Shown: piece after piece, positions 1-64,000 of the stretch
Layout of the letters: each line of letters starts with the position of its first letter
How positions within the stretch are numbered: the first letter of the stretch is position 1
Assembly: GCA_019057475.1 (NCBI GenBank)
Contig: DXJO01000010.1
Location: 107,460-171,459 of the forward strand
Direction: 5' to 3'
Origin: Candidatus Thorarchaeota archaeon
Lineage (GTDB): Archaea; Asgardarchaeota; Thorarchaeia; Thorarchaeales; Thorarchaeaceae
DNA: 64,000 nt
The notes under the pieces: model-generated
Databases searched by the model: none
The model's input: only the letters and a program-made list of their open reading frames with translations
Told to the model about the DNA's origin: nothing
Position numbers and translations under genes: made by a program

Positions 1-932
1 TCTGTGTAAGGGAAGAGAATTGCAGAGGCCGCAGAGAAATAGACAGGAACTCTCTCTTCAGGAATGAACTCTGTGTCGAATCTGACGTGGTCATCTAGTG
101 ACAGTCGTGTGGTCTGTTCCCGGAGTTCCTGCAGATAGATCATACCCTCCTTGTCTTGAGGAGTTCCAGCGATCAACATGATTGCATTTGGCGAAGAATC
201 CCTAATCCGTTGCATCGCGCCTATCGCAACATCGATTCCCTTCCCTCGTCGAATGAAACCAAACATCAAGACGATTCTCCTGTCTGTGAGCCCAAGCATC
301 TCAGATGCACTATTGCAATCCAGTTGCTTCGTGGGCAGTCTACACGGATGGGGAATCTCGACGACCTTCTCCGGACGATAGCCGAAGTCACGGAGAAACG
401 CTTTCCTTAGGAGTGAATTCGTCTTCACGGTGCTCAGCTGAAGGACATCAGTGCCCCAATCCAAAAGGCGCATGTATGCTCTGAAGGCCGCCTTCGCGAA
501 AAACAAGAAACGACTCAGAAACCGAAATGTCCCAGCCCTCTCCACAACCTGGTCAGCCATCCACGTGCTGTGTAGAGTCACTGTCGTACGGAAGCCAAAG
601 AGCCTGCATAGGATTAGAAACAGGAGCATGGGTTCGCCGAAGAGTCCGCCATAGACCTCGCCATGAGGGCCGAACTGAACATGCACGATGTGGGGGCGCA
701 CTCTCTTGAGATGCTTCATCAGGGTAAATGGATACCATGGAGATCGACCATCCCACACGTTCAGGGTTTCCACGAAGCCTATTTCAGTTACTATCGCTTT
801 TGCGTTCTTTCCTGTCAGAGCAGTGACTTGGCTCTTGCCAGTTCTAACAAGCTCTGTGATAAGTTTCGCAGTGTATAGTGACTCTCCAGTCCGCTGGGGC
901 GGCAGAGGTGACACCATGGCGATTCTCAGCAT
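1..932 (-). CDS. GT4-type glycosyltransferase, C-terminus cut by window edge
   Basis: An open frame of about 310 residues reads leftward from an ATG at 932 and leaves the window at its C-terminal side. The start MLRIAMVSPLPPQRTGES is the classic first strand and loop of a GT-B glycosyltransferase. 'HIVHVQFGPHGEVYGG' follows near residue 85, and the second Rossmann domain opens with 'IVLMFGFIRRGKGIDVAIGA' near residue 225. The visible part stops before the EX7E-like donor site. It probably transfers a sugar from a nucleotide donor to a growing lipid-linked glycan in the cytoplasm. It is divergent from the GT4 gene at 1202. Donor and acceptor cannot be read from the sequence. Confidence 0.85.
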   Translation of the reverse strand, partial: MLRIAMVSPLPPQRTGESLYTAKLITELVRTGKSQVTALTGKNAKAIVTEIGFVETLNVWDGRSPWYPFTLMKHLKRVRPHIVHVQFGPHGEVYGGLFGEPMLLFLILCRLFGFRTTVTLHSTWMADQVVERAGTFRFLSRFLFFAKAAFRAYMRLLDWGTDVLQLSTVKTNSLLRKAFLRDFGYRPEKVVEIPHPCRLPTKQLDCNSASEMLGLTDRRIVLMFGFIRRGKGIDVAIGAMQRIRDSSPNAIMLIAGTPQDKEGMIYLQELREQTTRLSLDDHVRFDTEFIPEERVPVYFSAASAILFPYT

Positions 933-1118
933 TAGCCTCTTGCTTAATCATCATGGGCTATTCAAAAGAGTTTCTCGAGAGAATAGGGCTCAACGTTCTT
1001 TGAGCACAAAGCCGATAGATCTCCCAAGCAAAGATGATGTTTCCATAGGAATCCGACGAGCACGATGATCGCCCCAGAGTTCCCCATTCTTGCATAAGCG
1101 CCCTTAGTTTGGCAACTA

Positions 1119-1128
1119 CTTTATAATG
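1119..1128 (+). promoter_or_regulatory. TATA-like box ahead of the GT4/GH130 module
   Basis: The stretch ctttataatg lies about 75 bases before the ATG at 1202, in the 269-base gap between two divergent glycosyltransferases. Its composition fits an archaeal TATA element, with a start of transcription expected near 1150. No other coding content is convincing in this gap. Confidence 0.35.
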
Positions 1129-1201
1129 CTTATCACCGACTGTGTGATAGGTATTCAAACTAAAGAGAAATTTTCATTACGCTGGTGAATGTGAGTAGTC
1201 T

Positions 1202-2365
1202 ATGTCTAGAGTGGCCTATGTGAGCAGCTACGCGCCGAGGGTGTGCGGAATAGCTACCTTCACTGAGGACCTAACTAGGAACATTAACACCCTCAACGCC
1301 TTGGAGCCTGCGGCCATCGTTGCAATGAATGACCCAGGCTCATCGTACTGCTACGGAAAAGAGGTAGTACTGCAGATTGATGAGGAGGACAAGGAAACCT
1401 ATCAGCAGGTGGCCTATCAGATCAACAGTTCAGACTTTGACTTGATAAACGTGCAACACGAATTTGGGCTCTTCGGTGGGGAGTGGGGAAACTATCTCTT
1501 GACCCTCCTTGAGAAACTGAGCAAGCCTAGTGTCACTACAATGCACACTACACTGTCACCCGACTCGAAAAGAACGCAATCCCTAGGACAGATAGATATC
1601 CACAACAAGGTGGTACGGGGGATAGGGCAATACAGCTCCGCTCTCGTAGTCATGACGAAGATAGCGGCTAACATATTGCGAGAAGGGTATGATGTAGATG
1701 TTGAGAAGATCAAGGTCATACCACATGGATGTCCTGACATGCCGCTTGTGTCGAGTAATCAGGGAAAGAAGGATCTGGGTCTGGTCGACAGAAGTGTCTT
1801 GTCTACCATTGGTCTGTTGAGTCGAGACAAAGGAATTCAAAATACGATTAGAGCACTACCGGAAATTGTCAAAGACACCCCTGAGATCCTCTATCTGGTC
1901 ATTGGAATAACTCATCCGCAAGTCAGACTCTTCGAGGGGGAGAAATACAGAAAACGTCTCATGAGGCTGGTGAAGAAGCTAGGGCTAGAGAAGAACGTCA
2001 AATTCCACAACCGTTTCCTGAGCAAACAGGAACTGATACGATACCTACAGGCCACGGACATCTACGTCTGCTCCCACGTCAATAAGGACCAGCTCTCAAG
2101 CGGGACAATCACCTATGCCTTAGGGGCAGGAAAGGCTATTGTTTCTACCCCCTTCTACTACGCCGTGGAAGTCCTGAATGAGGGACGCGGATTGTTAAGT
2201 AAATTCAGAAGCCCCCGTTCCATTGCTGAATGCATCACACGACTCTTGAAAGACCCAGAGCTGAAAGCTCGCACAGAAAAACTAGCATACGAGTATAGTC
2301 GTGACATGACATGGCCCCGCGTGGCCTCCAGATATGTTTCCTTGTTTAGAGAAGTGATCCAATGA
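1202..2365 (+). CDS. GT4 glycosyltransferase of a GH130-linked module
   Basis: This 387-residue protein has two Rossmann-like domains. The N-terminal 'PRVCGIATFTEDL' (residues 12-24) and 'INVQHEFGLFGGEWG' (about 92-106) are typical of the GT4 subfamily that sits next to GH130 phosphorylases. The C-terminal donor region reads 'SSGTITYALGAGKAIVSTPF', where the first Glu of the usual EX7E motif is replaced, as is common in this subfamily. It overlaps the next gene by four bases (ATGA), so the two are translationally coupled. A role in mannoside assembly or turnover is inferred from the partners; the exact sugar is unknown. Confidence 0.85.
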   Translation: MSRVAYVSSYAPRVCGIATFTEDLTRNINTLNALEPAAIVAMNDPGSSYCYGKEVVLQIDEEDKETYQQVAYQINSSDFDLINVQHEFGLFGGEWGNYLLTLLEKLSKPSVTTMHTTLSPDSKRTQSLGQIDIHNKVVRGIGQYSSALVVMTKIAANILREGYDVDVEKIKVIPHGCPDMPLVSSNQGKKDLGLVDRSVLSTIGLLSRDKGIQNTIRALPEIVKDTPEILYLVIGITHPQVRLFEGEKYRKRLMRLVKKLGLEKNVKFHNRFLSKQELIRYLQATDIYVCSHVNKDQLSSGTITYALGAGKAIVSTPFYYAVEVLNEGRGLLSKFRSPRSIAECITRLLKDPELKARTEKLAYEYSRDMTWPRVASRYVSLFREVIQ

Positions 2366-3423
2366 ATAGGAGGATGGTTCCCATAAGGCGTCCCTCGATC
2401 AACTTCAATTGGTTACAGGCTCTGACCGACGACACAGGCATCCTCCAACACGCCAAATTCGCAGTTGCTAACAGAAAGGAGGGATACACGACTGATGATA
2501 ATGCCCGTGCTCTTGTGGCTGTCCTCAAGTACTATAAACTACGACGGGAGGAGCCAGTGTCAAGGCTTGCAGAAACCTATCTGAGTTTTCTCTTCCATAT
2601 GCAGAAAGATGATGGGATGGTTCATAACTATATGGGGTACAATCGCAGCTTCCTCGATGGAGAGGGGTCGCACGACTCACTAGGCCGGGTCCTCTGGGCC
2701 TCGGGTTACACTCAAGACACCCCAACTCCCGAGGACTTCAGAATGTCGGCGAAAGAGATCTTCGACAGGGGCCTTATCTGGGCACTGAAGTCTGACTCAC
2801 CCCGGACCCGGGCTTTCGCCATCCTGGGCCTCTACCACTATGCAGAGGCGTTCCCTCAAGACAAGAACCCTCCGTTGAACATGACCCTTCTGGCTAATCG
2901 ACTCTGTGAGGGTTATAGGTGTGAGTCTACATCCTCCTGGCAGTGGTTTGAGCCATACCTCACCTATGCCAATCCTCGGCTCCCTCAGTCACTCTTCAGG
3001 GCCTATCAGACAACAGGAGAACAGGCCTATCTCCGCATCGCCGAAAAGACCCTTGGGTTTCTCGCAGAGAAACAAATCATTCAAGATGTGTTCCATCCGG
3101 TAGGGAATCGATCCTGGCTTATGAGGGGTGGAGAGCAGGCGCTCTACGATCAACAGCCCATTGAGGCATCATGCATGGTAGAGGCTGCATCCACAGCCTT
3201 TCAAGCAACTAAACAAGAGAAGTATCTTGAGATTGCCTACACTGCCTTTGAGTGGTTTATGGGAAAGAACTCGAAGAAGGTAATAGTCTACAATCCAGCC
3301 ACTAGCGGCTGCTACGACGGAATCACGCCTGAAGGGCTTAACAGAAACCAAGGGGCCGAGGCTGCAATCTCCTTCCTCTTGGCGCGCCTTGAGATAGAGG
3401 CTCTGAGTAAGAAACACCTATAG
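2362..3423 (+). CDS. six-hairpin (alpha/alpha) glycosidase-like protein
   Basis: The 353-residue protein carries 'EGYTTDDNARAL' near residues 38-49, the signature of a family found between GT4 and GH130 genes. Repeated helical pairs follow, such as 'GRVLWASGY' near residue 107 and 'CMVEAAST' near residue 270, consistent with an alpha/alpha toroid. Such proteins are often annotated loosely as glycosyltransferases or glycosidases. The start ATG lies in the stop of the upstream GT4, which implies a two-gene operon. There is no signal peptide, so a cytoplasmic site is expected. Substrate and reaction are not established from sequence. Confidence 0.75.
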   Translation: MNRRMVPIRRPSINFNWLQALTDDTGILQHAKFAVANRKEGYTTDDNARALVAVLKYYKLRREEPVSRLAETYLSFLFHMQKDDGMVHNYMGYNRSFLDGEGSHDSLGRVLWASGYTQDTPTPEDFRMSAKEIFDRGLIWALKSDSPRTRAFAILGLYHYAEAFPQDKNPPLNMTLLANRLCEGYRCESTSSWQWFEPYLTYANPRLPQSLFRAYQTTGEQAYLRIAEKTLGFLAEKQIIQDVFHPVGNRSWLMRGGEQALYDQQPIEASCMVEAASTAFQATKQEKYLEIAYTAFEWFMGKNSKKVIVYNPATSGCYDGITPEGLNRNQGAEAAISFLLARLEIEALSKKHL

Positions 3424-3449
3424 AGAGTGGCCAGGAAAACAGGACAGAA

Positions 3450-4334
3450 CTAAGGTAGCAGTTCCCCTAGGTCATACTCGACTCCGCACAACACCGTGTC
3501 GGCACCACCATAGTAGACCAAGAGCCGATCGTCCAACAGGACACTCCCACAGCTGAAGACAACATTAGGCACCTTGCCAAAACGTTCATAGTCCTCTTGG
3601 GGCTCCAGTATCGGCTTCTCCGAGCGATAGAGAATCCTCTCAGGGTCATCCTTATCGATTAACAGTGCGCCGAGACGATAGACGTAGTCAAAGTCCACTC
3701 CATGGTATATGAATAGCCAGCCCTCATTGATCTCAATGGGCGGCCCTGCGGCTCCAACCTTCAGACAGTCCCAACTATTGGGTCTGGGATGCATCACAGC
3801 CTTGAGGTCGCACCAACTCTTTAGATCTTCAGAGTAAGCCACACACAGATCAGGGTCGATACGACTATACATCACATAGTGTCCTTCTATCTTCCTAGGG
3901 AAGATCACCGCATTCTTGTTGTGGATACCCTCAAAGGGCAGCCACCTCTCTCCCCAGTTCCATCTGCCGGATAGGAGGTCTTCGAGAGAGACCTTGGTTA
4001 GGGAGATCTGGAACGCGTTCATAGGACTGTTCCTATAGGCTGTATAAGTCATCAAACATTCTCCATCCATCAGGATAAGCCTCGGGTCCTCGCACCCAAG
4101 ATTCTCGTAGGAGTTTGACGGCGTAAACACGGGTTCAGGCTGTCTCTTGTCGATTGTATATCCATCCGAGGATTCTGCGTACCCAAGTCGTGAAACACCA
4201 TCGTCCCCAATCGCACGGTAGAGGATGTGGACTCTTTCCCCGGCATAGAGAGCGGCAGCGTTGAACACTGTTCGAGTTTCCCAGTAATGTCCTGGCACTG
4301 ATTCGAGAATCGGGTTGCCTTCAAAGCGCTTCAT
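3450..4334 (-). CDS. GH130 beta-mannoside phosphorylase-like protein
   Basis: The protein has 294 residues and a five-bladed beta-propeller pattern. Recognisable family motifs are 'FNAAALY' near residue 24, 'GCEDPRL' near 80-86 (the acidic residue of this type of motif is the catalytic acid in GH130) and 'KNAVIFP' near 140. Enzymes of this family phosphorolyse beta-1,2- or beta-1,4-linked mannosides, releasing mannose 1-phosphate. It lies tail to tail with the six-hairpin gene, 26 bases away, and in front of the CBS gene on the same strand. The exact linkage used cannot be told. Mannose 1-phosphate could feed the GDP-mannose pathway whose gmd and fcl genes lie at 51-53 kb. Confidence 0.85.
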   Translation of the reverse strand: MKRFEGNPILESVPGHYWETRTVFNAAALYAGERVHILYRAIGDDGVSRLGYAESSDGYTIDKRQPEPVFTPSNSYENLGCEDPRLILMDGECLMTYTAYRNSPMNAFQISLTKVSLEDLLSGRWNWGERWLPFEGIHNKNAVIFPRKIEGHYVMYSRIDPDLCVAYSEDLKSWCDLKAVMHPRPNSWDCLKVGAAGPPIEINEGWLFIYHGVDFDYVYRLGALLIDKDDPERILYRSEKPILEPQEDYERFGKVPNVVFSCGSVLLDDRLLVYYGGADTVLCGVEYDLGELLP

Positions 4335-4367
4335 GGATCATGTCTCCTGGTGTTGCATCGAGGTTTC

Positions 4368-4742
4368 TTACCCTGTGACCGTGTGCACGTTGAAAAGTTC
4401 ATCCAAGATTGCTCTGAGACTCAGTAGGCCCTTTATGCATCCCTGTTCATCGACCACTGGCAGGTGTCGTATATTATACGAATGCATGATTCTATTAGCA
4501 TGAGCGAAAGTAGCATCCTCACGGACGGTCTTGAGATTTCTCGTCATGACCTCCTTGAGAGGCGTGCTCAAGGGGACATCTGTGGCTATGACTCGGATGG
4601 CATCCCGTTCTGTGAATATTCCCTCACACTTCCGGTTCTTATCGGCGACTATGACCGAGCCTATATGCTTGTGGTGGAGGATACCAATCACCTCTTTGAT
4701 GGATATCTCCCCCGACGCAATCACCATATCTTCGATCATCAT
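4368..4742 (-). CDS. CBS-domain pair protein
   Basis: About 124 residues form two CBS motifs in tandem. The first includes 'IGSVIVADKNRKCEGIFTERD' without the last residue pair, and the second has 'IRHLPVVDEQGCIKGLLS'. Such stand-alone CBS pairs bind adenine nucleotides and sense energy state. An upstream ATG at 4799 is also open, but it overlaps a TATA-like box at 4796-4808. The start at 4742 gives MMIEDM, the usual start for this protein type, and is preferred. It lies behind the GH130 gene's 5' side, 33 bases or so from it, so regulation of the mannoside module is a possible role. Confidence 0.8.
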   Translation of the reverse strand: MMIEDMVIASGEISIKEVIGILHHKHIGSVIVADKNRKCEGIFTERDAIRVIATDVPLSTPLKEVMTRNLKTVREDATFAHANRIMHSYNIRHLPVVDEQGCIKGLLSLRAILDELFNVHTVTG

Positions 4743-4795
4743 GCCTTGAACTTTCAAAGCGTCATTCCTCTCCGGGAGAGTTTTCTGCGTCTGGA

Positions 4796-4808
4796 CCATA
4801 TAAATAAG
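4796..4808. promoter_or_regulatory. TATA-like element between CBS gene and flippase
   Basis: The palindromic AT stretch catataaataag sits about 50 bases ahead of the flippase start at 4858 and about 55 ahead of the preferred CBS start at 4742. It could serve either or both divergent genes. Confidence 0.4.
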
Positions 4809-4857
4809 TGGTCATGTCTACAAAGCATCTCTTCTCAAGGTCTTCCATGACCTGCAT

Positions 4858-6486
4858 GTGAACTTCAACCGCGATTCCGTTGCCGGTACTCGAACGCGAG
4901 GATATGAGATTAGGAACTCACTTGGGTGTGCTACCGTGACTGAGATTGCTTCTCAAGCTGCAAGGGGGACATCAGCATTCATGGTCCAAGCCGCGATATC
5001 TGGATCTATGCGGATAATCACTATGATGGTGCTAACTCGTCTGCTTATCCCTGCAGAGATGGGCCAGATTGCAGTTCTTGGAATCATCTTTGGCTATATG
5101 CAGTTTCTGGGAGCATTGGGATTGAACCACGCATCTCCTTTGGTCATCCCGGAGGCGGAGAGCGAGGGGCAGCAGGGACGAATCAAGGGGTTCGTTAGAA
5201 AGTCGGTAGGATATATTCTAGCATTCTCGGGCCTTCTTGCCCTCATAGTCTTGTTCTCAGTGCCATTGGTCCTCGGAACCAGCATAGTGTCCTCTGAACT
5301 GGTCTATCTGGTCCTCATCATTGTCCCTTTCTCCTCTCTTGAGGTATTTCTGGACTCGGTGCTTTTGGCTAGGTATCGGGTTCGCAGTCTTGTGGGAGGC
5401 CGGATTGTCTTTGATATCGTTCGTCTGGTTGTGTCGGTGCAATTGGTCTTGATGGGTGTTGGTGTAGTTGGAGTTGTGATTGGCTGGTTGGCTAGCCAGC
5501 TTGTTGCAGTGATCATCTATGGTGCGTACGCCACAAAGGGAATCCCTGATCCCTCGACAGTTATGAAGATGGCTCCTGTTCTTGCCTTTGCTCTTCCTAG
5601 CTTGGTGTTTCAGGCAATCGACGTCACAATCCAGAGCATTGACAGGGTCATACTTCTGCATCTCACAGACCTGTCTTCTCTCGGGGTCTATGATGTTCTG
5701 CTCGGCGCGCTCTTCCTCATGAGCTTCGTGGCTCTCGCCGTTTCGACCTCTCTCTACCCGGTTCTAACAAACATCAGACTGGGCCTTACAGGGGATGAGG
5801 ATAGCGGCCAGGAACTGGGTCGGGTTGTCGCTGCTCTTCTCAGGTACGTCATGATTCTCTTGCTCCCCATTTCCATCATTGTTTCGTTGAACTCAGGTCC
5901 AGTACTTGATATGTTGTTTGGTTCAGCCTACGCCAGCTTCCCAAACGCATCATTGTCGTTCTCGATTCTGATTGTGTCATACGCACTCTGGGGTGCCACT
6001 TACGCACTCCACTCCGTCCTGCGCTCAATGGGTGAAGCGCGTTTCTTCGTAGTTGTAGGTTTAGCAGTGATTGCTTTCGAGGTTCTAGGGTGTTGGTATT
6101 TGACCCAGTGGCTTGGCCTTCTCGGTTCCGCCCTGATACGGTCTGTCTACATCCTGCTCCTCTTCCTGACTGCGCTCGGGCGGACTCGTCAGAAGGGTGT
6201 GTCAGGACTGAGTTCCGTGGCCGTGTCAGTACTGAAAATTGTAGTAGTTTCATCAATATCAGGAATGCTTGTTGCATTCATCGCACCAACAGATGCTTTT
6301 GGGCTGCTATTCTGGCTCGCTCTAGCCTATTTGCTCTTCATTGTCATGCTCTTTGCGGTGAGAGAAGTCAATGAGCTTGACTTCCGACTGTTGAAGTCAC
6401 TTGCCCCCAAGTCGATGCATGAATCGATAGATCGGCTTCGCCGCCTATACTTCAGAAGCTCGGCTGACCCCGGTCCAGAGATCTAG
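4858..6486 (+). CDS. Wzx-type polysaccharide flippase (1 of 3)
   Basis: This 542-residue protein has about 14 hydrophobic segments in the arrangement of the MOP superfamily (polysaccharide transporters). The opening amphipathic stretch 'RGTSAFMVQAAISGSMRII' and the following 'VLTRLLIPAEMGQIAV' are typical of the first helices. It would move a lipid-linked oligosaccharide across the membrane. The start is GTG at 4858; an ATG lies further in at the first helix but would lose the amphipathic leader. Its last 42 bases overlap the 3' end of the convergent GT4 gene. Two other flippases lie at 26.1 and 38.6 kb. Confidence 0.88.
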   Translation: MNFNRDSVAGTRTRGYEIRNSLGCATVTEIASQAARGTSAFMVQAAISGSMRIITMMVLTRLLIPAEMGQIAVLGIIFGYMQFLGALGLNHASPLVIPEAESEGQQGRIKGFVRKSVGYILAFSGLLALIVLFSVPLVLGTSIVSSELVYLVLIIVPFSSLEVFLDSVLLARYRVRSLVGGRIVFDIVRLVVSVQLVLMGVGVVGVVIGWLASQLVAVIIYGAYATKGIPDPSTVMKMAPVLAFALPSLVFQAIDVTIQSIDRVILLHLTDLSSLGVYDVLLGALFLMSFVALAVSTSLYPVLTNIRLGLTGDEDSGQELGRVVAALLRYVMILLLPISIIVSLNSGPVLDMLFGSAYASFPNASLSFSILIVSYALWGATYALHSVLRSMGEARFFVVVGLAVIAFEVLGCWYLTQWLGLLGSALIRSVYILLLFLTALGRTRQKGVSGLSSVAVSVLKIVVVSSISGMLVAFIAPTDAFGLLFWLALAYLLFIVMLFAVREVNELDFRLLKSLAPKSMHESIDRLRRLYFRSSADPGPEI

Positions 6487-7515
6487 GTACGCTCTTGTCA
6501 TACGATCCCAAGACATCTTTGATGCAAACTGTTTTCCCCGTTCTGAGATGCGAGCCGCCAAATGGGGGTCATTAATGATTCGTGCAATCTCGCGAGCCAC
6601 TCCTTCCGGTGTGGTCTGAATGGAGATGGATCCGTTATCTTTCAGAACCCCCTTTAGGTAGGCTGCTTTCAGCGGACTTCCTGCAATTCCAATGACGGGA
6701 AGTCCCAGCGACATGGCCTCAAGTATCGAGAGATAGCCTGCCGCCAAGCAAATCTGGTTGGAATTCATCACAGCTTGTGGATTGGACACCAGTCCCATCT
6801 GTTCCATAGCAATACCCCTTGACTTCGCAAGATCCGACGCCTCTCTCCGAAGGCTGCCTTTGCCACACAAAGTAAGAGGCATTTCTATACCATGCTTTTT
6901 CTTCAGAATTGCAATTGCCTCAATATATCCCAATAGTCCTGTGTCCTGTTCCAATCTGCCAACAAATACTGCACCATTCCTTGGTTGCTCCACAAGGTCG
7001 ACACAGTCAGTTGCCCCGGTTAGAATCACATCACAATCTACGCCATAGGTTTCGGGTATGAAGTGTCCAATGCATATGGACCCGCTCACAAGCCGTCTCG
7101 CAATCTTGCGGAGCAGCTTGAAGATGACTGGAACAGGGTCTCTCTCAAACCCGTGGAATGTTGCATAGACGGGGGTTGCAAAGTCCATGACGAGCAGCGG
7201 GAGATACCAGAGAAGGAGAGGCAACGTATCATGTATGTGAATGACACGAAATCCTCTGAACCTGCGGCGGTTTGCAATCATCCACAAATAGACTAAAGGT
7301 GGATTACGATCCCAACCATATGGTAACCTGATTACTCGAACATTCCTTTCTTGCTCTTGCCTTGGGAGGTCTGGGGTATGACTTGAGGTCAGTATTGTCA
7401 ATCGTATACGTTTTCCCGATAGAATCGTGGCTACCTGACTAACGTGTTTCTCAACGCCTCCAATGGCCGGATGATACTTGGCTGAAATCATCAGAACTCT
7501 CTTTGACACAGGCAA
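6445..7515 (-). CDS. GT4 glycosyltransferase
   Basis: The 356 residues start with 'VLMISAKYHPAIGGVEKHVSQ', the nucleotide-binding loop of GT4 enzymes (shown here without its last residues). The C-terminal domain opens with 'GAVFVGRLEQDTGLLGYIEA' near 175 and has 'SILEAMSLGLPVIG' near 262, which carries the family EX7E pattern. It is predicted to be a cytoplasmic glycosyltransferase on the glycan pathway. It overlaps the flippase tail on the other strand and lies 123 bases downstream of the large membrane gene at 7639-10677 on the same strand. Donor sugar is unknown. Confidence 0.88.
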   Translation of the reverse strand: MPVSKRVLMISAKYHPAIGGVEKHVSQVATILSGKRIRLTILTSSHTPDLPRQEQERNVRVIRLPYGWDRNPPLVYLWMIANRRRFRGFRVIHIHDTLPLLLWYLPLLVMDFATPVYATFHGFERDPVPVIFKLLRKIARRLVSGSICIGHFIPETYGVDCDVILTGATDCVDLVEQPRNGAVFVGRLEQDTGLLGYIEAIAILKKKHGIEMPLTLCGKGSLRREASDLAKSRGIAMEQMGLVSNPQAVMNSNQICLAAGYLSILEAMSLGLPVIGIAGSPLKAAYLKGVLKDNGSISIQTTPEGVAREIARIINDPHLAARISERGKQFASKMSWDRMTRAYLDLWTGVSRASEV

Positions 7516-7638
7516 TTTCTTGAAACCTTAACACCTAGTTAACAAGCTGCCACTTTAGCGTTCTGGCTGCTATTCGTTGAATCGGCTTTGGTTCCGGTAC
7601 GTCTAATTTCAACTGAATTCGAATTGAATATCTACGCT

Positions 7639-10600
7639 TCAGAGTACTTCATAGATGAACGTGCGTTGCCACCTATCATGATAGACACGTACTTCCTTTA
7701 GGATTCCTTTCTGAGCTAGATCCGAGTAGATGTAGTTCAGATGATGTGCTAGCCACTCAATGACCACAACAACTCGCACTTCGTTCTGGTCAATATAATC
7801 CAAAACGGTTTCTGTTATGTTAGAGCTTCCCCTGATGCTTCCTGTGGGAATCTCAAGGAAAATGAAACGGTTTCGTGTATACCAACTGAGGTACTGTGAC
7901 CCATCCATATTGGTCAAGACATTGATTCCAGGTTCGTATGTTTCCTTGAGAAAATCGCCTGCAGTTTTTATGCACTGGAAGGTATCCCGTGTTAAGTCTG
8001 TTTCGGCAATTCCGAATCCAATACCAGTTGTTATCATTAGCAGAAATGTGATGAAGAGGAGGGAAATTGGGATGTCTTTCCAGTGCTGCAACGTGAGATT
8101 AGCCTTCCGATGTGCTGCCTTCAACTTGTCATCTTGAGTTTCGATTACATGATTCGCAGTATCTTCTTGAGAGCCAATTACCGAAGCAATGCGAGCAAGA
8201 ACCATGAAGGCAAGTGCTGATAAGTAGAAAAGACGAATTCCAATGAAAAATGCAAACCACGACTGCATATCTCCCATTGAAAAGATAGATGAATATGGCG
8301 GGTCTAACATAACATTGGGGGCAATTAGAAATACGCATCCAAACGCCATCGAAACTATTGCCAAGATGGCTAATGACAATGACTCCACTCGATTATGGAG
8401 CGTCACAACCAGTGCGATTACTAGACTAACGATGAGAATAAGGGCCATTCCCACCTGACTTGCACCTGAATGAATGTAACCCCCGCTATCAATCTGAGCA
8501 ATAAGCATAAAGCGCATTTGATAAGGTAGCTCCAGCAGTTCTTGCTTGGTGACCACTGTGCAGTCATTTTCGCTCGAGCTGGATATTCTCACTTCTTCCA
8601 GAATGATGCTTGGATGGGTGCTGCTAGCCCAACCTACATAGAAGTCCAATCTTTGATGCCCTGTCCAGTTCACGCTCACCGCCAAATCTGCAATTGGATT
8701 CCCAGATGTATTCACAGAGCTTACGCCATTTCCCACGAGTTCGATGCGGTCATAGGCAGCATCATGGCATCTGACGGATGCGAAATATGAATCATTTTGA
8801 CTAGGTATTTGAGGTCTAAGACTGAAGCGAATCCAAGTCGCTGAAACCTTGTGGGGGAGTCCAACCCTTTCGTTGCCGTAACTAATGGAATCTACCCTCT
8901 CATCCAAGACATCAATCTCAACAAAATGCGTATACGCTCCCATAACCGGGAAGAAGTCGATGACAACGCCGCCACCATTACTGGATGCATCGATATTGAC
9001 AGTTGCCTCTGAGAAGTAGCCATTTGTTATAGACCAGTTTGCACTTGACGGTTGGTTATAATCGGATATGCCATCAATACCATATCCTTTGAACCTGACC
9101 TTCAGCTTATACGAATACCCCGTTGCATTCCTGCAAACAATGAATGCTTTTCTTGATTGAGATGAGTCGTCCAACCAAACGAATACTCCATCTGATAGTG
9201 TGAGATTATCCGGTTGCTGGACGTATGGGAACCCATAGGCCACCATCCATGCTTCGAAATCGGCATCCGCATGGAACTCGCCAAATGCCATATTGTCTGG
9301 CACAGTCCATCTCTCCCAATCCTCAATGGAAACCTCTGCAATCGAAATGCTGTAAAGCGAAGCAGGGATTAGAGTCGAAGCTGTGAGAATCGACAGAATG
9401 AGAAGAATTGGGAGCTGTCTTCCTTCTATTGCTCCGCATTTTCTTCTGGGCGTCACTAAAAGCAGAAGTGGCAGTGTGAAACACAGAATGAGTAGCGGCA
9501 AGCGTAGTAATATGACAAGTATTATGGTAGCGACAATAAGGATCGCCCGATTCCTCTGAGCCCGTTTGTCAGGATTGCATCTGGCTATGGTCCATTGACT
9601 CAGCCATTCTTTTCCTCTCCTAATCATATCTTGCATATATGGAAGGGTGTCACTGAACATAATGGCAATTAGATAACAGGCAGGCAAGAAAGCAGGAAAA
9701 ACATATCTCCAGAGATCGGGTTTGTAACGAAGTGGTGCCAGAGCATATGCACCAAGATACACTAGCAGCCAGATAATAATGGGCAAATCCTTCCTGTTTC
9801 GAATAAGCAGGACCCATCCTAGACTGATTGTAGCAAGAATGGTGAAGAAACTAAAGTATACGCCCATGTAAGTGTTGGATTCATTCAAAAACAGGACATT
9901 AGCTACCCATACTTCGAAAGCAGATCCAATATTCTCGAGAATTCGGCCACTCTCAAGCATTGTGTCATATAGAGAACCACCATATATAATTTCGATAATT
10001 GTAGACGAGATGACGGTTGGAAACAGCATAAATGCAGCAATGAAACTCAGACTTGCACCTAATGCTATCCATGCGAATGCATTATAGCTAATCAGCGGCT
10101 CCCTTTTTCTACGCTCGACAATGGCGACAATGAACACTGTAAGCGGGATCACAACAGCTGACACACGAACTGCAATGGCAACCATCATGAGAACTCCTGA
10201 CAGCAGGCCCATTACTCTTGACTCCCTCCTAGTGCTTTCAAAAGCACTAACTAAAGCAATGGCGGCGATGACAGCAGCTGGTTGCTCAGTGAGGATTCTA
10301 TTTGAATAGTGGATAAAAGCCCCGCTCGTTGCCACCAGTAAGGCTGACATAATCCCTGTATGATGTCCTCGAAGATGGAGTCCGAGTTTGTATACAGTGA
10401 GAATTGCCAGAATACCGAATAGCTGTGCAAGGAACCACCCTGCATATTCGGATGCCGTAACGAACATAGCAATTCGAATCAGGATGGGCAGGCCAGGTCT
10501 ATAATGGACTCCATAGCGTGGCAGATTTGTGAAGAGTCCTATTGCATTGGATAGGTACTGTGCTTCATCGGGTGAGAGATATGCCCATTGTTCAGTTCGA

Positions 10601-10677
10601 ATCAATAAACGCAGAATTAAGCCTAGCAAGCAAATGAAAGCAAGCTGCCATGCTTCATCCAATCTCTTATCAGGCAT
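7639..10677 (-). CDS. large GT-C-like membrane protein with outer beta-rich domain
   Basis: This protein has 1012 residues. Residues 1 to about 440 hold roughly 11 membrane segments and begin with 'YLSPDEAQYLSNA' near residue 32; an acidic pair in the first outer loop marks GT39/ArnT-like GT-C enzymes, which use polyprenyl-phosphate sugars. 'RILTEQPAAV' near 128 supports the family. A beta-rich outer domain spans about 440-735, four or five more membrane segments follow (about 740-890), and an outer C-terminal domain of about 115 residues ends the protein. The mixed plan is unusual. It probably adds sugars on the outer face. No bacterial-length (500-600) homolog is expected to cover all of it. 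Confidence 0.75.
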   Translation of the reverse strand: MPDKRLDEAWQLAFICLLGLILRLLIRTEQWAYLSPDEAQYLSNAIGLFTNLPRYGVHYRPGLPILIRIAMFVTASEYAGWFLAQLFGILAILTVYKLGLHLRGHHTGIMSALLVATSGAFIHYSNRILTEQPAAVIAAIALVSAFESTRRESRVMGLLSGVLMMVAIAVRVSAVVIPLTVFIVAIVERRKREPLISYNAFAWIALGASLSFIAAFMLFPTVISSTIIEIIYGGSLYDTMLESGRILENIGSAFEVWVANVLFLNESNTYMGVYFSFFTILATISLGWVLLIRNRKDLPIIIWLLVYLGAYALAPLRYKPDLWRYVFPAFLPACYLIAIMFSDTLPYMQDMIRRGKEWLSQWTIARCNPDKRAQRNRAILIVATIILVILLRLPLLILCFTLPLLLLVTPRRKCGAIEGRQLPILLILSILTASTLIPASLYSISIAEVSIEDWERWTVPDNMAFGEFHADADFEAWMVAYGFPYVQQPDNLTLSDGVFVWLDDSSQSRKAFIVCRNATGYSYKLKVRFKGYGIDGISDYNQPSSANWSITNGYFSEATVNIDASSNGGGVVIDFFPVMGAYTHFVEIDVLDERVDSISYGNERVGLPHKVSATWIRFSLRPQIPSQNDSYFASVRCHDAAYDRIELVGNGVSSVNTSGNPIADLAVSVNWTGHQRLDFYVGWASSTHPSIILEEVRISSSSENDCTVVTKQELLELPYQMRFMLIAQIDSGGYIHSGASQVGMALILIVSLVIALVVTLHNRVESLSLAILAIVSMAFGCVFLIAPNVMLDPPYSSIFSMGDMQSWFAFFIGIRLFYLSALAFMVLARIASVIGSQEDTANHVIETQDDKLKAAHRKANLTLQHWKDIPISLLFITFLLMITTGIGFGIAETDLTRDTFQCIKTAGDFLKETYEPGINVLTNMDGSQYLSWYTRNRFIFLEIPTGSIRGSSNITETVLDYIDQNEVRVVVVIEWLAHHLNYIYSDLAQKGILKEVRVYHDRWQRTFIYEVL

Positions 10678-10822
10678 AAAGGCACCCCTACTTCAATTCA
10701 TCTGCTTAGGTACAATGCGAATCGTACACCTGCAATGTTGAACCGAAATGAAAAAGCCTTCGGAAAATGGTTGACGTGATTTGTCCCGAGTCCAATCTCA
10801 TATTCGCATGTTCCCAGAATTT

Positions 10823-11215
10823 GCAGAGCTTTGCTAGCATGTGAGCAATGTCTTCCTCAACCCTATGTTTCCTTTGCAAGCGAGATTGCGGATGTCATCG
10901 AGAAAAGCCTGAGAGCTGACATCGACGATATCAGAAAAGTTGTCGAATCAGACAGGAGAATCTCGTTGAGCTTCTTTGGGTCTGGCGCCGGACATGAAGA
11001 CTCCCGCTTCCCAAAGGACGTTACAGGAATCAGGATGATCTTCCATTGCATGTGTCTTGGTGACTGAATGAAACGACTATCTGAAGCCGGGCTTGGACAA
11101 CCTGACATGACTTATGAAGAATCTTGTTATCGACTGCTGAAGATCGTTCGTGAAAATCCATAATTCATCCGATGCTGTCTGCAGTGCCGTGGAGAAACCT
11201 CCTGATTCCTGAAAT
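10823..11215 (+). pseudogene. decayed copy of the nucleotide-sugar dehydrogenase at 22628
   Basis: Three stretches match the intact dehydrogenase at 22628-23956 in order. The first reads AELC-stop-HVSN, where the intact gene has AELCKYVSN, so a Lys codon has become TAG. A frame change follows, then 'SFASEIADVIEKS' and 'FFGSGAGHEDSRFPKD', in which the catalytic Cys of 'GYGGSCLPKD' is lost. The third, about 11105-11215, aligns with the intact 3' end and its flanking bases at DNA level with roughly one mismatch in five. Much of the middle is deleted. It cannot make an active enzyme. Confidence 0.8.
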
Positions 11216-11242
11216 GACTTAGGAACCGCCCAGTTTTCATGA

Positions 11243-11386
11243 AGCGAGTATACTAAGCACCACAATACCCGTCGCGGGAAATGGAATGGGCTTTCGCCCT
11301 ATTACCAAGCTGAAACCGAAGGGACTCGTTGAGGTTGCAGGCCAACCTGTTCTAGACCATCTCCTTTGGAATGCTGTACAGAGAGA
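11243..11386 (+). pseudogene. decayed head of the nucleotidyltransferase at 23986
   Basis: One frame reads TIPVAGNGMGFRPITKLKPK and then GLVEVAGQPVLDHLLWN, against the intact IIPVAGNGLRLRPITELKPK and VLIEVAGRPVLDHILRN. Only the first 45 or so residues survive and there is no start codon in place. It directly follows the broken dehydrogenase, in the same order and spacing as the intact pair at 22.6-25.0 kb, so both are one duplicated segment that has decayed. Confidence 0.8.
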
Positions 11387-11443
11387 TATACTTATTTCCA
11401 ACGACTTGATGAGCGGCGTAGGATAGACGGAGTAGATTGAGCA

Positions 11444-12634
11444 TTGCGTGTTCTGGTGACAACTTCAACATTTCCGTTTGTAGGGCACGAGTATTGGGGC
11501 AATTTCGTAGAAGATCTAAATAAACGGATGGAGCAGCGGCATGTAATCATCGGGACTGTAGTTCCGAAGTGTCGTTGCATAAAACGCTCGCAGAAGCACA
11601 GTCTTGGTACAATGGAGTTTGATTATTTCCTTCCTAGAAGCCTTCAGGTATTGGGTTGTCCTCCGGGACTAGAACACAACAGTAGGAGTATTCTTGGGAA
11701 GATACAGCTTCTATTCTATCTGTTATCCTTCACCCTGCATCTCTTTCTGGCCACGAAACGCCATAGACCTCATCTTATACATGCCAACTGGGCTATTCCC
11801 TCAGGACTAGTGTCTTGGATTGTGGGACGAATGACCCGAACACCTGTATTAGTCACTGTCCTTGGTGCTGACGTGTACCAGAAGGGATTTCGTAAACAGG
11901 TCATTAGGTTTGTTTTGGAACGTGTTGATCATGTCGTTGTGGTGAGCTCCCATGTCAAGCGATTACTTGTAGGATTCGCTAAACCGAAGAAACTGACAGT
12001 GATTCCAAATGCCATTGATGTACGTGCGATCATCTCTGCAAAGGAGAAGGCTAATCTACATGCAGTCAAGAAGCGGTTGGGCCTACGAGCCGATGATAGA
12101 ACGGTTGTCACAGTTCGCCGCTTGGTGGTTGAGAAGCGGGTTCAGGACCTTGTTAAAGCAGCCGCACAAGTATTGCAGAGCATCAAAGGTGTTGTATTCC
12201 TGATTGGTGGATATGGACCTGAACTAGAGAGTCTTCGAGAACTGACCAGGACATTGGATATAGAATCTAATGTTCGGTTCCTTGGTCCACTGTCTGAAGA
12301 AGAGAAGCTAGAGCTCCTTTCAATCGCTGACCTATGTGTACAAACCTCTGTCCAAGAAGGGCTATCGCTCGCCCTCCTTGAATTCATGGCTTCAGGAGCT
12401 GTTGTGATTGCGTCTGCAGCGGCTGGTCAGAGCGATGTGATTGAGGCTGGTGTAAATGGTCTGCTTTTTCCTGCAGCTGACACAGATGCTCTCGCAAATT
12501 GCATAGTGCAGGCTCTTCAGAACGATGAGTATCAAAATCTTGGTCCAGCTTCAAGGGAGTACGTGCTTGAGCATCATTCGTTTGAGGCTCAGGTTGAGAG
12601 ATACATGAGTGTCTATCGGGAGTTTAGAACCTAG
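11444..12634 (+). CDS. GT4 glycosyltransferase
   Basis: The 396-residue protein starts at a TTG with MRVLVTTSTFPFVGHEYWGN. It has 'HANWAIPSGLVSWIVGR' near 107, 'VVSSHVKRLL' near 166, 'TVIPNAIDV' near 185 and the donor-site 'EGLSLALLEFMASGAVVIAS' near 305-324, matching the EX7E layout. It is a predicted cytoplasmic glycosyltransferase. It starts about 58 bases after the decayed nucleotidyltransferase head, so the promoter may come from or have been reshaped by that duplicated segment. Substrate is unknown. Confidence 0.88.
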   Translation: MRVLVTTSTFPFVGHEYWGNFVEDLNKRMEQRHVIIGTVVPKCRCIKRSQKHSLGTMEFDYFLPRSLQVLGCPPGLEHNSRSILGKIQLLFYLLSFTLHLFLATKRHRPHLIHANWAIPSGLVSWIVGRMTRTPVLVTVLGADVYQKGFRKQVIRFVLERVDHVVVVSSHVKRLLVGFAKPKKLTVIPNAIDVRAIISAKEKANLHAVKKRLGLRADDRTVVTVRRLVVEKRVQDLVKAAAQVLQSIKGVVFLIGGYGPELESLRELTRTLDIESNVRFLGPLSEEEKLELLSIADLCVQTSVQEGLSLALLEFMASGAVVIASAAAGQSDVIEAGVNGLLFPAADTDALANCIVQALQNDEYQNLGPASREYVLEHHSFEAQVERYMSVYREFRT

Positions 12635-12666
12635 TGTTCATTGGGTTCAATATTGCAGCTTCCAAA

Positions 12667-12988
12667 CTACTTGGTTTTCGCTGCAACAATGTGAATTGAG
12701 TGGGGTGCCCACCTGAATCCAGACTGTGTGATTGTCACTGTCCCGAACATGCTAAGCTCCCTCCTTAAACTCTCGCATGTGAAACGCCAGTAGTCATCCG
12801 GCAGGTCGTGCAGCGGGTAGAAAAATGGGACACTCAACACTAAGTAGCCATTTGGTCGAAGTGCATCATGGATGTTCGCAATGGCATGTCGGTAGTCATA
12901 CACATGTTCCAGTACATTGATTGCGATGATCACATCGCATTGGTTCTTGCAGTCCAGTTACATCTAGGACCTCACATCCTGGGTATGG
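12667..12988 (-). pseudogene. N-terminally truncated, frameshifted SAM methyltransferase
   Basis: The 3' part reads 'CDVIIAINVLEHVYDYRHAI' and 'LRPNGYLVLSVPFFYPLHD', the post-I and later motifs of class I methyltransferases (Methyltransf_11 type). Upstream, 'PYPGCEVLDVTGL' continues the homology in another frame, so a frameshift lies near 12960. Motif I with its glycine loop is missing, because the 5' end is replaced by the promoter region of the gene at 13043. A restart at the ATG at 12933 would give only 88 residues and no cofactor site. Confidence 0.7.
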
Positions 12989-12996
12989 TTTTATAT
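12989..12996 (+). promoter_or_regulatory. TATA-like box before the 13043 glycosyltransferase pair
   Basis: The octamer ttttatat lies about 50 bases ahead of the GTG start at 13043, in the gap left by the truncated methyltransferase, at a spacing suitable for an archaeal promoter. Confidence 0.4.
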
Positions 12997-13042
12997 CACG
13001 CTTTAAGTGATAGAATCTCAATGGAATTATTGGTGTTGAAGA

Positions 13043-14278
13043 GTGTTAGGAAAACAGCTGAGAATAGTAAACGTCATTCATCATCTCTCCCGTGGTGGGG
13101 GTGTCGCACTTCAGTCAGTGAACATGGCAGAGTCACTTAGAAATCTTGGTCACAAAGTTGCTTTTGTGACAACTAAAACAGGGGTGGCAGATCCCACAAC
13201 TGATTTCCTACATGAAGAAATGCCTGTCACATATGTTTCCAAGATGGCCGGAGCCAATGTGCTAGTGCCCTTTCTTTTGAGCAGAGCATTATCCCGAAGA
13301 ATCCACGAGCACGGCTGTGATGTAATTCAATCTTTTGACCCTCTAGTTGCGGCCTTGGCCGTGCTCCTGGAAAAAGATGCACAAAGAACAATTCCCTGTG
13401 TGATAAGACTTGGAACCAACTACCAAGCTCACTTCAAGTTCCAGTTTGCTCAGCCAACGACAGGGACTACACTGGATTTCATCAAGAACGCCACACGGCG
13501 CAGCGTCTATCTCTCTGCGCTAAGCATTGTGGAGAGAATGACTCTTACAATGTCAGATGCAGTTGTTGCCAACTGTCAGTATCTTAGGGAGCTTTATGAG
13601 AGGCGTTTCCCAAAGCTAAAGAACATCACAGTTATCCCAAACGGCGTTGATATACAGAAGTTTAATCCTACTGGGGTCAAACACCTCCTAATGTCTGACA
13701 GAATCTGGCTCCTCTACGTGGGACGCATCGAGAACCGCAAAGGCATTGACATACTCTTGCGAGCTATGCCGGCAATTCTGAAACGATATCCAAATGCAAG
13801 ACTACTTCTTGTAGGGCGTGCTCCCCGGCCTTACTACCTTCAAAAGCTGAAATCGCTTGCACAGAATTTATCTTTGGAATCGAAAATACAATTCATAGGT
13901 GTCGTATCGAATGAAGATATCCCTCACTTGATGCGTGCAGTAGATGTTCTGGTGTTCCCTTCAACTACCAGGAGTGATGAGGTTGAGGGACTTCCCAATG
14001 TTATCCTTGAAGGAATGGCCTCTGGTCTTCCTGTCGTGGTCACTAATGTGTGTGGAGTTCCCGAGGTTGTTGAGCATGGGAAGACCGGGATTCTAGTATC
14101 CCCTGGATCAACACAAGACTTGATTGATGGTGTAATTGCTCTTTTGGAATCCAAGCAGCTCAGATCAGAGCTTGGTGTACAAGGTAGGGATTTCATTATT
14201 CGTCATAATTCAACAGAGCGCACAGCTCGGGACTACATTGCTCTCTACGAAAAATTGATCGAGATTAAAGGCGAATAG
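13043..14278 (+). CDS. GT4 glycosyltransferase
   Basis: The protein has 411 residues and a GTG start. 'IVNVIHHLSRGGGVALQSVN' near residues 8-27 is the GT4 N-terminal glycine loop. 'VIPNGVDIQKFNP' near 199, 'YVGRIENRKGIDILLRAMP' near 225 and 'EGLPNVILEGMASGLPVVVT' near 316 mark the donor domain, with the EX7E pair. It lies five bases before the next GT4, so both are likely one transcription unit from the TATA-like box at 12989. The sugar transferred is not known. Confidence 0.9.
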   Translation: MLGKQLRIVNVIHHLSRGGGVALQSVNMAESLRNLGHKVAFVTTKTGVADPTTDFLHEEMPVTYVSKMAGANVLVPFLLSRALSRRIHEHGCDVIQSFDPLVAALAVLLEKDAQRTIPCVIRLGTNYQAHFKFQFAQPTTGTTLDFIKNATRRSVYLSALSIVERMTLTMSDAVVANCQYLRELYERRFPKLKNITVIPNGVDIQKFNPTGVKHLLMSDRIWLLYVGRIENRKGIDILLRAMPAILKRYPNARLLLVGRAPRPYYLQKLKSLAQNLSLESKIQFIGVVSNEDIPHLMRAVDVLVFPSTTRSDEVEGLPNVILEGMASGLPVVVTNVCGVPEVVEHGKTGILVSPGSTQDLIDGVIALLESKQLRSELGVQGRDFIIRHNSTERTARDYIALYEKLIEIKGE

Positions 14279-14283
14279 ATCGG

Positions 14284-15432
14284 GTGTGTTTCTTGCAGAA
14301 GAAGAGAGTCTTGCATGTGTTTGGCCACCTTACTCAAGGAGGAATGGAAACATGGCTTCTTAGTGTGTACAACAGAATCAACCGGAGTGCTGTGGTATTC
14401 GACATAGTTGTATCAACTGATGAAGAGCACCCTCTCAACAAGCCATTCAGAGAGTTAGGAGCTCGCATCTTCCCAACTGCAAAGATCAGGTATCCCCTTC
14501 GATTCGTTCATAGGTTTCTTGGGGTCCTGAAAGAACATGGACATTATGACTCGGTTCATAGCCATATAGGCGCATTGAGCGGCATTGTTGTCTTGCTCGC
14601 GGCCTTGATGGGCGTAAAACAAAGAATAGTGCATGCTCACTCTTCTTACGAAGAGAGATCCGTACCTTTGGTTTCGCGATTATATCCCGCAGTTTCACTG
14701 GTTTTAAAGCGGCTTATCAGGGCCTTTGCCACAAAGGGGCTTGCCGCATCCAGAGAGGCAGCGGAGTTCCTATACGGACCAGACTGGAATACCGATTCTC
14801 GATTTGCTGTGCTCTACTGTGGCATTGACCTAGACAGGTTTGAGCGAACCAGAAACGTAACTGAAACACGAAGAGCATTGGGAATACCATCTGGCGCCCG
14901 TGTTGTGGGTCATGTAGGAAGTTTCCGTACACCAAAGAATCATGCCTTTCTTGTCAAGATTGCTCGCGAAGTAATACGTCGAGGGAATGACGTCTGGTTT
15001 CTGTTGGTAGGCGATGGAGAGCTGAGAACCGAGATTGAGCATCTTGCGAAACGGCTTAAGGTGGATGATCGTCTGGTATTCACGGGAATGCGCCCAGACG
15101 TTCCTGATCTCCTTGCTGCGATGGATTGCTTTGTATTTCCATCCCTCTATGAAGGTCTAGGTCTTGTCTTGCTTGAAGCTCAAGCCTCTGGACTGCCCTG
15201 TATTGTGAGCTTGAGAGTGCCCAACGAAGCTGATGTAGTTCATAATCTTGTGACCCGCCTTGATCTTGAAGACGGCGTGGAAGTTTGGTCAAAGACGATA
15301 ATTGATGCGCTAGAGAAACCAAGACTCTCCAGAGCGGATGCTCTTGTAATAATGCATGAAAGCGCAATGAACATAGAACACTCAGTACAAGCACTTGTAG
15401 ACATCTACATTAATGAACCAGATGCAGGATAG
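14284..15432 (+). CDS. GT4 glycosyltransferase, EpsF-like
   Basis: The 382 residues open with 'VLHVFGHLTQGGMETWLLSV', characteristic of EpsF-type GT4 enzymes. 'VHSHIGALSGI' near 95, 'VVGHVGSFRTPKNHAFLVKI' near 210 and 'SLYEGLGLVLLEAQASGLPC' near 292 follow in order. GTG at 14284 is used; a TTG nine bases downstream is an equally good start. It is the second gene of the pair with 13043-14278. The last residues end at 15432 ahead of a dehydrogenase tail remnant. Confidence 0.88.
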   Translation: MCFLQKKRVLHVFGHLTQGGMETWLLSVYNRINRSAVVFDIVVSTDEEHPLNKPFRELGARIFPTAKIRYPLRFVHRFLGVLKEHGHYDSVHSHIGALSGIVVLLAALMGVKQRIVHAHSSYEERSVPLVSRLYPAVSLVLKRLIRAFATKGLAASREAAEFLYGPDWNTDSRFAVLYCGIDLDRFERTRNVTETRRALGIPSGARVVGHVGSFRTPKNHAFLVKIAREVIRRGNDVWFLLVGDGELRTEIEHLAKRLKVDDRLVFTGMRPDVPDLLAAMDCFVFPSLYEGLGLVLLEAQASGLPCIVSLRVPNEADVVHNLVTRLDLEDGVEVWSKTIIDALEKPRLSRADALVIMHESAMNIEHSVQALVDIYINEPDAG

Positions 15433-15516
15433 ACGGTTGCTACCGCATGGTTTAATTTGCTAGCACGAATCGCTTGATATCTCTACTATACATATCACTC
15501 ATTTCGCTGAATGCGG

Positions 15517-15624
15517 CTTGTGGAACAACTCAAGTGCAAGGTCTTCATCGATGGCAGGCGTGTCTTTTCCAAGAAACCTATTACACAAGGGTTGACATAT
15601 CGAACTGTTGGCACTTGCTACTAA
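15517..15624 (+). pseudogene. tail-only remnant of a nucleotide-sugar dehydrogenase
   Basis: A 35-codon frame reads 'VFIDGRRVFSKKPITQGLTY' and ends 'RTVGTCY' with TAA. This matches the last strand of UDP-sugar dehydrogenases: the copy at 22628 has IFIDGRRAF and the tandem copies at 57.5-60.4 kb have VDGRNVF followed by GFEYRCVG. The remnant resembles the latter type at its end. No upstream part of the gene is left. Confidence 0.65.
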
Positions 15625-15710
15625 GAACACCAATAAAGAGGGGTTTCCTCGTAAACTACAAGAACACTGACCCTGTTTCGCTTCAGTAGCATATCCTTGG
15701 GTGATGAGTA

Positions 15711-15987
15711 ATGCAGAACGTCTTGGTTACCGGTGGAGAGGGAATGATTGGAAGTGCCATTAGAGCGCTTGGGGTCTACGAATCATGGGACATCGATAGC
15801 GAGCGTGATATTCGAAACATACCATTGCATGATGAAGTATACGATGGCATAATTCACTTGGCGGCAAAGAGCAGAGTTGTTGATGGTTACTTCGAACCGT
15901 ATGAAACATGGGACGTAAACACGCTAGGTACAATCAATGTACTTGAGAAGGCTCGTATTGATGGGAGTTGGGTTATCAACGGCAGTT
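15711..15987 (+). pseudogene. head fragment of an NAD-dependent epimerase
   Basis: Starting with ATG, the frame reads MQNVLVTGGEGMIGSAIRAL, the glycine-rich NAD loop of an extended short-chain dehydrogenase, then 'YDGIIHLAAKSRV' and 'NTLGTINVLEKA'. After about 92 residues it runs into a glycosyltransferase tail in another frame. The YxxxK catalytic part is absent. In effect it is the first quarter of a sugar epimerase or dehydratase. Confidence 0.7.
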
Positions 15988-16186
15988 CATTAACAGCGGG
16001 TTACTGGTGCAGCCAGGTTCGAGTGACGAGATGGCATCATCGGTAGCAACATTAATCGACTCCTCCTCAATGCGAAGCGAACTTGGTGAGCGGGGACGTG
16101 AGTACGTTGTACAGAATAACTCCATGGAAGTCACAGCTAGGAAGTATCTGACACTGTATCAGATGCTTATTCGTGGTGATCGCTAA
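15988..16186 (+). pseudogene. tail fragment of a GT4 glycosyltransferase fused to the epimerase head
   Basis: This frame reads 'SGLLVQPGSSDEMASSVATL' and 'ELGERGREYVVQNNSMEVTA' and ends with 'YLTLYQMLIRGDR', the C-terminal helix region of a GT4 enzyme; compare 'GILVSPGSTQDLIDGVIALL' in the gene at 13043. It joins the epimerase fragment out of frame, so a scar of illegitimate recombination lies near 15987. Confidence 0.75.
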
Positions 16187-16277
16187 ATCATTTATTCTAC
16201 GGCTCTTTCCGTCAGTATTTATGGGACTGTGATTGTACTCAGCTCAATACAATTGGAAATTAGCCGTTATTGTAGAG

Positions 16278-18014
16278 TCAATAGGCTATCACCATTAAAT
16301 AATCCAGAATAATCTTGTCACCTACGTTACCAGTTATGCTAAACATGAAGTATCGTAGTAAGAACGGGTCATCTACTTCATATTCATAGATTAGAAACTC
16401 CTGCGATGTGTCTATACCTGATCGATTGAACCTTCTTACATTCCATCCAGCTGAGAAGTCTCTCTTTACTGGATAGAGATTGATACCGAATTGTGCAAGG
16501 TTAGGTGAACATAATCTAATGCGTATGAATGCACCTCTACTCATATTGAGCCACATTACGAATCCGAAATTACAGAAATAGGACGGGTCATGATCGCTTG
16601 AGTTGTATGCCTCAGGGAGCGTGACAGCACTGAGGTATGAATTATTCTGTATTGTTAGACTAACATATGGGGAGTCATATCCTCTGATTGAAAGAATGTC
16701 CTCCATATCATTGAAATATACATTTTGACTCACGAGAGGTCCAGTGCCAGTGAAGACACTTCTATTGACATATCTTTCGCCAATTGACCACGATAGTGGA
16801 AAGAGTATGAAGAACAGAATCGTTGCTGTCTTGATTGTCCTATTATTTCCTGAATTCGATGTCAACCGAGCTATGTATGCAAGGGGTATCCAGCTTATTG
16901 GAAGCCAGTATCTCAGACCCGAGGCGGAGGAGGTGTTTGAATATAAGAGCACATATATGGTAAAGAACAAGAGAAACCAGGCACTGACCTGTTTAATCTT
17001 GATTAGGTTTTGTTTTATGTTCTTAAGAGTTATTTGATTTCTTCGCAGATATAAGATAAGAATGAAAAAGCAAGCAGGCAGAATCCCAACCTTGATCATT
17101 CCCTTAATGACCTCTAGAATATATGCAACATTGGCCCATCTTATCTGAAGCTGAGCAAAGAGCTGGATAAAATCACCACTCTCGAATGCTGACATATATG
17201 ATGCTGGAATCATATATTCAAAGGGGAGTAAACCACCGAACATCAGAACAGTAATCGCAGCAAGATAGATGACTGTTGTAGTGCAAAGAAACTTCTTGAA
17301 TCTAGATCTAATAATGAAGAGGTATAGCAGTACTCCGAGAATGTATGTTTCTCTACATAGAGCACTACATACAAGAGCGATAAAACTTGTGACTAAGTAC
17401 CCCCTTTGATTATCTTTTAGATAGAGCTCAGTGTAACAAAGCGACAGTAAGAAGAAAAACAACCCTGTCATATCTGTTAATATATTGAACCAGTAATTCA
17501 GGAAATTATAGCTCATAACCACAAATAATGTGAAGAGATTTATTTCGAATTCGTTATAATCATTGAATTTCAGGAGATCCCGCATAAGTATGACGCTTCC
17601 TAATGCAAACGTCAGATTGATCATACATGCCAGAATCGAGATGTCAATGGGTACAACGTGATGTGTTAATGCAATTAGTAAAGGGTAGAATACGCGGATC
17701 CGTGCATAATACTCGCTGAGAAGATAGTCCTCTGTTCCAGTACTCAGCCACTTCTCAAGCGATAGTGCGTAGAATTGATACGAGTCCACACTGTAACCAT
17801 TAAGAAAGACTGTTCGTATTACGCCGAATGCAATCGATGTGAATATAGCCAATAATATGATTGGTTTTATGTTCTGCTGAATTAGATTAAAAGTCTTGAC
17901 AGAGAATTCATCAATGCCTTTGTGCATTCTATGATACAATGTTCTTATTATTTTCAAGAAGCTTCTGAGAATTTCTTCCATTCTTTGAATCATGATCACC
18001 TGTCTGGAATGCAA
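16278..18014 (-). CDS. AT-rich multi-spanning membrane protein, GT-C-like
   Basis: The 578-residue protein has about 11-12 hydrophobic segments. The first outer loop reads 'NGYSVDSYQFYALSLEKWLS' and contains acidic residues where GT39-type enzymes hold theirs. 'TDMTGLFFFLLSLCYTELYL' and 'CRETYILGVLLYLF' are also typical of such membrane glycosyltransferases. The last 130 residues form an outer beta-rich domain ending 'ILDYLMVIAY'. The gene is visibly richer in A and T than its neighbours, and its protein is rich in Ile, Asn and Tyr, which suggests recent transfer. The acceptor is unknown; it could also be a polymerase-like protein. Confidence 0.6.
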   Translation of the reverse strand: MHSRQVIMIQRMEEILRSFLKIIRTLYHRMHKGIDEFSVKTFNLIQQNIKPIILLAIFTSIAFGVIRTVFLNGYSVDSYQFYALSLEKWLSTGTEDYLLSEYYARIRVFYPLLIALTHHVVPIDISILACMINLTFALGSVILMRDLLKFNDYNEFEINLFTLFVVMSYNFLNYWFNILTDMTGLFFFLLSLCYTELYLKDNQRGYLVTSFIALVCSALCRETYILGVLLYLFIIRSRFKKFLCTTTVIYLAAITVLMFGGLLPFEYMIPASYMSAFESGDFIQLFAQLQIRWANVAYILEVIKGMIKVGILPACFFILILYLRRNQITLKNIKQNLIKIKQVSAWFLLFFTIYVLLYSNTSSASGLRYWLPISWIPLAYIARLTSNSGNNRTIKTATILFFILFPLSWSIGERYVNRSVFTGTGPLVSQNVYFNDMEDILSIRGYDSPYVSLTIQNNSYLSAVTLPEAYNSSDHDPSYFCNFGFVMWLNMSRGAFIRIRLCSPNLAQFGINLYPVKRDFSAGWNVRRFNRSGIDTSQEFLIYEYEVDDPFLLRYFMFSITGNVGDKIILDYLMVIAY

Positions 18015-18033
18015 ATACCAATCTTCTATGGTG

Positions 18034-18066
18034 AGGCTATTAGTAACATCACTCTAGGCTATTAGT
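18034..18066 (+). repeat. 11-base direct repeat
   Basis: The unit aggctattagt occurs at 18034-18044 and again at 18056-18066, separated by 11 bases, just upstream of the AT-rich membrane gene's start. It could be a regulatory site or a slippage product. Confidence 0.4.
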
Positions 18067-18204
18067 CATATCAAAGTTCCTTCCATATATCTTAATGGGC
18101 AAATTGCTAATTCCTTGCACAATCTTGAATACCCACAATCGCCAATCGGATGACGAATCATCCAGAACAACATTTCTTGGAATCAATGTGACTCCAGAGT
18201 TTTC
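18049..18204 (-). pseudogene. unidentified coding remnant
   Basis: A minus-strand frame of 51 codons without a start reads 'GVTLIPRNVVLDDSSSDWRL' and 'ISNLPIKIYGRNFDMTNSLE' before TGA. Amino-acid makeup and third-base variation look coding. It appears to be the tail of a lost gene. I do not recognise the family. Confidence 0.35.
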
Positions 18205-18277
18205 CTGTCAATATATGCTCGTTCTATGGGTTATCGTCATTCAGAAATAGAAAAGAGGTTTCATTTATCGGGAACTA

Positions 18278-18811
18278 ATGAGATCCCAATGGTTCTCTCG
18301 CACCCAATTGGAAGAACAGTCCCTACGACAAATTAGGACACTTTCAGTGTACTCCGCTACAGACGTACCCAATTACTCTTCACTGTTCAAGAAGAACGAC
18401 ATTGACCATAATATCACATCCTTTTCAGAATTCGGTTCTCTACCCATACTGATTCGCAATTTAGTTAAGCAGCATTGTGGTGACCTCTTGACTTCAAACA
18501 TGAGTAGCTTGTAATTCCCTTCTGAGAGAAGGAAGTTCGCAAAGGTGTATAGGCTAGTTGCATAGCCAACGAGTATTATCGGCTTGAACTTCTGAAGCGT
18601 GTCTGCAAACCCCCTCATCTTAATAATAGACCCGGGATACACAGAGGAACTGATGGCAGAGCTCCTGCAGAAGGTGCAGGATTATTGCAAACCACTCGAT
18701 GTCGTGTTAAAGCATGTTGATAAAATAAGGCCGGAGAAGTCTGGTAAGACTAGAATTGTCAAATCGCTACGCAGCTTGGAGGATATTCAACGCGCCGATT
18801 TTCATAACTAG
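18278..18811 (+). pseudogene. CapK/PaaK-like gene with an inverted middle
   Basis: The plus strand holds the head of a phenylacetate-CoA ligase family protein of the CapK type: 'QWFSRTQLEEQSLRQIRTLS' followed by 'VPNYSSLFKKNDID' and 'LPILIRNLVKQHCGDLLTSN'. At about 18620-18795 the plus strand holds the family tail 'VDKIRPEKSGKTRIVKSL'. The piece between, 18511-18615, encodes 'LQKFKPIILVGYATSLYTFA', but on the minus strand. So an inner segment has been flipped and most of the central domain deleted. Members of this family are adenylate-forming enzymes often found in capsule clusters. Confidence 0.75.
18511..18615 (-). pseudogene. inverted middle segment of the CapK-like pseudogene
   Basis: The minus-strand frame aligns with the 25.1-26.0 kb relative: 'FKPIILVGYATSLYTFANFL' here and 'HKPRIVVCYASCLYLSAEFL' there. 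It sits between the plus-strand head and tail of the same gene family. The imperfect palindrome at 18516-18536 lies at the left junction. Confidence 0.7.
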
Positions 18812-18941
18812 TACCTGAACGCAAATCGTTCATGTTCGTCAATTGATTGAGCAATCGTTATTAGTATGACGTAGTTTCAAATAGAGTCAGATGGCCAACC
18901 AGAGAAAGCCACCAAGTGTGTAGAGGATGGAGTCTCGCTTC

Positions 18942-19658
18942 ATGAAACTCGTAGTTATGATTCCCGCTTACAATGAGGAGAAGACCGTAGGCAAAGTCAT
19001 TGATGAGATACCAAGGAGAATTGAGGGCGTAGACATCATAGAGGTCCTAGTAATTGATGACGGGTCAGTAGACAACACTCGGCAGGTCGCAGAGATTGCT
19101 GGGGCGAATCTGGTCGTTTCACACAGCAATAATAAAGGCCTTGCAGCATCGTTTCGTACAGGTCTAAAGACTGCCCTAAGAATGAAGGCAGACATTATTG
19201 TAAATACTGATGCCGATTTGCAGTATGACCAAACCCAAATACGCCAGCTGGTGCGTCCGATACTCTCCAATAAGGCGGATATGGTCTTGGGATCGAGATT
19301 CAAGGGTTACATTGAGGAGATGCCAACTCGGAAGAAACTCGGAAACATACTTGCAACTTTTGTCACAAGAATTCTTTCTGGTTTCAATACTAGCGATGCA
19401 CAGAGTGGCTTCAGAGCTTTCACTAGAGAACTTGCCAGCAGCTTGAAGATAACCTCTACGAAGACCTATGTTCAAGAAACTATTGTCAGAGCCGCCCGGT
19501 GTGGATATAGAATAGTCGAAATACCCATTACGTTTCGCAAGAGATCCGGCCCTTCACGTCTGATCAAGAGCATCTGGGGGTACGCTCTTAGAGTGTTACC
19601 TGAGCTGATATCATGCTACATCGATACGTTTAGGGCGTGTAGACACTTAAACACTTGA
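18942..19658 (+). CDS. GT2 glycosyltransferase, dolichyl-phosphate mannose synthase-like
   Basis: From the ATG at 18942 the protein has 238 residues. 'LVVMIPAYNEEKTVGKVIDE' opens the GT-A fold, 'VLVIDDGSVDNT' gives the first Asp pair, 'NTDADLQYDQTQI' is the DxD metal site and 'GSRF' and 'DAQSGFRAF' mark the acceptor side. It belongs to the polyprenyl-phosphate glycosyltransferases, and could supply the lipid-linked sugar used by the GT-C proteins in this window. The ATG at 18927 is also in frame, but an SD-like ggatggag sits ahead of 18942. A head fragment of a relative survives at 47.6 kb. Confidence 0.88.
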   Translation: MKLVVMIPAYNEEKTVGKVIDEIPRRIEGVDIIEVLVIDDGSVDNTRQVAEIAGANLVVSHSNNKGLAASFRTGLKTALRMKADIIVNTDADLQYDQTQIRQLVRPILSNKADMVLGSRFKGYIEEMPTRKKLGNILATFVTRILSGFNTSDAQSGFRAFTRELASSLKITSTKTYVQETIVRAARCGYRIVEIPITFRKRSGPSRLIKSIWGYALRVLPELISCYIDTFRACRHLNT

Positions 19659-19677
19659 ATAACCTTTCCAAAATGTA

Positions 19678-20664
19678 TCACGCCCCTGCCTGTGATTCAA
19701 AGAAAGATGTATGTGCACAATACCACTCTATCATCTCTGTGAGGCCTTCGCGAAGTGAAACTGTTGGTCTGTACCCTAACATTCGCTTGGCTTTGCTAAT
19801 ACTAGCAAAGGTTGTTTTCACATCGCCTGGTTGATCTGAAAGATACTCTATCTTTGCCTCCTTTCCCAGGATGTCTTCGATAGTCTTGATGAACTCGCTA
19901 AGCACAATAATCCTTGAGTTTCCCAAGTTGAAAATTTCATACTCATAGGGGTTCTCAACAGCACCTTGGATTCCCTCGACGATATCTTGAACGTAGGTAT
20001 AGTCACGAGAACTGTTTCCGTCACCATACTGTTGTATAGTTTCTCCTCGATAGATGCCATCGATGAACTTGAAGGGCGCCATATCTGGACGGCCACGAGG
20101 TCCATATACTGTGAAGAACCTTAGACATGATACTTGGATTCCGTACAGACTGTGGTACGCATGTGTGACTACCTCGGCAGCTTTCTTTGTCGCGGCATAC
20201 GGCGAACATGGCGCATCAGTTAGGTCATCCTCCCTGAACGGGACTTCAGATCTGTTGCCATAAACAGATGAAGTGGATCCCAGTATGAACTTCTCCATGT
20301 CACACCTACACGCCCAGTTGATGAGCTTGGCAGTTCCGGTTACGTTAACATCAGCATAGGGGCCTGGCTTGGTAATGCTATTCCTTACACCCACAAGAGC
20401 TGCAAGATGAACCACCGTATCTATTTGCCAAGTATCGGATATTCTTTTCATTACTTCTGAGTCACGGATGTCGCCGCGAACAAGATGAAATGCTTTGTTC
20501 TCCAAGGCTGCACTCAGATTGTGCTCCTTCAGTTGTGGGTTGTAGTAGTCATTGAAATTGTCCAAGCCAACAACAATCTTTCCCAGTGAGAGAAGACGGT
20601 CCACAAGGTGACTGCCTATGAATCCGGCTGCCCCAGTTATGAGTATCGCATCATTCTTGGTCAT
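19678..20664 (-). CDS. UDP-glucuronate 4-epimerase-like protein
   Basis: From the ATG at 20664 there are 328 residues. 'GAAGFIGSHLVDRLL' is the NAD loop, and 'VVGLDNFNDYYNPQLKEHNL' is the hallmark of GAE/Cap1J-type UDP-glucuronate epimerases. The active site is formed by 'GSTSSVYG' and 'YAATK' (YxxxK). 'RFFTVYGPRGRPDMA' is also typical. Product would be UDP-galacturonate, which fits the dehydrogenase at 22628 that can make UDP-glucuronate. An upstream ATG at 20739 adds 25 polar residues and is less likely. It converges with the GT2 gene. Confidence 0.8.
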   Translation of the reverse strand: MTKNDAILITGAAGFIGSHLVDRLLSLGKIVVGLDNFNDYYNPQLKEHNLSAALENKAFHLVRGDIRDSEVMKRISDTWQIDTVVHLAALVGVRNSITKPGPYADVNVTGTAKLINWACRCDMEKFILGSTSSVYGNRSEVPFREDDLTDAPCSPYAATKKAAEVVTHAYHSLYGIQVSCLRFFTVYGPRGRPDMAPFKFIDGIYRGETIQQYGDGNSSRDYTYVQDIVEGIQGAVENPYEYEIFNLGNSRIIVLSEFIKTIEDILGKEAKIEYLSDQPGDVKTTFASISKAKRMLGYRPTVSLREGLTEMIEWYCAHTSFFESQAGA

Positions 20665-21075
20665 TATGTATTCACTCGTTGATTCAGTTGAAGCCTTCCT
20701 AGAACGCGGCGTCTGATTATGCTGAGTCAGTGCGACCACTTACATTCTATTAATCCTTTCAGTGTGTAACACACTCTGAAGATAACAACTGTGGCTTGCC
20801 TAAGCTACCTCTCTTCAGTATTCACAGATCACTGGACGAATTCAACTGGAACTGTAATGGTGATTGGTGTCCACGGGGATTGTTGAGAGCTCCGGATGCA
20901 TGACGTAACAATCGAAAACGAGTCTAGGGTTACTGAACGCGGACTATTATTTCTCATTCGCCTCCAGGATGCGGTCCTTACGGCGTGCGAGAGTTTCTGA
21001 CTGCTTGTTTCATTGAATCTGTTACATGTGTTAATTGACCCGGAAACCCAAGTATGGTGCAATCACCGCACGAGA
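20665..21075. other. 411-base gap without an identifiable gene
   Basis: Only short open frames occur. A 77-codon minus-strand frame ends 'PITITVPVEFVQ' at 20829 and looks like a beta-strand tail, but has no recognisable family. The gap should contain the promoter of the epimerase gene on the minus strand. Confidence 0.4.
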
Positions 21076-22326
21076 TCAGCCATCATTCCCCTCGTTTCTC
21101 TCAGAGGACAACCATGAACATCTGGAGCCCGCCAATAGCACCGCGATGTAGCCAAGAGTGATGATGAGCGCTTGGACAATCCTCATGTCCGTTTCAGACA
21201 GCACACCCCTGACGGTAGTGAAGACGTAGACTGAAACCGCCCAATTGCCCACGCTGTCTTGGGCGTACACATGAAGCAGATGTGGGCCGTTCTCCGAAGG
21301 TAGGGTGAGGTTGTAAGGCGCTACAAGGGTTATGTTCGTTCTCATATCCCACCGACATACTACCCGAAATAATCCACTGACATCGACGATCGACAAGTTA
21401 ACCATTGTATCCGGATCGTGAGTTGTACCGTTGGCTGGGCTGTTCAGTGTGATGCTTGGCCCTGTGTCATCCACAGTGAATGTATAGGTCACGTGAGCTT
21501 GGTTCCCTGCCATATCCCATGCATAGACATCGATTGTGTGAAGACCGTCGCCCGCTGGCAAGGCCGTATCATATGGGCTGAGGAGGGTTGTATTGGTGTT
21601 TCCATCCCAACTTGATATGACTTCTGCAAGACCTAGCTGGTCCTCCACATTCAGATTTACTATGGTGCCAGACCTGTGAGCTGTGCTGCTTTGGGGGTTC
21701 GACAGGAATACTGTGGGACTGGTGTCATCTGTAACAAATCCGAATCTTTGGCCAGACCAATTTCCAGAGCCACCTTGGGCGTAGATGAAAAGCTCGTGTG
21801 GTCCATCGCCCACAGTCAGTTCGACATCGTAGGGGGCTGCGAGAGTATGAACTCCCCCAGTATCCCAATTGAATATGACTTGAACTACACCAGAAGCGTC
21901 GCTGACCTCAAGATCAATCATAATGCCCGAATGATGCATACTGCCATTCTCTGGATAGACCAGCACGATGCTTGGGCCAGTTTCACTGGCAGAAACCGAG
22001 GATGTTTCTTCGCCACTGCCTATGGATTGATTCTGTTGGTTGGAGGTGGAAACATGGTCTTCAATGGGAGATGAGATACGGAAATCCCCTGCCTTTAAAT
22101 CAGCATTCCTTCCGATTTGTGGGGGTGCTATCACCTGCAATGCCATAGGTTCCTGGTGGATTGCACGCGTGTTTGAAGCTGGTGATTCCGAAGAAATACC
22201 ACTCTCGTGCATTGTGGGAACCACGGAGTATGGAAGGGTATAGGCGGAAGACAACGGGCAAAGAACCAAAGGCAATAGCAGAACAAGCATCCCAATCCCG
22301 GCGATTACTCTGGCGTTTGATGTCAA
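21076..22326 (-). CDS. secreted, membrane-anchored Ig-like repeat protein
   Basis: The 416 residues begin at a TTG with a good SD (gggagg) ahead. A signal peptide with 'GMLVLLLPLVLCPLSSAY' spans about residues 11-30. Three repeats of about 90 residues follow after 120, each with 'GPSI', 'ENGS' or 'ANGT', 'HDP' and 'GDGPHELFIYAQ'-like strands, resembling Ig-like fold repeats of archaeal surface proteins. 'VQALIITLGYIAVLLAG' near 385 is a C-terminal anchor, followed by a charged cytoplasmic tail. Many N-x-S/T sites are present, so it may be a glycosylation target of this locus. Confidence 0.75.
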   Translation of the reverse strand: MTSNARVIAGIGMLVLLLPLVLCPLSSAYTLPYSVVPTMHESGISSESPASNTRAIHQEPMALQVIAPPQIGRNADLKAGDFRISSPIEDHVSTSNQQNQSIGSGEETSSVSASETGPSIVLVYPENGSMHHSGIMIDLEVSDASGVVQVIFNWDTGGVHTLAAPYDVELTVGDGPHELFIYAQGGSGNWSGQRFGFVTDDTSPTVFLSNPQSSTAHRSGTIVNLNVEDQLGLAEVISSWDGNTNTTLLSPYDTALPAGDGLHTIDVYAWDMAGNQAHVTYTFTVDDTGPSITLNSPANGTTHDPDTMVNLSIVDVSGLFRVVCRWDMRTNITLVAPYNLTLPSENGPHLLHVYAQDSVGNWAVSVYVFTTVRGVLSETDMRIVQALIITLGYIAVLLAGSRCSWLSSERNEGNDG

Positions 22327-22544
22327 GCAGGCTTTACCTCCCGATTTGCCTTAAAAAAGGACTGCACAACTAAGAATCTTTCTGTATGCTGATTCGGGGA
22401 AGGCTGCTGGATTTGCCCGCAGCGCGGGTGTGGTCATGATTTCTTTTGTTCTGATGTGGGTTCGTGTAATCCTCTCTCGGACTGATGCGATTTCGTTCGG
22501 GTTTCCGATGGTCTTCCTCCACACTGACAATTAGGCCCAGTCAT

Positions 22545-22553
22545 GCTTATATC
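22545..22553 (+). promoter_or_regulatory. TATA-like box before the dehydrogenase/nucleotidyltransferase pair
   Basis: gcttatatc lies about 75 bases ahead of the ATG at 22628, within the 301-base gap between divergent genes. The rest of that gap shows no coding frame. The left part must carry the promoter of the Ig-like protein. Confidence 0.4.
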
Positions 22554-22627
22554 TGGGTAAACTTCAGAAATGGACCGTACAAACGACACAGACTATGAGG
22601 ACATAATCCCTTACTGAGGCGAATGGA

Positions 22628-23956
22628 ATGAAGGTCATGATAATCGGAGCTGGTTATGTGGGACTTACGATGGGCGTGGTCCTTTCAGCCACACACGAAG
22701 TTACGCTCTTGGATGTCGATGAAGACAAGGTGAAAGCCATTAACGAAATGAAATCACCAATCCATGAAAAAGGCATGTCTGATCTACTCACCCGGGGCAT
22801 TTCAGAAGGACGCCTGAGGGCAATGACGCCGGATGAGGTTCTGGGTCGTCATGATATTGTGCTCATATGCGTCGGGACACCATCATCCTCAGATGGATCA
22901 GTTGACCTGAGCTACGTTGAGAGTGCCGCCACCATGGTTTTAGAAAGAGCCAATGAAATCTTCTCCAAGTACTGCGTCATTGGAATCAAGAGTACAGTTC
23001 CTCCTGGGACCACAAGAAGACTTGTGCTTGAACCTCTGGACCGGGATGGATTCACCCATAGGGCTGGAGCTGCTTTCAACCCCGAGTTTCTGAGAGAAGG
23101 GTCCGCGATTGAGGACGCACAAAAACCCGACCGCATTGTGATAGGTGCAAGTGATGCGAAGGCGTCAGAACTGGTGAAGCGCATGTACGAGGAATGCTTG
23201 ACTAGAAACAGTACGGCATTCGTAGAAACATCTCTGGAATCAGCTGAACTATGCAAGTATGTAAGCAACAGTTTTCTTGCCTTGAAAATCTCTTTTGCAA
23301 ACGAGATTGCTAACATTGTGGAGAGAATCCCTAGCGCAAACTTCGCAGAGGTAATGATGGGGGTTGGATTGGACAGCAGGATTGCGCCTAGTTTCTTTGG
23401 TGCCGGCGCTGGCTACGGCGGTTCATGTTTGCCAAAGGATCTATCCGAGCTAATCCACCTGGCTCAGCATGACTTGAGCGTCGAAACTCCAATTCTGAAG
23501 GCGACACAACGAATCAATTCAGAAAGACCCCGGAAACTTGTTGACATGCTATTGAGATGTATCCCTGATGTTCATGGTGTAAAGATTTCTGTGCTAGGCT
23601 TGGCTTTCAAGCCCGAAACAGACGACATCCGCGAGTCGCCCAGTCTGAGCGTGATAGAAATACTCCAGACTCTTGGGGCAAAGGTCTGGGTTCATGACCC
23701 ACTTCTCAACGAGATGCAACTAGATGACGAATTCATGAACTCCGTTACAGCAGTTGATGATCTTGACATTTGTCTGATAAACGCCTCTGGGTGCATTTTG
23801 ATGACGAACTGGGAGAATTATGCGAATACAGGATTGGACGGCTTGACAAGACTTATGAAGAAGAAGATTTTTATCGATGGTCGAAGAGCATTCGTGAACG
23901 ACAGCATGCCATCTGATGTTGTCTACATTGCTGTGGGGAAACATCCTGGTTCGTGA
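22628..23956 (+). CDS. ugd: UDP-glucose 6-dehydrogenase family protein
   Basis: The 442-residue enzyme has the NAD loop 'VMIIGAGYVGLTMGVVLS', 'VGTPSSSDGSVDLSYVE' near 86, and the catalytic-cysteine motif 'GYGGSCLPKD' near 266 with Cys about 271. The substrate-binding C-terminus includes 'LGLAFKPETDDIRESPS'. It oxidises a UDP-hexose to the uronic acid using two NAD+. Head-to-tail with the nucleotidyltransferase at 23986 (29 bases apart), and the nearby UDP-glucuronate epimerase, suggest UDP-glucose to UDP-glucuronate. A broken copy of this gene and its partner lies at 10.8-11.4 kb. UDP-ManNAc cannot be excluded as substrate. Confidence 0.8.
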   Translation: MKVMIIGAGYVGLTMGVVLSATHEVTLLDVDEDKVKAINEMKSPIHEKGMSDLLTRGISEGRLRAMTPDEVLGRHDIVLICVGTPSSSDGSVDLSYVESAATMVLERANEIFSKYCVIGIKSTVPPGTTRRLVLEPLDRDGFTHRAGAAFNPEFLREGSAIEDAQKPDRIVIGASDAKASELVKRMYEECLTRNSTAFVETSLESAELCKYVSNSFLALKISFANEIANIVERIPSANFAEVMMGVGLDSRIAPSFFGAGAGYGGSCLPKDLSELIHLAQHDLSVETPILKATQRINSERPRKLVDMLLRCIPDVHGVKISVLGLAFKPETDDIRESPSLSVIEILQTLGAKVWVHDPLLNEMQLDDEFMNSVTAVDDLDICLINASGCILMTNWENYANTGLDGLTRLMKKKIFIDGRRAFVNDSMPSDVVYIAVGKHPGS

Positions 23957-23985
23957 AATGACTTCAGAACCTCTTTACGTAGGAA

Positions 23986-24954
23986 GTGCAAACACTGAGG
24001 GCAATAATACCAGTCGCCGGGAATGGATTACGCTTACGTCCGATTACTGAGTTGAAACCGAAGGTCCTCATCGAGGTTGCAGGCCGACCTGTTCTGGACC
24101 ATATCCTCCGGAATCTTGCGGAGAGTAAGATCGACGAACTGGTGCTTATTGTGGGGCCCATGAAGAAGTTGGTAAAGGAATGGGCTGAGAAACTGTACGG
24201 TGACAGGTTCGCCCTGCGATACGTGAAGCAGGATAAGCAGTTGGGCTTGGGGCATGCGATCTACTGTGCGAAGGACTTCCTCGAAGGCAATGTACTGATT
24301 ACTCTGGGAGATGAGATATTCTCCAGAAGCTATTCCTCGATAATTGTATCAATGGGCTCTAACAACGCCGACGCAGCAATAGGAATTAAGGAAGTTGATG
24401 ACCACCGTCACTATGGTATGATTAGAGTTGACAAAGACAACATTGTCACTGAGATGGTGGAGAAGCCACTGGAGTTTGATGGACGACTGGCTATTGCCGG
24501 CGTCTACTACCTGAGTGAAGCGTCACAGTTGAAGAAGGCTCTGGAGCAGACAATGAAGAAACGTGGCGTCGGAGGCGAGTATCAGCTCACTGATGCCCTT
24601 CAACTCATGGTTGAAGGTGGTATTCGCTTTTCGACTATCTCGGTAGGAGAATGGTATGACTGTGGCCGCCTTGAAACTTTGATGTCTAGCAATCGTCGTC
24701 TTCTAGAGAGAAGCCATTACGTGGATGAATCCGCGTACATTCTGAACTCTGAGATAATCGAACCCTGTTACATTGGTCCGAACACGAGAGTAGTCAACTC
24801 AAAGATAGGCCCCAATGTGTCCATGGGTGCAGGGGCATCGCTCGAAAGCTGTACACTTCGGGATTCGGTGGTCGAAAGCGGCACAATTGGAGCTGGCTAT
24901 AACATTCGACAGTGCATTTTGTCCGGTAGTAAACTCCTTGGGTCAAACAGCTAA
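23986..24954 (+). CDS. sugar 1-phosphate nucleotidyltransferase with left-handed helix tail
   Basis: The 322-residue protein starts at GTG. 'IIPVAGNGLRLRPITELKPK' is the signature loop, with the usual GTR changed to NGLR. 'LGLGHAIYCAK' near 85, 'LITLGDEIFS' near 104 and 'YLSEASQLKKAL' fit nucleoside-diphosphate-sugar pyrophosphorylases. After residue 245 the hexapeptide-like 'VVNSKIGPNVSMGAGASLES' forms a short left-handed beta-helix. It would make UDP-glucose or dTDP/UDP-sugar for the adjacent dehydrogenase. Its head is duplicated as a decayed fragment at 11243-11386. Confidence 0.85.
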   Translation: MQTLRAIIPVAGNGLRLRPITELKPKVLIEVAGRPVLDHILRNLAESKIDELVLIVGPMKKLVKEWAEKLYGDRFALRYVKQDKQLGLGHAIYCAKDFLEGNVLITLGDEIFSRSYSSIIVSMGSNNADAAIGIKEVDDHRHYGMIRVDKDNIVTEMVEKPLEFDGRLAIAGVYYLSEASQLKKALEQTMKKRGVGGEYQLTDALQLMVEGGIRFSTISVGEWYDCGRLETLMSSNRRLLERSHYVDESAYILNSEIIEPCYIGPNTRVVNSKIGPNVSMGAGASLESCTLRDSVVESGTIGAGYNIRQCILSGSKLLGSNS

Positions 24955-24964
24955 CGAGTGTTCC

Positions 24965-25021
24965 TCATAGCAGGTCGCTGACATGGAACACACCCACAAT
25001 GTTTGTTTTTCCTTTTACATT
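24965..25021 (-). pseudogene. distant copy of the pyruvate kinase 3' end
   Basis: On the minus strand 18 codons read NVKGKTNIVGVFHVSDLL and stop. The intact pyruvate kinase ends NIEGKTNIVGVFHVRDLVE. About 40 of 54 bases agree, with most changes at third positions. Nothing upstream matches. The fragment sits ten bases after the nucleotidyltransferase stop. Confidence 0.65.
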
Positions 25022-25129
25022 CAATGTCTATCCTTTTCATACAATGAATTTCCTCACAAAGAAATGGAATTGACATCATCGTGAAATTCATGGGATATCT
25101 ATCAATAAAGAAACTGGGAGCGGTAGAAA

Positions 25130-26010
25130 AGGCAGTTCATTCATGTTTTCGAAGAAGTCCCTAAGAGTTCAATTGCATGCATTTGCCATGAGATACGGGT
25201 GGTTGAACACATCCATCTTACAGCTGAACGGATAGCCAAGTATGCCGCAGTCATTAGAAAGCACAAGCCACGTATTGTGGTATGCTATGCTTCATGTCTA
25301 TACTTGTCTGCTGAATTCCTAAGAACTGAAAGCATAGAGATTCCATGCCCACAGGGTGTTCAAAGCAGTGCTGAGATGCTTCATGACTGGCAACTGTCTG
25401 CAATAAGTGCACAGTTCGAGTGTCCGGTTATGACAGGTACGGATGTAGAGAGGTAGGCGACATTGTCCACGAGTGTTCAGCTCATGATGGACTACATATT
25501 TCGCAAGAACTGATGCACGTAGAAGTACTGAAGGATGGTGAATCCACAGCCTATGGGGAAGAGGGTGATATAGTAATTACATCCTTCGCGAACTACGCTT
25601 TTCCATTCATTAGATGCCATATCGGAGATTTCGGTGTGCTCCTTGATCCCGATGATTCATGCACATGTGGAAGAAGTTTCATTAAGATGTCACCTAAGGT
25701 TGGACGAAGCACCGACATTTTTCACTTCGAAAACGGACTTATTGTTCATGGTAAATTTTTCACCCATCTATTCTACGACGCTCTCTCAGTTCGTCAGTTT
25801 CAAGTAGTTCAGAAATCGTATTCTAAAATTGAAATTAGGATTGTACCCTCAAACTCCCTAGATGATGTCTCAGTTGGTCCGATTACTGAGGTGACACGTC
25901 AGAGTGTAGGATTACCAATCGATGTGGACTTTGTATTCACTGACAGAATCAAACCATCTCCTACTGGGATGCATCGCTTTGCAGTTTCCGAAGTTAAGCC
26001 ATTGTTATGA
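25130..26010 (+). pseudogene. CapK/PaaK-like pseudogene, head missing, two frameshifts
   Basis: The frame moves twice, near 25210 and near 25425. In order it reads 'RVQLHAFAMRYGWLNTS', 'KPRIVVCYASCLYLSAEFL', 'DRYGCREVGDIVHECSAHDG', 'NYAFPFIRCHIGDFGV', 'CTCGRSF' and the tail 'VDFVFTDRIKPSPTG'. This is the C-terminal two thirds of a CapK-type adenylate-forming protein of about 430 residues. The N-terminal 150 residues and the AMP-binding serine/glycine loop are gone. The last 196-codon frame alone (25420-26010) is open but lacks a plausible start context. Confidence 0.75.
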
Positions 26011-26103
26011 TCCCATTCGGGCGGCGAGTAGATAGTCATCTTTGGACATACAAATGCGGGGTCGTGCAGTATCACTCCAAATCGCCAATACTGGTTGCCA
26101 GAC

Positions 26104-27738
26104 TTAATGATTCTGTTGCAGGGGTTCATCACTTCCGGCGCTAGAATTCACAAGCGATAATACCATCCTCTCGTATTTCAAAATGGGGCCTATAGCGAGG
26201 TTTATCCCTCTCATGGCTCCTAACGCACCATCAAGAATTCTAATGTCCTGATCTCTCACTGCTCGAGTTAATGGCAACAGGGTCAAGTAGAAAAGAATGA
26301 ACAATGAAAAACCTGCAATCACCGTTGCCACGTAGTGCATCTCAACCAGTTGGTTGAGCAGGAGTATCATCACTGCCGCGATGCCTGAGCTCAGATAGAT
26401 TCTGCCCAAGCTCAGGAAATCATATTTCAAATGTAACTGCTGCTTGCCTTTCCAGAGTCCAACAATGCAGGCTAAGAGTGTGGATACAAAATGCGCGGCG
26501 ATGAGACCTTGCCCTCCAGCTAGTGCCGTAGAAATGAATCCAAGAGGCAAGAAAGCTACCACGTAGACGACATAGAATAGCAATGTTAGGGTATTCTTCC
26601 CAACGCCGCTGAAGAAACTAGTCAAGACACCATTCCCAAGTCCTACAAGTAGGAACACGCTGGAGAAAAGGGTCAAATACATTGATGCTGTAGCATATTC
26701 GCTTCCGTACAGAAGAAGTATGATCTCTTGGGACATAATCATGAATATGGTTGCTGCAGGAACGATTACTAACGCGACATAGCGATGAGCCATTGCGAAG
26801 GCGCGACTGATGTCGGAATCTCCTGACAATGTACTGACTCTCGAGAAAGCTGGGAGCAACGCAATAAAGAGAGGAGCGGAAACAGCTCGTAGCAAAGTGG
26901 AGATGTTTACTGCAACACTGAAGTTTCCCACATCAACATCAGAGCTGAATGCTGCCAGAAGTACAAGCCTATATTGAATGGCAAAAGCTGCGATAATGGT
27001 TACGGCGTAAAGCGGAAGACCAAAGATCATAATCAATTTCGTATAGTATGTCTTGTTTCGCCCTTTGAAATTCACTTCTCCGTATTTCTGGAGTTCCTTC
27101 GCAAGCAAAGCTATAGAAATCACTCCTGTGACAACATAGGAAAGAACGAATCCAGATATGGCTCCAAACATCTCTAGACCAATAAGTATTAAGAAAACGG
27201 ACATGCCTGCTTTCATGGATGCTTGGAAGATTCTGATGAACCCACTCCATGAGGGTTTGTCCAGGCTCTGGAGTGCAAAGAACGCCACCCAGAATAAACC
27301 CTCGAATGCAACAGCAATGCATGAGAATGCTATGTATGGAGCTAGTGATGGCCTACCAAGTACAGCTTCTGCAAACAGGCCAGACAGTAGGAATCCTGTG
27401 ATAGAAACAAAGGCAACGATAAGCAGCCTTAGAAGGAGTCCCACTCTGAGGGTCCTTAGCGCTTCCTTGTCATTTCCTTCTGCACGCATCTTTGGAACAT
27501 ATCTGACTAGTGCGATATCTATTCCAAAGATCGAGAACGAGAATAATAGTGAGGGCAGGACAAGTGCCAGACTATACTGAGCATATAGAACTGGGCCAAG
27601 CAGTCTTCCAACTAGTATTGTGCCTATCCCGTTGACAATGGTAGCCGTAACCATACCAAGCACAAGGGAAGTTGCGCCTCTAATCGAATCCTCTGCAAGG
27701 TCGGTTAGATTCTCGTTCGTTGGATTTACCGCACTCAC
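26104..27738 (-). CDS. Wzx-type polysaccharide flippase (2 of 3)
   Basis: The protein has 544 residues and about 14 membrane segments. It opens 'DSIRGATSLVLGMVTATIVN' and 'GTILVGRLLGPVLYAQYSLA', the usual start of MOP-family polysaccharide transporters, and keeps 'FGIDIALVRYVPKMRAEG' after helix 2. It would flip a lipid-linked glycan different from those handled by the two other flippases, which are only distantly similar. It stands alone on the minus strand between two pseudogene-containing gaps. Confidence 0.88.
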   Translation of the reverse strand: MSAVNPTNENLTDLAEDSIRGATSLVLGMVTATIVNGIGTILVGRLLGPVLYAQYSLALVLPSLLFSFSIFGIDIALVRYVPKMRAEGNDKEALRTLRVGLLLRLLIVAFVSITGFLLSGLFAEAVLGRPSLAPYIAFSCIAVAFEGLFWVAFFALQSLDKPSWSGFIRIFQASMKAGMSVFLILIGLEMFGAISGFVLSYVVTGVISIALLAKELQKYGEVNFKGRNKTYYTKLIMIFGLPLYAVTIIAAFAIQYRLVLLAAFSSDVDVGNFSVAVNISTLLRAVSAPLFIALLPAFSRVSTLSGDSDISRAFAMAHRYVALVIVPAATIFMIMSQEIILLLYGSEYATASMYLTLFSSVFLLVGLGNGVLTSFFSGVGKNTLTLLFYVVYVVAFLPLGFISTALAGGQGLIAAHFVSTLLACIVGLWKGKQQLHLKYDFLSLGRIYLSSGIAAVMILLLNQLVEMHYVATVIAGFSLFILFYLTLLPLTRAVRDQDIRILDGALGAMRGINLAIGPILKYERMVLSLVNSSAGSDEPLQQNH

Positions 27739-27904
27739 ATCTCCATTTCTAGTCTTAAGCCGCAGCTCGGTTTCTTGCTGGTTCAGCTCTCCTCCTTATT
27801 ATGATTACCTCGCAAGTCAATCTAATGCTACCGAAACATACTTCTGACAAGGAGGTGCGGAACCTGAAATGCCACTGTTCAACGGGCATGTGCAATCCTA
27901 CTGA

Positions 27905-28102
27905 ACACTCTCCATCCTCCACACAACTCAGGTTCTGTGCAAACATGACCCTGGAAAAGGGCTTCTGCTTCCTGAGCTACAAATTAGGGAGTATGTGATA
28001 GTGCATTTGGCCTATGCCATCGAGAAGATGAAGTCAATGGAAGCCAAGAAGACACTAGCACTCTTTGAAGAGATGGCGAAGTTCGCAGAAGAAACTGAAT
28101 AG
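27905..28102 (+). pseudogene. unidentified coding remnant, head missing
   Basis: A 65-codon frame without a start reads 'PGKGLLLPELQIREYVIVHL' then 'AYAIEKMKSMEAKKTLALFE' and ends 'EMAKFAEETE' with TAG. The strongly helical, charged pattern looks coding. A GTG at 27995 could start a 35-residue peptide. I do not recognise it. The rest of the 420-base gap 27739-28159 shows nothing further. Confidence 0.35.
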
Positions 28103-28159
28103 ACCTGGAGTTTGATTGTAGAAAATGGGCAGATGGATCTTTGGAGAATAATTCATTAG

Positions 28160-28660
28160 ATGAAGCCAATGGTGGAGGTCATGCGACGATTTCGTCCAGA
28201 GCTGCTCAAAGGACTCACTGTACTTTGCATCTTCTTTACCGTGATAGTTTCCACAGAACTACTCCTGCCTTATCCAATTGAACATGCCCGATACACGTCT
28301 ATTGACATCAGGAAAATCATCCAGAATCCCATTCCCTTTGAAGGACATGAGATATCGTCGGCTGCAACAGTTTCTACAGTTATCACCAATGAGTCATTTT
28401 CTATAGCTGAGGTCGCGGAAGGAGTCATACTAGTTTTCTCTTCTTCAGTTGGTCATCCAAGAGAAGGCGACAGAGTCATGTTCCGCGGCACTTCCTGGAT
28501 TCATTTGAACAACTCAATTCTGGTACACGAGTTCTACACGCTAGACTACAACAGCTCGTTAATTCGCTCCATTCCTGGAATCCTCTTGTTCTTGGTGATG
28601 TTTTTCACAGTCTTCACGATAGACCTCAATCGTCTGGCATTTGTGACCCGGAGGCGCTGA
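28160..28660 (+). CDS. membrane protein with OB-like outer domain, unknown function
   Basis: The 166-residue protein has a hydrophobic segment at about 19-38 and another at about 136-156, with an outer domain of roughly 95 residues between. That domain has alternating beta strands, 'GHEISSAATVSTVI', 'GVILVFSS' and 'GDRVMFRGTSWI', which resemble an OB fold of the NfeD or tOB type. It is one base from the next gene, so the two are co-transcribed. No family is recognised with certainty. Confidence 0.6.
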   Translation: MKPMVEVMRRFRPELLKGLTVLCIFFTVIVSTELLLPYPIEHARYTSIDIRKIIQNPIPFEGHEISSAATVSTVITNESFSIAEVAEGVILVFSSSVGHPREGDRVMFRGTSWIHLNNSILVHEFYTLDYNSSLIRSIPGILLFLVMFFTVFTIDLNRLAFVTRRR

Positions 28661-28661
28661 A

Positions 28662-29162
28662 ATGCCGGACGTGTTTACGCACTTCCTAGTCGGTGTGTCA
28701 ATTGCACTACTTGTGCGCAAAGACGGCAGCAGGGCAGAACGGATGCTGATAATCTTAGGTGCGGTCTTGATAGATATTGAACGCCCATTCTCATGGTTAC
28801 TCGCAAGTACTGAGTTCTATTGGATTGGACTGACCCCAGCGTTTCACTCCATATTAGGGGCTGTTTTCCTCTCCTACTCTGCAGCTGCCTGTTTCGATTT
28901 GGAGCACACCACTTTCAGGGAGCGGGTCAAGCTGATTCTCATTGGTTGCACAGTTCATCTCCTACTGGACATGACAATGTATCCCTGGGAGGAGCGTGGC
29001 CTCTATCTTCTTTATCCTCTCAAAATCACGTTTTCATTCAATCTTCTTTGGCCAGACTTCTGGTGGCTTCCTGTGTTTGGTATAGCGAGTCTTCTTGTTG
29101 CCTTGGGCATTAGATACCTGATGACTCTCACTCAGTCAAGTAAGGCAGAACGCGATTCGTAG
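28662..29162 (+). CDS. YdjM/DUF457-like membrane-bound metal-dependent hydrolase
   Basis: The 166 residues begin 'MPDVFTHFLVGVSIALLVRK', with His at 8 as in DUF457 proteins, and carry 'AFHSILGAVFLSY' near 61 and 'TVHLLLDMTMYPW' near 105-117, the remaining His/Asp residues of the putative metal site. Four membrane segments are expected. These proteins are related to membrane phospholipase-C-like hydrolases. Coupled to the upstream outer-domain protein. Link to glycans is by position only. Confidence 0.7.
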   Translation: MPDVFTHFLVGVSIALLVRKDGSRAERMLIILGAVLIDIERPFSWLLASTEFYWIGLTPAFHSILGAVFLSYSAAACFDLEHTTFRERVKLILIGCTVHLLLDMTMYPWEERGLYLLYPLKITFSFNLLWPDFWWLPVFGIASLLVALGIRYLMTLTQSSKAERDS

Positions 29163-29755
29163 ACACTTTCTGTTTGTTAGAGGCACGGAGTCTGAAGAGG
29201 TATGGCATGATTCCAAGGGCGACCTTTCACGAAACCTCGTCATTTGGCCTTCTGTTCTCAATGATTCTCGACTTGCCAGACCGAGATTGACCTGACAATG
29301 ATGGATTCACCAGAACTCCCTTCGATAGCTATCCGGAATTCCCCATAGTAACCTCACCTATGATTATTCTGTTGATGCGGCAGTATCATACACTGTCACC
29401 AGCCGACAATGTCCGGAAACCTGTGCCCTAGTTACTGAAGACTTCTGACTCCCATACTAACATTGCCTGAAACAGGTGTTGATGTGAAAGCAATACTCAG
29501 GCAAAAGGAGTGGGGTGGTGCGAATCTCCTTGTGCATCTCAATGGCCCTAATCCGCTCGTCAGCTTTTCTTGCAAACATTGGCGGGCAGGGGATTCCCGA
29601 AACATGTATCCGAGCGGGCATATCAACGAACGCGCTACATGTTTGCTCCATTCCTCGTTTCTCCCACGAAGACTTAAGAGATGTGGGCATACGTAATGGG
29701 GATGCGCAAGGCCCCAGTTTCAATGAAAAATGGGGGTACCACGGAGGTTCGTTGA
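29163..29755. other. 593-base gap, possible degenerate sequence
   Basis: No frame could be assigned to a family. Short overlapping frames on both strands between 29430 and 29850 have coding-like runs, such as 'ARKADERIRAIEMHKEIRTT' on the minus strand, but none has a start with an RBS. A strong SD, ggagg at 29743-29747, serves the next gene. Confidence 0.4.
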
Positions 29756-30889
29756 ATGAGGGTTGCCCATATTTGTCCCTTTGTAGGAGAGCAGATGGGT
29801 GGCAGCGAAAGATATGCATGGACTCTCGCGAAGAAACAGGCGAAAGAATATGACGTTCATGTATACACGACCACTCAAAACGCTAGACGTACAGGAACCA
29901 TCGAGTCAAATGGTGTGACAATCCACCGATTCTACAGCCCAATTGTTGTGTGGAACATCAACCCAATCAGTCTGATGCTTAGGTCACTTGTAAACTCAGA
30001 TATCGACCTATTTCACATTCATTCGTACCTCTACACACCCTCGAACCAAGCCGTGTTCGCCAAGATAGTCAAAAAGAAGAAGGCCCTTCTGCAGTTACAC
30101 GGTGGCATTGGGCTGCCACCGTACAAGACATGCTGGGTCAAGCTTGCTGCGAAGAAGTTCTATGACGTATCTCTTGGCAAGTTCATGATGAATCATAGCG
30201 ATATAATCGCATCAGTGTCCAAGTCCGACCTAGATGCAGTCGAATCCCAGTTCTCTATTCCAAAGGGCCGGCTGCGTTACGTGCCGAATGTCGTAGACAC
30301 CTCTGTTTTCAAACCCGAAACGAAGCAGCACTCGAATGGAAGAACACTGCTGTATGTAGGTGATTTGGAGCCCTGGAAAGGCGTTTGTTCACTGATGGAG
30401 TGGATGCGTGCTCAGAGTCGGTGGGATGGAGGCAATATCACAGTGCGTTTTGTGGGTCAAGGCTCGTTGCTCAGTCGCCTTCGAAAGATGCAGCGTGAGT
30501 TTCAGAAAGACAGGCAAGATGTTCGCATTGAGGTCCTGGGCCCGAAAGACCACAGTGAAATACCTACGCTCATGAGGGACGCTGATGCATTGATACTCCC
30601 CTCCTATTGGGAAGGAATGCCAACTGTTGTTCTCGAGGCCATGGCGTCTGGAACGCTTGTAATATCGACTCGTGTCGGTAACATACCTAGAATGATTGAA
30701 CATCTTGGCACGGGCTTGTTGATTGATAGATCAGCTGCCAGTTTTCAAGAAGCAGTATCCACGGTTCTCTTTGATGTGAAAGCTGTGAGGCGCATCACTG
30801 AGAATGCAAGGAAACTGGTTGAGCGGGAGTTCAGTCTTGACAAGGCCAACCTGATTCTACATGGTCTATACTCGGAGATGCTGGAGTGA
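29756..30889 (+). CDS. GT4 glycosyltransferase
   Basis: This protein has 377 residues. 'VAHICPFVGEQMGGSERYAW' starts the N-terminal domain, 'HIHSYLYTPSNQ' near 84 follows, 'RYVPNVVDTSVFKPE' lies near 180 and 'YWEGMPTVVLEAMASGTLVI' near 283 contains the EX7E residues. An SD, ggagg, lies nine bases before the ATG. It converges with the epimerase at 30988. It probably acts on a lipid-linked glycan; the donor is not known. Confidence 0.9.
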   Translation: MRVAHICPFVGEQMGGSERYAWTLAKKQAKEYDVHVYTTTQNARRTGTIESNGVTIHRFYSPIVVWNINPISLMLRSLVNSDIDLFHIHSYLYTPSNQAVFAKIVKKKKALLQLHGGIGLPPYKTCWVKLAAKKFYDVSLGKFMMNHSDIIASVSKSDLDAVESQFSIPKGRLRYVPNVVDTSVFKPETKQHSNGRTLLYVGDLEPWKGVCSLMEWMRAQSRWDGGNITVRFVGQGSLLSRLRKMQREFQKDRQDVRIEVLGPKDHSEIPTLMRDADALILPSYWEGMPTVVLEAMASGTLVISTRVGNIPRMIEHLGTGLLIDRSAASFQEAVSTVLFDVKAVRRITENARKLVEREFSLDKANLILHGLYSEMLE

Positions 30890-30987
30890 GCTGCCAACCG
30901 AACGTAGTGTGAATGAACACTTGCCGTTCCAGAGTTCTCTTTCCGAATGCGCAGGGGTTGGGCATCAAGCCGTAGATTATGATGAAT

Positions 30988-32025
30988 CTAGTGAGGATGT
31001 TTACTGCTGGCTCGTTTACGGCATTTCCCTGCTATAACTCCCGTGTCCCTAACCCATTGAATTGTCAGTTTAAGACCGGCGTTGATGTCAGTCTTAGGAA
31101 TGTAGCCCAAGTCCTTTTTCGCCTTCTCAATACTTGCGAGGCTATCCCGCACATCACCTAGACGAGGTTCTCGAAACGTTTTCGTGGATTTGGATTCGGT
31201 TTCCTTGATAATCCTGTCAGCAAGGCTCTCAATGGTGGTTTGTGCCCCTCCACCAACATTGTATACATTTCCTTTTGACTGACTACTCTGGGCAGCCAAA
31301 AGATTGCACTCCACTATGTCATCAATGTACGTGAAATCTCTGGTTTGCTGACCATCGCCATCAATGAACAAGGGGCGATATCTCAACGCTTGAGAGATGA
31401 AGATGGCCATTACGCCTGCGTAGCTTCCGCCTCTTTGCCTTGGGCCATACACATTGAAATATCTCAGAGCACTGATGTTCATGTCATAGGTGGCACTGAA
31501 AACGAGCGCGATGCTCTCTTCTGCCAGCTTTGATGCGGCGTACGGTGACATCGGATTCGTGTGCATATCCTCCGTCTTTGGTAAGGTAGTCGTGTCACCA
31601 TAAACGGATGACGACGATGCCACTACTACTCTATCAACGTCTGCCTTACGACATTCATCCAAAACTACAGTAGTGCCCATCACATTCACATCAGTCACCA
31701 AGTGTGGATTATCGATGGAGAATGGTACACTTACTTTTGATGCTTGATGGAAGACTAGTGACACGTCTCGAAGCGACTTCGCTACGTCGTTTCTGTTTCT
31801 GATGTCCCCTACGATTAGCTCGAACTCCCTCTTGTTCACCCACTGAGCTATGTTCGACATGTCACCATTGCTCAAGTCATCCAGAACGCGCACAGAGGCT
31901 CCATTGCGCATGAGGAAGTCAACAATGTGAGACCCAATGAATCCTGCGCCTCCAGTTACAAGGATGTGTGTTTCCTCAAAGCAACTAGCATCTATTACTA
32001 CATTTGTCGGTTTCAAGCCAATCAA
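30988..32025 (-). CDS. UDP-sugar 4-epimerase (GalE/WbpP-like)
   Basis: The 345-residue protein has 'ILVTGGAGFIGSHIVDFLMR' near residue 21, 'VFHQASKVSVPFSI' near 92, the catalytic Ser in 'VASSSSVYGDT' near 137 and 'YAASK' (YxxxK) near 163. 'RYFNVYGPRQRGGSYAGV' is typical of archaeal UDP-glucose or UDP-GlcNAc 4-epimerases. It is distinct from the 19.7 kb epimerase in the 'DDLSNG' motif. Divergent from the broken GT4 at 32247 across 221 bases. Confidence 0.85.
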   Translation of the reverse strand: MIGLKPTNVVIDASCFEETHILVTGGAGFIGSHIVDFLMRNGASVRVLDDLSNGDMSNIAQWVNKREFELIVGDIRNRNDVAKSLRDVSLVFHQASKVSVPFSIDNPHLVTDVNVMGTTVVLDECRKADVDRVVVASSSSVYGDTTTLPKTEDMHTNPMSPYAASKLAEESIALVFSATYDMNISALRYFNVYGPRQRGGSYAGVMAIFISQALRYRPLFIDGDGQQTRDFTYIDDIVECNLLAAQSSQSKGNVYNVGGGAQTTIESLADRIIKETESKSTKTFREPRLGDVRDSLASIEKAKKDLGYIPKTDINAGLKLTIQWVRDTGVIAGKCRKRASSKHPH

Positions 32026-32246
32026 TCCCCGTATCTAGCTCCTCCATTGACTTGGTCTTTATCCCTGACAGAAACCTAGTCGAATTCCCCATCTTTACTC
32101 ACAGGCAAATCGTTATACATAGGTAACTTGAAGGATATCCCAAATGGGAGCAGATACTTAGGTCGAGGTCGATGACCCGCTTGCTAATAACGGTGTCTGG
32201 TCTACAATATCTTTCATCAAGGGAATAGTAGGTTTCAAGGATAATT

Positions 32247-33399
32247 GTGTTGAGGGACATGTTCATGAAGGTCCTAATCACCCCACAGTGCTTCCCTCCT
32301 GATATGGGGGACGGGGCAACAAGAGCACACAGTGTCGCAGTGGGTCTTGTCAGGGCTGGATGTGAAGTCACCGTAGTTTCTGCAGCTCCACACTATCCAA
32401 GTGGAAACATTCCCATGAAGTATCGTTGGAATCCCTTGCGTATCGAGTACGATAGTGAGATGAAAATCATCAGGGCTTTCGTCCCGCCAGTGGAATCAAG
32501 AGGATTCGCAAAGCGGGCAGTACTCTTCCTGTCATTTGTCCTCTCTTCGCTCTTTGCCATTCCCTTGGTCGGAACGGCTGATGTGGTCTTCGCAGCGAAT
32601 CCTAACATCACAGTCATGTTTGCAGGATTGATCTACAGGAATCTCAGCCGTTGTCCGCTTGTGCAGAATGTTGACAATCTCTGGCCTGAGGTTCTGTATG
32701 ACTTGGGTGTAAGGCGAGGTTCGTTCATAGGTAGATTGGACTAGTTGATGGCTAGGCTCGCGTATGGTTTGGCCTATGCCATAACATCGATTAGTCCCGC
32801 TTATGTTCATGTAATCAGAAGCAAATACGATATTGATTCGGGCAAAATACTCGTTGTGAAGGCTGGAGTATCTCATTCATGGGTTCTCGATGTTGAGAGA
32901 AACGGGAATCTCTGTCAATCTTGCTGTTGTTGGCTCACCTTCGCTGAATCAAATGGACTGTACGAAACGTATTCAGAAGCCTGTCATAGAACTTGACGTC
33001 GAGAATGACATGATTTTCACTGGACGAGTTGAGAACTCTTTGCTCCCCGGAGTTCTTAGTCAATTCGATGTGTTTGTGCATCCATCCAAGAGCGAAGGCA
33101 CTCCAGTGAGCATTCTTGAGGCTATGGCCATGGAACTGCCGGTCGTGGCGACCGATGTGGGCGGGATTTCGGAACTCGTGGTGGATGGTGAAACTGGAAT
33201 CATTGTTGAACCGATGAACTCTCCCTCAATCGCTTCAGCAATCGCCTTTCTCTTGCAGAACCCTGCAGAGCGCACGAGAATGGGGCGGAGCGGCAGACAG
33301 AGAGTACTGGATTTATTCACCCGTGACAAGACAGTGACCGGATACACTGAGGTCTATCACGAAACTGTGCGGAAACACCAGCACAGCAATCAAAACTAA
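32247..33399 (+). pseudogene. broken GT4 glycosyltransferase
   Basis: The head reads 'VLITPQCFPPDMGDGATRAH' and 'NVDNLWPEVLYDLGVRRG', closely like the intact gene at 47830-49089 ('NVDDLWPEALADLG'). An in-frame TAG at 32742-32744 interrupts it, after which the same frame continues 'MARLAYGLAYAITSISPAYV'. Near 32880 the frame is lost, and about 60 to 90 residues of the linker and first donor strands are deleted. The tail resumes as 'VFVHPSKSEGTPVSILEAMA' and 'VVATDVGGISELVVDG'. At least three lesions make it nonfunctional. Confidence 0.85.
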
Positions 33400-33532
33400 T
33401 ACTATACATCAATTTAAGGCGTTATGATAGGAATTAGGCTAAGGATGTGAGCCGAAATTTCAAAGGCACACCAGAGATATCGGGCTGTACATTCACTCAA
33501 GGTTTGTTAGCCCTTCATGAGAATAGAAGGAG

Positions 33533-34693
33533 ATGTTCCACACGCAGCGCAGGATTCGTATCTGTATTGTCGCCTTGTGTCCTGGACTCACTCCGATATC
33601 GGACCTCATTATGATCATGTCTAGGATTGCCCATGAGGTATACTTGGTCATTCCTGGGCTCCCGCGCAACATATTGCCGAATCTTTCCAACGTCAAGCAT
33701 TTGACCGTTCCTCACAGAGTATCCTCTGGGCTCGTTTCGAGACTGATGAATAGCATAATCACGCAATTTAGGGTGCTTCTTCAGGTCATGAAGATATCCA
33801 AGTCTGTAGACCTATACCTCTTCTCAATCAGTGGAGAAACATTTCTTCTACCCTTGCTGGGTTTGAAATTCATGAGGCAATTAACGGCCTTCATGCCCGG
33901 GGGGAATGCAATAAGAGTTTCCAAGATTAATAACGATTTGCTTTCACTTCTTATCCCCTCTGTGGTTTATGCCGCTCTTGAATTGACACACCGTATCATT
34001 CTCTATTCATCGCATATGGCAAAGGAAGCGGTTTTCGCGAAACACAAGAATAAGACGATATTCGCTCACAAGCACTTCATCAATTTCACTCGCTTTATGA
34101 GAGAGTATGACCTTTCCGAGAGACCAGAAACAGTTGGATTCATCGGGCGCCTAAGCAGAGAGAAGGGAGTACTGAGCTTTGTTGACGCCATACCACAGGT
34201 ACTTGACATAAGAGAATCTGTGAAGTTCCTGATTTGTGGCGACGGATTATTGCTTGAGGAGGCTAAGATGCGCGTTGCGAAACGAGGGCTTGAATCATCT
34301 GTCAGGTTCACCGGGTGGGTATTTCGTCAACAGATTCCAGACTTATTGAATTCTATGAAGTTGATGGTTCAACCGAGCCTAACCGAAGGGTTACCCAATA
34401 GCATCCTTGAGGCGATGGCCTGCGGAACGCCTGTTCTCGCTACACCCGTCGGTGGCATTCCTGATCTGATTGTGGAGTCTGAAACCGGATTTTTCCTTCG
34501 TTCCAGGAATCCCGACCATATCGCGGAGAGAATCTGTTCGCTTCTTGGCAACACGGAACTGCTGGAGAATGTGAGCAATCGCGCCATGGACTTCGTTAAT
34601 CAAGGCTTCTGCTTCTCGTATGTAGTTCAGAGTTGGCACAACGTCCTTGCTCAGCTGGGTTTGAGAAACACTAAATCCCAAGGTGCTGAATAG
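33533..34693 (+). CDS. GT4 glycosyltransferase
   Basis: The 386 residues start MFHTQRRIRICIVALCPGLT. The N-terminal domain lacks a clear glycine-rich acceptor loop and instead has 'PISDLIMIMSRIA'. The donor domain is canonical, with 'VGFIGRLSREKGVLSFVDAI' near 201 and 'SLTEGLPNSILEAMACGTPV' near 282, including both Glu of EX7E. A cytoplasmic glycosyltransferase of unknown donor. It follows the broken GT4 by 133 bases on the same strand. Confidence 0.87.
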   Translation: MFHTQRRIRICIVALCPGLTPISDLIMIMSRIAHEVYLVIPGLPRNILPNLSNVKHLTVPHRVSSGLVSRLMNSIITQFRVLLQVMKISKSVDLYLFSISGETFLLPLLGLKFMRQLTAFMPGGNAIRVSKINNDLLSLLIPSVVYAALELTHRIILYSSHMAKEAVFAKHKNKTIFAHKHFINFTRFMREYDLSERPETVGFIGRLSREKGVLSFVDAIPQVLDIRESVKFLICGDGLLLEEAKMRVAKRGLESSVRFTGWVFRQQIPDLLNSMKLMVQPSLTEGLPNSILEAMACGTPVLATPVGGIPDLIVESETGFFLRSRNPDHIAERICSLLGNTELLENVSNRAMDFVNQGFCFSYVVQSWHNVLAQLGLRNTKSQGAE

Positions 34694-34695
34694 CC

Positions 34696-35118
34696 TACTC
34701 AGCTCTGGATGTTCCTACCCTTTTCAACACTACGATTCTGCTCGCCAAACACAACTCTGGAGATCGGCCCGAGAATGTCGGAAAACTCCTTGCGGCCAAG
34801 AATGCTCAGAAGGATCCAGACTTCATGGTGATTGCTAGAGTAGAAGCCCTCATCGCAGGATGAGGCATGGATGAAGATCTCACTAGGTTTCGCGAGTATG
34901 AACGAGCTGGGGCTGACACAATACTAATCCACCACAAGGACTCAGACCCTTCCCCCATTCCGAAACTCATCAAGAAATGGAATGGTGGAGAGCCGCTTGT
35001 TCTTGTGCCAACCAAGTATCCATCATTCAACGAGAATCAGATGAAATGGTCAGGAAGGGTGGGGATGGTAATCTATGCTAACCGTAGCATCAATCATTCC
35101 AGTTCCAGGCGGAATTGA
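34696..35118 (+). pseudogene. phosphoenolpyruvate mutase remnant
   Basis: A frame reads 'VGKLLAAKNAQKDPDFMVIA', then 'RVEALIAG', then TGA at 34861-34863, then 'GMDEDLTRFREYERAGADTI' and 'LVLVPTKYP', ending 'MVIYANRSIN' where the family has MVIYANH. PEP mutases have 'EALIAGWGM' or similar at the stop, so a Trp codon TGG probably became TGA. The N-terminal half with the metal-binding DD/ED residues is missing. PEP mutase makes the C-P bond of phosphonates, so a phosphonate decoration may have been lost here. Confidence 0.8.
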
Positions 35119-35190
35119 AAACAGCATGCAAATATGAGCCACAAGTAGATGGTATCCAAGTGGATATGTCAGTGCAGTTGAATCATATGG

Positions 35191-35421
35191 TTAGTAATCA
35201 GTCGGAAGTCTTTGATGTTCTATAATTGTTGAGATGTAGCGACCATGATACTGCTTCACAAAGAGGTCCGTGTTGTCAGGCACCGTTTGCACCCGTGCCC
35301 AACCATACTCCTGCCTGAATATGCCTGAAACAGGATCATTCACTTCTATCTTGAAGCCGTGAATGTCATAGTACTCCATTTTTCGGCACTGTTCCAAAAG
35401 CGAAGAGAACTTGGAGGTCAT
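35191..35421 (-). CDS. small hypothetical protein or remnant
   Basis: A 76-codon minus-strand frame starts 'MTSKFSSLLEQCRKMEYYDI' and contains 'GFKIEVNDPVSGIFRQEYGW'. The composition is coding-like, and the piece may be the head of a longer lost protein, because it ends in 'EHQRLPTDY' without a domain boundary. No family is recognised. It lies just before the GT4 gene at 35498 on the same strand. Confidence 0.35.
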   Translation of the reverse strand: MTSKFSSLLEQCRKMEYYDIHGFKIEVNDPVSGIFRQEYGWARVQTVPDNTDLFVKQYHGRYISTIIEHQRLPTDY

Positions 35422-35497
35422 TTTACTCTATCGCATGGCAAAAATGATTTGCTTTGATGAGTGTTTTAAAACTCATCTCAAATACAACTTCGATTCA

Positions 35498-36658
35498 TCA
35501 ATTCCCCAGCACGCTGCGGTAGACGCCTAGCGTGATTCCAGCGACCTTGTTGATTGAATACCTCTGTTCAACGACTTGTTTCGCTCTGCGCCCCATTTTC
35601 TCAGCGGAATCCGGAGAGGATAAGACCTGATTCAGCAGATCCGTTAGGTCTTGAACTGCCCCTGCTGGAAACACTAGGCCAGTCGAGCCGGTTTCTATCA
35701 AGTCGGGGATGACTCCTACATCCGAGCCAATAACGGGAAGGGAGCAAGCATAGGCTTCAAGGATTGTCAGTGGAAACGTTTCATACCATGATGGCAAAAC
35801 GAACACATTGGCATCCACAAAAGCTGCCTTCTTGTCCATTCCGTATAGCGGACCGGTGAATGTAACATGTTCCTGCACACCATTGGAAACTGCCAAGGAC
35901 CGCAGATAATCTTGAAAGCCATAGTCCGGACCTGCAATCACAAGGTGTGAACTGAGCCCGGATTTAATTGAACGCGAGTACGCCAGCAAAAGGGTGTCAA
36001 GTCCTTTTATTTCATGGATGCGCCCCAAGAAAAGCACAATACTCGTTTCAGTATCAATGCCATACTTGGACCGGAATGTTCCTCGAGTGGGCATGATTTC
36101 GAAGTCTGCTAGATCAATACCATTTGGAACTACTTCAACTCGATTTGGCAGAAGTTCGAATCGTTGACACTGTTTCACTTCCTCATCGCAAAGGGCAAGC
36201 ACCCGAGCCGCGTCACGTAGCATTGATGTTCCAAGAAGGTTGTCATATACAAGTTTCAAATTCTGGTGCCCGGCAATTCTTGGAAGGGAACCATGGGGTT
36301 GAACTACGAATGGAACACCATAATTGCGTGCAAGCCTATGAACTACTACGTTCTGAAATGACCTATACCCATGAAGGTGTATTATGTCGAAATTCCGTAG
36401 ATTTCGCGTGGCATGTGAAACCAACCCCGGTGTAATAAAGAGCCCAAGAATAGGCTGATGCAAGTGGTTCCTGAAATAGTGAACTTGCATGCTGCCTAGG
36501 TTGATATTGTTTCTCTGTTTCGGTATTCCCGCATCTGTAGTGTAGATCTCGACATCGTGGCTCTTACTTTGCTCCCTCGCCATCAAGTATGCGGCCATGG
36601 GAACTCCCCCATAACACAAAGCGGGAGGGAAATACGATACAACATGCAGTATCTTCAT
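35498..36658 (-). CDS. GT4 glycosyltransferase
   Basis: From the ATG at 36658 the protein has 386 residues and opens 'MKILHVVSYFPPALCYGGVP', the usual GT4 start. An upstream ATG at 36724 would add 22 polar residues. A gagg sits just before 36658. 'HLHGYRSFQNVVVHRLARN', 'VVPNGIDLADFEI' and 'SWYETFPLTILEAYACSLPV' (EX7E) appear in order. It is the last gene of the long minus-strand run that starts at 50.8 kb, 201 bases after the DUF362 gene. Confidence 0.88.
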   Translation of the reverse strand: MKILHVVSYFPPALCYGGVPMAAYLMAREQSKSHDVEIYTTDAGIPKQRNNINLGSMQVHYFRNHLHQPILGLFITPGLVSHATRNLRNFDIIHLHGYRSFQNVVVHRLARNYGVPFVVQPHGSLPRIAGHQNLKLVYDNLLGTSMLRDAARVLALCDEEVKQCQRFELLPNRVEVVPNGIDLADFEIMPTRGTFRSKYGIDTETSIVLFLGRIHEIKGLDTLLLAYSRSIKSGLSSHLVIAGPDYGFQDYLRSLAVSNGVQEHVTFTGPLYGMDKKAAFVDANVFVLPSWYETFPLTILEAYACSLPVIGSDVGVIPDLIETGSTGLVFPAGAVQDLTDLLNQVLSSPDSAEKMGRRAKQVVEQRYSINKVAGITLGVYRSVLGN

Positions 36659-36859
36659 CTTGTCCTCAAGGTGGGCGTTGGGCATCGCCCCTTTTCCATG
36701 TTCTGATGATGAGGGTCCAGCCAAACTTCAACTGAGAACACTCTAGATCTGATTAGCCAGTAACAGTATCTAGATTCTGAAGTAGTGGAAATATCACTCA
36801 ATGAATCTCCTTAGTCACAAGCCTCGTGCATTGGAACAAGTGTATGAAGGAATGTATCT

Positions 36860-37885
36860 CTACACAACATAGGATCTCAGGTCTGTTTTTTCCTCTGGAG
36901 TTCTAATGACACTAACAGCTTCTCGGATTGCACTTGTGAATGGCGATTGAAAGATGATTCTGGCTAGCAGGCCTGAGTGGAATGGTATCAGTGAGAGGTA
37001 ATCCAGAACAGTTCTTGTAAAGCGGAATGAGTGACGAAACAATCTCCAGTCGACGTTCATGGTCACCGCGTCAAGGTTCGTAGTACCAAGACCCACATCC
37101 TCGGCCTTTCTGATGTGGCCGATACTTCGTGGTTTGAAACCCATAATGCTCGTCCCTAGGGTGTCGGCAACCACAGAGTTGTTCGCGACAAGTAACAGAT
37201 TCATCTTCACAGGTGTTCCAAACATCGGGCCATGGCCATCAAGAGCATATGTTCCGTCCACAACACAGATTGATGGCTTCCAGAGTTTCGTCAGGAGCGC
37301 AAGTTTTTCGTCAAGGTTATTATGGTACAAACATCTCATCGGGTCAGGGTAACAACCCCAAAGGTTCTTGATGCTGATGGTTACAGAGGTCATTGCATGG
37401 ACCTTGAGAACCGGAACGTTCACGAAGCAATCGACTTGGCTCTGAAGTAGCTTGGGTATTTCCACTTTGACTCTCTTGGAACCCACCTTTTCTGAGATGA
37501 ACTTGGTTGGCTCATTGGAGAGGTTAACAAGTTCTACTCCTAGATCCTTACAGATGGCATCCATCCCATGACCGCTGAACGCCTCCTCAGCTGTGAAGAC
37601 GTTATTACCCCCATTCGATTCCACAACTGTTACTCCAGACGCTCTATTACACAATCTCGTCAAGAGCTGCTCCAGCAGAGCGGGGGTTGTTGTAACTCCT
37701 TCCTTGTAGCAGGGAAACGTGAAGTTGGGTTTCACAAAGACGTGGTCATCACGTCCTACGATGTCTTTCCATCTGATATAATCGAGTCCGTTGGGGACGT
37801 TCCTATACACGTTCTCTGACTGAGCGATGTACGCCTTGAGTTCGGAACCTTCATGTGGGGTCATTATGAAGTAGCCTCTATCCAT
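36860..37885 (-). CDS. DUF362 family protein
   Basis: The 341-residue protein contains 'VFVKPNFTFPCYKEGVTTTP' near 50, 'VTVVESNGGNNVFTA' near 100 and 'VDCFVNVPVLKVHAMTSVTI' near 153-172, with 'SIKNLWG' after it. These are the core motifs of DUF362 (COG2006), a family often fused to ferredoxin domains; none is fused here. It lacks cysteine clusters. Its reaction is not known. DUF362 genes are found near glycan clusters in several archaea and bacteria, and this one lies between a GT4 and a flippase-led operon. Confidence 0.8.
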   Translation of the reverse strand: MDRGYFIMTPHEGSELKAYIAQSENVYRNVPNGLDYIRWKDIVGRDDHVFVKPNFTFPCYKEGVTTTPALLEQLLTRLCNRASGVTVVESNGGNNVFTAEEAFSGHGMDAICKDLGVELVNLSNEPTKFISEKVGSKRVKVEIPKLLQSQVDCFVNVPVLKVHAMTSVTISIKNLWGCYPDPMRCLYHNNLDEKLALLTKLWKPSICVVDGTYALDGHGPMFGTPVKMNLLLVANNSVVADTLGTSIMGFKPRSIGHIRKAEDVGLGTTNLDAVTMNVDWRLFRHSFRFTRTVLDYLSLIPFHSGLLARIIFQSPFTSAIREAVSVIRTPEEKTDLRSYVV

Positions 37886-37930
37886 TCTTGTCTGGGCCGT
37901 GTTTTAAGCTTCCTGAATGATGGCAGGTTC

Positions 37931-38068
37931 TTATGCTGGTTCGGTGTTTTTCGATACTAGCGCCTGAAGTACGCCGAAGAACATACCGGTAATCTCATCC
38001 TATTCCAGTGATTCTGAGAACCTCAGTGCTGCATCAGAGAGTTCTTGGAACTGTTTCCGAGTCACCAT
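37931..38068 (-). pseudogene. 46-codon frame with in-frame TAG
   Basis: From an ATG the frame reads MVTRKQFQELSDAALRFSES LE, then TAG, then 'DEITGMFFGVLQALVSKNTE' and stops with TAA. The two halves look like one helical small protein cut by a nonsense codon. It overlaps the epimerase remnant in another frame. I do not recognise the family. Confidence 0.3.
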
Positions 38069-38258
38069 AGACTGTTCCACCTGAAGACGCAAACATGACA
38101 CTATTAATGCTACTCTTGCGCATTGATTCTAAGAAAGTCATCCCACCAACCGTGTTGATCTCGAAATCGAACTTGGGCTTCTTCGTGCTCAGTTTCGCAT
38201 CCGGCTCCCTGCGAGCTTGTAGTTCCGGTGCCCTATGATCTTGGAAAAGATCTACAAC
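38034..38258 (-). pseudogene. middle fragment of an NAD-dependent epimerase
   Basis: The frame reads 'KKPKFDFEINTVGGMTFLES' and 'SINSVMFASSGGTVYGDSET', the region from the third strand to the catalytic Ser of a sugar epimerase. It has no NAD loop and stops before the YxxxK motif. It follows directly behind a GT4 tail remnant, so the junction is a scar. Confidence 0.7.
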
Positions 38259-38322
38259 TCAGCTTCTATGCCTGATGAGCCTAGAAAGAATAGATTCCAA
38301 CTTGGGGCCGATACACTTGAGG
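38183..38322 (+). repeat. about 140-base direct repeat, copy A
   Basis: This stretch matches 47757-47896 in the same orientation with roughly nine of ten bases identical by eye. Both copies contain the end of a minus-strand GT4 gene and the first codons of an epimerase-like frame behind it. Confidence 0.8.
38259..38322 (-). pseudogene. tail remnant of a GT4 gene like 47830-49089
   Basis: The frame reads LKCIGPKLESILSRLIRHRS and TGA. The intact gene at 47830 ends LKCIGDKLETILSRLIRHRS. Only this last stretch remains. Confidence 0.75.
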
Positions 38323-38374
38323 TGACGTACCACTCTTGATGGTATTCCTCCTCGGACCTTGTTGATTTGAGGGA

Positions 38375-38590
38375 GTGATTACTAACTACGAGAGCGAGTG
38401 CTCTCCCAACCATTCAGTCGCGAAGACTATAACCTATCAGGATTTGATGCACAGAAGATACAATGCTTCGGAGATTCAGATCGCAGACGATGGTGTGTAT
38501 TCCATCCTGAAACTGGAGCTTGGAGTTCCAGCTCTGCACGACCACTGCAAGAGTCATACACGCTTTTGCTGTACTAGTCTCCGAACATGA
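38375..38590 (+). other. coding-like 71-codon frame, unidentified
   Basis: On the plus strand the frame includes 'TYQDLMHRRYNASEIQIADD' and 'YSILKLELGVPALHDHCKS', which look like protein. It overlaps the 3' end of the flippase on the other strand by 17 bases. It may be a fragment. The rest of the gap 37886-38573 is occupied by the remnants listed separately. Confidence 0.25.
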
Positions 38591-40076
38591 GGTTGAGAGC
38601 TGGGCTGGCATAAGCGTAGAATCTTCCAACAGTTTCCTCTGACAGGATTGAACGGGCTATCTCATCGATGTCATTCCTAGTGATGATTCCCAGTCGCCCA
38701 TAGCCCCCAACGGTCGCAAGAAGAAGCACCGGCACGCCAACAAGCCAATGGATGTTGAACATAACCAGTATCATTGCAATAGACCCAGGAACCAATATCG
38801 TCTTGACGTACATACCCCAATCCAACCGATATCCGGTTCTGCGGCTGGATACAACCACAGCCAGGATCGCTATTGCAGGACCTAGTGAGTAGGAAATCGA
38901 GGCTCCTAATCCGGATATTGCGACAACTAGAGGGAAGTACAGGATAATTCGTCCAAGGTTCAACGAAACCCCTATTCCTGTCACATGTTGGTATTTGCCG
39001 GTTGCGTAGACATAGCTATTGTATCCCACCACGATAGGCGTAAGTAGGGCACCAAGCACCAGGATTTGCAGCATGAGTGACGCTGGTAAGTAATCCGGAC
39101 CAAGCAGTAAGAATGGAAGGTATGAATAAACAGCTAATGTGCATGCCAGAGGTGCTGTTGCAACAAGCGAAAGCCGAATAGCTTGAGATATGGCTTGCTT
39201 TCGCCCGTGTTGCATACCACTAAGCAACGGGAACATCAACGCAAGCCCTCTTGTGGGCAAGACGTAGACGATTTGTCCTACCGCGAAAGCAAGATAGTAT
39301 AACCCCGTTTCGCCGCTCCCGATAATGCTGAATACGATGAGAACGCCTACGGAGTTCCCGAGGGTTGCCAGAAGGCGCGGAATCCATGCCGCATATCCAG
39401 TCAGTACCAGATTCTTGAGACTGTCTAGGGTGGGCTTGAACATTGCCTTGGACGAGAAGACCCGTGTGCTGTAGAATAGGAAGACTGCATCAACAGTAAT
39501 AAATCCCATAATGAAACCGGAAATTGCACCCCAGAACCCTAGCCCAAGATTGAGAAGCATAAGGCCTATAACGATTTTTAGTGTAGATGATGCTATCAAT
39601 GACTTGGCAATTACCTCAGTTCTCATCGTAGCGATGAACAGAGAGTGAAAGAGAGGGCTCCATGATGTTAAGATGAGGATTAGTGCAATCAGGATAAGCT
39701 CAATTGCACTCAAACCCAAGAATCCTGTGCTTGTCAAGGATCCCACAAGAATCGTGATGCTCACCAGAATATGGATAACAACCAGGTAGACTAGTCCGGT
39801 GCCGAAGTATGTGCTAATACTCTCTTCGTCACCTTTAGCATAGATCATCCCTATGAAACGTTGTAGACCGGCAGGAATTCCTATTGAGAACAGCATTACC
39901 AATACACTTTGCAATGCCAGAATAACTGCAATGGATCCAATAACGCTAGGTGACACGTATGCCGATACGACTATCCAGTACACATACCCCGCTGCATTTG
40001 AAACTATCGTCCCGATCAACAGCCAAAGACTGCTTCTGAATACCTCACCCAACTTCAGTTCATCTGTCACCTCCAA
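38574..40076 (-). CDS. Wzx-type polysaccharide flippase (3 of 3)
   Basis: The protein has 500 residues and about 14 membrane segments. 'VFRSSLWLLIGTIVSNAAGY' and 'YWIVVSAYVSPSVIGSIAVI' open the MOP-family fold. 'SIGIPAGLQRFIGMIYAKGD' after helix 2 is the usual polar loop. It ends the block of LamG membrane protein, pyruvyltransferase-like and FrhB-like genes on the same strand, 123 bases after the last, and likely exports the glycan those genes modify. Confidence 0.88.
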   Translation of the reverse strand: MEVTDELKLGEVFRSSLWLLIGTIVSNAAGYVYWIVVSAYVSPSVIGSIAVILALQSVLVMLFSIGIPAGLQRFIGMIYAKGDEESISTYFGTGLVYLVVIHILVSITILVGSLTSTGFLGLSAIELILIALILILTSWSPLFHSLFIATMRTEVIAKSLIASSTLKIVIGLMLLNLGLGFWGAISGFIMGFITVDAVFLFYSTRVFSSKAMFKPTLDSLKNLVLTGYAAWIPRLLATLGNSVGVLIVFSIIGSGETGLYYLAFAVGQIVYVLPTRGLALMFPLLSGMQHGRKQAISQAIRLSLVATAPLACTLAVYSYLPFLLLGPDYLPASLMLQILVLGALLTPIVVGYNSYVYATGKYQHVTGIGVSLNLGRIILYFPLVVAISGLGASISYSLGPAIAILAVVVSSRRTGYRLDWGMYVKTILVPGSIAMILVMFNIHWLVGVPVLLLATVGGYGRLGIITRNDIDEIARSILSEETVGRFYAYASPALNLMFGD

Positions 40077-40199
40077 TGACTTCTGGGATAATCGAGTGGC
40101 TGATGAATCGCGGTTGATTCAATAGCAAATCCCGCTGAAGATGGGTCAGACTGCCAGGCCTATCAGGCATTGTCGGTGCTATGCCTTGAATGGATCTGA

Positions 40200-41513
40200 C
40201 TATTTCAGGAACCTCCTGAAAAAGGAAATTATGCGCTTTGAAACGAGAAACATCTTCAAAAATATCCAGAGCGCCCCCCTAGATGCAAGAGCTCTACCAA
40301 CATAGAGATCGATCGCCAATAGGTAGGATTCTATGCCGGGGAGAGGAAATGCCTGTTTCTGTTCGACTATCGGGAACTTTTTCTGGAAGATACGGGAAAT
40401 TCTCTTCCGACTAATGACTTTCTCAGGTTTCTTCGCTAAACCCGGCTGCAAACTTCCTATGATGTCTTTCGCTAAAGGAGTTGCGTGGATTCTGTACGCT
40501 CTTTTTGCGTCCCTCACTAGGGACTCACCAAGAGCCGTTCGTGTAATCATAAGCGAATTGCCCATTCCGACAAGTTGTTGCGATGACCACATATCACCAC
40601 ACGAAACATCCGAGAACTCGTTGAACCCCTGTGTACAGATTGTGCATCTGAAAGGGAAGAAGTACTCAGTAACTCCTTGCCAATATTGGGGGTAAGATCG
40701 GGTCATTCGCCTTCTATTCTCTTGATTCCTTCTTTCGAGAAGTAAACGACCTGGCCACCCTCCTCCTCTATATTCGATTCTGGACAACGATTCAAGATCA
40801 AAGCCATAAAGGTGGAGGAGATAACGAGTGCCGAGGTATGTTGGAGCTCCTCCACAAAGTAATCCGATAATAAAAACAAGGCCTTTCTTATAGACTGGAT
40901 TAATTTCTGTGAGCCTTCTGATGGCATATGCTTGACAAGGAAGAGCTACAACTCCAAATCGATTATTGGGGCCAAGCCGTTTCAGACCTTCTGCGAATGA
41001 CACAGGACAGTACTTCGAGCCGGCAGCCAATGACACCTCCTTGGACGTGCGGGCCAAGAATGTTCTAGCATATGGCAGCCTATCGACCTCCAGTCGTGTT
41101 AGGACTGCCGAATCGATTATCCCTTTCTCGAATGCGAATTGCACCAGAGCAGTGACTATACCACCTGAGGATGATGAGTTGGCAATTGACTTATTCGTCG
41201 TGCTACCAGAATACGCATTGATGTGGTTGCCTAGCAGACCTGCGTTTTCTGAAACCAATCGCCCACTTGATTCCTGTTGGGCTACACCATAGCCGAAACA
41301 AACTTGGAGACACTTTTGACACAGTAGGCATGAATCCCTATCTACTGACGGTATTGGAAGTCCCTTTGCAGAGTTGTATGTCATTCTTATCGAGTGGTTT
41401 GGGCAGGCTACTTCACATACTCCACAGCCCATGCAGAGGTTGTGATAGACTACATACTCGATGTTTCTCATCTCAACCATTTTGGATCCCACCGGCAGAT
41501 CACCGTGATACAC
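40200..41513 (-). CDS. FrhB/FdhB-like F420-type oxidoreductase with two 4Fe-4S clusters
   Basis: The 437 residues start with a ferredoxin module: 'CMGCGVCEVACP' near 31-42 and 'CLLCQKCLQVCFG' near 62-74. 'SSSGGIVTALVQFAFEKGII' near 113 and 'GVVALPCQAYAIRRL' near 190 are typical of the coenzyme F420 hydrogenase/dehydrogenase beta-subunit family, in the branch linked to polysaccharide clusters. Nine bases separate it from the pyruvyltransferase-like gene upstream. The pair is widely conserved in glycan loci; a reductive step on a sugar or lipid is inferred, not shown. Confidence 0.85.
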   Translation of the reverse strand: MYHGDLPVGSKMVEMRNIEYVVYHNLCMGCGVCEVACPNHSIRMTYNSAKGLPIPSVDRDSCLLCQKCLQVCFGYGVAQQESSGRLVSENAGLLGNHINAYSGSTTNKSIANSSSSGGIVTALVQFAFEKGIIDSAVLTRLEVDRLPYARTFLARTSKEVSLAAGSKYCPVSFAEGLKRLGPNNRFGVVALPCQAYAIRRLTEINPVYKKGLVFIIGLLCGGAPTYLGTRYLLHLYGFDLESLSRIEYRGGGWPGRLLLERRNQENRRRMTRSYPQYWQGVTEYFFPFRCTICTQGFNEFSDVSCGDMWSSQQLVGMGNSLMITRTALGESLVRDAKRAYRIHATPLAKDIIGSLQPGLAKKPEKVISRKRISRIFQKKFPIVEQKQAFPLPGIESYLLAIDLYVGRALASRGALWIFLKMFLVSKRIISFFRRFLK

Positions 41514-41522
41514 GTTTCAAAC

Positions 41523-42848
41523 TCACAGAATAGGTAATTGTGATTCAAGTACCTTTTTCAGCAAAGCTCCGTTCAAAAGTGCCCCCTTCTTGGCAGACAT
41601 TACTATCGGAACTAGGCAACTGCTTATGTTTTCTCTCTCTGACGCCATTCTTTGGACTAGATTAACGAGTTCTTGATTCTTATGATGCTCAACGTAATAT
41701 ATCCATTTTCCTTGTTTCAGCATACTCCCTACAAGGCCTACTGACCTAACATCCGATTGATATGAGAGGGTACATGAAGGTGTACCCATTGATAGCGCAC
41801 CTATAACTGAGTGTATCCTCGCTCCTATCATCAAATCCGATTTGCCCATTAAGGCCTTCAATTCTGCAGTGGAGTACTCCTTTCGAAAGACGTGTACATT
41901 CTGGTGGTTTGTCATCACACTAGCGATATCCTCCCCCACAACTCTATCATCGCGACCTTCATGTGATTCGATACAGTGCGGTAAGAAAAGTATTTCCCCA
42001 TCAAGACTGTCTATTATCATGTCAAACGATTTGGCTAATTCCCTAACCGCCATGTCATACCTGAGGTTTTTTTCTGAAACAGAAGGATAGAATTTCAGAA
42101 GGAGACTTCTGGTTACTGTTACACTCACCAGTAACCTATCCTTGGGTATTTTCTCGTTCGTAAGTATCTGATCTGCCGTGCTCGAATCCGCTGCAGGGGC
42201 CAGAATCGCTGGGTCTCCTGTGAGAATCACGCGTGGAGATCCACCAGATAGCATCTTGAGGTATCGGTAAGAGTATTTGTCCCTCACTGTAACCAAAGCG
42301 GCACTCTTAAGAACGTAGCCCGCCAGTGACTCCCATATCTTCCTTTTGTATCCAGACGTACCATTGCCATAAACCACAATAGGCTTCTTGAGCACCCGGG
42401 CCACAAGAGTGATGTAGACTGGACTGTACGTGAGGAGGAATCCTCCAGCACAACCCACACCATTATGACAGATTACGTAGAGGTCGGAATAAAAATACAG
42501 ACTCCAGATCCGCTTTTTCATCACCTTTAGGACATTATTCCCAATGAGAATGTACAGCATGATAAAAAGGAAGTGCTGGATGAAACCAAAGAGCGCTGTT
42601 TTTAGGCTATTTAGTAGAGAATTATCATGAAGCACATCTCCAAGATGCAGGTCGCTTCGGATATCGACAGTACCAACACCGGATGGATATCGCGCCGCAT
42701 CAATGAACGGCTGAAATGAGAAAACGTTGGCCTCGTAGTCGCCAAGAACGTCGAAAGTCTTGAGCATTCCATTGAGAATCGCCAGTTCGCCTTTGTTTAA
42801 ACTGGGAATCCATTCTGCTATCAGAATTCGCACCTTGGACCCATTCAT
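41523..42848 (-). CDS. polysaccharide pyruvyltransferase family protein (WcaK-like)
   Basis: The 441-residue protein begins 'VRILIAEWIPSLNKGELAIL', a variant of the 'N.GDEA' start of the family. 'LVTVRDKYSYRYLKMLSG' near 186 and the C-terminal 'LMIGARIHSVIGALSMGTPS' near 335, with the conserved R-H pair, identify the fold. It would move a pyruvate ketal from PEP to a glycan sugar. Spacing to the LamG protein upstream is 23 bases and to the FrhB-like gene downstream nine bases, so all are one operon. Confidence 0.82.
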   Translation of the reverse strand: MNGSKVRILIAEWIPSLNKGELAILNGMLKTFDVLGDYEANVFSFQPFIDAARYPSGVGTVDIRSDLHLGDVLHDNSLLNSLKTALFGFIQHFLFIMLYILIGNNVLKVMKKRIWSLYFYSDLYVICHNGVGCAGGFLLTYSPVYITLVARVLKKPIVVYGNGTSGYKRKIWESLAGYVLKSAALVTVRDKYSYRYLKMLSGGSPRVILTGDPAILAPAADSSTADQILTNEKIPKDRLLVSVTVTRSLLLKFYPSVSEKNLRYDMAVRELAKSFDMIIDSLDGEILFLPHCIESHEGRDDRVVGEDIASVMTNHQNVHVFRKEYSTAELKALMGKSDLMIGARIHSVIGALSMGTPSCTLSYQSDVRSVGLVGSMLKQGKWIYYVEHHKNQELVNLVQRMASERENISSCLVPIVMSAKKGALLNGALLKKVLESQLPIL

Positions 42849-42871
42849 TAGATTTGTTCCTCCGGATTAGT

Positions 42872-45800
42872 TCACCGCCCGAATAGCAATGCCAGTTTCC
42901 GTACCCGATCCGCTTTGCGCAGCTTTTTTTGTGTCTTGGATAGAACACACCAAAGAGTACCCACGATTACGGACCATACAGTAAGCTGCAGAATACTCTC
43001 CACTTCGTTCCATTGAAACTTTATTGCAGTCGAAGTCTTCGTCCCTGTCAACGTGAATTCCGAGATGAATGTATAAGTGTCTGAGGCCATCAGCTTAAAA
43101 CCGACATTACCTTCAAGCAGGATATCATCACCATCAACTGGCAGTTGCAGATGTGCATCATAAAGCGTGTACAGTGTTTTGAACTCAGACATCCCGGAGT
43201 TGTCAACCAGCAGGGGCGTTCTGGCAACTATCTCGAAATCCCCGAACAATGTCAATTCACTTAATTCGACATTGAATATCTGGGTTATATTCTCTGACAC
43301 AACAGTAAGACTCACTTCCCCTTCCAGAAACCTAACAACGGGATTTCTCATGCGTAAGTTCACGTAGAAACCTTTCCCGGGAATAATTTCAAGCGTATCG
43401 CACGCGACGCTATTTAGATTTCTGCATGCAAAGTGAACGCCCTCTATCCCGGTGATAGTCCTCGTTTCATTCATTAGATGAATAATCCCCCGGGCAACAT
43501 CAATAGCTGTAAATGAGGCGAGGGCACTGAATCTGGTTGTGCACTCACCTTGCAATTTCGCTGATTGGAAGAACGCGGTGCTGCCTCCGTACGCCCAAGT
43601 GTGTGTGCTCTCGGCCAGACTAATGTCGATGTCGACGATGTCGTACAAGCTTCCTAGAACCTGAACTAACGGCCTCCATTCTCTGATGCTGGCGACTGCA
43701 TGAGTGTATGATTGGTTTATCTGCTGAGGCGTCAGGACGCTGTTATGGATTGCAACTGAATTCATGGAACCATTCAATAACCAGTTATCATCATGTCGTT
43801 TTCCAATGATTAGTGAAAGATTGTCAGGCGCAATCATCTCGCTGAATTCGCGATTCGCTATCCTCGAGCCGTCAACGTAGAAATTGACTTCTCCCGACCC
43901 TACTGTAACAGCCACATGATAATACCGACCCGGTTCCAGCTCCCTGAATCCAGCAGACACCGTGCTGTAAGTTGTTCCGTTGCCACTGTTGAAAAGGAAG
44001 TTGGTGCCATCAAACATGTAGCCATATCCGGTAGATACCTTGTATCCCTCTATCTTGCTGATTATTGTGAACCCATCATCGGGGCGTTCTGGACTAATCC
44101 ATGCCTCAATTGATAGCTCGGTTGTTTCATTTAGCTCTTCAGCATTTGTTATCTCTACATAATCATCCACGCCATCGAAGCTCAAAGAGAACCCCAATGA
44201 ATCAATGATTCTACTTGGTCCGAAAAGAGTTCCAGTGTTTGAATTACCTGAATAATCTGAAATCGACCCGCCAGTGGATTCATCGAAACGGAACTCAAGT
44301 ATGCTTTTCGAGTAATTGAGTGTTTCGATGCTGAGGAGTTCCTTTATTATCGGAAAGATGTTCATATACACTAGGTGGACATTCCCGACAACTAATTTAG
44401 CAGCCAAAGCTGTACGGTTTTGATTGTTTGCGTACCACGCTATGATTGTAGCATTGTCCTCTACGAAAGACAACTGCTCACATTCTACTGGCGAAGGAAG
44501 CAGAAGTGTGGAGTTATGATTCTCAATCCAGTATGCTACCATTGTATCAGTTGTGTTCCTGTCGAAAAGCGCATTTGAAATGGGTCCAAACCCATTTTGA
44601 TTAATAATAACAACCTGCGTCGAGCTCGGCTCGTTTTCGGCGTTGAGAGCAATGCTATTGAGTAAATCGAGAGTCGTGTTAGTATCTTCGGATAACACTA
44701 CAATTTGAGAACCAAGAATCGTTTCTACATCGCTTGGAAGGCTCACTGTGTAGTTGTAACCACCAAGATACAGCATTTCATATGCGTAGAAGCCAGCTAC
44801 ACCTACTTCCTCACTGGTCACCAAAGTCAAGTCACTTGTGTATGACGGGGGAACCCCAGCCAAAATCTCAAAGCACTCGACATCTTCGTTTGAGAAGACT
44901 TCTTTGAAAATGCTGGACATATGTGAGGCTAAGTAGCTCGTAAAGTAGGATTCTTGGATGTACTGCTGATCATCCTGTGTCAGATAGACGTAAGGCGAGG
45001 GGTATCCACTGCTCTGCAGAAGTATCAAGGGGATATCAGGATACAAAGACCCCCAAACTGGCATTCGGTATCGGTTGATGCGGTAAGGCGACGGGACAAA
45101 ATCCATGGTTCGTCGAGACGAATCTGAAACAGTCAGGATTGGAGTTCTTGCATCCCTGACTGTTGGTGATGAAAGGAACTCGATTGCTTCAAGGGTTCGC
45201 TCGTCGAGAGGCGGTGTCATTCTTGAGCTCCTGTACTCGATAGTAATGAGAGTGGACATTAATCCACTGAACACAACAATCAGGATTACGCAGAATGCAA
45301 GTGACTTATTATTACTATCCAGTTTCTGAACTTTCTTCATGAAGGGCACCGAGGCGACAACCGAAACCATTGCTAGAACAAGCGGCAGGAATCGCCGCTC
45401 ACCATAGCCGAAGTCAATAACAAATGCGTTCAGGATACTTATTGACTTTCCAACGATGACTGTAGTAACAAGTATCACAATCGCAACTTTAAGACCCATC
45501 TTGAACCTCGGATTAGACAGCCATGGTAGACTTGCGGGGAGCATCATCCCCGCAACTCCCATGATTAGTGGGTATAGAATTATTGGTACGAAGTATGTAC
45601 TCGAAACCGATGCTGCAGAGAAGCCATTCGGTATGCTAAGCCAGGAAAGCAGACCCGCGATAAGGATAATTAGCAAAATCGCCGCAATATGATTATGATT
45701 GATTGCTTTCAATGGATTTTCATACGTGGGGAACTGACTGAATGATAATAGTGCCGTAGCGACGGCAATTCCCATAAGAATTAGCTGCTCAATGAGCGAG

Positions 45801-47134
45801 AATGGCTGAATAAACCCGCCAAATGACCCCGAAAGCCCGACACACAGCAGGAATACAATCACTCCCAGTAACGAAGAAACTGTGACCGGTCTGATGGAAT
45901 CACGAAACGATTTGCCTGCGAACATAACGACCATGAACAAGATGACTTGGAAAAGCAAGAGTTCTGGAAGGTGCACTAGACCTAGTATCAGGACTAGAAG
46001 AGCCACCAATATCATCTTCTTGAATCTCTGCATTTCGTTGTTAAGCATGATGTGAACAAGTACAAAAATTAGAACTAGTGAAACAGTCATAGGACGGAAC
46101 CACAACCAGAGCCAAGGCCCATTGGCAGATCCAATGTCCCAATAGGTCATGTCACGAAGAGTACGGAAAACAGTCCCCAGAGGGCCGTCAGGAAGCCACG
46201 GGGAGAATAGAGCAATCCAGCCGAACCCTGCGAAGAACGAGAAGAAGAGAGTCGAAAGCACAGCCATACGACTGTCATTCAGAAGCATCCTGGCCATAAC
46301 ATAGAATGCTGCAATGAAAATGATCCCAAGGAAGCTCAACCCAGTCAGAAGCACCTCAAAGGAGGGATTCAACATCGTGATGATAGTTGCCCAAGGCATG
46401 TGGAACCAAGGATAGACTGATTGATACACATCAGGCACTTGTACTAGCAGTGTTGCCTCAGAGAAATGCCGAACTATGTCCAGACCCTTTTGATGTGCCA
46501 TTTGGGGGTATACACAGGCAATGACTGAAAGGAAGCCAAGAGATATCGAAAGCAGCATCGCTGATTCTGCGATACCAAGAGTGAATTTGACTTGACCAAA
46601 GCCTTGATGGTCCAGGACCCTTGATGTCGTCGAACGGAGGACGAGGAGGGCTGACAAGACTGCATATGTTGCCAGAATCAACCATCGTGCATTGACGCCG
46701 ACTGATACACACCCAGAATAGATAATTGAGGTCAAACCCATACTCAGCGCGAAAGAGAGGACAGGCCATTCAATCCAGCTTTTCATATGACGATATTGGA
46801 GGAATCTGAGAAGTGCGTAGCCTGGCAGGAAAAAAGCGATTGTGATTGCAATCATCGTCACTGCCAAGTCATTTAATTTCTGAATCGTGGCCCAAGTCAA
46901 TACCACAATAGCGAGTAATATCATCACATTGATGGTGGCCTCGAGTTTCGTCGTGTCGAAGGTTATCGTGGTATGTTTCTGCTCTTCCCGAATTAGCAAA
47001 TAGACAAGTGGGGGCATGGTAACTTGGATTGCAAAGAGGACATATTTCACTGGAGATACAAAATGGATGAGTATTCCGATTGCCATCAAAGCCGAAAAAA
47101 TAGCCATAGCGGCGGCCATTGATTTCAAGTTCAT
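42872..47134 (-). CDS. giant membrane protein with LamG domain, GT-C-like
   Basis: The protein has 1420 residues. Residues 1 to about 640 contain some 15 or more membrane segments, with a loop 'KGLDIVRHFSEATLLVQVPD' near 215 and 'VYPWFHMPWATI' after it, in keeping with large GT-C or DUF2298-like proteins. From about 640 to 1385 it is outside. A LamG-type sandwich lies at about 945-1150: 'SLSFDGVDDYVEI', 'SIEAWISPERPDDGF', 'VNFYVDGSRIAN' and 'SMNSVAIHNSVLTPQQI'. A single anchor near 1390 and a basic tail end it. It probably binds and extends or transfers glycan on the cell surface. Confidence 0.75.
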   Translation of the reverse strand: MNLKSMAAAMAIFSALMAIGILIHFVSPVKYVLFAIQVTMPPLVYLLIREEQKHTTITFDTTKLEATINVMILLAIVVLTWATIQKLNDLAVTMIAITIAFFLPGYALLRFLQYRHMKSWIEWPVLSFALSMGLTSIIYSGCVSVGVNARWLILATYAVLSALLVLRSTTSRVLDHQGFGQVKFTLGIAESAMLLSISLGFLSVIACVYPQMAHQKGLDIVRHFSEATLLVQVPDVYQSVYPWFHMPWATIITMLNPSFEVLLTGLSFLGIIFIAAFYVMARMLLNDSRMAVLSTLFFSFFAGFGWIALFSPWLPDGPLGTVFRTLRDMTYWDIGSANGPWLWLWFRPMTVSLVLIFVLVHIMLNNEMQRFKKMILVALLVLILGLVHLPELLLFQVILFMVVMFAGKSFRDSIRPVTVSSLLGVIVFLLCVGLSGSFGGFIQPFSLIEQLILMGIAVATALLSFSQFPTYENPLKAINHNHIAAILLIILIAGLLSWLSIPNGFSAASVSSTYFVPIILYPLIMGVAGMMLPASLPWLSNPRFKMGLKVAIVILVTTVIVGKSISILNAFVIDFGYGERRFLPLVLAMVSVVASVPFMKKVQKLDSNNKSLAFCVILIVVFSGLMSTLITIEYRSSRMTPPLDERTLEAIEFLSSPTVRDARTPILTVSDSSRRTMDFVPSPYRINRYRMPVWGSLYPDIPLILLQSSGYPSPYVYLTQDDQQYIQESYFTSYLASHMSSIFKEVFSNEDVECFEILAGVPPSYTSDLTLVTSEEVGVAGFYAYEMLYLGGYNYTVSLPSDVETILGSQIVVLSEDTNTTLDLLNSIALNAENEPSSTQVVIINQNGFGPISNALFDRNTTDTMVAYWIENHNSTLLLPSPVECEQLSFVEDNATIIAWYANNQNRTALAAKLVVGNVHLVYMNIFPIIKELLSIETLNYSKSILEFRFDESTGGSISDYSGNSNTGTLFGPSRIIDSLGFSLSFDGVDDYVEITNAEELNETTELSIEAWISPERPDDGFTIISKIEGYKVSTGYGYMFDGTNFLFNSGNGTTYSTVSAGFRELEPGRYYHVAVTVGSGEVNFYVDGSRIANREFSEMIAPDNLSLIIGKRHDDNWLLNGSMNSVAIHNSVLTPQQINQSYTHAVASIREWRPLVQVLGSLYDIVDIDISLAESTHTWAYGGSTAFFQSAKLQGECTTRFSALASFTAIDVARGIIHLMNETRTITGIEGVHFACRNLNSVACDTLEIIPGKGFYVNLRMRNPVVRFLEGEVSLTVVSENITQIFNVELSELTLFGDFEIVARTPLLVDNSGMSEFKTLYTLYDAHLQLPVDGDDILLEGNVGFKLMASDTYTFISEFTLTGTKTSTAIKFQWNEVESILQLTVWSVIVGTLWCVLSKTQKKLRKADRVRKLALLFGR

Positions 47135-47137
47135 TAG

Positions 47138-47290
47138 CTATTTCAACCAATGTTTTCTCAAGACAATGGCCAGCTTATGCAGCCCTTCAGAGTCAGTCCC
47201 AGTTACAGAATCCATCAGTCTTGGCAATATGACTACGTGGCTTTTCCCCAGGTTATTAAGATTCTGTTTCCAAGCTGCAACTATACGATT
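47138..47290 (-). pseudogene. 50-codon frame continuing the GT4 remnant past TAG
   Basis: Behind the TAG that closes the GT4 tail remnant, the same frame stays open for 50 codons: 'NRIVAAWKQNLNNLGKSHVV', 'ILPRLMDSVTGTDSEGLHKL' and 'AIVLRKHWLK'. It has no start of its own. It may be the tail of another lost gene joined in frame, or a read-through extension. I do not recognise the family. Confidence 0.35.
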
Positions 47291-47624
47291 CTAACAGTCT
47301 AGAAGTCGCACCAATAACTCAATCCAGATTACTAGTACCTTTGCAAAGTCAAAGCAGCTGGCCACATATTGGAGTGCATTGCCTGCAATTCGTTTCAGGG
47401 AATGGGGATCATCCAGTAGTTGGATGATACGATTGGAGCGCATCGGAGGATCATTCGATTCAAGGATGAGCCCATTATGGCTGTTCTCAATGATTTCAGT
47501 CACTGACCCGACACCTGATATCAAGACACGTGTGCCGCACGCCATTGCTTCAAGCATTACATCAGGCAGTCCTTCAGTATAGGAGGGGAGTACAAATAGT
47601 CTTCCTCGTCGTAAAGACTCTCGC
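47291..47624 (-). pseudogene. tail fragment of a GT4 glycosyltransferase
   Basis: The frame reads 'LRRGRLFVLPSYTEGLPDVM' and 'LEAMACGTRVLISGVGSVTE', which is the EX7E donor site, then a helical tail ending 'LLVRLLDC' at TAG. Everything before the last donor-domain strands is replaced by the head of a GT2 gene in another frame. Confidence 0.8.
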
Positions 47625-47700
47625 GCAGGTTTTTGATTACCTTACCCCGCACCCTTTTTTCATTGTACGCTGGGATTGCGACAATCAACCTGGACAAGGG
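47625..47700 (-). pseudogene. head fragment of a GT2 glycosyltransferase
   Basis: The frame reads 'RLIVAIPAYNEKRVRGKVIK', matching the start of the intact GT2 gene at 18942 (LVVMIPAYNEEKTVGKVIDE). It stops after about 25 residues, where the GT4 tail begins in a different frame. Confidence 0.75.
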
Positions 47701-47756
47701 GACTCCACACTCTCCTTTCTTGATGAGCAGTGGATACTATGGCACATAAATGTGCT

Positions 47757-47896
47757 TGGTCTGCTTTGCGTCGGGTTCCCTGCGAGCTTGTAGTTCCGGT
47801 GTCCTATAATCTTGGATAGGCTCTACAACTCAGCTTCTATGCCTGATGAGCCTAGAAAGAATAGTTTCCAACTTGTCGCCGATACACTTGAGTGAA
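47757..47896 (+). repeat. about 140-base direct repeat, copy B
   Basis: This is the partner of 38183-38322, 9.57 kb away in the same orientation. Here the right part codes for the end of the intact GT4 gene at 47830. The left part reads 'DYRTPELQARREPDAK', the same epimerase-like start as copy A, and then diverges. Confidence 0.8.
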
Positions 47897-49089
47897 AGGT
47901 GACTTTCCACATATCTTTTCCCCTTCATTCCCATAAGCTTGCCAACTGACGGGGTTTGCTCTAGTCCATCAATGAAATCAAACGCCCGTTCAATCCGGTT
48001 TTGACTAACCGAAAGTCCACACTCTGCTATTTCAACCAGCTGCGCAGGCTGACCTTTTCCAAGAACAAGAACTGGTCGTTCGAAGGCCATGAAATCGAGT
48101 AATTTGGAAGGTATTGCGGTAGTGGAGATGAAATTGTCTTTCATAGGTAGTATGAACACTGTTGCTGTTTTCATGAAACTTGCGTATTCCTCATTAGTCA
48201 TGTGCTTTCGGAGCACCTGTACATTGGAGAGGTTCCTAGCCTTAATCCCTCTTCTAAGAAGATTTGTCGTCATGCCAAGCCCTTTCACTATGAATGTCCA
48301 GTTCTTGTTTCTTTCTTGTGCCAGCTTTGCAATGTTCAGAATCAGGTTGAAGTCGTATGCAGGTCCAAGTGCACCAGCATAGATGATTCGGATTGTATCA
48401 TTGGTTGGAATTGCTACCTCATCATCAAATCTACGAAACCTGCTATAGTCGAAGCCTACCTCGATTGTCTTAATTCGATCTTGAGGAATCCCATTTCTTA
48501 TCAAGTATCGCGTGATTGCACCAGCTATGGGAATAACGTAATCTGACATCTTCAGCATCGCGTTCCTTACAGCGGCCAACCCGCGAAGCATCAGATTATT
48601 CTGCACTATTCCTAGATCAGCAAGAGCTTCTGGCCAGAGGTCATCCACATTCATTATCAACGGAGTCCTCTTGCACATCTTATAGAGGAGTCCCAAAGGA
48701 TACACAAAGAAGTTTGGGCTCATGGCCATGACCAAGTCGCTCTCCCCCACCAATGGGAGGACTAGTAGGCTCGCGAGCATGAAATAGAGATAGTTTGCCA
48801 TCCTACCGGCAGTGCTGTGATGGCTCATAGGCGGCATCCACAATCTGATGACAGTAAGTCTTCCCTTGGTCTGGAACTGATACATTTTTCGATTGCACAA
48901 GGCTCTATTATTCCCATCTGGATAATGTGGCACGCCTGTCACTAGTACAACTTCATAACCACGACTCAGCATATCTTTCACGATGTGAAACGTTCTCATT
49001 CCAGAACCTGCTATATCTGGTGGGAAATACTGTGATATGAGGCAGACTCTTTTGATGCCCTTTGACTCGTTATTAACCATCACAATCAC
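47830..49089 (-). CDS. GT4 glycosyltransferase, WcaI-like
   Basis: The 419 residues start with a polar leader, then 'VCLISQYFPPDIAGSGMRTF' and 'VVLVTGVPHYPDGNNRAL', the pattern of WcaI/WbuB-type enzymes. 'NVDDLWPEALADLGIVQN' near 147 is typical, and 'IPSKLLDFMAFERPVLVLGK' near 330 replaces the EX7E box as in this subgroup. It is 42 bases behind the carbamoyltransferase on the same strand. The broken gene at 32247 is its closest relative in the window. Its 3' end is duplicated at 38259-38322. Confidence 0.88.
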   Translation of the reverse strand: MIVMVNNESKGIKRVCLISQYFPPDIAGSGMRTFHIVKDMLSRGYEVVLVTGVPHYPDGNNRALCNRKMYQFQTKGRLTVIRLWMPPMSHHSTAGRMANYLYFMLASLLVLPLVGESDLVMAMSPNFFVYPLGLLYKMCKRTPLIMNVDDLWPEALADLGIVQNNLMLRGLAAVRNAMLKMSDYVIPIAGAITRYLIRNGIPQDRIKTIEVGFDYSRFRRFDDEVAIPTNDTIRIIYAGALGPAYDFNLILNIAKLAQERNKNWTFIVKGLGMTTNLLRRGIKARNLSNVQVLRKHMTNEEYASFMKTATVFILPMKDNFISTTAIPSKLLDFMAFERPVLVLGKGQPAQLVEIAECGLSVSQNRIERAFDFIDGLEQTPSVGKLMGMKGKRYVESHLSLKCIGDKLETILSRLIRHRS

Positions 49090-49131
49090 CGAAACTCCTA
49101 CCAGTTCCCATCGGCATGCCTCTTGTGATTT

Positions 49132-50841
49132 CTACCCCTTTTTCGTTAATAGATAATCTCCTATTGCGAGATGGTCCAGTTCACTCTCCAAAAACGTTTC
49201 AACCGCTACTTCTGGTGATCCAACAATCGGATAGCCGTGAAGGTTGAAAGATGTGTTCAAAACGACAGGGACACCAGTGATTTCAGCGAACTTCTGGATC
49301 ATTGAATACCACCCAGAGTTATGGCTTCTGGCAACAGATTGAGGACGCCCAGTGTAGTCATATGGGTGCAGTGCAGCAGGGATTTCTACACCTCTTTCTG
49401 TCGTTGGAAATGCTTCTATCATATATCTTGCAGGTCGTGCGTTCACAAAGTACTCTGCCATTCTATCTTCAAGTATTGATGGTGCAAAGGGCATCCAGAA
49501 GTCCCTGTACTTTATCGCGAAGTTTATCCTCCTGACCACTCTCAAATCCCTCGGATCCGCGACTATGCTGCGATTTCCCAGAGATCTGGGTCCAAACTCT
49601 TCTCGCCCTGAGAATCTCGCAACAATCATGCCATCTGCCGCTTTTTCAGCAATGCATGTTTCGAGATCATCGCGGAATTCATATTCGAGTTTTTCGTCAT
49701 ACTTCGCGATTACAGACATGACTCTGTCATTGTCGAATTGCCGACCTAGGTACAGGTCCTCTAGAGGAACCCGCTTGGGTTTCACTCCGTCAAGCTTGCA
49801 GAGATGATAGTATCCCATCAATGCACCTCCGATTGGAGTCCCGCCATCATCACAAGCAGGATGGAAGAAAACATCTTCAACCTCGGGAAGGTTTCTGATG
49901 AGACTGTTCGCTTTTACATTCAGGAAACTGCCTCCAGCTGTCACAATTTTGTTTATTCCCGTTTCTTCTATTGCGTTTTTCACCCACTGAATCACTAGTT
50001 CTTCGAACCGTTCTTGACATGCAGCCGTAATATTGTCAAACCTCTCACCTGCAAACATCTTACGCAGTTTTCCTTGTGAGTTCTTCCCGTAGGGACCGAG
50101 TATGTTCCTGAATCTAAGCGGATGTTCTGAATCCAAAGTGCAGATTCGTCGCATCTTGTCAATGCAGTATTGAGATCGTCCATAAGGAGCCATCCCCATA
50201 ACCTTGTACTCATGCTCCCACCGTTTGAGTCCGAGGAATCCAGTTATCTCGCTATACATGTTGTTGCTTATGCTATCATAATATGTTGACCAATCTACTC
50301 GCTCGATATCATACCCTGTCCCAATGCTCACAGTCGAGCTGACACCATCTCCTGCACCATCCAGAGTGAGAATAAGTGTGTCCTGATCCCAAGGTCTTTG
50401 ATAGTAAGCTGTGGCGGCATGTGCTAAATGATGTTCTATGAACGTACACTCAACATCGCTTATACCCATCTCTGCAAGGCATCTATCAATCTCTTTCAGA
50501 GTGCGGAAGCGATGAAGTATCCTCACATATGTTCTGGCGAACCACCTTGAATGAAGAATCCTAGACACAGATCTGAACATCTTCACTCTGAGGCTGTCTT
50601 CTTCCACAAGTGGTGCTGTTGATCGCACAAGGCCCACAATCGAAACTAAGTTAGTGTCGACTGGATTAATCCCTGCGATTCTGTACACCTCTCCAATTGC
50701 CAGTACAGGTGGACCGCTGAAATTCTTGATGTTTCGCATCCGTTCCTCACTGACAGCTGCGACAATTCTTCCGTCGCGAAGCAACGCAGCCCCAGCCCCA
50801 TGCCCATCATGAATTCCTAGAATAACATACCTTTTTGCCAT
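49132..50841 (-). CDS. NodU/CmcH-type carbamoyltransferase
   Basis: From the ATG at 50841 there are 569 residues. The N-terminal Kae1-like domain has 'GIHDGHGAGAALLRDGRIVA' and 'HHLAHAATAYYQRPWD', with the metal-binding His residues. The C-terminal YrdC-like region has 'FSGREEFGPRSLGNRSIVAD' and 'MPFAPSILEDRM'. The enzyme carbamoylates a hydroxyl of a sugar, using carbamoyl phosphate and ATP. The upstream ATG at 50874 is less likely because aggaaacg precedes 50841. It heads the minus-strand run that continues into the GT4 gene. The sugar target is unknown. Confidence 0.88.
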   Translation of the reverse strand: MAKRYVILGIHDGHGAGAALLRDGRIVAAVSEERMRNIKNFSGPPVLAIGEVYRIAGINPVDTNLVSIVGLVRSTAPLVEEDSLRVKMFRSVSRILHSRWFARTYVRILHRFRTLKEIDRCLAEMGISDVECTFIEHHLAHAATAYYQRPWDQDTLILTLDGAGDGVSSTVSIGTGYDIERVDWSTYYDSISNNMYSEITGFLGLKRWEHEYKVMGMAPYGRSQYCIDKMRRICTLDSEHPLRFRNILGPYGKNSQGKLRKMFAGERFDNITAACQERFEELVIQWVKNAIEETGINKIVTAGGSFLNVKANSLIRNLPEVEDVFFHPACDDGGTPIGGALMGYYHLCKLDGVKPKRVPLEDLYLGRQFDNDRVMSVIAKYDEKLEYEFRDDLETCIAEKAADGMIVARFSGREEFGPRSLGNRSIVADPRDLRVVRRINFAIKYRDFWMPFAPSILEDRMAEYFVNARPARYMIEAFPTTERGVEIPAALHPYDYTGRPQSVARSHNSGWYSMIQKFAEITGVPVVLNTSFNLHGYPIVGSPEVAVETFLESELDHLAIGDYLLTKKG

Positions 50842-51014
50842 CGTTTCCTTCCACAATGCGAGCATTTTGTCCATCTCATAAGCTTTGCGTCATCCGTGGC
50901 TCTGCTGCAGGACTCGTAGATTGACTCATAGGAAGATATGGACTCTTCATGCATAAGAGAACTCCGAGGCCCATTTGTTTACATGTCTTGCTGAGCACTG
51001 ATTCCCGCTGAGAG

Positions 51015-51025
51015 TTTATTATAAG
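51015..51025 (+). promoter_or_regulatory. TATA-like box before gmd
   Basis: tttattataag lies about 110 bases upstream of the gmd ATG at 51132, within the gap to the divergent carbamoyltransferase. The leader would be about 80 bases. Confidence 0.35.
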
Positions 51026-51131
51026 GAGCGAATACAAAGAGTGACATTGAATACAGCACTCAATTCGGATCATATGCGGTGCCGAAAGAAACATCTGGGG
51101 GGAAACATCTGGATTGAACGGGGCTAAGCGG

Positions 51132-52223
51132 ATGACCAAAGTTGCATTAATTACAGGGATTACCGGGCAAGATGGATCGTATTTGGCAGAATGTCTCTTG
51201 AGCCTAGGCTATGAGGTCCATGGAATGATACGCAAGGCAAGTACATTCAACACAGCTAGAATCGACCATCTGTACAAGGATCCTCACGATCCAGAGGCGA
51301 AACTTTTTCTTCACTATGGCGACATCACGGATTCCGCTAGCGTCACTCGAATTCTTGAAGATGTCGAGCCAGATGAAGCGTATAACTTGGCAGCTCAGAG
51401 CCATGTTAGGGTGAGCTTTGACATGCCGGTCTATACGGGACAGGTCTCCGGAATCGGCACAGCCTGCATGCTAGAGTCGATACGAAAGAGCGACATAAAC
51501 ACAAGATTCTATCAGGCGTCGTCCTCCGAGATGTTTGGTTTCTCTCCCCCTCCTCAGAATGAGCAAACACGCTTTCACCCGCGAAGTCCATATGCCGCAG
51601 CGAAGATCTATGCCTACTGGATTACGGTGAACTACAGAGAAGCCTATGGATTACATGCTTCCAATGGAATACTGTTCAACCATGAATCTCCTCGACGTGG
51701 AGAAACTTTCGTCACTCGGAAGATAACTCGTGCGGTAGCGCGTATAGTGGCTGGCACTCAGGACAAGCTCTACCTCGGGAACTTGAAAGCCAAGCGTGAC
51801 TGGGGCTACGCTCCAGAGTACGTGGTCGGAATGGTTCACATTCTGAAGCATAATACGCCTGACGACTTCGTCTTGGGCACAGGAACTAGCAATTCCGTTG
51901 AAGAGTTCTTACGTTTCTCCTTTGAATATGTTGGACTAGACTGGAACGATTATGTTGAAATCGATTCTAGATACCTGCGACCTGCTGAAGTCGAGAATCT
52001 TCAAGCTGACCCATCGAAAGCACGTAGCACAATTGGATGGAACCCCAAGGTTCTTGCTCCAGAACTAGCGAAGGTGATGATTGATTGCGATATGTTCAGG
52101 TGCGGCCTCAAACCACCTGATGAAGGACGCGAGATCTTGACTCGCTGTGGTTTGGATTGGGTCGTTGAGCCTATCAAGGAATTCACTGGACAGGAAGTTA
52201 CAACATGGAGAAATCCGACCTGA
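51132..52223 (+). CDS. gmd: GDP-mannose 4,6-dehydratase
   Basis: From the ATG at 51132 the enzyme has 363 residues. '[19 protein letters not shown]' is the NADP loop specific to GMD, '[15 protein letters not shown]' follows, '[10 protein letters not shown]' carries the catalytic Ser/Glu region and 'YAAAK' the YxxxK. '[20 protein letters not shown]' is diagnostic for GMD. It converts GDP-mannose to GDP-4-keto-6-deoxymannose. Its end overlaps fcl by 19 bases, so both are coupled. The frame opens six codons earlier at 51114, without a better start. Confidence 0.93.
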
Positions 52224-53149
52224 TTTATGTTGCAGGGCATGCTGGACTTGTGGGGTCCGCTATTGTCAGGAGTTTGAATCAGAGTGGGTTTCATAACCTA
52301 CTCCTTAGAACGCATGCGGAGCTTGACCTCACTTGTCAACATGCCGTTGAGAAGCTATTCCAGGAGTACAGACCAGACTATGTTTTTTTGGCTGCTGCAA
52401 AGGTGGGTGGCATCCTTGCCAATTGGGAACGTTCTGCGGAATTTATCTATGAGAATCTGATGATTCAGAACAACGTGATTCACCAAAGCTATGTTTCTGG
52501 AGTCAAGAAACTTCTTTTCCTTGGAAGCTCGTGCATCTATCCGAAGTTCGCAAATCAACCAATATCTGAGGATGAGCTTCTTTCAGGGAAACTCGAACCG
52601 ACGAATGAACCGTATGCAATTGCCAAGATCGCAGGAATCAAGCTTTGCGATAGCTACCGGCGGCAGTATCAGGCCAACTTCATATCTGCCATGCCAACCA
52701 ACTTGTATGGACCTAACGACAATTTCGATTTGGAAACGTCGCATGTGCTTCCGGCCCTCATGCGCAAGATTCACGACGCAAAGGTCAATGAAGACGACAC
52801 GGTAGTAGTATGGGGCTCAGGACAGCCAAGAAGAGAGTTCCTATACATCGACGACTTAGCAGACGCTCTGCTATTCCTAATGGGGAACTACTCATCTGAG
52901 GGTCCTATAAACGTCGGCTGTGGCTTAGATATCTCAATACTTGAGCTGACTCATCTTCTTATGGAGGTGATTAGCTATCAGGGATTGATTGAGTTCGACC
53001 AATCGAAGCCAGATGGCACACCTAGAAAGATGCTCGACACCACAAAGCTCGATAAGATTGGATGGCGACCGAAAGTGTCACTGAAAGAGGGGATTGAGCT
53101 GACATACAACTGGTTCCTAGACAACGTAGCAAAACACTTTGGCCAATGA
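52205..53149 (+). CDS. fcl: GDP-L-fucose synthase
   Basis: The 314-residue protein has '[20 protein letters not shown]', a family-specific NADP loop, '[14 protein letters not shown]' near 62, '[20 protein letters not shown]' near 105 with the catalytic Ser, and '[19 protein letters not shown]' near 136 with YxxxK. It epimerises and reduces the product of GMD to GDP-L-fucose (or makes a close 6-deoxyhexose). Translation is probably coupled to gmd. The following 155 bases hold a copy of the pyruvate kinase tail. Confidence 0.93.
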
Positions 53150-53188
53150 ATGCACTTCAGGCGGCGATAGCCCATCCCTTTTCTTCAG

Positions 53189-53286
53189 TCAATGGTGGCT
53201 GTGTTCTGGTAGGATGTTTCGCGTGTGGAACACACCTACAATGTTCGTTATTCCTTTAATGTTCCTAGTGCCAAAAAAGCGATATC
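53189..53286 (-). pseudogene. tandem copy of the pyruvate kinase 3' end
   Basis: On the minus strand this reads GTRNIKGITNIVGVFHTRN and a new tail 'ILPEHSHH' before TGA, and a one-base shift connects it to DIAF upstream. The intact gene 100 bases away has DIVFTSGTRNIEGKTNIVGV. It is in the same orientation as the intact 3' end. Confidence 0.75.
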
Positions 53287-53304
53287 CCTAACTGCCTGTC
53301 ACCC

Positions 53305-54732
53305 TTACTCTACCAAGTCCCGAACATGGAATACGCCCACGATGTTTGTCTTCCCCTCGATATTTCTAGTGCCGGACGTGAAGACGATGTCCTTGTCCTT
53401 TGATATCAATCCCTGAGCATAAACCGCACGGACCGATTCCCGCACCTGATCGTCCACGTACTCAATGTGCTTTCCATAGTGAACCGGATGAACTCCCCAC
53501 AGAAGCCGAAGCCGCCTCATGACCCTTGGATCCAGTGTCACCGCGTAGATATGGACTGGTGGACGGAACTTCGAAACCCACCTTGCTGTGAATCCCGACC
53601 TCGTCGCAGTGATGACGCCATCCACTTGGTCCGGAATCAACGATACCGCGTTGTAGACAAGATTGCCAATGATTTCAACAATCATTCTCTTAGGCGACGT
53701 AATCTCAGCGGGATTCACGAGGGGCAATCGCGGTTCCACCCGCTTGATGATTCGGTTCATCATCTCCACGGCCGCGACCGGGTCAACACCGACGGCGGTT
53801 TCCCCGCTTAGCATGACTGCATCCGCCCAATCGAACACCGCATTGGCCACATCGCTGACCTCCGCCCGCGTAGGCACTCTCTCGTGGGTCATCGACTCAA
53901 GCATATGAGTGGCGACAATCGCCGGTTTCGCCCAAGTATTCGCCTCACGTATCAGGTCCCTCTGGAGAATGGGTACGTCCTCGATTGGCACCTCAATGCC
54001 GAGGTCACCGCGAGCAATCATCACCCCATCCGAGTGCTCCAGAATTGCATGGTAGTTCTCGACCGCCAACTTGTGCTCTATCTTGCTTATCAACCCCGCA
54101 TCGCTCGGACCATTGGACTTCAGGATGTTTCTTACGTTGATAACGTCCCTGTGGTCAATGACAAAGGATAGAGCCACGAAATCCGGCTCAAGTTTCGCAG
54201 CCAAGTCAAGGTCCCTGCAGTCCTGTTCGGTCGGCACTCTACAGGACAGCTCAATTCCCGGGATGTTCACGCCCTTTCGAGTTGATATCACTCCTCCGTG
54301 AATGACCTCCGTGACCACCTCGTCGCCCTGAATATACTTCACCTGCAGTCTAACGATTCCATCATTGATTGCAATCATATCGCCTGGTTGAACGTCGTTG
54401 GGCAGCTCCTTGTGCGAGATTGAGACGCGCTTCTCATCTCCGATGAAGTCCTCGATTGATATGGTGAATTCCTGGCCACTCTCCAATTCCACCGGGGTTC
54501 TTAGTTCACCAATCCTAATCTTCGGGCCTTGAATATCAAACATGATTGGGATGGAGTCGTCCACAGAACGAATGGTCTTGAACGTCTTCTTAGCGGACGG
54601 ATGGTCTTCGTGCGAGAGGTTGATTCTCGCGACATCCATTCCTGCTTCTACCATCTTGGCCAGCGTTTTTTTCGACCTAGACGCAGGGCCGATTGTGCAG
54701 ACGATCTTGGTTCGAGTCTTATCGAATATCAA
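53305..54732 (-). CDS. pyk: pyruvate kinase
   Basis: The enzyme has 475 residues from a TTG at 54732. Family motifs in order are 'RTKIVCTIGPASRS', 'VARINLSHEDH', 'MFDIQGPKIRIGEL', 'SDGVMIARGDLGIEV' with metal and substrate residues, and 'MLESMTHERVPTRAEVSDVA'. The C-terminal domain ends 'VGVFHVRDLVE'. It converts PEP and ADP to pyruvate and ATP. An ATG at 54804 would add 24 residues, but a TATA-like ttataac (54783-54789) lies inside that extension and ggagtg stands ten bases before the TTG. It is divergent from enolase and apgM, so lower glycolysis is grouped here. Confidence 0.92.
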   Translation of the reverse strand: MIFDKTRTKIVCTIGPASRSKKTLAKMVEAGMDVARINLSHEDHPSAKKTFKTIRSVDDSIPIMFDIQGPKIRIGELRTPVELESGQEFTISIEDFIGDEKRVSISHKELPNDVQPGDMIAINDGIVRLQVKYIQGDEVVTEVIHGGVISTRKGVNIPGIELSCRVPTEQDCRDLDLAAKLEPDFVALSFVIDHRDVINVRNILKSNGPSDAGLISKIEHKLAVENYHAILEHSDGVMIARGDLGIEVPIEDVPILQRDLIREANTWAKPAIVATHMLESMTHERVPTRAEVSDVANAVFDWADAVMLSGETAVGVDPVAAVEMMNRIIKRVEPRLPLVNPAEITSPKRMIVEIIGNLVYNAVSLIPDQVDGVITATRSGFTARWVSKFRPPVHIYAVTLDPRVMRRLRLLWGVHPVHYGKHIEYVDDQVRESVRAVYAQGLISKDKDIVFTSGTRNIEGKTNIVGVFHVRDLVE

Positions 54733-54782
54733 GGCTGAGCACTCCGCTTGGGGCACTTCTTCGAGATAACGTTCTTCGGTCC

Positions 54783-54789
54783 TTATAAC
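54783..54789 (-). promoter_or_regulatory. TATA-like box for pyruvate kinase
   Basis: Read on the minus strand it is gttataa, preceded by aaccttttt, which resembles a BRE plus TATA element. It is 51 bases ahead of the TTG start at 54732. Confidence 0.4.
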
Positions 54790-54931
54790 AAAAAGGTTTG
54801 CCAACCAGCGGACCAGACTGAGCCGATACAGATTCAGTTATTTGGCACGTTTACATTGACTAAGACATAGCTCAGACGAAACACCATAAACCAGAACACC
54901 GGAATGGTTTCTGAAGGGTGGCGTGGCAATC

Positions 54932-56230
54932 ATGGTTGAGATTAAGCAGATTAGGGCTACTGAGATACTGGATTCACGCGGTAACCCCACACTGATGACT
55001 AGGGTGACTCTATCCGATGGCACGATCGGTATCGCCAAGGTTCCCAGTGGCGCCTCCACAGGTGAACACGAGGCTGTGGAGCTCCGAGATGGGGGCAAGA
55101 GGTTCGGCGGCAAAGGCGTTCAGAAGGCAGTTGGAAATGTTAATGATGTGATTGCAACGGAATTGGCCTCGGCTGACCCGCTATCCCAGAGTGATATTGA
55201 TGCCACACTCCTCAAGTTGGACCCAAGCACTGGGAAGAGTCAGTTGGGTGCTAACGCAATCCTTTCCGTATCCATGGCTACGGCAGTCGCCGCTTCTGCA
55301 CACTTGGGTCTTGAACTCTTCCAGTACTTGAGCACTCGCGTTCTAGGTCGTAAACTCAAGTATCTTCAACCAGTCCCAATGTCCAATGTCATTAATGGAG
55401 GCACTCACGCAGGAAATGACCTGGCGATACAGGAGTTCATGATCTTGCCAATAGGCGCTTCTGATATTCTTGAGAGCATCCGCTGCCTGAGCGAGGTCTA
55501 CCAGACGCTTGGAAAGAGGATGATTAAGAAGTATGGTCGGATGGCAAAGCATGTGGGTGATGAGGGAGGCTTCTGTGGCTTCGGACTCAAGAATACGCGG
55601 GTAGCATTCGAAGAGATTCTGGGTGCCATAGAGGCGGCTGGATACTCCCCCGGCAGTGATGTGGTCCTAGGAATGGATGCCGCTGCCAGTGAGTTCTATC
55701 ACGATGGCAGCTACACCATTGACGGCAAATCGGTGAATGCAGGCGAGCTACTGGACTTCTACATAGACTTGGAGAAGACATTCCCATTGGAAACAGTAGA
55801 AGATCCATTTGATGAGAATGCCTTCGATGACTTTGCTGAGTACACGAAGAAGACCAAGATACAGGTTGTGACCGACGACCTAACTGTTTCAAATCCTGAG
55901 ATTGTTAGCAGGGCAATAGCGGAGGGTGCTGGAAACGCTCTACTATTGAAAGTGAACCAAATTGGAAGCGTTACTGAAGCCATTGAAGCCGCAATGGTTG
56001 CGAACAAAGCCGAGTGGCCCGTTGTTGTGAGTCATAGAAGCGGAGAAACTAGTGACACGTTCATTGCAGACCTTGCAGTTGCTCTCTCAACCGGTCAGCT
56101 AAAAACCGGTGGCCCGGCACGCAGTGATCGCGTTGCGAAGTATAACAGACTCATTGAAATACACCACCTTTTGAATGGCGAATGCAGCTACCCAGGAAAG
56201 GATTTCATGACCGCCTGGAGGAGATTCTAG
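54932..56230 (+). CDS. eno: enolase
   Basis: The enzyme has 432 residues from the ATG at 54932, with gggtggcg as a likely RBS. 'ATEILDSRGNPTLMTRV' is the N-terminal signature, 'VPSGASTGEHEAVELRD' the substrate loop, 'VGDEGGF' and 'VEDPFDENAF' hold metal ligands, and 'LLLKVNQIGSVTEAIEA' and 'VVSHRSGETSDTFIADLAVA' are the family hallmarks, with the catalytic Lys present. It interconverts 2-phosphoglycerate and PEP. It is followed by apgM after three bases of spacing, with the RBS of apgM inside the eno end. Confidence 0.95.
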   Translation: MVEIKQIRATEILDSRGNPTLMTRVTLSDGTIGIAKVPSGASTGEHEAVELRDGGKRFGGKGVQKAVGNVNDVIATELASADPLSQSDIDATLLKLDPSTGKSQLGANAILSVSMATAVAASAHLGLELFQYLSTRVLGRKLKYLQPVPMSNVINGGTHAGNDLAIQEFMILPIGASDILESIRCLSEVYQTLGKRMIKKYGRMAKHVGDEGGFCGFGLKNTRVAFEEILGAIEAAGYSPGSDVVLGMDAAASEFYHDGSYTIDGKSVNAGELLDFYIDLEKTFPLETVEDPFDENAFDDFAEYTKKTKIQVVTDDLTVSNPEIVSRAIAEGAGNALLLKVNQIGSVTEAIEAAMVANKAEWPVVVSHRSGETSDTFIADLAVALSTGQLKTGGPARSDRVAKYNRLIEIHHLLNGECSYPGKDFMTAWRRF

Positions 56231-56233
56231 CTA

Positions 56234-57475
56234 ATGGATCAGAAGCGCACAGCAATTCTGGTAGTGCTCGATGGACTTGGAGACCGCCCAGTGATTGAAC
56301 TAGGAGGTCTCACACCGCTTCAAGCGGCAAAGACCCCGAACTTGGACCAGCTTGCAGCTGAAGGGCAGACCGGTCTGATGTATGTGATATCACCCGGCGT
56401 CACTCCAGGAAGTGATGTAGCCCATCTGTTTCTGTTTGGATATGATCCTTTAACGCACTATCCGGGTAGAGGTGCCCTGGAAGTTCTCGGAACCGAGCTC
56501 CCATTCAAACCCGGTGACATTGGGTTTCGGGCGAACTTCGCCACAGTCGACTCGGACCTTACAGTCACGGACCGCCGAGCGGGCCGGAACATCACTCCTG
56601 AGGAAGGTCGCATTTTACAGAAGGCAATAGACGGTCTTGTGATTGACGGAATTAAAGTGCATTTCACCCATACCGTACAACATCGTGGTGCTCTTGTTCT
56701 AGAGGGGAACGGTCTCTCTGACAAGATAACGTCTGTTGACCCCCGAGAAACTGGGCTCAAAATCCTTGAATCAAAGCCGCTTGAACCCAAAGCGAAGAAG
56801 ACCGCAAAAGTCGTGAACAAGCTTGTTCAGATTGCTCATGAAAGACTTCGTGATTTGGAAGTGAACAAGAAGCGGGAGAAGAAGGGATTACTGCCAGCTA
56901 ATGCACTTCTGCTGAGGGGTCCCGGTCAGCTCGATGTTGTGAAGACGCTGAAAGATCTTTGGGGTGTCAAGTCTGCCGTAATTGCTGGAGGTGCTCTCTA
57001 CATTGGCACAGCCAAATACGTCGGAATGGAACATGTTCCGGTCGAGGGTCAGACTGGCACGATAGACACTAACTTCGATAACATCGCCGAGAAAGCAATC
57101 GAGTGCGTTGATTCGGGGTACGATTTCATCTTCGTCCACATCAAAGCGACAGACAATGCGAGTCATGATCAGGATGCTAAGAAGAAGGTCCTCGCAATCG
57201 AGAGATCAGACGCGATGATTGGCAAGATTGTCGATGCGCTTCATGAAAGAGTCGTATTGATTGTCACTGCAGATCATTCCACGCCTATCGCTGTCGGAGA
57301 GCACACCTGTGACCCTGTCCCTGTGCTTCTCTGGAGTAGCTTCATCAGAGCGGACTCGGTACAGGCGTTCTCAGAGCTAGACGCCGCTAAGGGAGCGCTT
57401 CATAACTTTCGAGGTCTGAGTCTGCTACCACTCATGTTTGGTTACGCTGGCCTACTCGAGAAGGTTGGTGCGTAA
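56234..57475 (+). CDS. apgM: cofactor-independent phosphoglycerate mutase, archaeal ApgM type
   Basis: The 413 residues begin 'ILVVLDGLGDRPVIELGGLT', with the metal-binding Asp, and 'AKTPNLDQLAAEGQTGLMYV'. 'TPGSDVAHLFLFGYDP' near 56 carries the phosphoserine. 'VHIKATDNASHDQDAKKKVL' near 295 and 'IVTADHSTPIAVGEHTCDPV' near 337 give the second set of metal ligands. It interconverts 3- and 2-phosphoglycerate. A ggagga within the eno 3' end lies 12 bases ahead. Together with eno and pyk it completes the 3-phosphoglycerate to pyruvate route. Confidence 0.95.
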   Translation: MDQKRTAILVVLDGLGDRPVIELGGLTPLQAAKTPNLDQLAAEGQTGLMYVISPGVTPGSDVAHLFLFGYDPLTHYPGRGALEVLGTELPFKPGDIGFRANFATVDSDLTVTDRRAGRNITPEEGRILQKAIDGLVIDGIKVHFTHTVQHRGALVLEGNGLSDKITSVDPRETGLKILESKPLEPKAKKTAKVVNKLVQIAHERLRDLEVNKKREKKGLLPANALLLRGPGQLDVVKTLKDLWGVKSAVIAGGALYIGTAKYVGMEHVPVEGQTGTIDTNFDNIAEKAIECVDSGYDFIFVHIKATDNASHDQDAKKKVLAIERSDAMIGKIVDALHERVVLIVTADHSTPIAVGEHTCDPVPVLLWSSFIRADSVQAFSELDAAKGALHNFRGLSLLPLMFGYAGLLEKVGA

Positions 57476-57497
57476 GCGCTTATTAGACCGAGGCTTT

Positions 57498-58847
57498 TCA
57501 GGAGGTCTTCTGAACTCCTCGTTTGCCCACACATCTATACTCGAAGCCCTTGGAGGTAACAATTTCCTCATCGAACACATTCCGCCCATCAACGATGATT
57601 GGTGTTCGCATTATTTTCTTGACCTTATCCAAGTCCAAGGAGAAGTATTCAGCATGCTTGGTAACAAGCACGAGGCAGTCTGAATCCTTGGCTGCTTTCA
57701 TGATGTCCCTCTCAATCTCAAGTGGTCCGAAATCCCACTCCCTCACAAAGGGGTCGTGGAGTCGCACCTCTGCTCCCTTCGCCTGTAATGAGGCAATCAG
57801 AGGAGCGGCAGGTGTGTTCCTCGTGTCATCTGAGTCCTCCAGATATGCGCCGCCCAAGACTGTTATTGTAGCACCACGAAAGGCCACCCCTTTGGCGTAC
57901 AGCGCATTCTCAACAAGGTTCGCCATGTGTACTGGCATGTGATCATTGATTCTCCGGGCCAGCGATATGAATTCAGGCTCTAGCTTCCAAGTCCCGTACT
58001 CGTATAGCCCATAACGCAAGAGCCACGGGTCCTTTGGAAGACAATGTCCTCCAACACCTGCACCGGGGGTGTGCATCATCCTATCGTGCCGTTTGTTAAT
58101 TGCATTGATTATCTTGTAGATATCAACACCCAGACTCTCGCACACGAGCGCCATCTCATTTGCGAATGCAATATTCACGTCGCGATAGGCGTTTTCTATG
58201 GTCTTGGAAAGCTCCGCACTGAGAGTATCTAGGGTGGTGATGTCCTCCTTGACTATCTTGGAATAGAGCTCTACTGCTCTCTCGGTGCTCCGGGGGGTGA
58301 TTCCACCCACTACTCGAGGCATGTTAACAATGAACTCTATCAGTTTGCCAGGCATGACTCTCTCGTATGAGAAGGCTAGGTCGAAGTCCTTGCCACCCTT
58401 GAAGCCTGACTCCTTCTCGATAATTTCTTGCACAACATTCTCAGTGGTCCCCGGCGCAACTGTAGATTCCACAACCACAAGAGCTCCTTTCTTGAGGCGC
58501 ATACCGATGTTCTTGCTAACTTCCCGGAGGGACACGTACTGAGGCATGTTCTGCTGGTCAGTGGGTGTCTGCACGTCGATTAGGATGATGTCTGCATCTT
58601 TGAGCACTTCGATGTCATCAGTGACCTTGAAGGTTCCCTTGGCCACAACTTTGGCAATCAGCTCATCCAGTCCCGGCTCATCACCCTCGAATGGGGACTT
58701 TCCACTATTCAGTACGTCTATTTTCCAGCCGGACCTCTTCGATTTTCGCTGAAGTCCTGTGACTTGAATTCCCTCAACGTCAGCCAGTAGGGCCGCGCAG
58801 GGGATGCCAACATATCCCATCCCGACAACTACGATGTTCGTGACCAT
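57498..58847 (-). CDS. nucleotide-sugar dehydrogenase, UDP-ManNAc type (copy 1)
   Basis: The 449-residue enzyme has 'VVVGMGYVGIPCAALLADVE' as NAD loop, 'VQTPTDQQNMPQYVSLREVS', 'VVVESTVAPGTTENVVQEI' and the catalytic-Cys motif 'GVGGHCLPKDPWLLRYGLYE'. The C-terminal domain reads 'YLEDSDDTRNTPAAPLIASL'. The length and motifs fit UDP-N-acetyl-D-mannosamine dehydrogenases rather than the ugd type at 22628. It is the downstream member of a tandem pair with the gene at 59003, and the two proteins are alike along the whole length. Confidence 0.85.
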   Translation of the reverse strand: MVTNIVVVGMGYVGIPCAALLADVEGIQVTGLQRKSKRSGWKIDVLNSGKSPFEGDEPGLDELIAKVVAKGTFKVTDDIEVLKDADIILIDVQTPTDQQNMPQYVSLREVSKNIGMRLKKGALVVVESTVAPGTTENVVQEIIEKESGFKGGKDFDLAFSYERVMPGKLIEFIVNMPRVVGGITPRSTERAVELYSKIVKEDITTLDTLSAELSKTIENAYRDVNIAFANEMALVCESLGVDIYKIINAINKRHDRMMHTPGAGVGGHCLPKDPWLLRYGLYEYGTWKLEPEFISLARRINDHMPVHMANLVENALYAKGVAFRGATITVLGGAYLEDSDDTRNTPAAPLIASLQAKGAEVRLHDPFVREWDFGPLEIERDIMKAAKDSDCLVLVTKHAEYFSLDLDKVKKIMRTPIIVDGRNVFDEEIVTSKGFEYRCVGKRGVQKTS

Positions 58848-59002
58848 TAGAAGCTACCTTCCTCAATGTGAACCTAATGTCGTTCTTTCCGTGACAGAGG
58901 CCCCTTCTAGTTTGTTAAAAGGCTTGCTTTGAACCCGGAGTTGCACTGCGATTCATACAAGGCTATGCATCATCTGTAATGCCGGTCTAGGTGAGAGCGT
59001 GC

Positions 59003-60355
59003 TCATATGACGTGCTTGGCGCCAGACTTCCCGACGCAACGATACTCGAATCCCTTGGACTCGACCTTCTCTCGGTCGAATACGTTTCGGCCGTCAACAA
59101 TCGTCGGAGTTCTCATCGTGTTCTCCATCTTGTCAAGGTCAAGCGAGTAGTATTCCTTGTGTTTCGTGACTAGTACAAGACAGTCCGAACCTTCAGCAGC
59201 CTTCATAATGTCTCTCTCAATCTCCAAGCTATCAAAGTCCCACTCCCTCACATGTGGATCATGCAGGCGCACTGTTGCTCCTTTGGCCTGAAGTGACGCA
59301 ATTAGGGGCGCTGCTGGTGTGTTTCTTGTATCATCTGAGTTCTCGAGATACGCTGCACCCAAGACGGTGATTACTGAGCCGTGAAGCCGAACTCCTCTTG
59401 CGAGCAGTGCATTCTCCACCAAGTGTGACATGTGGATTGGCATATGGTCGTTGATTCGCCTAGCCAAGGAGATAAATTCTGGCTCGACTTTGCTGGAGCC
59501 ATACTCATGGAGTCCATGTCTCAGCAGCCATGTATCTTTTGGCAGACAATGTCCTCCAACTCCTGCGCCCGGAATGTGCATGTTTCTGCTGGCAAGCACA
59601 TTAACCAGTTCAATAATTTCGTAGACATTCACTCCGAGGCTCTCGCAAACAAGCGCCATCTCATTTGCAAATGCAATGTTCACGTCGCGATAGGCGTTTT
59701 CTATGGTCTTGGAGAGTTCAGCCGTTAATACAGTTGTTTTGAAGATCTTCTTCTTTACAATCTTCGAATATATCTTAACGGCTCTATCAGTGCTTCGCGG
59801 AGTGATTCCACCCACTACTCGAGGCAGGTTAACGATGTTGTGGATGAGCTTTCCAGGCATCACTCGCTCATAGGAGAATGCCAGATCGAAGTCCTCGCCC
59901 GCCTTTAGACCTGACTTGTCTTCAATGATGACTTGAACTATGTTCTGTGTCGTACCCGGTGCCACAGTCGATTCAACGACAACAAGAGTGCCCTTTTTCA
60001 TGTGTTTGCCAATATTCTCGCTCACTTCACGCAAGGAGCGGTATTGGGGAGTATGTTTAGCATCAGTCGGAGTCTGAACATCAACCAGAATGACCTCTGC
60101 AGTTGAAAGCACATTGATGTCATCAGTCACTCTGAACGTTCCCTTTTTGACAACCTTTGCTACGAGCTCATCAAGGCCCGGCTCATCCCCTTCAAAAGGC
60201 GATTTTCCGCTGTTCAGTACATCTATTTTCCAGCCGGACCGCTTGGACTTCCTCTGCAGTCCCGTCACGTCAAACCCGTCAACATCAGCCAGTAGGGCCG
60301 CACAGGGTATTCCTACGTAACCCATTCCAATTACGACGATCTTTGTTGTCATCAA
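59003..60355 (-). CDS. nucleotide-sugar dehydrogenase, UDP-ManNAc type (copy 2)
   Basis: The 450 residues match copy 1 nearly throughout: 'IVVIGMGYVGIPCAALLADV', 'GLQRKSKRSGWKIDVLNSGK' and 'GVGGHCLPKDTWLLRHGLHE'. The catalytic Cys and Lys are kept. Differences cluster in the helix after the NAD domain (for example KKIFKTTVLTAELS against KEDITTLDTLSAELS) and in the 'INAINKRHDRMMH' / 'IELVNVLASRNMH' loop, which lies near the sugar. The pair may therefore act on different C2 or C4 variants of the sugar. Copies are 155 bases apart, and some stretches of DNA are still identical. Confidence 0.85.
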   Translation of the reverse strand: MMTTKIVVIGMGYVGIPCAALLADVDGFDVTGLQRKSKRSGWKIDVLNSGKSPFEGDEPGLDELVAKVVKKGTFRVTDDINVLSTAEVILVDVQTPTDAKHTPQYRSLREVSENIGKHMKKGTLVVVESTVAPGTTQNIVQVIIEDKSGLKAGEDFDLAFSYERVMPGKLIHNIVNLPRVVGGITPRSTDRAVKIYSKIVKKKIFKTTVLTAELSKTIENAYRDVNIAFANEMALVCESLGVNVYEIIELVNVLASRNMHIPGAGVGGHCLPKDTWLLRHGLHEYGSSKVEPEFISLARRINDHMPIHMSHLVENALLARGVRLHGSVITVLGAAYLENSDDTRNTPAAPLIASLQAKGATVRLHDPHVREWDFDSLEIERDIMKAAEGSDCLVLVTKHKEYYSLDLDKMENTMRTPTIVDGRNVFDREKVESKGFEYRCVGKSGAKHVI

Positions 60356-60493
60356 TCAACGCCTCTCGCTTGAGTAATACACTGCCGAGTGCGTCTGCGC
60401 ATTTAATTCACTAAAAAGGTTGTCTTCTTTTACGTGTCTTCTCTCCTTGTCGATAGTGCAGTTTCAGGGAGATGCCAGTCACGAATGGTGGAA

Positions 60494-61321
60494 TCATTCT
60501 ACGTCTACCAGAGAAGCAATCCTCTCTATGGTTTCTTCGTAGATTGCATCGCTCTCGATTGTCAATTTGATTGCTCCCTCAGGACACTCTTCAACGCAGC
60601 GGCCACACCCTCTACATTCATCACTAATGACCGCCCTACCATTTACAAGGGTGATGGCATCCACAAAGCACACATCATCCGTGCAGGTGCCACAGCCAGT
60701 GCACCCATCAGTCACACGCACGTTCACACCATCCATTCTGGCAATCTTGCGAGCTATCTGCGGGTTGAAATCAGGCAGTGCATTCCACAGGCAACAACAC
60801 GGGCAGCAGTTACAAACCGTCAGGAGCTTACTCCCGGGTCCAATATTGAGCCACATAGTATCTAGCTTGTTCCTGCCTATCATCTGAACCAAGCCAGCGT
60901 CTTGGCATTTCCTCAAATGCTCGAACGCTTCTTCCTTTGTTACCTCACGCCCCAGTTGGGGATTGATTCCCAGCACTGCTTCCCCAAGAAAGAGGCATCC
61001 AAGATCTATTGGATAGTCCTTGCATTGGTCGGAGTCGCGGCAAATGCACTTATTCATGATCCAGCAATGGCTGGCTTTTTCGATGAAGTGCTCCACAATC
61101 GTCGACGGCAGGATGGTATCTGTAGGTCGCTCAATGGACTTCCCCACATGGATAGACATCTTGACAACATTGTCCTTTGGAAGGTAGACGACACCATCCT
61201 CCTTGAACATCATGTTGTAGACTATTTTCCCCACACCCGGAATACGGGTCACTTTTGCAATGATGCGTTTGTAGGCATATGCTTGCTTGAGCAATTCCAC
61301 AAACCAAAGAGGATTAGCCAT
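60494..61321 (-). CDS. iron-sulfur protein with C-terminal 2x[4Fe-4S] ferredoxin domain
   Basis: From the ATG at 61321 the protein has 275 residues ([15 protein letters not shown]); the frame is open 29 residues further up but without family likeness. A central '[20 protein letters not shown]' and '[10 protein letters not shown]' are cysteine clusters, and the tail has '[17 protein letters not shown]' and '[16 protein letters not shown]', two typical ferredoxin motifs. Such proteins occur as electron-transfer partners in archaea and anaerobic bacteria. Its redox partner is not clear. It is divergent from the UPF0182 gene. Confidence 0.82.
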
Positions 61322-61366
61322 ACTGCTTGACCGACGTAGAGCAACTGATAATGGTTCCGAAAGCGA

Positions 61367-61377
61367 AAGGTATAATC
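61367..61377 (+). promoter_or_regulatory. TATA-like box before the UPF0182 gene
   Basis: ggtataatctt lies about 85 bases before the ATG at 61460 in the gap between divergent genes. Confidence 0.3.
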
Positions 61378-61459
61378 TTGGTGTAACCGCACAAGACGAT
61401 ACTATCATATGGCTCCACGGTTATCATGCAGCAGTTGACGCGCTTGATTGGTGGACCAA

Positions 61460-64000
61460 ATGAAGCATGCTAAGATCCTATTCATTTTCATCATACTCAC
61501 CCTGATTGCCATTACGGTCGCTAGCACCGCATACGGTTGGTTCCTCGGACAGAACATCTACCAGAGTACATACTCAGCCAAGGCCGGAGTCAACTTCTGG
61601 GACACTTGGACCTTGGAGAACAACATCTTCACGGCCTCATTGCTACTAACACTTCTGAGTGTCATAACCCTGCCGCAGCGATCAACATTTCTCTCTTTCA
61701 TGTCAGCAATCTCGCAATCCGGGCCTGTAACCAAGCGCCTTGATATGACATCTGCGGTGATTTGGAGGCTGCTTGAGTTTGGCGGGTTTTTCGTATTCTA
61801 CGTGTCGACAGGCGGCTATTCGTTGACCGGCCAGAATGTAGCATTTCTAATGATGTTGTTGGGCCATGGATCCATCTCAATCACATCCGCTGATGTAGGA
61901 ACGCTCTTTTCACTACCCTTCGCGCCGGGAACCAGCTCTGAGTCGATAGTGAGTCTAGTTCCAGCGATGGAGGCATATCAGCTCTATCTTGGGCTCTTTG
62001 CTACTTTCTTGGTTCTCACCGGAGTCCGGCTTGTTCTGTCCGCCCTTACTAACATGATGAGCCACAATCGCGACATGTTTGTTGTGATTCCCAAGATTCT
62101 GCTAGCAGTTTCCATTGCGATCAGCCTTGAGATTCTGGGTGTACCCATGTGGACAGTAAACGCCGGAACATGGATGAGCTATATGGCCCTGATAGTATCG
62201 CTCTTCGCTAGCATAGCAGGCGCTGTGCTATTCTTGTTCCTCCGAGTTCATATGGGCGATGCACAGCAGCGCACAAGAAGCAAAATATCACAGCTGGAGG
62301 AAGATTTCGCCCGTTTTCAGGGAGAGTTGGTATCTCTTCGTAACGAATACGAGAGTGGCGACGTCACTCCCATTGATTATCGCAGGAGGGTCACCCTCCT
62401 AATGGAGGACCGAGCCCACATTGCCAAAGAGTTGGGTCATCTCAAGCTCGAGAGTCTAATTCCAATTAGGGACTCCCCTCGGAAATTCGGTTTCCTTGCA
62501 GTCATTCTTATTGCGATGGTCATTATCCTGCCTCTCACACAAGGTTTCTACTATGGTATTCAAATGGAAGGCGACAAGTACATCGATTGGAAATTCAACT
62601 ACGAAACCCACAAGGAAATTACCATAACGAATTGGGCTGCAGGATTGGATGACATGGAATCGCTGACGCTAGACGATCTCACATTGAACGCAACGCCAGA
62701 GGGAGAGGTCGAGTTTCTCACGACAGTCCGACAATGGGATCAGGCTGCCAGCTTCCTACGTATGAAGAACCAGATTGGGACGAATTGGATGGAGCTGGCA
62801 GATTCTGACATCGTCTATCTCAGGGGGCATGAGTACTGGATAGCACCCTTGACATTTGATTACAGCGCAACCAGGACTAGCTTCATCAATCAACACCTCA
62901 TCTACACGCATACTGAGGGTCTTATCGTACTCGATGCTTACAGTGGTGACGTAATCGAACAGGATTCCCTAGTCGCTCTATTGAACCGAAGCGAGTCCAT
63001 CGACATCTACTACGGTGAGGGGCGCGGTTTCGGAGATGTCGTCTTCACAGATGTTTCCGGCTTTGAGGAGATAAACAATGCCACCTTTCAGGGAACGCCT
63101 GACTACAATCTTGCAGGTTTCGAGTCCACCTTCTACATGCTAGCCATGGGTCCGGATGCGTGGTCTTTCATGGGCCGAAACATGAGTATGTTGGTCCAGC
63201 GTGATGTACTCTCAAGAGTGCGGACCATTCTGTTGCAGGGGTTGACTGCTGATAGAGACCCCTACATTGTTGTTGACACAGCTGGGAATCTCCATTATGC
63301 GGTATCAATCTACATTGACTATCAACTTGCCACAGGTTATGCCAAGGAGAACTACATGCGGTTTCTGGGCGTTGTCCTTGTAGACATAGGCACAGGCGAG
63401 CTGGAGTTCTACAAGTCACCCACTGCAGAGGAATCATTCTTCATTGACAGAACATACATGGACTACTACGACTGGCAGGAAGCACCCCATTGGCTTCAGA
63501 GCCAGATGAAATGGCCAGAGGACCTTTATGAACGCCAGCTTGATGTGGCATATATCTATCACGTTGATGATGGTCTTGTCTGGCAAGCGGGTCAGGATTT
63601 CCACGAATCACCGGATAACTCTGACACACGATACATCATAATGCGAATAGGTGGCGAAGACCGATTCGTCGCCATGCACAACAGTGAGTTTCTCGACTCT
63701 GCGGGACGGAACTTGGCTGGCATCTATGTGATGGGATGCGGTGACACTGACTTTGGCAAGCTGACTTTCTATAGTGCGGGAGAGCCAGGGTTCTCCACGC
63801 TGCTTGGTCCAACCGCGGCAGTTCAAGCGTTTGAAACGAATGACGAGGTTCGGACTCAGCTGCAACTCTGGGGCAAGCACAGGTATGGCAATCGACTCCT
63901 CTATCATCTAGGCGGGGATCTATTCTTCGTAATCCCCGTGTTTCTCGAAGTGGAGTCATCCACAAACATTGTCATTGAGAAGTTGGGAGGGGTTGGCCTT
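61460..64000 (+). CDS. UPF0182 family membrane protein, 3' end outside the window
   Basis: The frame runs open from the ATG at 61460 to the window edge (about 846 codons). The start MKHAKILFIFIILTLIAI is the first membrane segment, and about seven more lie in the first 260 residues. A coiled-coil-like 'QLEEDFARFQGELVSLRNEY' follows near 280, then a membrane segment near 345 and a large outer region. The outer region has 'NITNWAAGL'-like and 'YRGHEYWIAPLTFDY'-like strands, and 'DYQLATGYAKENYMRFLGVV' and 'YPEDLYERQLDV'-type motifs of UPF0182 (COG1615). Function is unknown for the family. Confidence 0.85.
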   Translation, partial: MKHAKILFIFIILTLIAITVASTAYGWFLGQNIYQSTYSAKAGVNFWDTWTLENNIFTASLLLTLLSVITLPQRSTFLSFMSAISQSGPVTKRLDMTSAVIWRLLEFGGFFVFYVSTGGYSLTGQNVAFLMMLLGHGSISITSADVGTLFSLPFAPGTSSESIVSLVPAMEAYQLYLGLFATFLVLTGVRLVLSALTNMMSHNRDMFVVIPKILLAVSIAISLEILGVPMWTVNAGTWMSYMALIVSLFASIAGAVLFLFLRVHMGDAQQRTRSKISQLEEDFARFQGELVSLRNEYESGDVTPIDYRRRVTLLMEDRAHIAKELGHLKLESLIPIRDSPRKFGFLAVILIAMVIILPLTQGFYYGIQMEGDKYIDWKFNYETHKEITITNWAAGLDDMESLTLDDLTLNATPEGEVEFLTTVRQWDQAASFLRMKNQIGTNWMELADSDIVYLRGHEYWIAPLTFDYSATRTSFINQHLIYTHTEGLIVLDAYSGDVIEQDSLVALLNRSESIDIYYGEGRGFGDVVFTDVSGFEEINNATFQGTPDYNLAGFESTFYMLAMGPDAWSFMGRNMSMLVQRDVLSRVRTILLQGLTADRDPYIVVDTAGNLHYAVSIYIDYQLATGYAKENYMRFLGVVLVDIGTGELEFYKSPTAEESFFIDRTYMDYYDWQEAPHWLQSQMKWPEDLYERQLDVAYIYHVDDGLVWQAGQDFHESPDNSDTRYIIMRIGGEDRFVAMHNSEFLDSAGRNLAGIYVMGCGDTDFGKLTFYSAGEPGFSTLLGPTAAVQAFETNDEVRTQLQLWGKHRYGNRLLYHLGGDLFFVIPVFLEVESSTNIVIEKLGGVGL

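Follow-up and report, generated by a model that had tools for sequence, protein, structure and literature searches.

The direct repeat that brackets a block of glycan genes in the window (the whole analyzed stretch of 64,000 nucleotides from a Candidatus Thorarchaeota genome) is probably the scar left by insertion of a gene block at the 3' end of a GT4 glycosyltransferase gene. This reading is adopted because the arrangement in the window has the same geometry as analogous loci; at three other loci of the genus, an insert is demonstrably flanked by copies of a gene tail, and the corresponding empty sites in relatives carry a single copy of the tail. Conserved neighboring genes are often separated by a single gene or a small operon that has no mobility genes, and the route by which it arrived is usually unknown. 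Orphan tails at both ends of an insert provide a sequence signature that reveals the event and its direction (insertion as opposed to deletion), permits dating and makes the mechanism testable. In the window, the tails point to the pyruvyltransferase-FrhB-flippase-LamG block having been inserted whole into the glycan locus, downstream of a glycosyltransferase gene that was already there.

The two copies of the repeat, at 38186-38321 and 47757-47892, were delineated in the window with a repeat finder and BLASTN; they align without gaps over 136 nt, with 121 of the 136 positions identical (89%), in-window E-values of about 1e-44 to 1e-47 and a longest exact run of 43 nt. The first-pass annotation had placed them correctly to within 4 bases, and the identity and common orientation that it reported are confirmed. 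Just two copies were detected in the 3.34 Mb genome to which the window belongs; exact-pattern scans of genome and viral contigs yielded no further copies, matches in 99 related genomes were short and at chance level only, and no further similarity was found in the sequences flanking the copies on the outside. The mismatches are unevenly distributed, with 7 in the first 20 nt vs 8 in the remaining 116 (Fisher p = 0.0016). The similarity of the poorer 20-nt end exceeds chance: at least 13 matches in 20 positions occur in 0.02% of random window pairs, and an extension equal to this end in both score and length in 0.04% of such pairs. A structured RNA or a MITE was rejected, given that the repeat has no Rfam match, that its folding is not above that of shuffles and that only two copies were found in the genome; tandem duplication of the 9.6 kb segment was likewise rejected because the interior is unrepeated.

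Other repeats were noted on contig C42 of genome G000, outside the window. A repeat of ~280 nt that occurs three times (180066-180347, 210386-210667 and 345608-345884; 90-93% identical) has similar inverted ends (GAACTTGTACAATCCTGGACA) and is MITE-like, and a direct 191-nt repeat (99050-99240 and 221591-221781; 88% identical) has a partial third copy at 98215. Within the window, an eroded copy of the end of a UDP-sugar dehydrogenase gene together with the beginning of the nucleotidyltransferase gene that follows it (10817-11390) shows 73% DNA identity over 288 nt to the intact pair at 22628-24954, which lies 12.7 kb away; two tandem UDP-glucose/GDP-mannose dehydrogenase genes (57498-60355) share 72% DNA identity; and a GT4 gene at 32247-33399 is split into N-terminal and C-terminal ORFs, probably as a pseudogene or through a frameshift.

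On the minus strand, the repeat opens with the final 63 nt of the GT4 gene, which comprise its last 20 codons and stop (LKCIGDKLETILSRLIRHRS); next come a spacer of ~52 nt and then 20 nt that resemble a motif of SDR epimerases. In frame, these final 20 nt encode EPDAK, matching the QPDVRLS motif known from this family. Copy 2 (47757-47892, minus strand) combines the 3'-terminal 20 codons and stop of the intact GT4 gene (47830-47892) with the 73 nt downstream. This gene (47830-49089, minus strand; Pfam Glycos_transf_1 / Glyco_trans_4_4), whose 3' end forms the repeat, has homologs that are 25-32% identical. Copy 1 (38186-38321, minus strand) comprises an orphan GT4 tail (38259-38321, minus strand), located 9.4 kb downstream of GT4 and beyond the LamG-pyruvyltransferase-FrhB-flippase genes, then the spacer and the start of an SDR (NAD-dependent epimerase) fragment. 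This fragment of 54 codons (38046-38207, minus strand), which is 52-63% identical to intact SDRs of the same and related genomes, starts inside copy 1 at the QPDVRLS motif and continues in frame after copy 1 (38207-38046). The direct repeats thus overlap the 3' end of an intact gene, and the geometry is that of an intact gene followed by its tail, the insert and an orphan tail, all on one strand. The similarity continues past the stop codon, which indicates that the repeat does not merely reflect protein conservation. Confinement of the similarity to the GT4 coding end, which the first-pass annotation had named as the finding that would speak against its proposal, is excluded: the similarity runs 73 nt beyond the stop and the distant GT4 homologs are so dissimilar that conservation of the GT4 end was rejected as the sole cause. 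The synonymous pattern in EPDAK (5 of 7 third positions, p = 0.045) was rejected as proof of divergence under coding, being too weak alone.

The genes between the copies are those listed in the first-pass annotation (flippase, FrhB-like, pyruvyltransferase-like and LamG genes and a chimera). The chimera (47135-47756, minus strand), in which a GT2 N-terminal fragment or head (VPLSRLIVAIPAYNE...) precedes a GT4 C-terminal fragment (47303-47620), directly follows copy 2 on the minus strand. Next come genes, all on the minus strand and assigned by Pfam, for a 1420-aa protein with a Laminin_G_3 domain (42872-47134), a polysaccharide pyruvyl transferase-like protein (PS_pyruv_trans; 41523-42848), an FrhB/FdhB-like protein with 4Fe-4S motifs (40200-41513) and a polysaccharide flippase (Polysacc_synt; 38574-40076), and finally a noncoding insert end that adjoins copy 1 (38322-38573) and shows no similarity to the other side. 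The order pyruvyltransferase-FrhB-flippase is identical in G028, which represents a different genus of the family, the identity being 43% for both pyruvyltransferase and FrhB and, over the flippase fragment present there, 33%. That the repeat brackets a coherent module is supported by the organization of the core trio as an operon in that genome. The GC content of the block (46.1%) is near that of the flanks (47.4 and 48.9%) and is not informative. No recombinase was found among the Pfam matches and ORFs of at least 60 aa in 38322-47756, and no transposase among the Pfam matches of the insert. At the thresholds used, GT4, flippase, FrhB, pyruvyltransferase and pyruvate kinase are absent from six genomes of the same genus, and the GT4 search of genome and viral contigs was empty.

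At three other loci, empty sites in relatives can be compared directly with filled sites, where other assemblies of the genus also have the insert between tail copies. At the first of these loci, G003 and six genomes from other genera of the family have the empty site, with the convergent GlpK and LarA genes side by side; in G000, G001 and G004, a gene for a 177-aa membrane protein separates the two. In G000 and G001, LarA borders the insert on one side and a 212-nt copy of the LarA tail on the other; in G004, the insert is present and the orphan copy is mostly lost. The orphan tails of this locus group together and have 7 sites in common with the resident tail vs 3 with the empty site, and the changes between them and the empty-site copy show little codon-position bias; codon positions and shared sites together lean toward duplication of the recipient's own tail. 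At the second locus, a 999-aa secreted beta-propeller-repeat protein is encoded between two genes that are adjacent in G003 (empty), and a 95+66 nt repeat is present; G000 and G001 are filled, with the duplicated tail. At the third locus, an aminotransferase-M23-phosphotransferase fusion separates two genes that are direct neighbors in G006 and in outgroups from the family, a 122-nt repeat spans the tails of both convergent neighbors, and G000, G001, G004 and G010 are filled. G010 belongs to another genus, and its filled site is on a contig about 91% like the source genus, which may be a contaminant. The occurrence of filled sites in independent assemblies rules out an assembly artifact at all three loci, and the empty outgroups at the first and third loci make insertion, not deletion, the parsimonious direction there. 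The inserted aminotransferase fusion (contig C40 of G000, 114708-117797, L226-L228) is 97-98% identical between assemblies and the flanking gene only 91-93%, which points either to a recent spread or to strong constraint.

A second case in the window involves pyruvate kinase, the anchor gene beside the glycan locus (53305-54804, minus strand). Two orphan tails consisting of its last 20-21 codons are present on the same strand, one just downstream of the gene (53210-53272, minus strand; 71% aa identity) and the other 28 kb downstream (24968-25027, minus strand). The differences from the gene fall mostly in third codon positions (15/22 and 11/18), as would be expected of fragments derived from other functional pyruvate kinases, and this pattern leans toward donor tails. 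Pyruvate kinase lies within tens of kb of glycan-gene matches in G008, G013, G014 and G017, and no copies of its tail were found in the stretches of the relatives that were examined.

The recurrence of this pattern emerged from a search in which 30-residue segments from the ends and the interior of every mechanically called ORF of at least 150 aa were compared with noncoding DNA to detect additional copies. Across 1.07 Mb of the genome containing the window, C-terminal tails recur downstream, on the same strand and in noncoding DNA, at about 12 loci, compared with 3-4 N-terminal copies upstream and few interior copies. The bias of tails over heads (12 vs 3) is moderately significant (p = 0.035), and the difference between this genome and two control genomes, G025 and G048, is stronger (p = 2e-4): no C-terminal copy was found downstream on the same strand within 60 kb in 400 kb of each control, and none in ~290 kb of pyruvate-kinase loci from six relatives. 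Some of the ~12 loci are probably plain pseudogene remnants. Several of the tail pairs enclose a single gene or a small number of genes, with convergent neighbors on either side; the tail repeats sit on unrelated genes without common sequence, and no end motif shared among the inserts at different loci was found. On contig C40 of G000 (32443-37052, L193), the tail of an HhH-GPD glycosylase gene is copied 3.8 kb downstream, and the cargo between the tails, perhaps with a role in defense, consists of genes for restriction-like and Holliday-junction-resolvase-like endonucleases.

The scar reading of the window repeat is weakened by the abundance of gene fragments in the locus, where ordinary decayed duplication could look the same, as well as by the uneven mismatches along the repeat; furthermore, the inserts elsewhere share no end motif and no single machinery was identified. 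A serious, if rather unlikely, alternative is that a GT4-SDR segment was once present at 38 kb and has eroded to the tail, the 9.4 kb never having been inserted as a unit. Such decay would be in line with the other eroded copies in the window, namely the UGDH/nucleotidyltransferase pair at 10817-11390 and the split GT4 at 32247-33399, and with the SDR fragment that follows copy 1. However, GT4 similarity does not extend beyond the 136 nt: no recognizable GT4 was found upstream of copy 1 on the minus strand, where the BLASTX residues before the repeat are weak. Moreover, tails without the rest of the gene recur elsewhere, and at three of these loci insertion is demonstrated.

If the window repeat is an insertion scar, a 9.4 kb block made up of the pyruvyltransferase-FrhB-flippase operon, the LamG protein and glycosyltransferase debris would have entered behind GT4, and recombination would have kept GT4 whole while leaving a second tail with the downstream spacer on the far side. 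The window would then be one case of a recurrent process in the genus whereby cargo is placed behind a resident gene, between two copies of its 3' tail, and the likely driver would be recombination that uses the gene tail as its anchor and involves no dedicated integrase. This could proceed along either of two routes. Incoming DNA with an orthologous tail might recombine with the resident gene such that the old tail is left behind, a possibility favored by the pyruvate kinase tails, or else the tail of the recipient itself might be duplicated at insertion, as favored at the GlpK/LarA locus. Given that the block contains no recombinase and that the inserts have no common end motif, a single integrase or transposon is unlikely. 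More tentatively, we consider it possible rather than probable that the genus acquires genes by general insertion, without a dedicated integrase or transposase, with the glycan module of the window as one product; each event would add cargo downstream of a resident gene, in many cases where two genes converge, and would duplicate ~60-210 bp of that gene's 3' end.

It is quite unlikely that the copies are the attL and attR of a mobile element that integrated site-specifically into the GT4 3' end and has since lost its integrase gene. The geometry with a restored gene end fits such an event, and 3'-distal integration into protein-coding genes is documented in archaea (PMC6563490); yet there is no recombinase among the insert ORFs of at least 60 aa, the 136-nt copies with their 11% mismatches are longer than typical att sites (29-69 bp in crenarchaea; PMC6563490), and similar repeats are found on unrelated genes, with no common sequence or insert ends. 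The first-pass annotation went further and proposed a cassette in which recombination between the copies deletes or amplifies the module. The term holds insofar as the module is bounded by direct repeats and empty sites at three further loci demonstrate tail-flanked inserts. Active excision or amplification is highly unlikely: direct repeats at 89% identity with an exact run of 43 nt could recombine, and repeat-bounded deletions, mostly with repeats <20 bp, have been inferred in Haloquadratum (PMC3119063), but the copies have diverged, the genome has no tandem copy of the module, the block has no recombinase, and none of the relatives searched within the genus carries the locus. Finally, in a genome of 56 contigs that is 96% complete with 2.6% contamination and is thus probably metagenomic, one might suspect that strain variants of the glycan locus were merged into a chimera during assembly, but this is hardly credible because analogous loci with the same arrangement recur in independent assemblies and the tail copies, at 11-29% divergence, differ more than strain variants would.

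Campbell-type single-crossover integration and homology-facilitated illegitimate recombination can both result in an intact gene, followed by foreign DNA and a second copy of the gene's end; no circle or donor molecule was observed in the present case. Hypervariable glycan loci of the O-antigen/capsule type are anchored between conserved genes. Similarly, the glycan genes here vary beside a conserved gene, in this case pyruvate kinase-enolase, whereas the duplications of anchor-gene tails seen here are not standard in those loci.

In Haloquadratum, gain or loss of gene blocks is tied to much shorter repeats (PMC3119063). The deletion-coupled insertions and repeat-bounded indels of Haloquadratum walsbyi resemble the loci described here in that strain-specific blocks, including surface genes, occupy fixed positions and one repeat copy is present where the block is absent (PMC3119063). 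They differ in that the repeats are mostly <20 bp and the best-resolved events are deletions, or insertions replacing DNA (PMC3119063), whereas here the repeats are long and correspond to gene 3' tails, and the outgroups indicate insertion. The closest known phenomenon is the integrase-driven integration into gene 3' ends in Thaumarchaeota, where 14 of the 68 mapped elements are integrated into 3'-distal parts of protein-coding genes (PMC6563490). Unlike those elements, the inserts described here have no integrase or mobility gene, involve many unrelated target genes, lack common ends and in some cases consist of a single gene, and their repeats are ~95-212 nt long with 11-17% divergence at the best-defined loci. 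What the two share is an insert located behind a gene whose end is restored, direct repeats at both ends and empty sites in relatives, the latter seen here at the three other loci.
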